NCBI RefSeq assembly: GCF_036226925.1
Contig: NZ_CP109031.1
Location: forward strand, 1-64,000
Source of the DNA: Streptomyces sp. NBC_00659
Lineage (GTDB): Bacteria; Actinomycetota; Actinomycetes; Streptomycetales; Streptomycetaceae
Reading direction: 5' to 3'
Length of the DNA: 64,000 nucleotides
Made by a program: the position numbers and the translations under genes. Below the pieces are notes generated by a model. It was not told where the DNA came from. It saw nothing but the letters and a program-made list of their open reading frames with translations, and did no database searches. Shown one piece after another: positions 1 to 64,000 of the stretch. The first letter of the stretch is position 1. Each line of letters starts with the position of its first letter.

Positions 1-190
1 CCCGCAGACGTGACGCGGCGTCGCTACGCGACGCTCCCCCGCGCTCCGCGCGGGAAGGCGGAACTCCGTTCCGCCGCCGTCCGATCGCTCCGCGATCGGA
101 CGGGATCCGGCTGACGCCGGATCACACCCCGTGCCAAGCCTGCTCCGCAGTCCAGGCACGGGAGCTGACGTGCCCTCCGGGCGCGTCAGA
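1..190. repeat. Telomere-like cluster of short palindromes
   Basis: At least seven hairpins are packed head to tail: 18-34 (7-bp stem, loop TAC), 38-54 (7 bp, TCC), 57-75 (8 bp, TCC), 77-103 (12 bp, TCC), 104-123 (8 bp, 4-base loop), 128-162 (8-bp outer stem enclosing a 4-bp hairpin with loop TCC at 140-150) and 165-189 (11 bp with one T/G mismatch, loop TCC). T-N-C loops on this strand become G-N-A loops on the complementary strand, which is the strand that forms the 3' overhang at a left end. G-N-A trinucleotide loops are the known hallmark of Streptomyces telomere palindromes. The first bases do not match the archetypal terminal palindrome exactly, so this is a variant telomere or the last few bases are missing. 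Telomere identity is inferred from structure and from the adjacent helicase gene. Confidence 0.72.
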
Positions 191-446
191 AAAACGGCAG
201 TTGCAGGGGCTGGGTCTCTACGGTCTCGGTACTGACTTCCTGGATGGTCGATCACATGTCACCATTTTCGGACATCGCGTGTGCGTCACTTTGGCTCTAC
301 AGATATGTTCTGGGATGCTGGATAGGTACCCCTCCAGATGAGAACGGGTCGAACCATAGAGAGTGAATCGGTCTCCTGATTTCTTGTCTTCCTGTCTTGA
401 ATGACCCTCGAATTCGCTCCGTACGAGAGCGGGAGAAGAGATTCTC
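191..446. other. Leader between telomere-like DNA and helicase gene
   Basis: This stretch is less GC-rich than its surroundings and lacks the dense palindromes of bases 1-190. I see no convincing gene. It should carry the promoter of the helicase gene; a purine-rich GGGAG at 431-435 lies 11 bases before the ATG at 447 and is the likely ribosome binding site. Confidence 0.4.
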
Positions 447-2987
447 ATGGCGATCGTGACGTTGCGTCCGCATCAGGTGGAGGCCGTTGATTCGATTCTC
501 CAGGCTCTGTCGGATCCGCCTGGTGGCCGTATGCCCGCGGAGGGGTTGAGGACACAGGTCATTGCTTGTACGGGGTCTGGCAAGACCTTGATGAGTGTGG
601 AAACCGCGGTCCGTCTTTCCGCCCGTAGGACGCTGGTGCTGGTGCCGACCCTGGATCTGCTGCTGCAGCAGGCTTCGGCGTGGCGGCGGGGCGGCCGTAG
701 GGGTGCCATGGTCGGTGTGTGCTCGCTGCGGGCCGAGGAGAGCGAGGGCATGCCCTGTACGACCGACTCTGCGGAACTGACCGTCTGGGTGTCGGAGTTG
801 GAGACCGTGACGGTGTTCGCCACCTACGCGTCGGTCGGGCTCGGGATTCTCCAGCGGGCACACGAGGCCGGCCTGCCGGTCTGGGACCTGATGGTCCTGG
901 ACGAGGCGCACCGGGTCAGTGGGGATGCGGGCCGGCCGTGGGCGGCAGTGCATGACCATCGGCTGATTCCGGCGGTGCGGCGGCTCTACATGACCGCGAC
1001 GGCGCGTGTCTGGGAGGCGGAGGGTGACAGGCCGCGGCTGGTGGCGAGCATGGAGGAGGACTCTCCCGTGTTCGGGCCGGTGGCCTACAAGCTGCGACTT
1101 TCGGAGGCGATCCGGCTGGGGCTGGTGGCGCCGTATCAGGTGCTGTGTCTCGACATCCGCGATCCCGACCTCTACGCCGCTCTGACCAGTGAGGACACCG
1201 GGTCTGTGGCCGTGCGCGGGGCACGGCTGGCCGCCGTTCAGGCCGGGTTGATGCGCGCAGCCGTGGAGGAGCGGTTTAGGCGGGTGCTGGCGTTTCACAG
1301 TCGGGTGGGTGAGGCGGAGGCGATGGCGGTCGGGGTGCCGGCTGTCGCGGCCCGGCTCGCCGAGGACGACCCGGGCATGTTCCCTGCTGCGGAGCGGGTG
1401 TGGGCGGACTGGCTGTACGGCGAGCACGCTCCCCTCCACCGCCGCCGGGTACTGGATGAATTCGCCTCCGATTTTCTCGGAGGGCCTGAATTCGAGGGTC
1501 GGGATATTCAGGCCGCATTGCGTGTGTTGAGTTCCGTTCGGGTTCTTGGGGAAGGTGTCGATACGGCTGAGTGTGATGCTGTGCTTTTCGCGGATGCGCG
1601 CGGGTCGATGACCGATATTGTGCAGATGGTCGGACGGGCGCTGCGCATGTATCCCGGGACGGGGAAACTGGCCACGCTGATCGTTCCGGTATTCCTCGGG
1701 CCGGACGAGGATCCGAACGACATGCTGACCTCGAACTCGCTGGGCACCCTCACGAAGGTCCTCGGGGCGCTGCGGGCGCACGATGCGGAGACGATCGAGG
1801 CACTCGCCGATCCCCGTATCCGCAACAGTCGTCCCGGTATCGAACAGGACGGTGCGGAGGGCGAGTTCGAAGGCGAGGGCGAGGGCGAGGGCGAGGGGCG
1901 GGGTCAGGAGTTGCGGCGGGTGAGTGGAGCGGCGGCTGGGGTGTTGCGGTTCAGTGAGGAGCGGGATCCGTTCGCGCTGACGCAGTTCATCCGGCTACGG
2001 ATCATCGACCCCGAGGGAGCGTACTGGCGGCGTGGTATCGAGGCCGCGACGCGATGGCTGCGCGAGAGCGGCAACGTCGAGCTGCGGGTGCCCTACGTTT
2101 TTGAGGCGCCGGAGGACTGGGGGGCGGTTAGCGGGTTTCCGCTGGGGCGCTGGCTGGCAGACGTGCGGCGCTACTACGCGGCCGGCACGCTGGAGGCCAA
2201 GCGTGTCGTGGAGCTCGAGGCGCTCGGGATGGTGTGGTCGGCGTGGGACACCGCCTGGGCCGACGGCCTCGCTGTGGCGAAGGACTACGCGGCCGTCCAC
2301 GGGCACTTCCTCCCACCCACCAATGCCGTCTGGGGCGGCGGTAGCGGTGAGGGTGGTCTGGCCATCGGGACCTGGGCCAAGAACCAGCGCGCAGCCGCCC
2401 GCAAGACCCGTGTAAACGCCGAACGGCGCGCCGCCGGGGAAACAGGCGTGCCCTACACAGGCGAGCTCTCCGAGAGCCGTATGGACGCGCTGGACGCGAT
2501 CGACCCGGGCTGGTGCCCCGCCTGGAGTATCGACTGGCAACGCTGCTTCGCATTGACGCTCGTGCATGTCCGGGCCGGCGGGGCGCTGTCTGGAGCTGCG
2601 GGTGAGGTGATCATGCAGGGCGAGGACCTCGGAGCCTGGAGTCGGGCGCAGCGGGCGGGGTGGGAGAAACTGACACCGGTGCAGCAGTGGCTCCTCGACA
2701 GCGTCCTCGGACTGGAACCGCTCACACCAGAAGAAGCCGCGGCGCAGCCGACACGGAGGACACAAGCAGACCGGTGGGCTATCCATCTCACCGCCGCCCG
2801 CCGATACCGTGCCCGCGAAGGCCACCTGAACGTCCCGAGAAAACACATCGAAGAACTGGCCGGAGAGGACAGCGAGAGCAGAACGTCTGTCCGGCTCGGA
2901 GGATGGCTCGACAACACCCGCAGAAGGGCAGACAAACTCACCCCGGAACGCCGAGCGGAGCTCGATGCGCTCGGTATGCGCTGGTGA
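447..2987 (+). CDS. ttrA: TtrA-like telomeric DEAH helicase with helicase-associated repeats
   Basis: An 846-residue superfamily 2 helicase. The N-terminal half carries Walker A TGSGKT at residues 42-47, DEAH at about 152-155, TATA (motif III) shortly after, and a GRALR motif VI near residue 395. An acidic Gly-Glu linker from a 6-bp tandem repeat (about 1860-1900) joins the core to a C-terminal half with four tryptophan-rich helicase-associated repeats (about residues 527-597, 600-691, 695-765 and 773-846). This layout is that of TtrA, the helicase-like protein encoded next to telomeres of Streptomyces linear chromosomes and plasmids and linked to conjugal transfer of linear replicons. Position and orientation fit: first gene, reading inward from the end. 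The gene symbol rests on architecture and location. Confidence 0.8.
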   Translation: MAIVTLRPHQVEAVDSILQALSDPPGGRMPAEGLRTQVIACTGSGKTLMSVETAVRLSARRTLVLVPTLDLLLQQASAWRRGGRRGAMVGVCSLRAEESEGMPCTTDSAELTVWVSELETVTVFATYASVGLGILQRAHEAGLPVWDLMVLDEAHRVSGDAGRPWAAVHDHRLIPAVRRLYMTATARVWEAEGDRPRLVASMEEDSPVFGPVAYKLRLSEAIRLGLVAPYQVLCLDIRDPDLYAALTSEDTGSVAVRGARLAAVQAGLMRAAVEERFRRVLAFHSRVGEAEAMAVGVPAVAARLAEDDPGMFPAAERVWADWLYGEHAPLHRRRVLDEFASDFLGGPEFEGRDIQAALRVLSSVRVLGEGVDTAECDAVLFADARGSMTDIVQMVGRALRMYPGTGKLATLIVPVFLGPDEDPNDMLTSNSLGTLTKVLGALRAHDAETIEALADPRIRNSRPGIEQDGAEGEFEGEGEGEGEGRGQELRRVSGAAAGVLRFSEERDPFALTQFIRLRIIDPEGAYWRRGIEAATRWLRESGNVELRVPYVFEAPEDWGAVSGFPLGRWLADVRRYYAAGTLEAKRVVELEALGMVWSAWDTAWADGLAVAKDYAAVHGHFLPPTNAVWGGGSGEGGLAIGTWAKNQRAAARKTRVNAERRAAGETGVPYTGELSESRMDALDAIDPGWCPAWSIDWQRCFALTLVHVRAGGALSGAAGEVIMQGEDLGAWSRAQRAGWEKLTPVQQWLLDSVLGLEPLTPEEAAAQPTRRTQADRWAIHLTAARRYRAREGHLNVPRKHIEELAGEDSESRTSVRLGGWLDNTRRRADKLTPERRAELDALGMRW

Positions 2988-3129
2988 CAGTCGCGAGGTG
3001 GTGCGCGGTCCAGCGCATCTGTCCGCGTCCGCCAGCCCTGGCCAGGGAGCCTTCACCTGCCAAGGGTCGTTTGCGTCCGCTGGTTTCCGGATGGTGCCGT
3101 ACCGGACGCCGCGTCCCTATCGTTACGCC

Positions 3130-3924
3130 ATGACGGACGAACAACTACCTGCGCAGGTCTTCCCGAACCACTTTCCCGAGGCGGTGGACTCCCGGTCCGG
3201 GGTGCCGCAGGACAGCTGCGACTGCTTCAGCCAGGTTCGGGTGAGTTCCCCCGGCGCGGTGGCGTCCTTCCACGCCGAGATCCAGGACACCAGTGCTCCG
3301 GGCTGGCTCCGGTTGCTGGAGCTGATCGAAGAGGCGGCGGCCGACAGACGGGAGGAATTCCGCCCGCTGCCGGAGCTGAGCCCTGAGGAGCGGCGGCAGA
3401 TCGTGACGCTGCCGAAGGCGATCGGACGGTTGACGGCGGTACGGACCCTCGTGCTGTACGGAAGCAACCTCGTCCGGATACCTCCAGAGATCGGCGACAT
3501 GACGAGCCTGGAGCAGTTCAGTCCATACACTTCGCGACGGCTGCACTGGTTCCCGTACGAAATCACGCGGTGCGCTCGGCTTGCGCGCAGCACGGTGAGC
3601 ACGCGCTCGATCTACGGCAACTACAAGCACCGGCCGCCCTTCCCGCGGCTCCTCCCGCCCGGCGATGCCGTCCTGGACCTCGGCAGTCTGGCTCCCTTCC
3701 GCTGGGGCAGCACCGCCGCCCGCACCTGCAGTGTCTGCACCGGGCCGATCTCGGTGACAGGCCCTCACCAGGCTTGGCTCTCCCAGGTGGTGGCGACCGA
3801 CGTCCTGCCGCTATTGGTCAACGCCTGCTCCCAGGCGTGCCTCGACGCTCTGCCACCCGGGCCAAAGGGCTACATCCCTACAGCTCATCGTGGCGGCGCG
3901 ATCGAACAGCCTCCGTCGCGTTGA
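3130..3924 (+). CDS. Leucine-rich-repeat domain protein
   Basis: A 264-residue protein starting at the ATG at 3130; the reading frame is open upstream but that part overlaps the end of the helicase gene and reads unlike protein. Residues about 90-150 contain leucine-rich-repeat units (L-P-x-x-I-G-x-L-x-x-L-x-x-L and I-P-x-E-I-G-x-M-x-x-L), which usually mediate protein binding. The C-terminal third has a CxxC pair and later a CxxxC pair (around residues 200-240) that could bind a metal. No signal peptide or membrane segment is visible. Similar small LRR proteins are scattered in Streptomyces as proteins of unknown role; no function can be assigned here. Confidence 0.65.
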   Translation: MTDEQLPAQVFPNHFPEAVDSRSGVPQDSCDCFSQVRVSSPGAVASFHAEIQDTSAPGWLRLLELIEEAAADRREEFRPLPELSPEERRQIVTLPKAIGRLTAVRTLVLYGSNLVRIPPEIGDMTSLEQFSPYTSRRLHWFPYEITRCARLARSTVSTRSIYGNYKHRPPFPRLLPPGDAVLDLGSLAPFRWGSTAARTCSVCTGPISVTGPHQAWLSQVVATDVLPLLVNACSQACLDALPPGPKGYIPTAHRGGAIEQPPSR

Positions 3925-4294
3925 CCGTCGTCAGCCGGGCCCCGAGTCCTGGCGAAGCAGAGCTGGTGGCTGTCTTCGTACTGCGCCACCTCGCTGGGGG
4001 TCGGCGCGGTGGGTGTGCAGGCGGGCGAGGGTGTCGTCGACGGCCAAGGTGACACGGTGCAGGCCCAGCAAGTTGATCGACGTGTTCCGCGGCTGCCGCC
4101 CGGGCGCCTGGGGAGGTTGTCGCGACCGGTTCCTCGTTCCGCGCCGGCCTGCGCACGGCCACCTTCTGGACGGCCCGCCAGGTCGACGTGCACGGTGCGG
4201 CAGCGGCAGCGGTCGGCGGAGCGGCGGACAGGGTGGTCGCGAGGGCGGTGGTGACGGCGGCCGCCGTGGTGAGCAGGCGTCGGGTCAGGTGCAT
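3878..4294 (-). pseudogene. Possible decayed secreted-protein gene
   Basis: The minus-strand frame from 4294 begins with a convincing signal peptide (Arg-Arg followed by an Ala/Thr/Leu-rich core and an A-x-A region in the first 33 residues), then a short cysteine-containing segment, but the rest becomes Arg/Pro-rich and looks out of frame. It also overlaps the 3' end of the LRR gene. The most likely reading is a truncated or frameshifted remnant of a small exported protein. On the plus strand, 4289-4400 reads as a protein-like fragment (Tyr-Ser-Phe-Pro-Arg-Val-Asp-Val) with no proper start. The rest of 3925-4534 holds no gene I can support. Confidence 0.3.
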
Positions 4295-4534
4295 GACTAC
4301 TCGTTCCCGCGCGTCGATGTCACGCCCGCGCCCAAGGGCCGTTACGCCACGCTGAAGGTCCGCGGCATCGTCGAGACCGGTGCGCAGGTCGACCGAAGGT
4401 CGCGGCCCCGGGCCTCCGCTGAACCGGCCTCGTTTCCCTGCTTGCCATGGGCGATCACCCCGCCGTACATTCCCTGCACCCGGCTTGTCCGGCCGCTTCG
4501 TCTATCCCCTTTGAGCACATGAGGAGCGCCCGGT

Positions 4535-5176
4535 ATGACGGGTGTACTGGCGGTCGCAGGCGGCACCGCATCCGGCAAGTCCACCCTTGCCGAAGCCCTG
4601 TCGCTGCAGTGGCCCGAGAGCGTGGCGCTGGTCCATCTGGACGACTACTACGTGCCCGCGCACGACCCCTTGAGGGGTGTGTGGACGGTCAGTGCCGACG
4701 GGCACGCCGTCCTCGACTGGAACCATCCGGGGTCGATCGACGAGACGGCGGTGGCACACGCCGTCGACGCGGCGCTGTTGCGCCCCGGCGTGCTGCTGGT
4801 GGTGGTCGAGGGCCTGTTCGCGCTGTCGCTGCCGTCCGTGGTCCGGCGGGCGGCGTGGCGGGTGTATGTCGACACCCCCGACGACATACGCCTGGCCCGC
4901 AAGATCCTCCGGAAGATCGAGGTGCAGCGGCAGGACCCCCGGCTGTCCCTGCGCAACTATCTGCAGACCGGCAGGGACCGCCACGCAGCCCATGTCGCGC
5001 CCTCCCGGGCAGCGGCCGATCTGGTCGTGGACGGGACCGCGAGCGAGGCGGAGATGCTGGCGGCCGTCATGCCGCTGATCGGGCCGGTCCTCGCGCCGCC
5101 GCCTGCGGCGCCCTCGCGGGCACGGGGGGTGTGCGGTGTGACCCGTACTCCCGGGGTCCCGGTGTTCGCGCTGTGA
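4535..5176 (+). CDS. Uridine-kinase-like P-loop kinase
   Basis: A 213-residue protein with Walker A GGTASGKST at residues 9-17, a conserved LDDYY segment near residue 35, a D-W-N-H-P segment near 66-70, and an Arg-rich lid region near 130-150. This is the pattern of the uridine kinase/phosphoribulokinase family, which phosphorylates a nucleoside or small sugar with ATP or GTP in the cytoplasm. A GAGGAG sequence 9-14 bases ahead supports the ATG at 4535. The last 25 residues are Ala/Pro/Arg-rich and probably a non-conserved tail. It stands alone between gene-poor stretches, so context does not refine the substrate. Confidence 0.75.
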   Translation: MTGVLAVAGGTASGKSTLAEALSLQWPESVALVHLDDYYVPAHDPLRGVWTVSADGHAVLDWNHPGSIDETAVAHAVDAALLRPGVLLVVVEGLFALSLPSVVRRAAWRVYVDTPDDIRLARKILRKIEVQRQDPRLSLRNYLQTGRDRHAAHVAPSRAAADLVVDGTASEAEMLAAVMPLIGPVLAPPPAAPSRARGVCGVTRTPGVPVFAL

Positions 5177-5613
5177 CGTGCCCCGGGGGCACCGGCCCCG
5201 GCGAGGGACTCCGCGTGATCATGCTTCCGGCGACACAGCCCAAGCTCCGGCGGGCTCTCAGGTGGATCACGACCGATCCCGGTTCACCTGCGGCCAGGCG
5301 AACTGCAGGGGCGGCATATGGCGGGATCGGGGGAAGGCCCGCATCCAGGCTCTCGTCCGCTTCGCCCGGCACCGCATGGGGGTGCGCTTCGGAACGCTCC
5401 GCGACGGCACCTTCTACGAACCGCGCACCACCGGAACAGCCACCGCAGACCACTCAGCCTTGATGAAGGGCATAGAGGCATCCCCCGCCCCTCCCGGTCT
5501 CAGCTGGTTCATACCGCTCTTCCCCGGGCCGTACGAGCCGGCTGATGGCACCGGGAACGAGGCACGATTCCTGGACCGCTCGCGGACGCGGTCGTGGACG
5601 GCCGAAGTACGCG
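5177..5613. other. Gene-poor stretch, possible coding remnant
   Basis: No complete gene is supported. On the plus strand roughly 5327-5560 reads as protein-like sequence (Arg-Ile-Gln-Ala-Leu-Val-Arg-Phe-Ala-Arg-His-Arg-Met-Gly) without start or continuation, which may be a relic. The stretch ends at the 3' end of the convergent PucR-type regulator gene. Confidence 0.25.
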
Positions 5614-6753
5614 TCAGCCGGCCCGAAGACCGACCGCCAGCGTCAGTTCAAGGACCCGGTGTGGCGATGCGAGATCGGGAAACAGCTCCCGCAGCTGCGA
5701 CATCCGGTACCGGACTGTCTGGGGATGGACGAACAACGCCGCCGCCACCTCGTCCCGCCTGCCCTGGTGCAGCAGCCACGCCCGCAATGTCTCCTCCAGC
5801 CGCTGTGCGGTCGCGACAGGCAGGGTCCGCAACGGTGCGAGGGCTCGGGCGCGCAGGTCTGCGAACGCGTCCATGTCGGCGCTCAGCACCAGCTCGGGCA
5901 GGTGGTCCTCGGTGTCGCGAATGTCAGAGGAGAGGGAGCGCGCGCGTACGGCTCGTGCGTACGAGGCGGACGCACGAGTCCATGGCCGGGCCGGGCCGGC
6001 CACGGCGGTGCGGTCGGTCAGCTGCCGCAGGAGATGTGATCGGTCGGCATCGGGGACGAGCAGCACACCGGTGGCGTCCGGCAGATCGTCGAGGACGAGG
6101 GTGCCCGGGTCGAGCGCGCGGTAGGCAGGCCGGGCCTGGGCGGCGGGCAGCAGGACCGCGGTCAGTGAAACCGGAGGCTGCCACCCGGCCCGTTGGACAG
6201 AGGCCAGCAGCACGTCCGGGCTCGCGCCGGCGAGGAGGTCGCGGGCCAGGTGTTCCAGGTGGCGCTCGTGGTCCCTGCCCCGGGCGGCCAGTTCGTCGGC
6301 GTGGCCCGCGGCGCTCGCGGCGGAGAGCTCGTCGATGTAGGCGAAGGTCAGCTCGGCGAACTTGGCGACCTCGGCGGCGGGCAGACCTGCGGGTACGGCA
6401 CCCGCTGCCAGGCATCGCCAGGCCACGCGGGCGCCGACGCGGTAGGCGCTGAGCAGGGCGTCCATCGAACGGCCGTCGCGCACCTCGCCGCGGCCCAGTT
6501 CGTAGGCTGCGTCACCGGCGTCGCCGCCTGTGGCGTTCCCGCTCGCGCGGTCCAGGTAGTGCCCCAGGGCGGTGCGGACGGCTCGGCGGATGGTGGCGCC
6601 CATGTGGCCCGCAAGGGCGTTTGCGTAGGGAGGGACCTCGTCGATGATCGCCTGGACGACCTCGTCGGCGGTGGTCTTCAGCGCGGCCCGAAGTGCGGTG
6701 ACCGTCGTCTCGTCCAGGGCCAGTTCGCCGGCCCTCCGAATTGCATGGCTCAC
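5614..6753 (-). CDS. PucR-family transcriptional regulator
   Basis: A 379-residue protein. The C-terminal 60 residues form the PucR-type helix-turn-helix (R-L-E-E-T-L-R-A-W-L, then V-H-x-x-T-V-R-Y-R near residue 350), the signature of the CdaR/PucR group. The N-terminal half is helical and lacks any recognisable enzymatic motif; it resembles the RsbR-like sensory part of Streptomyces members. It is transcribed divergently from the ferredoxin-reductase/desaturase pair, with an 86-base gap holding an inverted repeat (6793-6808), so it probably controls that pair. That regulatory link is inferred. Confidence 0.85.
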   Translation of the reverse strand: MSHAIRRAGELALDETTVTALRAALKTTADEVVQAIIDEVPPYANALAGHMGATIRRAVRTALGHYLDRASGNATGGDAGDAAYELGRGEVRDGRSMDALLSAYRVGARVAWRCLAAGAVPAGLPAAEVAKFAELTFAYIDELSAASAAGHADELAARGRDHERHLEHLARDLLAGASPDVLLASVQRAGWQPPVSLTAVLLPAAQARPAYRALDPGTLVLDDLPDATGVLLVPDADRSHLLRQLTDRTAVAGPARPWTRASASYARAVRARSLSSDIRDTEDHLPELVLSADMDAFADLRARALAPLRTLPVATAQRLEETLRAWLLHQGRRDEVAAALFVHPQTVRYRMSQLRELFPDLASPHRVLELTLAVGLRAG

Positions 6754-6792
6754 GTTTTGTTCCCTGCGAACAATTCAGTCGACCAGATTTAC

Positions 6793-6808
6793 GTCCTGCG
6801 GTCAGGAC
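6793..6808. promoter_or_regulatory. Inverted repeat, candidate operator of the PucR regulator
   Basis: GTCCTG-CGGT-CAGGAC is a perfect 6-bp-arm inverted repeat centred between the divergent start codons at 6753 (minus) and 6840 (plus). It is flanked by TTTACG-like sequence on both sides. It could be the binding site of the adjacent regulator. Confidence 0.4.
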
Positions 6809-6839
6809 TTTACGCCTTGAGGCGCAGCAAGCTGGGGTC

Positions 6840-7895
6840 ATGACGAGTGCAGCCCTTCGCAGCAGGGCGTGGAAAGTGCTGGAGATGGTCACGACGCCGC
6901 TGCTGCCGTCGGACTACCTCGACCTGGTCAGCCCGCTGCGTGCGGGTGCTGACCTGCGTGGGCGCATCGAGGCCGTGCACCCCGAGACGGGGGACGCCGC
7001 GACTGTCGTGATCAGGCCGGGACGGGGCTGGCGCGGCCACACGGCCGGTCAGTACGTGCGGATCGGGGTCGACGTCGAGGGGGTGCGCCTGTGGCGTGCC
7101 TACTCCATCACCTCGCCGACAGACCGCCAGGACGGCCGCGTCACGATCACCGTGAAGGCGATCCCGGACGGCAAGGTCAGCAACCACCTGGTCCGCAGGG
7201 CGAAACCGGGCACGCTGATCCAGCTCGACCAGCCGACCGGTGACTTCGTGCTGCCGCAGGCCAAGCCCGCCAAGGTGCTCTACCTGACGGCCGGCAGCGG
7301 CATCACGCCCGTGATGGGCATGCTGCGCGATATCGAGTTCGACGACGTCGTCATGGTCCACTGCGCGCCGCAGCCGCAGGACGTGATCTTCCGCGACGAG
7401 CTGCACGGCCTGGTCGCGGACAAGAAGCTGCGGCTCACCGAGGTGCACACCGACACGGACGGCATGCTCGACATCGCCCGTCTCGGCGAACTCGTGCCCG
7501 ACTGGGCCGAGCGCGAGACCTGGGCCTGCGGGCCCGCGGGCCTGCTCGACGCCGCCGAAGAGCACTGGAGCGAGCACGGCGTCCAGGAGCGCCTGCACAC
7601 CGAACGTTTCCGCCCCGGCATCGTCGTCGCCGGCGACGGCGGCGAGGTCACGTTCAGCGCCACCGGCAGGACCGTCGACGCGGACGGCGCCACGCCGTTG
7701 CTGGACATCGGCGAGGAGGCCGGCGTGCTCATGCCCTCCGGGTGCCGCATGGGCATCTGCTTCGGCTGCGTCACGCCGCTCAAGGCGGGCGCCGTCCGCG
7801 ACCTGCGCACCGGCGAGATCACCGAGGCCGAGCCGGGCGTCCTCATCCAGACCTGCGTGTCCGCCGCGGCGGGCCCCTGCGACATCGAACGGTAG
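6840..7895 (+). CDS. Ferredoxin reductase fused to 2Fe-2S ferredoxin domain (desaturase partner)
   Basis: A 351-residue NAD(P)H:electron-carrier oxidoreductase. The N-terminal FAD-binding part has RAYSITS (about residue 88), the nucleotide-binding part has GSGITPVMGML (about 156), and the C-terminus is a plant-type 2Fe-2S ferredoxin domain with C-x4-C-x2-C followed by a distal Cys near residue 342. It passes electrons from NAD(P)H to the fatty-acid desaturase encoded seven bases downstream, as in the actinobacterial Rv3230c/DesA3 pair. The frame is open upstream to 6741, but the ATG at 6840 leaves room for a promoter and fits the family length. Confidence 0.85.
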   Translation: MTSAALRSRAWKVLEMVTTPLLPSDYLDLVSPLRAGADLRGRIEAVHPETGDAATVVIRPGRGWRGHTAGQYVRIGVDVEGVRLWRAYSITSPTDRQDGRVTITVKAIPDGKVSNHLVRRAKPGTLIQLDQPTGDFVLPQAKPAKVLYLTAGSGITPVMGMLRDIEFDDVVMVHCAPQPQDVIFRDELHGLVADKKLRLTEVHTDTDGMLDIARLGELVPDWAERETWACGPAGLLDAAEEHWSEHGVQERLHTERFRPGIVVAGDGGEVTFSATGRTVDADGATPLLDIGEEAGVLMPSGCRMGICFGCVTPLKAGAVRDLRTGEITEAEPGVLIQTCVSAAAGPCDIER

Positions 7896-7902
7896 GAGCA
7901 CC

Positions 7903-9021
7903 TTGACCGCCATCGACCCCACCGCCCACCTGACCGCGGAGCAGATCGAGGAGCTGGGCCGCGAGCTGGACGCGATCCGCGACGAGGTGATCGCCGGCCG
8001 CGGCGAGAAGGACGCCGCCTACATCCGTAAGGTCATCTCGGCGCAGCGCAGGCTCGAGCTGGTCAGCAGGGGCGTGCTGCTGTTCTCGATCTTCCCGCCC
8101 GCGTGGCTGCTCGGCACCGCCGGGCTGTCCGTGGCGAAGATCATGGACAACATGGAGATCGGCCACAACGTCCTGCACGGCCAGTGGGACTGGATGCGGG
8201 ACCCGAAGATTCACTCCACCACCTGGGAGTGGGATCACGTCTCGCCGTCCGAGCAGTGGAAGCACTCGCACAACGAGCTGCACCACACGTACACCAACGT
8301 GATCGGCAAGGACAACGACCTCGGCTACGGCATCATGCGCGTCGACGAGGACCAGAGGTGGCACCCGTTCCACCTCGGCCAGCCGCTGTGGAACTTCATC
8401 AACGCCTGCTTCTTCGAGTACGGCATCGCAGCGTACGACCTGGAGCTCGGCAAGAACCTGCACAAGCGCCGCCGCAAGAGCCCGGAGTTCCGCGCGCGGG
8501 CCAAGGCCGTGGGCCGCAAGATCCGCAAGCAGGTGCTCAAGGACTACGTGATCCACCCGCTGCTGTCGGGCCCGTCGTTCCTCCCCACGCTCGCCGCCAC
8601 GTTCACCGCGAACCTGGTCCGCAACATCTGGACCCACTCGGTGATCATGTGCGGGCACTTCCCCGAGGGCGTACAGGTCTTCGAGCGCCGGTCGATCAGG
8701 GGCGAGACGCGCGGCCGGTGGTACCTGCGCCAGATGATGGGCTCGGCGAACATCAGCGGCAGCAGGGCCATGCACTTCATGACCGGCAACCTGTCGCACC
8801 AGATCGAGCACCACCTGTTCCCGGACCTGCCGAGCAACCGGTACGCCGAGGTCGCGGTGAAGGTGCGTGCGCTGTTCGAGAAGTACGAGCTGGAGTACGT
8901 CACCGGCCCGCTGCCCAAGCAGGTGTTCTCCGCGTGGCACAAGGTCTTCCGGCTCTCGCTGCCGAACAAGAAGCCCAAGGTCAAAACGCCGGACCGCGAG
9001 CAGGAGCTCGTCGCCGCCTGA
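7903..9021 (+). CDS. Acyl-CoA/fatty-acid desaturase
   Basis: A 372-residue membrane di-iron desaturase. It has the three histidine boxes: HNVLHG near residue 88, HSHNELHHTY near 123, and HQIEHH near 300, plus hydrophobic segments around residues 60-80 and 225-240. It introduces a double bond into long-chain acyl groups using O2 and electrons from the reductase encoded just upstream. The start is a TTG preceded at only four bases by AGGAG (7894-7898); no ATG nearby fits better. The two genes are seven bases apart and surely one transcript. Confidence 0.88.
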   Translation: MTAIDPTAHLTAEQIEELGRELDAIRDEVIAGRGEKDAAYIRKVISAQRRLELVSRGVLLFSIFPPAWLLGTAGLSVAKIMDNMEIGHNVLHGQWDWMRDPKIHSTTWEWDHVSPSEQWKHSHNELHHTYTNVIGKDNDLGYGIMRVDEDQRWHPFHLGQPLWNFINACFFEYGIAAYDLELGKNLHKRRRKSPEFRARAKAVGRKIRKQVLKDYVIHPLLSGPSFLPTLAATFTANLVRNIWTHSVIMCGHFPEGVQVFERRSIRGETRGRWYLRQMMGSANISGSRAMHFMTGNLSHQIEHHLFPDLPSNRYAEVAVKVRALFEKYELEYVTGPLPKQVFSAWHKVFRLSLPNKKPKVKTPDREQELVAA

Positions 9022-9100
9022 TCCCGGTATCGGTTCGGATCTCCCGGCCGTACCGGCGGCATCGCCGGTTTCGGTGAGATCCGTTGTCGAGGGGGAGCTC

Positions 9101-9568
9101 ATGGCAGAGCTTGTGCGGCAGCAGGATGTGCATGCGTATGTCGGCTTTCATGCCTTCGGGTTGCAGGAGTCCGATGACGCGGATCTGCCGGTTCCCTTCC
9201 CGGACGACTTCAACCGGCGTGCGTTCCTCGGCACTCACCCGGGACGTCTGGACATCACCAGTGGTGGCCATACCCACACCGCCGCGGTCAGCGTCGAAGT
9301 GTGGGACGGGCCTCCGTCCCAGCAGGAGCGGGCCGGCTGGGACGAGAGGGCCGAGGCCGACTTCGAGTCGGCCAGTGGTCAGGTAGCCGTGTGGTCCATG
9401 TACACGGGCCGGATGGACGACCTGATCACGCTGGCGGATTCCGGTGGTTCGTGGCACGTCCGTGTCCACTGTGCAGGCCGGGCCGAGGCCGCAGCCCTGT
9501 CGGAGGGCGAGGGCACCGGCCACGGTGTGGAGCGCTACCTCGTGCAGTTCTGGCCCGTCACATCGTGA
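9101..9568 (+). CDS. Conserved hypothetical protein
   Basis: A 155-residue soluble acidic protein with no signal peptide and no motif I recognise. It contains an H-T-H-T stretch near residue 58, a run of aromatic residues (V-A-V-W-S-M-Y near 98) and ends in a V-Q-F-W-P segment; overall it resembles small beta-rich Streptomyces proteins of unknown function. A GGGGGAG tract directly upstream supports the ATG at 9101; an in-frame GTG at 9074 is an alternative. It is followed by a strong terminator. Confidence 0.6.
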   Translation: MAELVRQQDVHAYVGFHAFGLQESDDADLPVPFPDDFNRRAFLGTHPGRLDITSGGHTHTAAVSVEVWDGPPSQQERAGWDERAEADFESASGQVAVWSMYTGRMDDLITLADSGGSWHVRVHCAGRAEAAALSEGEGTGHGVERYLVQFWPVTS

Positions 9569-9573
9569 ACCGG

Positions 9574-9615
9574 CTGCGGCGGGAGCGGCCGGTGCCAGGG
9601 CCGCTCCCGCCGCAG
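9574..9615 (+). terminator. Strong hairpin terminator
   Basis: A perfect 17-bp stem (9574-9590 paired with 9599-9615) with an 8-base loop begins six bases after the stop codon at 9568. There is no clear T-run, as is usual in Streptomyces. The gene that follows is on the opposite strand, so it may serve both directions. Confidence 0.85.
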
Positions 9616-9621
9616 CACAGG

Positions 9622-9825
9622 TCAGGTGACGATCTTCACGATGAAGCCGTCGTCCATTCCGCCGATGATGCGGTTCTTGGCGTAGAAGCTCTTCAGGATG
9701 CTGCCGCCCGCCTGGTTGTCGTCGCCCGGGATCGGCTTCGCGGAGAAGTCGAACTCTCTTGCCTCCGGGTCGCAGTAGTGCTCAGCAGTCCCTTCGTACC
9801 GGCACCCGAGCGCGAGCCGAGGCAT
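9622..9825 (-). CDS. Small hypothetical protein, probably the C-terminal remnant of a longer one
   Basis: A 67-residue reading frame with plausible composition and codon use: two cysteines in the first 20 residues, a D-F-S-A segment and a K-I-V-T end. There is no family I recognise. No good ribosome binding site precedes its ATG, and the N-terminal part of a domain seems absent, so it could be the tail of a truncated gene. The 169 bases between it and folD show nothing convincing. Confidence 0.35.
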   Translation of the reverse strand: MPRLALGCRYEGTAEHYCDPEAREFDFSAKPIPGDDNQAGGSILKSFYAKNRIIGGMDDGFIVKIVT

Positions 9826-9994
9826 CCGCCAAGGCCGGCTGGCACTCTGCGGAGCCGCGTCCTCGGCGGCTCACCGCCCTCACGGGTGGCGAGCCGCTGT
9901 CAGAGAACGAACTGCCGGCCGGCCCGATTACGAGGTCTCCCATTCCGAGCGGGGACCCTTCTGGCCTGGTGCCAAGGGGCTGCTGGTCAGGAGG

Positions 9995-10861
9995 TCATTG
10001 GTGCTGGATTCCGAGCTGGTTCGCGGCGGCGTCCACGGTCTGCGCCAGCAGGACGGCGATGGTCATCGGCCCGACGCCGCCGGGCACCGGAGTGATCAGA
10101 CAGGCGCGGGTGCGGGCGGTGTCGAAGTCCACGTCGCCGACGTTGCCCGGGTTGTATCCGGCGTCGATCACCACCGCGCCGGGCTTGATGTCCTCACCCC
10201 GGATCAGCCGGGGCCGTCCCACGGCCGCTACCAGGACGTCTGCTTCCCGGACGATCGCCGACAGGTCCGCCGTGCGGGAGTGGCAGTACGTCACCGTTGC
10301 GTTCTTGGCGAGCAGGAGCATCCCGGCCGGCTTGCCGAGAATCGGGCTGCGGCCCACCACGACGGCGTGCTTGCCGGCGAGGTCGACGTCGTACGCCTCC
10401 AGCAGTCGCATGATTCCGCCTGGAGTGCAGGACGCGAAGCCCGGCAGCGCGAAGCTCATCGCGGCGAACGAATGCATCGTGACCCCGTCGACGTCCTTCT
10501 CCGGGGCGATGGCCTCGAACGCGGCTCGCTCGTCGATGTGCGGTCCGCAAGGGTGCTGGAGCAGGATGCCGTGCACGTCCGGATCGCCGGACAGGCCGGC
10601 GAGGGTGTCGATCAGTTCGGCGGTCGTGGTGGTGGCGGGCAAAGCGATGTGCCGGGACTGGATGCCCGCCTTCGCGCACCGCGCCCGTTTCATGCGGACA
10701 TAGGTGGCCGACGCGGGGTCCTCCCCCACCAGCACCGTCGCGAGACAGGGACTGGTTCCCCCACGCCGTGAGATCTCTGCCGCCTTGGCAGCAGCCTCTT
10801 CGATGATGCGTTTGGCGAGGTTGGTGCCGTCCATGAGTTGGGCCGTCCGAGTCGCGGACAT
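9995..10861 (-). CDS. folD: Bifunctional methylene-tetrahydrofolate dehydrogenase/cyclohydrolase
   Basis: A 288-residue FolD. It catalyses NADP-dependent oxidation of 5,10-methylene-THF and hydrolysis to 10-formyl-THF in cytosolic one-carbon metabolism. Visible family motifs are Y-V-x-x-K in altered form (TYVRMKRARC, residues 49-58), LLQHPCGPH (about 99), PEKDVDGV (about 119), VVGRSPILGKP (about 168) and PVPGGVGPMT near the C-terminus. In the first motif the catalytic Lys is followed by R-A-R-C rather than the usual K-x-C. TGGAGG six bases upstream supports the ATG at 10861. It may be a second chromosomal copy, as subtelomeric metabolic genes often are. It is monocistronic here. Confidence 0.9.
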   Translation of the reverse strand: MSATRTAQLMDGTNLAKRIIEEAAAKAAEISRRGGTSPCLATVLVGEDPASATYVRMKRARCAKAGIQSRHIALPATTTTAELIDTLAGLSGDPDVHGILLQHPCGPHIDERAAFEAIAPEKDVDGVTMHSFAAMSFALPGFASCTPGGIMRLLEAYDVDLAGKHAVVVGRSPILGKPAGMLLLAKNATVTYCHSRTADLSAIVREADVLVAAVGRPRLIRGEDIKPGAVVIDAGYNPGNVGDVDFDTARTRACLITPVPGGVGPMTIAVLLAQTVDAAANQLGIQHQ

Positions 10862-10944
10862 CGTTGCCTCCAGGCATTGCCGACCACTCGCCCAGGCGCA
10901 CGGCAATGACGTCTCGTCAGACCGCTCCCCGGTGGTGCTCCACC

Positions 10945-11220
10945 TCAGCGCCAGTCACAGCCCACGCCGCACTGTAGTAGACGCAGCATGCTCACACCGG
11001 TCAGCCAGGCGCGGTCGCGCCGGCGCCCGCCGTGGCGGGTCTTCGTGCCGCCGCCGTGGTACGAGTTGGTGCAGTCCTGGCCGTATTCCCAGCGTGTATC
11101 GACGTTGCGGGAAGCCTGCTCGAGCGTTCCGGAGCCGGACACCTGTGTGGCGGCGCGCTTGACGCGCGGGTGCCGGTTTCCGAACGGCCGGAGCGGGTTC
11201 CTCGGTCGGCAGGCCGTCCG
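10945..11220 (-). pseudogene. Protein-like fragment of unknown origin
   Basis: On the minus strand from about 11220 down to a stop at 10945 one frame keeps GC-rich third positions and protein-like composition (Trp-Glu-Tyr-Gly-Gln-Asp-Cys-Thr-Asn-Ser-Tyr-His in the middle, ending Cys-Gly-Val-Gly-Cys-Asp-Trp). A GTG at 11142 could start a 65-residue product. No proper start with ribosome binding site and no family is apparent; it may be the end of a decayed gene. The rest of 10862-11293 holds nothing else I can support. Confidence 0.2.
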
Positions 11221-11293
11221 TGTCGGGCCGATCGGGGCGGACGGGCCCGGCTGCCCGCGCGGGGTGCCTGCCTGCCGCCGGCTCGCGGGGCGG

Positions 11294-11719
11294 TCAGAGG
11301 TTGTCGCCCCAGCCTGACTGGATCATGGTCTGGAAGGCCCAGGTGCCGGCTTTGCGGATCAGGATGTCGGCGTACGTCATGTCGTGGGTCCGGTCGGCCG
11401 TGGTGACGGTGGAGTGGGTGAAGACCACGGCCATGGACGGGGAGAGGAAGACGGGGGTGCGGGTGTTGTCGAAGGTGATGTCCGCGGTGCCGTCCCCCAT
11501 GACGTGGGTCATGGTGTCGATGAACCGGCCGCGGTTCCACTGAGCCGACCTGCCGTCGCCCGCGGAGTCGTCGCTGATCAGGTTGAGGGGGAAGACGGCC
11601 ATGTCCGCCATCCGCTCGACGTCCGCCTTGGTGCAGTGGGCGTCGTACTCCTGGAACCAGGCGTCCAGGCTTGCGCGTTCCTCGGCGGTGGGGGTGTAGC
11701 CGGTCTCGGGCAGGGTCAC
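11294..11719 (-). CDS. NTF2/SnoaL-like small protein
   Basis: A 141-residue cone-fold protein of the NTF2-like superfamily (DUF4440/SnoaL group). Features are an N-terminal helix with W-F-x-x-Y-D-A-H near residues 22-30, a M-A-V-F-P-L-N-L strand around 43, a G-R-x-x-W-x-R-x-R-F loop, and a C-terminal T-W-A-F-Q-T-M strand. Members act as small cyclases, isomerases or ligand-binding proteins; the substrate is unknown. A GTG start at 11719 has GGGAG six bases upstream and is preferred over the TTG at 11737. It is the last gene before the polyketide cluster and may or may not belong to it. Confidence 0.65.
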   Translation of the reverse strand: MTLPETGYTPTAEERASLDAWFQEYDAHCTKADVERMADMAVFPLNLISDDSAGDGRSAQWNRGRFIDTMTHVMGDGTADITFDNTRTPVFLSPSMAVVFTHSTVTTADRTHDMTYADILIRKAGTWAFQTMIQSGWGDNL

Positions 11720-12004
11720 GCGGGCTCCCGGAGGCAACTGTACTGATCAAGTTTGACTACGGAGCAGCGTAGAGCGGTTCGGGCGGTGGGGCAAACTCGG
11801 ACGAAGGTGCGGCGGAAGGGTCGATACCGGTGCGGCCCGGGGGTTTTCGTACGCCTCGGTGCTGTCGAAGGTTCCGTTCGTGCGGGGAGGAGCGGAACGC
11901 CCGGACGGTGGCGGCGCGCGGCGGCGCCGGTGAGCGTTTCGCCGGCGGGCTCGCTGTCGTCCCTCACGGTATCCGCTCCCGGCCGGTGACGAACCGACCG
12001 TCCG

Positions 12005-13042
12005 TCACCAGCGCAGCAGCGTCAGCCCCGTGGTCATGCCGCCGCCGAAACCCGCGAGGAGGACGAGGTCGCCCGGGGTGAGGTGGTCGCGGGCTGCGGC
12101 GAGGGTGACGGGAACGGATGCGGCGCCGGTGTTGCCGTAGTGGCGCAGGGTGCGGTGGACGGTGGCGTTCGGCAGGTTCAGTTCCGGCAGCAGGGCGTCG
12201 ATCATCCGGCCGTTCGCCTGGTGGGGGACGAAGTGGCGTATCGCCGTGGGGGCGACGCCGGTGGCGGAGAGGAAGCGGTGGACGGCGCCGGGCAGATGGT
12301 CCCTGACGAAGGTCTTCACCCCGTAGCCGTCCATGGTGAAGTAGTGCAGTCCGTCCTGGAGGGTCTCCTTGGAGGCGGGCATGCGGCTGCCGCCCGCCGG
12401 GACCTTGATCAGGTCGTGGTACTCGCCGTGGCTGGCCAGCCGCGTGGCGACGACTCCCCGGCCCTCGGTGACCGGGCCGACGACCACCGCGCCGGCGCCG
12501 TCACCGAACAGGGAGACGGTGCGCCGGTCGGCCGGGTCGATGATCCGGGAGTAGATGTCCACGCCCACCACCAGGGCGTGCCCGCCCGGCGGCACCATGC
12601 GGCGGGCGGCCTCCAGCGCGTAGACGAAGCCGCTGCACACCGCGTTGATGTCGAAGGCCGCGGCGTGCCGTGCCCCGATCCGGTCCTGCAGCAGACAGGC
12701 CGTCGGCGGCTGCGGGAAGTCCGGGGTGGAGGTGGCCACGACGACCAGGGAGAGCTGGTCGGCGCCCAGGCCGGCGTCGCGCAGGGCGGCGCGGGCGGCC
12801 CGTTCCGCAAGATCCGAGGCTGCCTGGTCCGGGTGCGCGTAGCGCCGGGCAAGGATCCCGGTCCTGGTCTCGATCCACTGCGGGGTGACACCCGCCGAGG
12901 CGGCGGCCTCCACGTTGTCGACCACCCGCTCCGGCAGATACGCGCCGCAGCCGAGGATTCCGCCCGCGGGGGCCGCGGGGCCGCTGTCGGCGGCCCAGGA
13001 CGCGAGGGCGCACCCGCACCGGCAGTCGTCTCGGTGAGTCAT
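12005..13042 (-). CDS. KAS III-like 3-oxoacyl-ACP synthase
   Basis: A 345-residue thiolase-fold ketosynthase of the FabH/KAS III group, with the Cys-His-Asn triad in AVCSGF, PHQAN and YGNTGAAS. The first 25 residues form an unusual Cys-rich extension (D-C-R-C-G-C) before the standard core. In secondary metabolism such enzymes either start chains or, as in the CerJ/ChlB3 type, move acyl groups between carriers and acceptors. It is the third gene of a minus-strand operon behind the halogenase and antiporter (27-base gap). No free ACP is encoded nearby, so an acyl-transfer role in tailoring is possible. Family is certain; role is inferred. Confidence 0.85.
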   Translation of the reverse strand: MTHRDDCRCGCALASWAADSGPAAPAGGILGCGAYLPERVVDNVEAAASAGVTPQWIETRTGILARRYAHPDQAASDLAERAARAALRDAGLGADQLSLVVVATSTPDFPQPPTACLLQDRIGARHAAAFDINAVCSGFVYALEAARRMVPPGGHALVVGVDIYSRIIDPADRRTVSLFGDGAGAVVVGPVTEGRGVVATRLASHGEYHDLIKVPAGGSRMPASKETLQDGLHYFTMDGYGVKTFVRDHLPGAVHRFLSATGVAPTAIRHFVPHQANGRMIDALLPELNLPNATVHRTLRHYGNTGAASVPVTLAAARDHLTPGDLVLLAGFGGGMTTGLTLLRW

Positions 13043-13069
13043 CTCTTCTCTCTCCTCACGCTCTGCCGC

Positions 13070-14335
13070 TCACGGCCTGCTGCTCACGGCCTGCTGCGGC
13101 GGGCTGTGCCGGGGGGTGGTCTCCGCCTCGACGAACCGCCGGGGCATGATCCAGCGCAGCAGTGGTCCCGCCATCGCTGTCGTCACCACAGCCATCACCA
13201 CCATGAGCGAGTACAGCTCCGCTCCGATGATCTTCATGTGCAGGCCGATGCTCAGTACGACGAGTTCGGTGAGGCCGCGGGTGTTCATGAGGGTGGCCAG
13301 CGCCGCGGCCTGACGGGCCGGCATCCTGTGCGCGCGGGCCGCGAAGAACGCGCCCGTGAACTTGCCGCCGATGGCCACCAGGAGGATCAGGGCCAGGTCG
13401 CCGAGCCCGTCCGCGCCGATCCCGGACAGGTCGACCTGGAGGCCGGCGACGAGGAAGAAGACCGGCAGGAGCAGCACGCTGCTCAGCTGCCCGATGCGTT
13501 CGTGGATCTGGGTCCGCAGGTGTTCGGTCCGCTCCCGGGGGATGACCACGCCGAACAGGAAGGCGCCGAAGATGAAGTGCAGCCCCATCCACTCCGTGGC
13601 GGCGGCGGACACCAGCAGGCCGGCGAGGATGCACGCGAGCCAGGTCTGGTTCAGCCGCGGGCCGTCGCCGCGTTCCGTGACGCGGCGCAGCAGCGGCCGT
13701 ATCACGAAGAGCATGCCCAGGACGTAGGGCACCGCGAGCAGGATCCGCCACTGGTCCGGGCCGGCCGATCCGGCGAGGGCGACCACGCCGGCCAGCACGG
13801 ACCAGGCCAGGACGTCGTCGATGGAGGCGCAGGCCAGCGCCACGGCACCCAGCGGGGTGCGGTCCAGGCTCCGTTCGGTGAGGATGCGGGCCAGCACGGG
13901 GAACGCGGTGATCGACATGGAGATGCCCATGAAGAGCACGAACGCGGTCCTGTCACCGGTTCCGTACTCGTCCATGAAGGACCAGGCCAGGATCGCGCCG
14001 AGGCCGAACGGCAGCAGGATGGAGCTCAGGGACACGGTGACCGCCAGGCCTCCCGAGCCGCGGATCAGGCTCTGGTCCCATTCGAGGCCGACGATGAACA
14101 TGAAGACGGCGACGCCGACGGTGGCCAGGGCGCTGAGGAAGGGCCGGACATCGGTGGGGAAGAGATGCCCGGAGATCGCGCCGCCGAACAGTGTCGGTCC
14201 CATCAGGATGCCGGCCAGGACCTCGCCGATGACCGGCGGCTGGTCCAGCCGCCGGGCCACCGTGCCGAGCAGCCGTGCCAGGAGCACGATGGCCGCCAGG
14301 CCGAAGAGCAGTATCGATATCTGGTGTGCGTTCAC
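13070..14335 (-). CDS. Cation/proton antiporter (CPA2, Kef-type)
   Basis: A 421-residue integral membrane protein with about 12 hydrophobic helices. It shows the CPA2 features Q-P-P-V-I-G-E-x-L-A-G-I-L near residue 32 and the ion-binding pair in A-S-I-D-D-V near residue 169. It exchanges Na+ or K+ for H+ across the cytoplasmic membrane. Antiporters of this type occur in several Streptomyces polyketide clusters and may support self-protection or export. Its start lies four bases from the halogenase stop, so it is co-transcribed and probably translationally coupled. There is no C-terminal nucleotide-binding (TrkA-N) domain. Confidence 0.88.
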   Translation of the reverse strand: MNAHQISILLFGLAAIVLLARLLGTVARRLDQPPVIGEVLAGILMGPTLFGGAISGHLFPTDVRPFLSALATVGVAVFMFIVGLEWDQSLIRGSGGLAVTVSLSSILLPFGLGAILAWSFMDEYGTGDRTAFVLFMGISMSITAFPVLARILTERSLDRTPLGAVALACASIDDVLAWSVLAGVVALAGSAGPDQWRILLAVPYVLGMLFVIRPLLRRVTERGDGPRLNQTWLACILAGLLVSAAATEWMGLHFIFGAFLFGVVIPRERTEHLRTQIHERIGQLSSVLLLPVFFLVAGLQVDLSGIGADGLGDLALILLVAIGGKFTGAFFAARAHRMPARQAAALATLMNTRGLTELVVLSIGLHMKIIGAELYSLMVVMAVVTTAMAGPLLRWIMPRRFVEAETTPRHSPPQQAVSSRP

Positions 14336-14339
14336 GGGA

Positions 14340-15815
14340 TCAGGCTCCGGCTCGCCGGATGCCGAGGGTCGGGGTGGTGGTGAGGTACAGGCCGGTGGCC
14401 GCGTCGTAGAGGTCGTTCGCGTCCATCTTCATCGGGGCCATGGACAGCGGGCTGTTGGGGCTGGCGGTGATGGCCTGCTGCCTCGCCTGCTCGGCCGCGG
14501 TGAGCAGTTCGCCCACCGGGGTGCCGTCGAGCTCTGCGGCGTCGTCGATGACGGTCTGGATGGGTGCGGTGCCCAGGCCGGCCTGGCTGCTGGCCTCGCG
14601 CAGGTCGGTGACGCCCGCGACGAGTTCGCCGAAGGCGGCGTCGTTGTTGTCGCTGTGCGGGGCGGGGGCGTCCTGTGTCTCGCGCACCAGGCTCTGCGCG
14701 AGTCCGAAGTAGGTGTCCTTGCCCATGTACTGCTGGTACACGCCGGAGACGAGGGTGAACAGGCGCTGGTAGGCGTTGCGGAACAGCACCTCGTAGAAGC
14801 CGAGCGCCTCCTTCTCCTCGACGTCGCCGTTGACGGTCGCGAGGATGGAGGCGGCGGACAGCATGCCGCTGTACATCGCCAGGTGAACGCCGGTGGACAG
14901 CAGCGGGTCCAGGAAGCAGGCGGCGTCACCGACGATGAAGTGGCCGGGGCCGCAGAAGCTGTCGGCGACGTAGGAGAAGTCCTGCTCGACGCGTACCTCG
15001 CCCTGCAGGAACTTCGCGTCGGCCAGCTGCTCGCGGACGGTGTCGGACTCGCCGACGAGGGACAGCAGCATCTGCTCGGTGGACTCGTAGTCCCCGCGCC
15101 GCTCCAGGAAGCGGGTCTGGTGGGAGACGAAGCCGACGCTGAAGCGGTTGTCGCGCAGCGGGATGATCCAGTACCAGCCGTCGGGGGAGGAGACGACGTT
15201 GATGCCGCCGGAAGGGGTGTTGGGCAGCAGCTTGCCGCCCTCCCAGTAGCCCCAGATGGCGACGTTGCGGAAGACCTCGTGCGGGCGGCGGTTCTTGAAG
15301 TGCTGTCCGGCGATCACGCCGGACCGGCCGGAGGCGTCCACGACGAAGTCGAACTCCGTCTTGCGCACGCTCTTGCGGTCGTCGGGGTGTGTCCACTCGG
15401 CGGCGACGGCGCGCTCGCCGTCGAACAGGACGCGCTTGACGGACGCGCCCTCGATCACCTCGACGCCCTGCTCCTTGGCGTGGTCGAGCAGCACCTTGTC
15501 GAAGTCGTCACGGTCGACCTGCCACGACCGCACGTCGGGTCCGAACAGCTGGGACCAGTCGATCGTCCAGTCCTCCTCCTTGCCCCAGCGCAGCAGGACG
15601 CCGGTCTTGACGGTGTAGCCGCGTTCCTCGACCTTCTCCAGAGCTCCGCCGAAGTCCAGGATGCTCCGGCAGGACGAGGCGATGGACTCCCCGATGTGGT
15701 ACCTGGGGAACGTGTCGCGCTCCAGCAGCGTCACCGACAGACCGGCCCGGGCCAGCAGGGTGGCGGCGGTGGAACCACCAGGGCCCCCACCGATCACCAG
15801 TACATTCCGCGTCAT
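14340..15815 (-). CDS. FADH2-dependent halogenase
   Basis: A 491-residue flavoprotein with GGGPGGS at residues 9-15 and the halogenase signature W-x-W-x-I-P (W-Y-W-I-I-P-L near residue 203). G-D-A-A-C-F-L-D-P near residue 293 is the second FAD motif. It belongs to the CndH-like group that chlorinates phenolic or pyrrolic rings, often on a carrier protein, using FADH2, O2 and chloride. The obvious substrate here is the resorcinol ring of the starter or a bound intermediate (inference). The frame is open to 15911, but the ATG at 15815 places the Rossmann motif at the usual distance from the N-terminus. It leads the halogenase-antiporter-KAS III operon. Confidence 0.87.
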   Translation of the reverse strand: MTRNVLVIGGGPGGSTAATLLARAGLSVTLLERDTFPRYHIGESIASSCRSILDFGGALEKVEERGYTVKTGVLLRWGKEEDWTIDWSQLFGPDVRSWQVDRDDFDKVLLDHAKEQGVEVIEGASVKRVLFDGERAVAAEWTHPDDRKSVRKTEFDFVVDASGRSGVIAGQHFKNRRPHEVFRNVAIWGYWEGGKLLPNTPSGGINVVSSPDGWYWIIPLRDNRFSVGFVSHQTRFLERRGDYESTEQMLLSLVGESDTVREQLADAKFLQGEVRVEQDFSYVADSFCGPGHFIVGDAACFLDPLLSTGVHLAMYSGMLSAASILATVNGDVEEKEALGFYEVLFRNAYQRLFTLVSGVYQQYMGKDTYFGLAQSLVRETQDAPAPHSDNNDAAFGELVAGVTDLREASSQAGLGTAPIQTVIDDAAELDGTPVGELLTAAEQARQQAITASPNSPLSMAPMKMDANDLYDAATGLYLTTTPTLGIRRAGA

Positions 15816-15931
15816 AGTGCACCCAATCTTGGTATGGCGTATCGCCCAGAGGAGTTCTGAGTTGAATTCACGTGTGGGGGTGAGTGGCTTTCGCCATGAA
15901 AAACGAACCATTCAGGCCGACCCCGCCACAA

Positions 15932-15946
15932 CCCCTACCGCCCCCT
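15932..15946 (+). promoter_or_regulatory. CCCCTA-N3-CCCCCT box near the halogenase operon
   Basis: CCCCTACCGCCCCCT lies about 120 bases upstream of the halogenase start (the gene runs leftward). The same pattern precedes the methyltransferase and dpgA. The two CCCCT units are 10 bases apart, about one helical turn, as expected for a dimeric activator. Confidence 0.55.
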
Positions 15947-16479
15947 AGGAGCCCTTGACCGCCGGCCGAGAACGGAGAATTCCGTTTCTTCTTGCGTTGT
16001 GATTGCGGATGTTTTCCCGGACCCGGCCGTTGTGCCGCGGGCAGGGTGCCGGGGGGCGGGGTGCCGGGGGCGGACAGGCTGTGGCACCGAGGCGAAGGAG
16101 CAGCGGAATGCCCCTCCGGGCTCGCCTGTTGTGGACCGATCCATCGGCTCACGGTCCCCGGAGCGGTTCCTCACCGTGGGGCCTCGGCCGGGAGCCGGCC
16201 GCTCGAGTGGCGCCGGGACGCGGGCCGAGGGGGGCGGATGCAGGGGCAGGCCCGCCGGAGACGGGCCCTGGCGCGTGGGCCGCAGGGGGGAGCGGCCGGG
16301 TGCGCCGGGCGGGCCTTCCGGGTGCGGATCCTGGTGGATGCGCGGGGCCTGCCCCTGGAATGCCGAACGCGGGACCTGCGGGGTCCGACGCCGCCCAACG
16401 TCGCCGGCGGGTCTCCGAATTCCTGATCGGCACTACGAGAATTGAGCCACAGGACGGACCCGGATTCAACTCCTGGTGG

Positions 16480-16494
16480 CCCCTAGAGCCCCCT
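16480..16494 (+). promoter_or_regulatory. CCCCTA-N3-CCCCCT box upstream of the methyltransferase and PKS genes
   Basis: CCCCTAGAGCCCCCT is followed directly by GCCTT, closely matching the box before dpgA (CCCCTATCACCCCCT then GCTTT). A further AGGGG in opposite orientation lies at 16528-16532. The box sits about 100 bases before the GTG start at 16597. Confidence 0.6.
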
Positions 16495-16596
16495 GCCTTG
16501 CTGCGGGATGTCCCCGGAATTCGTTTTAGGGGTTGGTGCACGGACGGGCCCTCCATAACTTGGTAATCGTCCATGACTTGAGGGCAAGGGGACAAG

Positions 16597-17232
16597 GTGA
16601 CCGAGCAATCTTTCAAGCAGAGCCGTGATGTGGCCCAGTTCCAGAACTGGGGCCCCACCTATGAGGACAGCCGAATTCAGCGGATCCGGGACCGGATTCA
16701 TCAGTCGCTCGTCGACTGGGTCGGCGAGCAGGGAGTCCGGCCGCAGAACGTGCTCGACGTGGGCTGCGGGACGGGTGCGCTGCTGCGGCGCGTCGGGATC
16801 CGCTTCCCGGACGCCGAGCTGACCGGCGTGGACGTGTCCCCGAGCATGGTGGAGACGGCACGCGCGAAGGTCCCCGAGGGGCTTCCCGTGACGTTCGTGC
16901 ACGGGGCGGCGGAGCAACTGCCGTTCGAGGACGCGTCGTTCGACCTGGTCGTCTCGACGATCTGCTTCCACCACTGGCGCAGCCGCAACGAGGGGCTCGC
17001 CGAGATCCAGCGGGTGCTCAGGCCGGGCGGCCGCGTTTTCATCGCCGACCACTACGCGGTCGGCTGGCTGCGTCCGTTCTTCGCGGTGACCCGCTGCCGC
17101 GACCGGGTGCACACCCGCGAGGAACTGACCCGCATGTACGGCGCGGCCGGTCTGCGGGCGGACCGGTGGAAGCTGCTCGACCGGCTGGCGAAGCTGCCGT
17201 TCATCCACGGGATCGGCGCCGTCAAGCCGTGA
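16597..17232 (+). CDS. SAM-dependent methyltransferase (class I)
   Basis: A 211-residue methyltransferase with motif [10 protein letters not shown] at about residues 49-57, an acidic T-G-V-D-V residue near 77, and post-I and motif II regions (F-D-L-V-V-S near 115, L-R-P-G-G-R-V near 142). It transfers a methyl group from S-adenosylmethionine, probably to an oxygen of the polyketide or its aromatic ring. The start is a GTG with AAGGGG upstream. It lies between the cluster's divergent promoter region and the first PKS gene, separated from the latter by hairpins. Confidence 0.82.
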
Positions 17233-17246
17233 TCGGAAGCCATCCG

Positions 17247-17307
17247 GCACCGCCCCGTGGCGGTGCGTCGAGCGGATGACGAGGGGCCGGGGATCCTCAC
17301 CGGCCCC
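17247..17307 (+). terminator. Tandem hairpins between methyltransferase and PKS gene
   Basis: Hairpin 1 is GCACCGCC (17247-17254) paired with 17259-17266 over a 4-base loop. Hairpin 2 is GGGGCCGG (17283-17290) paired with 17300-17307, followed by the pyrimidine-rich CTCTTTTCCTCTCC. This looks like an intrinsic terminator or attenuator. Only 67 bases separate it from the PKS start codon, so the PKS genes depend on read-through, a very short own promoter region, or relief of termination. Confidence 0.55.
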
Positions 17308-17374
17308 AGCCGCTCTTTTCCTCTCCATTTCCCGCGTTTCTGCTCCGTCTTCGCGTGACCGAGGAGTCTGTTCC

Positions 17375-30799
<13,425 letters not shown>

Positions 30800-33754
30800 A
30801 GGACGTGATGTTCGCGGCCGAGGACGATCTCCTCGACCAGACCCAGTACACCCAGGCCGCCCTCTTCGCCTTCGAGACCGCCCTCCACCGGCTCGTCACC
30901 AGCTGGGGCATCACCCCCGACACCCTGGCCGGACACTCCATCGGCGAACTCACCGCCGCCCACCTCGCCGGACTGTGGACCCTGGACGACGCCGCCCGCG
31001 TGGTCACCGCACGCGGACGCCTCATGCAAGCCCTCCCCGCCGGCGGCGCCATGGCCGCCATCGAAGCAACCGAACAGGAAATAACCCCGCTGCTGCGCGG
31101 ACAGGCCGTCATCGCCGCCGTCAACGGACCCACCTCCACCGTCATCTCCGGCGACGAAGAATCCGTGGAAGCGGTCCTCGCCGAACTCTCCACCCAGGGA
31201 CGGAAGGTCAAACGGCTCACCGTCAGCCACGCCTTCCACTCACCCCTCATGGAACCCATGCTCCACGACTTCCAACAAGTCCTGGAGTCGGTCGAGTTCC
31301 ACTCCCCCACCCTGCCGATCATCTCCAACCTCACCGGACAACCCGCCGACCCCACCGACCTCCAGACCCCGACCTACTGGGTCCGCCACGTCCGCCAGAC
31401 CGTCCGCTTCCACGACAGCCTCCACACCCTCGCCGACCAGAACACCACCCGCCTCCTCGAAATCGGACCCGACGGAATCCTCACCGCCCTCGCCGCAGAC
31501 ACCCTCGAAGACACCACGTCCATCGCCACCCAGACCCGAAAGCACTCCGGGCCCTCGGCTCTGCTCGATGCCGTCGCCCAGCTCCACGTGCACGGCGCGT
31601 TGGTCGACTGGAGCGCCTACCTCGCGGGCTCCGGCGACGGGACCGTCGACCTGCCCACCTACCCCTTCCAGCACACCCACTACTGGCTGGAGCCCACGGC
31701 CGCCGAGGAACCGGCAGGCACTGATGCCCAGTTGTGGGAGGCCGTCGAGGGCGACGATCTCCAGTCGCTGGCCGAGGTGCTGGGGACGGACGTGGACGAA
31801 CGGCTGGAGGCGCTGCTGCCGCTGCTCTCGTCGTACCGCCGGGCGGTACGGCACGAGGACGCGACGACGGCCTGGCGGTACCGGGTCGGCTGGCAGCGGC
31901 TGGTGTCCGGGCGGGGTTCGGGCCCGGGTGGGCAGGCACGCCGTTGGCTGGTCGTGCTGCCGGAGGAGTCGGCGGCGGACTCGCCGTACTCGGATCTGAG
32001 CGGTCTGGAGGGGAAGGGTGTCGTGCCCGTCCCGCTGCGGCTGCCGAAGGGGGCTGGCCGGGCTGCGGTGGCGGAGGCTCTGCGTGCCGCCGCGCCGGCG
32101 GGGCCGGACGAGATCGGTGGCGTGCTGTCCCTGCTCGGGCTGGACGAAGAGCCTCTGGAGGAGTTCCCGTCCGTGTCCGCCGGGCTCGCCGGCACTCTCG
32201 CGCTCAGCCAGGCCCTCGGTGACATCGGTCTGGCCTGCCCGCTGTGGCTGGCCACCAGCGGTGCCGTCGCCGTCGGCGCCGGCGACGCCGTCACCCGGCC
32301 GACCCAGACCCAGCTCTGGGGTCTGGGGCAGACGTTGGGGGCGGAATCTCCGGACCGGTGGGGCGGGCTGATCGATCTGCCCGCCGTGCCCGACACCCGC
32401 ACGCTGGAGCAACTGGCCGCCGTACTCGCCGACCCGCAGGACGAGAACCAGCTCGCCCTGCGCCCTTCCGGCGCCCACGCCCGCCGCCTCACCCACACCA
32501 CCCACACCACCCCCGACCAGCACTGGCAACCCCACGGCACCGTCCTCGTCACCGGCGGCACCGGCGCCCTCGGCACCCACGTCGCCCGCTGGCTCGCCAC
32601 CCACGGAGCCCAGCACCTCATCCTCACCAGCCGACGCGGACCCCACGCACCAGGAGCAGCACAACTCCAGACCGAACTCGAAAACCTCGGCACCCACGTC
32701 ACCATCACCGCCTGCGACACCTCCGACCGCCACGCCCTCGCCGCACTCCTCGACCAACACCCGCTCAACGCCGTCGTCCACACCGCCGGCGTCCTCGACG
32801 ACGGCGTCCTGGACACCCTCACCCCCCACCGCCTCCACACCGTCCTGACCGCCAAAGCCACCACCGCCCACCACCTCCACGAACTCACCACCGGACACGA
32901 CCTCGACGCCTTCATCCTCTTCTCGTCCGTGGCGGGGGCGTTCGGGGCCGCCGGACAGGGGAACTACGCGGCGGCCAACGCCTACCTGGACGGCCTCGCG
33001 GAGCACCGCCGCTCCCTCGGACTGCCCGCCACCTCCATCGCCTGGGGCGCCTGGGCCGAGGGCGGCATGGCGACCGGCGGAGCGGCGGCCAGGCGGCTGG
33101 AGCTGAGCGGGGTGCGGCCGATGGCGCCGCAGGACGCGGTGGCGAAGCTGCGGCACGCCGCGGACGGCCGTACGGGCGGGTTCGTCGTCGCGGACATCGC
33201 GTGGGACCTGTTCACCCGGGAGTCGGGCTCCGGCCGGCCGAACCCGCTGTTCACTGCCCTGCCCGAGGTACGGGCGGCCCAGCCGGACGGCACGGCCGAA
33301 CGGCGGGAGGCGGAGCCGGCCGAGGCACTGCTCGCGCGGCTCGCGGACGCGTCGGGGCCCGAGCGGGTCCGGGTGCTCGGCGGGCTGGTGCGGCGCGGGG
33401 CGGCCGAGGTGCTCGGCTTCGGTTCGCCCGACGCGGTCGATCCGGAACGGGGCTTCGTGGAGCTCGGCTTCGACTCGCTGCTCGCGGTCCGGCTGCGCAA
33501 CCGGCTGGGCGCGGAGACGGGTCTGCGGCTGCCGCACACGGTGATCTACGACCACCCGACCCCGGCGGCGCTGGCCGCGCACCTGCTGGCGGAGCTGTTC
33601 GCCGCCCCGGAGGAGGACCCCGAGCCGGTGCCGGAGGTCGTACCGGACGGCGCGCTGCTGGAGACCGACCTGGACGCGCTCGATGTGGACGCACTGATCC
33701 AACTGACACGCAAGAGCCTGTGAAACCCTCTTCATCGCGGGAGCTGGACAGCGA

Positions 33755-45514
<11,760 letters not shown>

Positions 45515-45530
45515 GACGGAGAGAACTCGC

Positions 45531-48500
45531 ATGACGACCAACGAAGACAAGCTCCGCGAGTACCTCAAGCGGGCCATCACCGACGCCCGTCAGGCCCACC
45601 GCAGGCTGCGCGAGGTCGAGGAGGAGAAGTACGAGCCCATCGCCGTCGTGTCGATGAGCTGCCGGCTGCCGGGCGGGGTGCGTTCGCCCGAGGATCTGTG
45701 GCGGCTCGTCGAAGCGGGCACGGACGCGGTCGGCACTTTCCCGGCCGACCGCGGCTGGGACGTGGAGAACCTGTACGACCCCGACCCGGACGCCCCGGGC
45801 AGGATCTACGCCGAGGGCGGTGGCTTCCTCGACGACGCGGGCGGCTTCGACGCCGGCTTCTTCGGGATCAGCCCGCGTGAGGCGCTCGCCATGGACCCGC
45901 AGCAGCGGCTGCTCCTGGAGACCTCCTGGGAGGCGTTCGAGCGGGCGGGCATCGACCCGCACTCGGTGCGCGGCGGCCGGGTCGGCGTCTTCGCCGGCAC
46001 CAGCGGCCAGGACTACGCGATGCTGGCCGCGGGCGCCGCCGGCGACGACGGCTATCTCGCCATCGGCAACGCGGCGAGCGTCGTCTCCGGCCGCATCTCC
46101 TACACGCTGGGCCTGGAGGGCCCGGCGGTCACGGTCGACACGGCCTGCTCGTCCTCGCTGGTCGCGATCCACCTGGCGGCCCAGTCCCTGCGGCTCGGCG
46201 AGTGCGAACTCGCCCTCGCGGGCGGCGTCGCGGTCGTCTCGACGCCCGAGGGGCTGGTGGCCTTCAGCCGCCAGCGGGGGCTGGCCCGCGACGGCCGCTG
46301 CAAGGCCTTCTCCGCGGCGGCCGACGGCTTCGGTTACGCCGAGGGCGTGGGTGTGCTGCTCCTGGAGCGGCTGTCCGACGCGCAGAAGAAGGGCCACAAG
46401 GTCCTGGGCGTCATCCGTGGTTCGGCCGTCAACCAGGACGGTGCGAGCAACGGCCTCACCGCGCCGAACGGTCCGTCGCAGCAGCGGGTCATCCGGCAGG
46501 CTCTCGCCAACGCCCGTATCACGGCCGCCGATGTGGACACGGTGGAGGCGCACGGCACCGGCACCAAGCTGGGTGACCCGATCGAGGCACAGGCTCTGCT
46601 GGCCACCTACGGCAAGGACGACCGCGAACAGCCTCTGTGGCTGGGCTCGTTGAAGTCGAACATCGGGCATGCGCAGGCCGCCGCGGGCGTGGCCGGTGTG
46701 ATCAAGATGGTGCAGGCGATGCGGCACGGGGTGCTGCCCAAAACCCTGCACGCCGACGAGCCGACCCCGCACGTCGACTGGTCGGCGGGTGCGGTGGAGC
46801 TGCTGGCCCAGGCCCGGGACTGGCCCGAGGCCGACCGGCCGCGGCGGGCCGGTGTGTCCTCCTTCGGGATCAGCGGCACCAACGCGCATGTGATCCTGGA
46901 GCAGGCACCGGCCGAGGAGCCCGCCGAGCAGGCTGAGGTCCAGCCGGGACGTGAACTGCCCGTTGTGCCCTGGGTGTTGTCGGCCAAGAGCCGGCCCGCG
47001 CTGCGGGAGCAGGCCGCACGGCTCGCCGCGCACGTCACCAGTGACCAGGACGCGTCGCCGCTGGATGTGGCGCTGTCGCTGGCCGTGTCACGGACCGGCT
47101 TCGACCAGCGGGCCGTCGTCGTCGGCGCGAACCGGCAGGAACTGATCGCGGGGCTCACGACCGTGGCCGAGGGACGCCCCGGGATCATCTCCGGGACCGC
47201 CAAAGCCGGGCGCACCGCGTTCCTGTTCACCGGACAGGGCGCCCAACAGGCCGGTATGGGGCGCGAGTTGTATAACGCCTTCCCCGTCTTCGCCGACGCG
47301 CTGGACACCGCATGCGCCGCACTCGACGCTCATCTGGACCGGCCGCTGAAGGACGTGATGTTCGCGGCCGAGGACGCGGCACTGGACCAGACCCAGTACA
47401 CGCAGGCCGCCCTGTTCGCCTTCGAGATTGCCCTTTACCGGCTCGTCACCAGCTGGGGCATCACCCCCGACACCCTGGCCGGACACTCCATCGGCGAACT
47501 CACCGCCGCCCACCTGGCCGGACTGTGGACCCTGGACGACGCCGCACGGGTGGTCGCCGCACGCGGACGCCTCATGCAAGCCCTCCCGGCCGGCGGCGCC
47601 ATGGCCGCCATCGAAGCAACCGAACAGGAAATAACCCCCCTGCTGCGCGGACAGGCCGTCATCGCCGCCGTCAACGGACCCACCTCCACCGTCATCTCCG
47701 GCGACAAAGTCTCCGTCGAAGCGGTCCTTGCCGAACTCTCCGCCCAGGGACGGAAGGTCAAACGGCTCACCGTCAGCCACGCCTTCCACTCACCCCTCAT
47801 GGAACCCATGCTCCACGACTTCCAACAAGTCCTGGAGTCGGTCGAGTTCCACTCCCCCACCCTGCCGATCATCTCCAACCTCACCGGACAACCCGCCGAC
47901 CCCACCGACCTCCAGACCCCGACCTACTGGGTCCGCCACATCCGCCAGGCCGTCCGCTTCCACGACAGCCTGCACACCCTCGCCGACCAGGGCACCACCC
48001 GCTTCCTCGAAATCGGACCCGACGGCGTCCTCACCGCCCTCGCCCAACAGAACCTGGACGACACCACCGCCGCCGCCACCCAGACCAGAAAGCACACCGG
48101 ACCCAAAGCCCTGCTCGACGCCGTCGCCCGCCTGCACGTCCACGGCACGACCGTCGACTGGAGCGCCTACCTCGCAGACACCGGCGCCGAAACCGTCGAC
48201 CTGCCCACCTACCCCTTCCAGCACACCCACTACTGGCTCGAACCGAACACCCCCAAGAAGACGGTCCTTGCACAGGCCGTCCCCGAGGACGCCGATGCGG
48301 CCCTTGACGGCCCGACTCTGGTACAGCAGCTGGCTGCGCTCCCCCGCGCCGAGCAGGAGCGCGCGCTCCTGGACCTCGTACGGGCCGAGGCCGCGGGCGT
48401 GCTCGGGCATGCGGATGTCAACGAGGTCGAGCCGGAGAGTGCCTTCAAGGATCTGGGGTTCGACTCGCTGACCTCCGTGGAGTTCCGAAACCGGCTGCGT

Positions 48501-51500
48501 GCGGCGATCGGGGTCGAGCTGCCCGCGTCCCTCGTCTTCGACCACCCGGCCCCGCAGCGGCTCGCGGACCACTTGTGGGCGGAACTGCTCGGCAACGGCG
48601 AGCCGCAGGCCGCCGCGCGGGTCACGGCGGCCGCGCTCGACGAGCCGGTCGCCATCGTGTCGATGAGCTGCCGTTACCCCGGCGGGGTCGGCTCGCCCGA
48701 GGAGCTGTGGCGGCTGGTGGTGGAGGGCACGGACGCCATCGGTCCGTTCCCCTCCGACCGTGGCTGGGACATCGACAGCCTCTACGATCCCGACCCGGGC
48801 GTCTCCGGCCGTACGTACGTCCGTGAGGCGGGCTTCCTGCACGACGCGGCGGAGTTCGACGCGGAGTTCTTCGGGATCAGTCCGCGTGAGGCGCTCGCGA
48901 TGGACCCGCAGCAGCGGCTGCTGCTGGAGGCGTCCTGGGAGGCGTTCGAGCGGGCCGGGATCGATCCGGCGTCGTTGCGCGGCAGCCAGACCGGTGTGTA
49001 CGCGGGTGTCGTCGCCCACGACTACGGGACCCGGCTGGAGAAGGTGCCGGAGGAGCTGGAGGGCTACCTCTCCAGCGGAGGCGCCGCCAGTGTGGTCTCG
49101 GGCCGGGTCTCCTACACCTTCGGTCTCGAAGGGCCGGCGGTGACCGTCGACACGGCATGCTCGTCCTCGCTGGTCGCGATCCATCTGGCCGCGCAGTCCC
49201 TGCGGACGGGTGAGTGCTCGATGGCGCTGGCCGGCGGTGTGACCGTCATGGCGACGCCGGGCGCCTTCCTGGACTTCAGCCGCCAGCGCGGGCTCGCGCC
49301 CGACGGGCGGTGCAAGTCGTTCGCGGCGGAGGCCGACGGGACGATCTGGTCCGAGGGCATCGGTGTCCTGCTCCTCGAGCGGCTGTCCGACGCCCGTCGC
49401 CGTGGCCACCAGGTGCTCGGTGTCATCCGTGGTTCGGCCGTCAACCAGGACGGTGCCTCGAACGGCCTCTCCGCCCCCAACGGCCCCTCCCAGCAGCGGG
49501 TGATCCGGCAGGCCCTCGCCAACGCCCGTATCACGGCCGCCGATGTGGACACGGTGGAGGCACACGGCACCGGCACCAAACTCGGCGACCCGATCGAGGC
49601 ACAAGCCCTCCTCGCCACCTATGGCAAGGACCGCGAACAGCCTTTGTGGCTGGGCTCGTTGAAGTCCAACATCGGGCACACACTGGCCGCCGCCGGTGTC
49701 GGCGGTGTGATCAAGATGGTGCAGGCGATGCGGCATGGGGTGCTGCCCAAGACCCTGCACGTGGATGAGCCGACTCCGCATGTGGACTGGTCGGCGGGCG
49801 CGGTGGAGCTGCTGGCCGAAGCCCGGGACTGGCCCGAGGCGGACCGGCCGCGCCGGGCGGGTGTGTCCTCCTTCGGTATCAGTGGCACCAACGCGCACAT
49901 CATCGTCGAGCAGGCACCGCCAAAGGAGCAGCCCGAGGCAGAACCGGTGCGCGAACTGCCGGTCACCCCCTGGCTGTTGTCGGCCAAGAGCCAGGGAGCA
50001 CTGCGGGACCAGGCCGCACGGCTCGCCGCCCACCTCTCCGGGCGCGACCACACTCCCGCCGAGATCGCCCTGTCGCTGGCCACCACCCGCGCCCGCCTCG
50101 ACCAACGGGCCGTGGTCATCGGCAGCAACCTGGAGGAACTCCTCGCCGGTCTCGCGGCCGTGGCCGAGGGGAGTCCCGGCGCCCTCACCGGGAGTGCCCA
50201 GGCCGGGCGGACGGCGTTCCTGTTCACCGGTCAGGGCGCCCAACAGGCCGGTATGGGGCGTGAGTTGTATGACGCCTTCCCCGTCTTCGCCGACGCGCTG
50301 GACGCCGCATGCGCCGCACTCGACACCCATCTGGACCGGCCGCTGAAGGACGTGATGTTCGCGGCCGACAACAATCTCCTCGACCAGACCCAGTACACCC
50401 AGGCCGCCCTCTTCGCCTTCGAGATTGCCCTCCACCGGCTCGTCACCAGCTGGGGCATCACCCCCGACACCCTGGCCGGACACTCCATCGGCGAACTCAC
50501 CGCCGCCCACCTCGCCGGACTGTGGACCCTGGACGACGCCGCCCGCGTGGTCACCGCACGCGGACGCCTCATGCAAGCCCTCCCCGCCGGCGGCGCCATG
50601 GCCGCCATCGAAGCAACCGAACAGGAAATCACCCCACTGCTCCGCGGACAGGCCGTCATCGCCGCCGTCAACGGACCCACCTCCACCGTCATCTCCGGCG
50701 ACGAAGAATCCGTGGAAGCGGTCCTCGCCGAACTCTCGGCCCAGGGACGGAAGGTCAAACGGCTGACCGTCAGCCACGCCTTCCACTCGCCCCTCATGGA
50801 ACCCATGCTCGACGACTTCCAACAGGTCCTGGAGTCGGTCGAGTTCCACTCCCCCACCCTGCCGATCATCTCCAACCTCACCGGACAACCCGCCGACCCC
50901 GACCAGCTCACCACCCCCGCCTACTGGGTCCGCCACATCCGCGAAGCCGTCCGCTTCCACGACAGCCTGCGCACCCTCGCCGACCAGAACACCACCCGCC
51001 TCCTCGAAATCGGACCCGACGGCATCCTCACCGCCCTCGCCGCAGACACCCTCGAAGACACCACGTCCATCGCCACCCAGACCCGCAAGCACACCGGGCC
51101 CACCGCACTCGTCGAGGCCCTCGCCCAGCTCCACGTCCACGGCACCCCCGTCGACTGGACCGCCTACCTCGCAGACACCGGCGCCAAAACCGTCGACCTG
51201 CCCACCTACCCCTTCCAGCACACCCACTACTGGCTCGAGAGCTCGCTGCAGAGCGTGGTTTCGACGCTCGGGGAAAGTGCGGCCGTTCCGGTGGCCGACG
51301 CTGGGGAGGCCGCGCGGCTGGCGGGGTTGCCGGAGGGCGAGCGGGTGGATGCGCTGCTGGCGCATGTGCGGGAGCAGTCCGCGGCAGTGCTCGGGTATGC
51401 GGACGCCGGTGGGGTGGTGGCGCAGCGGTCGTTCCTGGAGTCCGGGTTCGACTCGCTGACCGCAGTGGAGCTGCGCAACCGGCTCAAGGCGCTGACCGGG

Positions 51501-52469
51501 CTGCGGCTCGGCGCGACGCTGATGTTCGACCATCCGACGCCCGAGCGGCTGGCCGCGTATCTGGCCGAGCAGCTCGGCGCGCGCGAGGTGGCGGACGAGG
51601 CGGCCGGAGAGGGGCCGGGGCCGATCGGGTCGCTGTACTGGCGGGCCTGTGAGCTGGGCAAGTTCGACGAGGCGCAGGAGGTGCTCAAGGCCGCGTCGCT
51701 GCTGCAGGAGCAGTTCCGTACGCCGGCTGAGGGGGTTCTTCCGGAGCCGGTGCGGCTGGCGACCGGTCCGGCGGACGGTGACGGGCCGGTGCTGGTCTGC
51801 TTCCCGTCGTTCAGCCCGGTGGCGGGTCCGCACGAGTACGCCCGTTTCGCCGCGTATTTCAGGGACGTACGGGATGTGTGGGCGCTGCCGGAGCCGGGGT
51901 TCGTCGGCGGGGAGAGCCTGCCGGCGGATGTGACCGCGCTGGCCGGGGCGCATGCCGAGGCGGCCCTGCGGTGCGCGGCCGGGCGGCCGTTCGTGCTGGT
52001 GGGACGTTCGGCGGGCGGCTGGGTCGCGCACGCGGTGGCCCAGCGGCTGGAGGAACTGGGCTCGCCGGCCGCGGCGATGGTGCTGCTCGACAGCTCCTCG
52101 CCGTCGGCGATGCAGAACTCGCCCGCCGCCACGGAGATGGCGAAGGCGATGCTCGACCGCGAGAACACCTTCGACCTGCTCAGCGACGAGCGGTTGTCGG
52201 CGATGGGCGGCTACATCCGGGTCTTCGAGGGCTGGGAGCCGCGGGGCCTGGCCACCCGGACGCTGCTGATCCGTGCCTCCGAGCACTTCGCGCAGGAGGC
52301 GCCGGACGGGGACGGCTGGCGGGCGGACTGGGAGTTCGCGGACGACCGGCTGGACGTGCCCGGAAACCACTTCACGATCCTCGAGGACCTTTCACACTCC
52401 ACCGCCGGGGCGGCACACGGCTGGCTGGAGGCGCTCACGGACGACGGCAACCAGGGAGAAAACCGATGA
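45531..52469 (+). CDS. Type I PKS C: modules 6 and 7 with thioesterase
   Basis: A 2312-residue PKS beginning with a charged coiled-coil docking helix (residues 1-34, D-K-L-R-E-Y-L-K-R), then KS-AT-ACP twice, then a C-terminal thioesterase. Neither module has any reductive domain, so the last two extensions leave beta-ketones. The start is 16 bases after PKS B with GGAGAGA upstream. The stop TGA overlaps the start of the FAD monooxygenase gene in ATGA, indicating translational coupling. It completes and releases the chain. Confidence 0.93.
45630..48580 (+). other. PKS module 6: KS-AT-ACP, non-reducing
   Basis: KS6 Cys is at 46146. AT6 has GHSIGE (Ser 47487) and HAFH (malonyl). The AT post-linker runs straight into the ACP (Ser 48465) with no KR remnant. 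Predicted result: acetate extension with the previous carbonyl kept as a ketone. Confidence 0.85.
48640..52469 (+). other. PKS module 7: KS-AT-ACP-TE, non-reducing, chain release
   Basis: KS7 Cys is at 49158; AT7 has GHSIGE (Ser 50484) and HAFH (malonyl); ACP7 Ser is at 51453. The TE (about 51620-52469) has G-R-S-A-G-G with nucleophile Ser at 52008 (residue 2160) and a late G-N-H-F with the catalytic His. The substrate of the TE should be a 3,5-dioxo thioester, which can cyclise to a 4-hydroxy-2-pyrone or be closed by a chain hydroxyl; which one cannot be told. Confidence 0.82.
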
Positions 52470-53674
52470 AGATCATCATTGTGGGCGCCGGTGTGGGCGG
52501 CGTGGCCGCTGCGGTCGCGCTGTCGCAGCGCCACGAGGTGGAGGTGTATGAGGCCGCCGACCAGCTGCGTACGGACGGCAACGGCGTGCTGCTGTACCCC
52601 AACGCCACGGGAATCCTCGACGAGTTGGGGGTCCCGGCCGAGAGCGTCGACGGGGCGCGTATGGAGGCGCTGGACCTGGTCGCGGACGGGGACACCCGGC
52701 TGATGCGGCTGGATCTGTCGCGGCTGGCGCGGCACTTCGGTGCCGAGATCCTGGTGACCAAGCGCGGTCATGTGCTGGCGAAGCTGGCCGGGCGGCTGCC
52801 GGACGGCGTGGTGCGGTTCGGCAAGCGGGCGGTGGCCGTCGAGGAGGCCGGCGGGAAGGCGACCGTGGCCTTCGAGGACGGCACGCGGGCCGTGGGTGAT
52901 GTGGTGCTGGGTGCGGACGGGCACCGGTCGCAGGTGCGGCGGCTGCTGGTGGACGAGCAGCCGGCCGTCTATCTGGGCGATGCGACCTGGCACGGCATCA
53001 CCAAGCTGCCGCACGAGTTCGCCCATGGTTCGCGGATCCACTCGCTGTACGGCAAGGAGGGCATCTGTGTGGTGCACCCCGTCGGCGGTGGCGAGGTGTA
53101 CTGGGCGTTCGAACTGCCCTTCAGGGACGGCGACACGGCCCCGCCCGGGGTGGACGGCAGGCCGGCCGCGCCGGGTGCCTCCGCGGTGCGTAACCTGCGG
53201 GAGCGGTTCGGGCACTGGACGTCCACGCCGATGCCGACGCTGCTGGAGACGATCACCGACGCGGATGTCGGTGTCTTTCCGCACATCCTGCACAGCGTGC
53301 GGGAGAACTGGTCCGCCGGGCCGGTGACCCTGCTGGGCGACGCGGCGCACGCGGTGCCGCCGCGGCTGGGCATGGGTCTGTGCCAGGCGCTGGAGGACGC
53401 GTGGGTGCTGAACCGGGTGCTGTCCCAGCCGGGGGCGACTCCTCGGGAGGCGTTGCGCCGGTACGAGGCGCTGCGCTGGCCCCGGATGCGGAAGATGCAC
53501 TCGATCGCCACGATGATGGGCCGCCGCAATCTGCCGCTGCCGCCCGGGCTGCTGCGTGTGGTGGGCGGCCTGCTGCCGATGACCTCGTACCAGCGGTCCC
53601 AGCTGCGCAGTCTGAGCAACTACTTGAACGACGACGCTCCGCCGCTGCCGGCGCGGTCGCTGCGGGTGGCGTGA
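52466..53674 (+). CDS. FAD-dependent monooxygenase
   Basis: A 402-residue group A flavin monooxygenase (PHBH fold). It has GAGVGG at residues 7-12, the D-G motif G-A-D-G-H-R-S near 149-155, and the FAD-ribityl motif G-D-A-A-H-A-V-P-P near 289. Using NAD(P)H and O2 it hydroxylates or epoxidises; likely substrates are the resorcinol ring or a chain double bond. It overlaps the PKS C stop by four bases, so it is made together with the last PKS and probably acts late. A perfect terminator follows 24 bases after its stop. Confidence 0.88.
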
Positions 53675-53698
53675 TCCGTTCCCGCTGCTGCCGGTGAC

Positions 53699-53734
53699 GG
53701 TTCGGCCCCCTCTCGTGGGAGAGGGGGCCGAACC
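53699..53734. terminator. Bidirectional terminator
   Basis: A perfect 16-bp stem (53699-53714 with 53719-53734) and a 4-base loop GTGG lie between the convergent monooxygenase and ABC permease genes. The rightward PKS transcript and the leftward transporter transcript both end here. Confidence 0.92.
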
Positions 53735-53779
53735 TCTTCGGGGTGGGCCCGCGGGGGACGGGCCCTTTCAGGGGGTCGG

Positions 53780-54610
53780 TCAGGCCGGGCGGCGGAAGCC
53801 GCGGACGGCGACGGGGATGGCGATCGCGCCGATCGCCGCGGAGAGGGCGACCGCGATGAGGGCGCCCCAGCCGACGGGGTGGGCGAGAGTGAGGTCGCGG
53901 GCGGCCTCGACGCCGTACGTCATCGGGTTGACCGTGGCGACCGCGCCGAGCCAGCCGGGCAGGCCGTCGACGGGGACGAAGGCGTTGGAGGCGAACATCA
54001 GCGGGAACATGGCCAGGAAGCCGACCGCCTGCATGGACTCGCCGTTGCGCAGCCAGACCGCGAGGGCGAGGAACACCCAGCCCAGCCCCCAGCCGATGGC
54101 CAGGGCGAGCCCGAAGGCGCCGAGGATGCCCAGGACGCCGCCGGCCGGTGAGAAGCCGAACAGTGCGACGGCCAGGAGCACCATGAGGGCGAGCCGGATG
54201 GCGCCGCGGGCCAGGTCGAAGACGCTGCGGGCGACCAGGACCGAGCCCAGCCAGATCGGCAGGGTGCGGAAGCGGGCCACCATGCCGTTCTTGATCTCTT
54301 CGTTGAGGCCGGTGCCGGACAGCAGTGCCGACTGCATGGCCGTGTTGACCATGATCGCCGGGACGAGGAAGTCGATGTAGCTGACGCCCGCGGGGAAGTC
54401 CGGTGTCTTGGAGATGCTGTTGAAGATCTGCCCGAACAGCAGCAGGAGGATCAGCGGCTGGAGCACGCTGAACAGCAGGAGTTTGGGGTCGGTGACGAGC
54501 CGCCTGAGCGACTTCTCGCTGAGGACGAGGATCTGGGTGGCGACGCCGGTGCCGCGCCAGGTGTCGGTGCGTAATGCGGTGGCGGTCGCCTTGGGAACGG
54601 TGCTGGTCAT
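53780..54610 (-). CDS. ABC-2 type transporter permease (DrrB-like)
   Basis: A 276-residue membrane protein with six hydrophobic segments; the first follows L-L-F-S-V-L-Q-P near residue 48 and a conserved N-P-M-T-Y-G-V-E segment lies near 228-235. It is the membrane half of a DrrAB-type exporter with the ATPase encoded 19 bases upstream. The likely role is export of the polyketide and self-resistance. The frame is open to 54742, but that part overlaps the ATPase gene; the ATG at 54610 has GGAG upstream. Confidence 0.88.
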   Translation of the reverse strand: MTSTVPKATATALRTDTWRGTGVATQILVLSEKSLRRLVTDPKLLLFSVLQPLILLLLFGQIFNSISKTPDFPAGVSYIDFLVPAIMVNTAMQSALLSGTGLNEEIKNGMVARFRTLPIWLGSVLVARSVFDLARGAIRLALMVLLAVALFGFSPAGGVLGILGAFGLALAIGWGLGWVFLALAVWLRNGESMQAVGFLAMFPLMFASNAFVPVDGLPGWLGAVATVNPMTYGVEAARDLTLAHPVGWGALIAVALSAAIGAIAIPVAVRGFRRPA

Positions 54611-54629
54611 GGCCGGTCTCCTTTCGTGA

Positions 54630-55580
54630 TCAGGCTGTTGCGACCGCCGCGGGGCGGTGGGCGTAGGTGAGGTACACGTCGTCGAGAGTGGGTTCCGCCA
54701 TGGACAGCCCGGTGAAGTCGATGCCGTGCTCGTCCAGGGCACGGACGACGGTGGCGACGTCGCGGGCCGCCGTCAGCGGGGTGGTGACGGTGGTGCCGCC
54801 CTCGTCGTGGGCGGGTGCGAGGCCGGCGCGCAGCAGTGCCTCGGTCGCCTGCGGCACGAGGCTCGCGTTGTCGAAGGTGACGGTGACGGAGTGCTGTCCG
54901 GCCCGTGCCTTGAGCTCGGCGGGGGTGCCGGAGGCCACGACGCGGCCCGAGGCGAGCAGGATGATGGAGTCGGCGAGCCGGTCGGCCTCCTCCAGGTACT
55001 GGGTGGTCAGCAGGACGGTGGCGCCCGCGCGGACCTGCTGTTCGACGACCTCCCACAGGGCGAGCCGGGCGGCCGGGTCGAGGCCGGTGGTCGGCTCGTC
55101 GAGGAAGATGACCTCGGGGTTGCCGATGAGTCCGGCGGCGAGGTCGAGGCGCCTGCGCATGCCGCCCGAGTAGGTGCGGACGGGTTTGCGGGCGGCGCCG
55201 GTCAGGTCGAACAGGGTGATGAGTTCGTCCGCGCGCGCGGCGGCCTGGCGGCGGCCCGCGCCGAGCAGTCGCGCCAGGAGCACCAGGTTGTCGACGGCGG
55301 ACAGCCCGTCGTCGACGGAGGCGAACTGGCCGGTGACGCCGATCCTGCGGCGTACCTCGTCGGGCCGCCGTGTCACGTCGTACCCGGCGATCCTGGCGGT
55401 GCCCGCGGTCGGGGGCAGCGTGGTGGTCAGGATGTCGACCAGGGTGGTCTTGCCCGCGCCGTTGTGTCCGAGCAGTGCGAGGACGGTGCCGCGGGGCACC
55501 GCCAGGCTCACGTCCTCCAGGACGGTGGCGGTTCCGTATGTCTTGGTGAGGCCCACGGCCTCGATCACGGAATCGTTCAT
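54630..55580 (-). CDS. ABC transporter ATP-binding protein (DrrA-like)
   Basis: A 316-residue ATPase with Walker A GHNGAGKTT near residue 38, signature Y-S-G-G-M-R-R-R-L near 137, Walker B V-I-F-L-D-E-P near 157 and the switch His replaced by Gln in T-T-Q-Y. The C-terminal 80 residues are the extra domain of the daunorubicin-resistance (DrrA) family. It powers the permease encoded directly downstream. Drug-export ATPases of this family commonly accompany polyketide clusters. Confidence 0.9.
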   Translation of the reverse strand: MNDSVIEAVGLTKTYGTATVLEDVSLAVPRGTVLALLGHNGAGKTTLVDILTTTLPPTAGTARIAGYDVTRRPDEVRRRIGVTGQFASVDDGLSAVDNLVLLARLLGAGRRQAAARADELITLFDLTGAARKPVRTYSGGMRRRLDLAAGLIGNPEVIFLDEPTTGLDPAARLALWEVVEQQVRAGATVLLTTQYLEEADRLADSIILLASGRVVASGTPAELKARAGQHSVTVTFDNASLVPQATEALLRAGLAPAHDEGGTTVTTPLTAARDVATVVRALDEHGIDFTGLSMAEPTLDDVYLTYAHRPAAVATA

Positions 55581-55680
55581 GGGTGTCTCCCTCCCTCCGG
55601 TGCGTGCCGCACGGGTCGGTGTGCTGGTGGTGCGGTCCTGTCTGGTGGTGCGGTCCTTGTGCGGTGCGGCGAGATCGGGG

Positions 55681-55736
55681 CGGGCGGCGTGCTGCCGCCC
55701 GCCCCTCTCGCCCCGCCGCGGGGGATTTTCGGCGGG
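55681..55736 (-). terminator. Paired hairpins after the oxidoreductase gene
   Basis: On the minus strand the oxidoreductase stop (55737-55739) is followed at once by a 7-bp stem (55712-55718 with 55730-55736) and then an 8-bp stem (55681-55688 with 55694-55701). They probably end the oxidoreductase transcript and separate it from the ABC genes. Confidence 0.6.
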
Positions 55737-56687
55737 TCAGATGGTGATGACGGTCCGCTTGCCGGGAACGTCCGCCTCCCAGCGGGTCTCGATCTCCGAG
55801 AGCGGGGCGGTCACCACGTCGATCTTCAGGTTGCCGGCGGCCGTCTCCGTCATGACGCGGCCCCAGATCGCCTTGACCTCGTCGAGGTCGGGCAGGGAGC
55901 CGGAGCCGATGATGGTCACACCGCTGCGGCGCAGCGCGTTGCCGTCGATGGCGGCGAGCCGGCCGGCGCTGTTGCCGATCTGCAGGTAGCGGACGCCGGA
56001 CTTGACGACGAGTTCGCGGGGCAGGGCCTCGAGGAACTGTTCGGCCGGGTGGCCCCACACGTAGTCGAGCACGACGTTGAATCCGTCGCCGATGGCGTCC
56101 GCGTACGCGGCGGCGACCTCCTCGTCGCTTCCGCCGAGCGGGACGATCGCGTCCGCCCCGCGGTTCAGGAGCTGCTTGAGGACCTCCTCGTTGCGGCCGG
56201 CGGCGACGACGCGGCCGGCGCCCAGGATCTTGGCGATCTGGACGGCGAGCTGGCCGGCGACACCGGTGGCGCCGAGGACGAGCACGGACTCGCCCTGCTG
56301 GAGCTGGATGTGGGAGGCCAGCGGCAGCCAGGACGACAGGGAGGGGTTGATGAGCCCGGCCGCGGTGATGTCGTCGACGCCGTCCGGGACGTCGAAGAGC
56401 AGGATGCCGGGGGACACGCTCTTCTCGGCCAGCGAGCCGAACGGGGCGCGGCGGGCGCCGAATCCGACCCGGCGGCCGTCGGGCAGTGTGCCGACGCCCT
56501 CGACGCCGGCGACGAACGGCGGGGTGCGTCCCTCCGAGTAGTCGGGGTCGCGGGTGACCAGGCGGGTCAGGTTGGTCAGGGCGGCGGCCTTGACATCGAT
56601 CAGGACCTCACCCTGGCCGGCGGTCGGCTCCTCGAACTCGGCGTAACGGGGGGCCTGGCCGACGGTGTGAACTACAGCTGCGCGCAT
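55737..56687 (-). CDS. MDR-family quinone-oxidoreductase-like enzyme
   Basis: A 316-residue medium-chain dehydrogenase/reductase without the zinc ligands of alcohol dehydrogenases. The cofactor motif is L-G-A-T-G-V-A-G near residue 151, and G-V-E-G-V-G replaces the usual GHE zinc-site motif. Members reduce quinones or enones with NADPH. In this cluster it could reduce an oxidised aromatic or an enone, or protect against quinones. CTGGAGG eight bases upstream supports the ATG at 56687. It is far shorter than crotonyl-CoA carboxylase/reductase and so does not supply ethylmalonyl-CoA. Confidence 0.8.
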   Translation of the reverse strand: MRAAVVHTVGQAPRYAEFEEPTAGQGEVLIDVKAAALTNLTRLVTRDPDYSEGRTPPFVAGVEGVGTLPDGRRVGFGARRAPFGSLAEKSVSPGILLFDVPDGVDDITAAGLINPSLSSWLPLASHIQLQQGESVLVLGATGVAGQLAVQIAKILGAGRVVAAGRNEEVLKQLLNRGADAIVPLGGSDEEVAAAYADAIGDGFNVVLDYVWGHPAEQFLEALPRELVVKSGVRYLQIGNSAGRLAAIDGNALRRSGVTIIGSGSLPDLDEVKAIWGRVMTETAAGNLKIDVVTAPLSEIETRWEADVPGKRTVITI

Positions 56688-56860
56688 GGGGATGCCTCCA
56701 GAATGTGGCCATAAGGGATTTCGCATTGCTTACCGGTAGATGTGCTGGTGCCAGTGCGGGAAACGGGCGTACGTGTGACGCGCGAGGTGCTCGTACCGGC
56801 GAGGCGCATGCCTTGGTCATCCCGTACGGCACTCTCGTATGACTCGAGCGTGACTGGAGC

Positions 56861-56893
56861 CGTCCGTTCCGATCCGGCGGACCGGAACGGACG
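56861..56893 (-). terminator. Hairpin after the TetR gene
   Basis: CGTCCGTTCCG (56861-56871) pairs perfectly with 56883-56893 around an 11-base loop. It lies 20 bases beyond the stop of the leftward TetR gene. Confidence 0.7.
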
Positions 56894-56912
56894 TAGCGCG
56901 GATCAGTGCTGG

Positions 56913-57502
56913 TCAGAAGGCGAGGACGCCCTTGATGCGGTCCATGGCGAGTTCCATGAGATCGGGTAGCTGGGGGGCACAGTCCCGGTCCAGCCAGTAC
57001 TGGGCCGCCTGCGCGAAGGCCGCGTTGACGGCCGCCGCCGCGAGGCGCACCTCGAAGTCGTCGGGGCTGCGGCCGACCCGGTCGGCCAGGAGGTTGACCA
57101 GCTGGTCGAGGTTGGTGCGCTCCTCCCTCATCAGCCGGTCCCGCAGGGCGGGGACGCTGCTCATCAGACGGTGCCTGAGCAACAGGGCTTGGTGGTCGGC
57201 CTCCAGCAGACGGGCGGCGAACTCCTGGTAGACGGTGCGGACGACCTCCGCGAGCGGTTCGCCTGGCCGGACGGCCGAGCGAACGCGCGCTCCAGGAAGG
57301 GGTCGTAGCCCTCGTTGAAGAGCACGTCCTCCTTGGCGCGGAAGTGACGGTAGAAGGTGGCCGACGAGATGCCCGCGGCGCTCGCGATCTGCTCGACGGT
57401 GGTCGCCTCGAAGCCCTGCTTCACGAAGAGAGCCAGCGCCTCACGGCGTGCCTCACCCATCACGCGCTGCCGGTTGGCCTCACGCAGCCCCATGTCCATC
57501 AC
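56913..57502 (-). pseudogene. TetR-family regulator with a single-base frameshift
   Basis: The N-terminal part (57502 to about 57280) is a clear TetR helix-turn-helix: V-E-Q-I-A-S-A-A-G-I-S-S-A-T-F-Y-R-H-F near residues 36-54. At about 57275, in an alternating GCGCGCG run, the frame shifts; the second frame reads on as a good TetR C-terminal ligand domain to 56913 (L-L-L-R-H-R-L-M-S-S-V and onward). Restoring one base gives about 197 residues, a normal TetR length. Either the gene is broken, derepressing its targets, or one base was lost in sequencing. It is divergent from dpgA with an 18-bp repeat array between them, so it should repress itself and the starter-unit operon. Confidence 0.85.
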
Positions 57503-57527
57503 CCCGTCCCTGCATCCAGAGAGAACC

Positions 57528-57617
57528 TATCACTTCGAGAGGCCATCTCACTTCGAGAGGCCATCTCACTTCGAGAGCCTCTCTCATATCGAGAGACTCT
57601 ATCACTTTCGGGGGCGG
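57528..57617. repeat. Five 18-bp direct repeats, candidate TetR operator array
   Basis: Units start at 57528, 57546, 57564, 57582 and (partial) 57600, each a variant of TCTCACTTCGAGAGGCCA. Within units, TCTC and GAGAG form short inverted half-sites; the clearest is CTCTCATATCGAGAG at 57581-57595. The array starts 25 bases upstream of the TetR start codon. Regular 18-bp phasing with inverted half-sites points to tandem operators for the adjacent regulator. Confidence 0.7.
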
Positions 57618-57747
57618 CGTCAAGCGGCTTCGACCGAGCCCCGGCCGGACCCCGGCCGCACCTGGGCCGGACCCCGACCGCGGGCACCGGCCCCGCGGGC
57701 CGCCCGCCACGCGAATTCCATACCTCGAAAGCCCTCTCGGACAACCA

Positions 57748-57801
57748 CCCCTATCGAACCCCTATCACCCCCTGCTTTCCGTCGGAAAATCGCCCGATAA
57801 T
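57748..57801 (+). promoter_or_regulatory. dpg operon promoter with three CCCCT boxes
   Basis: CCCCT units begin at 57748, 57759 and 57769; the last two form CCCCTA-N3-CCCCCT (57759-57773). A TGCTTT at 57773-57778 and GATAAT at 57796-57801 are spaced by 17 bases, a good -35/-10 pair. The boxes thus end at the -35 element, the arrangement of helical-phase activator sites used by pathway-specific regulators such as SARP or LAL proteins. No such activator gene is in the window. Confidence 0.6.
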
Positions 57802-57892
57802 CCATTGTGGCGAATTACCGCCCGGCGCCTGTATGTTCAACGGTGCGACCTTCATGCCAATGAAATTCTGCGGTGCAGAAAGGGATCACCAC

Positions 57893-58966
57893 ATGATGCC
57901 GGTAGTTTCGCCGCTTCCACGAATACTCGGTGTCGGGACGGCGACTCCGCCGCACAGCTACTCGCAGCAGGAAGTTCTGGACGCCTTCGGCATCGAGAAC
58001 GAGAAAATAGTCTCGGTCTTTCAGAACAGCGCGATCGAGCGCCGCTATCTGAACCTTCCCCCGGTGGGGGAGGACGGCCGGCGCCGCATGGAGAGCCAGG
58101 GCGAACTGCTCGCCAAGCACGCCAGGTGGGGCGTCGACATGGGCGCCCGGGCGCTGCGGTCCTGCCTCAAGGACATCGGCGCCGAGCCGGACGACATCGG
58201 CTACCTCGCCTGCGTCACCACCACGGGTTTCCTCACCCCCGGCCTCAGCGCGAAACTGATCAAGGAGCTGCCGCTGTCCCCGCACACCCGTCGGCTCGAC
58301 GTGGTCGGCATGGGCTGCAACGCGGGTCTCAACGGGCTGACCGCCACGACCGCCTGGGCCTCGGCCAACCCCGGCCGACTCGCCCTGATGGTGTGCTCCG
58401 AGTCCTGCTCGGCCGCGTACGTCTTCGACGGCACCATGCGGACCGCCGTCGTCAACAGCCTGTTCGGGGACGGCGCCGCGGCCGTCGCCGTCATGGCCGA
58501 CGGCGAGGGAGGCGGCACCCGTCCCGGGGCCACGGTGCTCAAGTTCGCGAGCTACATGATCACCGAGGCGATCGACGCGATGCGCTACGACTGGGACGAC
58601 GAGGCCGGGAAGTTCAGCTTCTTCCTCGACCGCGAGGTTCCCTACGCGGTCGGCGCCCACGCCGAGATCGTCATCGGTGAGCTGCTCGACGGCACCGGGC
58701 TGCGGCGCAGCGACATCGCCCACTGGATCGTGCATTCCGGTGGAAAGAAGGTCATCGACTCGGTGGACGTCAATCTCGGACTCACCCGGCACGACCTTCG
58801 CCACACGACGAGTGTGCTGCGCGACTACGGAAATCTCTCCAGCGGTTCCTTCCTCTTCTCCTATCAACGGCTGCTGGAGGAAGGCGTCGTCCAAAAGGGC
58901 GAGCACGGAATCTTCATGACCATGGGTCCCGGATCGCAGATCGAGACGGCGCTCGTCCAGTACTGA
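57893..58966 (+). CDS. dpgA: DpgA-type type III PKS (3,5-dihydroxyphenylacetyl-CoA synthase)
   Basis: A 357-residue chalcone-synthase-fold enzyme. The active Cys lies in G-M-G-C-N-A-G (about residue 143), His in I-V-H-S-G-G-K-K (about 283) and Asn in Y-G-N-L-S-S-G (about 316). DpgA condenses malonyl-CoA units into the C8 ring precursor of 3,5-dihydroxyphenylglycine and related starters. The adjacent dpgB and dpgC homologues make this assignment more specific than type III PKS alone. The frame is open to 57344, but the ATG at 57893 has AAAGGG nine bases upstream and gives the usual length. It heads the starter-unit operon. Confidence 0.9.
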   Translation: MMPVVSPLPRILGVGTATPPHSYSQQEVLDAFGIENEKIVSVFQNSAIERRYLNLPPVGEDGRRRMESQGELLAKHARWGVDMGARALRSCLKDIGAEPDDIGYLACVTTTGFLTPGLSAKLIKELPLSPHTRRLDVVGMGCNAGLNGLTATTAWASANPGRLALMVCSESCSAAYVFDGTMRTAVVNSLFGDGAAAVAVMADGEGGGTRPGATVLKFASYMITEAIDAMRYDWDDEAGKFSFFLDREVPYAVGAHAEIVIGELLDGTGLRRSDIAHWIVHSGGKKVIDSVDVNLGLTRHDLRHTTSVLRDYGNLSSGSFLFSYQRLLEEGVVQKGEHGIFMTMGPGSQIETALVQY

Positions 58967-58995
58967 ACTCCACTCACAGGAAAGCGGGATTCGGA

Positions 58996-62677
<3,682 letters not shown>

Positions 62678-62708
62678 TCACCCGCCACGACTGAGGGAGA
62701 GCTGGAAG

Positions 62709-64000
62709 ATGCCCCGATTGGTGGACCCCACCGCACTGCACGGGAAGGTGTTCAGCCAGGGCTGGCGGGCCCCCGCGGGCGGCGCCGCCGCCACGACGGA
62801 GCCCGCGACAGGCCGCGCCCTCGCCACGGTGGGTACGGCCGACGCCTCGGACATCCGCGCGGCGGCCCGCGGCGCCGCCCTCGCCCAGCCCGCGTGGGCC
62901 GCGACGCCTGCGGCCGAGCGGGCCGCGGTGCTGCGCCGGGCCGCGCAACTGCTGGAGGCGCACGCCCCCGAGGTCGTGTCGTGGCTCATCCGCGAGGGCG
63001 GCGGCGTACGCGGCAAGGCGGAGTACGAAGTCGGTGCCGTGGCCGACGAGCTGTGGGCCGCCGCCGCACTGCCCGGCCGCCCGCACGGCCATCTGCTGCC
63101 CTCGCAGCCCGGCCGGCACAGCGTGGGCCGGCGCATCCCGCTGGGCGTGGTCGGGGTGATCAGCCCGTGGAACGTGCCCCTGCTCCTCGGCATGCGCGCG
63201 GTCGCCCCCGCCCTGGCCCTGGGCAACGCCGTCGTCCTCAAACCGGACGAGCAGACCCCGGTCTCCGGCGGCTGGGTGACAGCCCGGCTGTTCGAGGAGG
63301 CCGGACTGCCCGAGGGTGTCCTCCACGTGCTGCCCGGCGACGCCGGGCCAGGTGCGGCGCTGACCTCCGACCCGGACGTGGCGATGATCGCGTTCACCGG
63401 TTCCACCGCGGTCGGCCGTGAGGTCGGCCGCACCACGGGCCGCCTGCTGAAGCGGGCTTCGCTGGAACTGGGCGGCAACAACGCGCTGATCGTGCTGGAC
63501 GACGCGGACCTCGACGTCGCCGCCTCGGCCGGCGCCTGGGCCTCCTTCTTCCACTCCGGGCAGGTGTGCATGGCCGCCGGCCGGCACATCGTGCTGGAGT
63601 CGGTCGCCGAGGCGTATACGGAGCGGCTGGCCAAGCGGGCCGAGCAGCTGACCGTGGGCGACCCGTGGACGGCGGACGTCGACCTCGGACCGCTGATCAG
63701 CGACGGCCAACTGGCCCGGGTGAAACGGCTCGTGGCCGAGACCGTGGCCGCCGGAGCCCGCGTGCTGACCGGCGGCACCCACACCGGTCCGTTCTACCGG
63801 CCCACGGTGCTGGCCGGCGTGACGGCGGCGATGCCGGCGTTCCGCGAGGAGATCTTCGGCCCGGTGGCCCCGGTGATCGTGGTGGCCGACGACGACGAGG
63901 CCGTCGCGGTGGCCAACGACACGGAGTACGGGCTGTCCGCGGCCGTCCAGAGCGGATCCGCCGAACGCGGTCTGGCGCTCGCGGAACGCTTGAGGACGGG
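62709..64000 (+). CDS. Aldehyde dehydrogenase (benzaldehyde type), cut by window end
   Basis: The frame from the ATG at 62709 is open to the window edge, giving 430 residues of an expected 480 or so. It has V-I-S-P-W-N near residue 151, F-T-G-S-T-A-V-G near 228, E-L-G-G-N-N with the general-base Glu near 254, the catalytic Cys in G-Q-V-C-M-A near 288, and E-I-F-G-P-V near 382. NAD(P)-dependent oxidation of 3,5-dihydroxybenzaldehyde to 3,5-dihydroxybenzoate completes the starter. GAGGGAGAG lies just upstream. The gene follows the decarboxylase by 31 bases in the same operon. Confidence 0.9.
   Translation, partial: MPRLVDPTALHGKVFSQGWRAPAGGAAATTEPATGRALATVGTADASDIRAAARGAALAQPAWAATPAAERAAVLRRAAQLLEAHAPEVVSWLIREGGGVRGKAEYEVGAVADELWAAAALPGRPHGHLLPSQPGRHSVGRRIPLGVVGVISPWNVPLLLGMRAVAPALALGNAVVLKPDEQTPVSGGWVTARLFEEAGLPEGVLHVLPGDAGPGAALTSDPDVAMIAFTGSTAVGREVGRTTGRLLKRASLELGGNNALIVLDDADLDVAASAGAWASFFHSGQVCMAAGRHIVLESVAEAYTERLAKRAEQLTVGDPWTADVDLGPLISDGQLARVKRLVAETVAAGARVLTGGTHTGPFYRPTVLAGVTAAMPAFREEIFGPVAPVIVVADDDEAVAVANDTEYGLSAAVQSGSAERGLALAERLRT

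Follow-up and report, generated by a model that had tools for sequence, protein, structure and literature searches.

Clustered C-rich promoter units upstream of the halogenase, polyketide synthase, and dpg operons of Streptomyces sp. NBC_00659: probable sites of a LAL-type activator

Three operons of a polyketide cluster located near a chromosome end of Streptomyces sp. NBC_00659, encoding a halogenase, a modular polyketide synthase (PKS), and the dpg enzymes, carry short C-rich boxes in their promoter regions. These boxes are probably clusters of units, with TAGGGGT (reverse complement ACCCCTA) as the core, bound by an activator of the LAL (large ATP-binding LuxR) type that would switch on the three operons together. 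The likeliest activator would be a LAL whose gene (71266-74268, minus strand) shares the terminal repeat with the cluster and lies 7.3 kb beyond the right end of the 64,000-nucleotide stretch of DNA analyzed here (the window). Units of this kind are conserved in a second species, lie at a fixed distance from the predicted -10 hexamer, and are associated with LAL genes across genomes.

Genomic Setting

The source contig is a single sequence of 9,661,321 bases, and the window corresponds to its bases 1-64000. Over the first 139,999 bases, the contig is 99.996% identical (6 differences) to the other end's 140,000 bases in reverse complement, and a further search placed the inner end of the repeat at about base 155,291. 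The chromosome is linear, with terminal repeats of about 155 kb, and each feature of the window is, therefore, present in two copies. Genes were called with a codon-usage script, and transcription start sites were predicted from the sequence.

The leftward operon begins with the gene of a FAD-dependent halogenase (14340..15815, minus strand; Trp_halogenase). On the plus strand, a methyltransferase gene (16597..17232) precedes the modular type I PKS genes (17276..52469), the first of which encodes a loading AMP-ligase and a carrier protein. Further to the right on the same strand (57896..64000) are dpgA, dpgB, dpgC, and the genes of a benzoylformate-decarboxylase-like protein and an aldehyde dehydrogenase, for the 3,5-dihydroxybenzoate starter. 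The aldehyde dehydrogenase gene extends beyond the window end, to 64169, and is followed by dpgD (64194-65006), outside the window; the names of dpgB and dpgD were given from their position and homologues. This dpg gene set is that of the 3,5-dihydroxybenzoate starter route published in passages of PMC5132015 and PMC8708025.

Occurrence of the Box and Promoter Layout

The 15-base pattern CCCCTA-N3-CCCCCT, pointed out in an initial annotation of the window, is present as exact matches at 15932-15946, 16480-16494, and 57759-57773, all on the plus strand, and no match was found in any of 100 dinucleotide shuffles of the window (0/100). The GC(C/T)TT described after the last two boxes is also found at both. 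The genome-wide search proposed with the pattern yielded 7 matches, and 3 for the reversed pattern. The three window sites, each present again in the other terminal repeat, account for six of the seven, and the only other one (4955366) lies within a predicted gene. A plasmid search for the box gave no match.

On the halogenase strand, the first box reads CTAGGGGG-CGG-TAGGGGTTG. It is thus composed of two direct units 10 bp apart, CTAGGGGG and TAGGGGT, which form a putative LAL-type site (15931..15948, minus strand). A weak candidate -10, TTCGTT, lies 40 and 30 bp downstream of these units, respectively. At the methyltransferase/PKS promoter, the box is a distal direct repeat (16480..16494, plus strand), whose CCCCT units are 76 and 66 bp upstream of the predicted -10 of the operon, TAACTT (16556..16561, plus strand). 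A core site missed by the initial annotation, the proximal unit TAGGGGT (16527..16533, plus strand), adjoins the -35 region there, 29 bp upstream of the -10. The pattern TAGGGGT-N22/23-TANNNT has three matches in this genome, two of them at the PKS promoter (one per terminal repeat) and the third elsewhere. A relaxed form of this proximal pattern also matches the left end of the chromosome at 64889 and 110130, tied to no promoter.

Upstream of dpgA, the box belongs to a longer array, with a third, upstream CCCCT repeat at 57748. This triple direct repeat (57748..57773, plus strand; starts at 57748, 57759, and 57769) has its units 84, 73, and 63 bp from the predicted -10 of the dpg operon, TATGTT (57832..57837, plus strand), which is conserved in Streptomyces mangrovisoli. 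The box had been thought to abut a -35/-10 pair at dpgA, but the candidate -10 on which this relied, GATAAT, is not conserved in that species. No NAGGGR unit adjoining the -35 region was found upstream of TATGTT in either dpgA promoter (that of NBC_00659 or of S. mangrovisoli), and this promoter consequently lacks the -35-adjoining unit of MalT-like promoters. A TANNNT hexamer is found 63-65 bp from the last unit of the array in six of the seven dpgA promoters compared, the exception being locus G014. CCCCT[AG] showed no peak relative to TANNNT at 63-66 bp in 40 LAL regions. The distal arrangement is, therefore, not a general rule but a feature confined to the dpgA and PKS promoters observed.

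Conservation in Streptomyces mangrovisoli and Related Loci

S. mangrovisoli MUSC 149 (contig NZ_LAVA02000018) has most of the cluster, with identities of 83% for the halogenase, 74-77% for the PKS, 62-88% for the dpg genes, and 53% for the LAL; no methyltransferase homologue was called ahead of its PKS. CCCCTA repeats are found upstream of both its halogenase gene and dpgA. The halogenase units are 40 and 30 bp from the -10 in both species (TATCGT in S. mangrovisoli), and the dpgA units are 85, 74, and 64 bp from it, versus 84, 73, and 63 bp in NBC_00659. At the PKS promoter, TTTAGGGGTTGGT is kept, with 30 bp from TAGGGGT to TANNNT, versus 29 bp in NBC_00659, while the distal units differ (97/77 versus 76/66 bp). 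The orthologous LAL gene adjoins dpgD, and the helix-turn-helix (HTH) regions of the two proteins are identical at 53 of 63 positions. Two of the three exact 15-base matches in S. mangrovisoli lie elsewhere, one intergenic and one within a predicted gene, with no LAL in their 1.5-kb flanks.

Relatives of dpgA were sought in 392 genomes, of which 56 had a match; 29 other loci were returned, all oriented. A CCCCTA repeat lies within 400 bp upstream of dpgA in six of these 29 loci, each of which also has a LAL no more than 14 kb away, either in the fetched surroundings (G014, G015, G025, G041, and G190; 5/5) or about 7 kb off on the same contig (G186). Two of the 23 repeat-less loci were fetched (G260 and G303), and no LAL was found in either stretch, that of G260 reaching only 3 kb to the left of dpgA.

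The flanks (about 1.5 kb) of halogenase relatives in the genus (29 loci, 43-66% identical) were scanned for the box, allowing one mismatch. The only match, which uses that mismatch, is at L046, and the other 28 loci have none. A halogenase relative (L022) led to a Nocardia genome with just two exact box matches, which lie 0.3 and 2.6 kb from LAL genes. They are elsewhere in the genome than L022, which has neither a CCCCTA repeat nor a LAL beside it.

Motif-Blind Analysis around LAL Genes

A search with the C-terminal 300 residues of the 71266-74268 LAL found LAL genes of its subfamily in 81 genomes. Of the 71 LAL matches, 40 were used; those left out had been met earlier via the motif or dpgA, were broken or cut (two), or were lower-listed. 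As a conservative choice, the background consisted of 35 regions, 20 fetched with the reversed pattern and 15 bearing the pattern without a LAL.

Ranked by z-score, the intergenic 7-mers of the 40 LAL regions are headed by ACCCCTA (70 observed versus 16 expected), and ACCCCTG is also abundant (48 versus 9). Among 6-mers, CCCCTA ranks second (141 versus 65.5 expected), after CAATGC. In the 79.5 kb of intergenic DNA that bears promoters, ACCCCT[AG] was counted 110 times, compared with a single copy in the 9.6 kb separating convergent genes. Where CCCCT[AG] recurs on the same strand, the preferred distances are 9-13 bp (31 pairs) and 20-21 bp (18 pairs), corresponding to one and two helical turns. 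The initial description of the 15-base box as a single unit with a fixed 10-bp spacing is not borne out. Inverted unit pairs near LAL genes show no clear spacing peak.

The unit is also phased with the promoter. TANNNT follows TAGGGGT at 29 bp (11 cases) or 30 bp (15 cases) in 26 of 70 occurrences, versus a mean of 0.16 at other offsets, and the fixed distance between the unit and the -10 that marks a MalT-like promoter is, therefore, 29-30 bp; the other 44 occurrences near LAL genes have no TANNNT at these offsets. With [CT]AGGGGT, 27 such promoters were counted, or 25 once identical starts were removed, and some promoters of the 40 LAL regions, being from related clusters, are not independent.

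Association with LAL Genes across Genomes

In the same 81 genomes, 53 of 120 matches to TAGGGGT-N22/23-TANNNT lie within 50 kb of a subfamily LAL, where about 1.2 would be expected using the mean genome size, and three lie within 50 kb of LALs of other subfamilies. Counted by gene, a match accompanies 36 of 71 subfamily LALs versus 3 of 72 others, the latter being among the matches listed, with a few partial or duplicate rows left out. Because the pattern had been drawn from regions of these 81 genomes, it was tested again on another 118, none of which was a source of it, and nine of which had given background or dpg stretches. The 45 genomes with a subfamily LAL contain 97 matches (2.16 per genome), versus 23 in the 73 genomes without one (0.32 per genome; Mann-Whitney p 5e-10). 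The reversed control shows no difference (95 versus 159 matches, or 2.11 versus 2.18 per genome). Among the 83 of 120 matches listed, 30 lie within 50 kb of a subfamily LAL, for about 0.6 expected. The sites thus co-occur with LAL genes beyond chance across genomes.

Extended by one A (CCCCTANNNCCCCCTA), the 15-base pattern has 25 matches in 150 genomes of the genus, fewer than its reversed control. From the 23 CCCCTANNNCCCCCTA places outside the NBC_00659 genome and the 41 reversed-control places, 20 each were fetched, and a LAL is found in 5/20 of the former regions versus 0/20 of the latter. As 15 of the 20 CCCCTANNNCCCCCTA regions hold no LAL, the box pattern was rejected as a weak genus-wide marker, and the TAGGGGT unit plus its -10 is the better one. 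The lack of over-representation and the LAL-less regions are what could be expected if the boxes were functionless chance repeats of a GC-rich genome. Such an origin is, nevertheless, extremely improbable, as the shuffles, the cross-species conservation, the concentration in promoter-bearing intergenic DNA, the 29/30-bp phasing, and the association in further genomes argue strongly against chance.

Candidate Regulators

The operator had been attributed to an activator encoded outside the window, possibly a SARP or a LAL to its right. The core of this proposal holds, since a LAL gene lies 7.3 kb rightward and the sites track LAL genes, but the fixed form of the box does not. Both types of genes are indeed found to the right of the window, and it is with LAL, and not SARP, genes that the sites are associated.

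The SARP gene (75792-76652) is close enough for the boxes to be read as SARP sites, i.e., direct repeats of about 11 bp adjoining the -35 region, and the SARP-LAL PimR provides a precedent, as the heptamers it binds are separated by 3-4 bp and thus recur every 10-11 bp (passages of PMC5930380). This is very unlikely. A SARP gene is present in only 6 of the 40 LAL regions and in none of the 21 with a LAL-type promoter, and the PimR heptamer, CGGCAAG, is unlike the TAGGGGT core (PMC5930380, same passages).

The protein encoded at 71266-74268 comprises 1000 amino acids from the first start codon, consistent with the size of LALs (about 900-1000 amino acids). It has an N-terminal AAA_16 domain (PF13191, 42.7 bits, residues 76-230) and a C-terminal LuxR/GerE HTH (PF00196, 50.1 bits, residues 937-988). 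The canonical Walker A motif GxxxxGK[ST] is replaced by GPPGCGDPS, and by GPPGCADPS in the S. mangrovisoli orthologue. By its predicted architecture, the protein is a LAL in which one defining motif is missing. The Walker A lysine matters in MilR and PikD, according to parts of PMC5015266. The neighboring protein of 418 amino acids (74232-75488) is similar to a portion of a LAL and lacks an HTH.

A second LAL, LAL2 (133238-135520), has an intact P-loop (GSSGTGKS) and a GerE domain. It lies near a crotonyl-CoA carboxylase/reductase gene, upstream of which (129945-130017) are two facing arrays of three CCCCTG each. In S. mangrovisoli, homologues of this reductase and its two neighbors (55-83%) are found inside the main cluster, between the halogenase and the PKS. 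The boxes could be LAL sites served by LAL2, or by a LAL elsewhere in the genome, the 71266-74268 LAL being a degenerate relic, as the missing Walker A lysine in both orthologues, the intact P-loop of LAL2, and the CCCCTG arrays adjoining LAL2 would suggest. We consider this unlikely, because S. mangrovisoli keeps an orthologue of the 71266-74268 LAL, its HTH nearly unaltered, next to dpgD, whereas LAL2 has only partial matches (33-45%) among the four LAL-like S. mangrovisoli proteins compared.

Proposed Mechanism and Comparison with Known Systems

From these sequence comparisons, we infer that the 71266-74268 LAL binds the units, probably cooperatively, and activates the three operons. At the PKS and halogenase promoters, the unit 29-30 bp upstream of the -10 would adjoin the -35 region. 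With the -10 hexamer at -12 to -7, TAGGGGT would span about -42 to -35, thus adjoining or overlapping the -35. By analogy with MalT, the bound LAL may take the place of a poor -35 in recruiting RNA polymerase, and additional units one or two helical turns away may allow cooperative binding. At dpgA, a direct array in the opposite orientation would act from about 63-65 bp upstream of the -10; how this distal array works is the least certain part of the mechanism.

Beyond this cluster, TAGGGGT-N22/23-TANNNT could serve one large subfamily of cluster LALs throughout Streptomyces as a shared promoter code. Here, its reader would be a LAL devoid of the P-loop lysine, either constitutively active or gated in another way, and reading would take place from two phased arrangements: a -35-adjoining unit, and a distal array in the opposite orientation, some 65 bp from the -10. 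This broader proposal remains tentative.

A LAL site of the patent literature, which we take to read CTAGGGGGTTGC, has a core and a following TTG that resemble TAGGGGTTG. Sites of the CTAGGGGGTTGC type were not found in paper searches, limited to the words searched, nor did a literature search retrieve the site described here, the matching letters met being in primers.

MalT (Escherichia coli; Actinoplanes) is, like the proposed activator, a LAL-type protein with a C-terminal LuxR HTH, and its boxes, like the present sites, are short, G-rich, asymmetric units that also occur as direct repeats, one of which overlaps the -35 (excerpts of PMC7567727 and PMC9628970). The cores differ (TAGGGGT here versus GGA(T/G)GA for MalT) and, unlike in the MalT system, the distal dpgA array is in the opposite orientation and the proposed activator has no P-loop lysine. 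PimR, a SARP-LAL, also recognizes direct repeats about one helical turn apart, and binds them cooperatively (excerpts of PMC5930380); unlike here, binding involves an N-terminal SARP domain, and PimR has no LuxR HTH.

Precedents for activation and gene context are VemR, for venemycin (parts of PMC5132015), and Kmy4, for kendomycin B (parts of PMC8708025), LAL homologues that activate dpg-type clusters and, as here, are encoded next to a 3,5-dihydroxybenzoate/type I PKS cluster. No operator is given in these parts. The PKS is longer here than that of the 29.5-kb vem cluster, and the halogenase is only 34% identical to those of the vem-like clusters fetched.

Significance

Many polyketide clusters are under LAL control, and the sequences recognized by these regulators are often unknown. 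For the geldanamycin regulators, they were still to be found according to passages of a 2019 paper (PMC6784220), and no consensus could be predicted for the LAL SCO6993 according to passages of a 2022 paper (PMC9628970). If defined by a short site and its fixed distance from the -10, LAL regulons could be predicted from the sequence. Such a site also points to promoters, and to an activator, that may be useful for waking silent clusters like the present one.

Terminal Copies of the Cluster

The sequence from position 1 to about 155291 is a terminal inverted repeat, roughly 155 kb long, that recurs at the other chromosome end. The cluster lies within this repeat and is, therefore, present in two copies. 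Compared over the first 140 kb, the terminal copies differ at 6 positions in all.

Two differing positions fall within the leftward TetR-like gene (56913-57499), which reads as two fragments in the left-end copy. Immediately upstream of this gene, a tandem repeat, TCACTTCGAGAGGCCATC (57519-57607; 18-bp unit, 3.7 copies), is perhaps the operator of the TetR-like gene itself.

The first modular polyketide synthase (PKS) gene, PKS1 (17276-33720), is read as two ORFs in the left-end copy, the break falling within an acyltransferase domain, whereas its counterpart in Streptomyces mangrovisoli MUSC 149 is a single ORF of 5523 aa. Comparison of the two terminal copies revealed a one-base gap that distinguishes them near this split, which may be either real or an assembly error.

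Surroundings of the Regulatory Gene

In S. mangrovisoli, dpgD, the last gene of the dpg operon, directly adjoins the large ATP-binding LuxR regulator (LAL) gene, while here the interval 65302-71044, outside the window, intervenes. It holds an acyl-CoA carboxylase-like gene, named from sequence alone, and a PKS remnant (acyltransferase and carrier protein). Further along the contig, a second cluster, of an aromatic (type II PKS-like) kind, seems to be present at 98595-101445 (also outside the window) and within the same terminal repeat, as judged from protein starts alone.

The LAL (71266-74268, minus strand, likewise outside the window) and its S. mangrovisoli orthologue share the P-loop GPPGC[GA]DPS, which is devoid of lysine, and both regulators could possibly, from this motif, be of an ATP-independent type.
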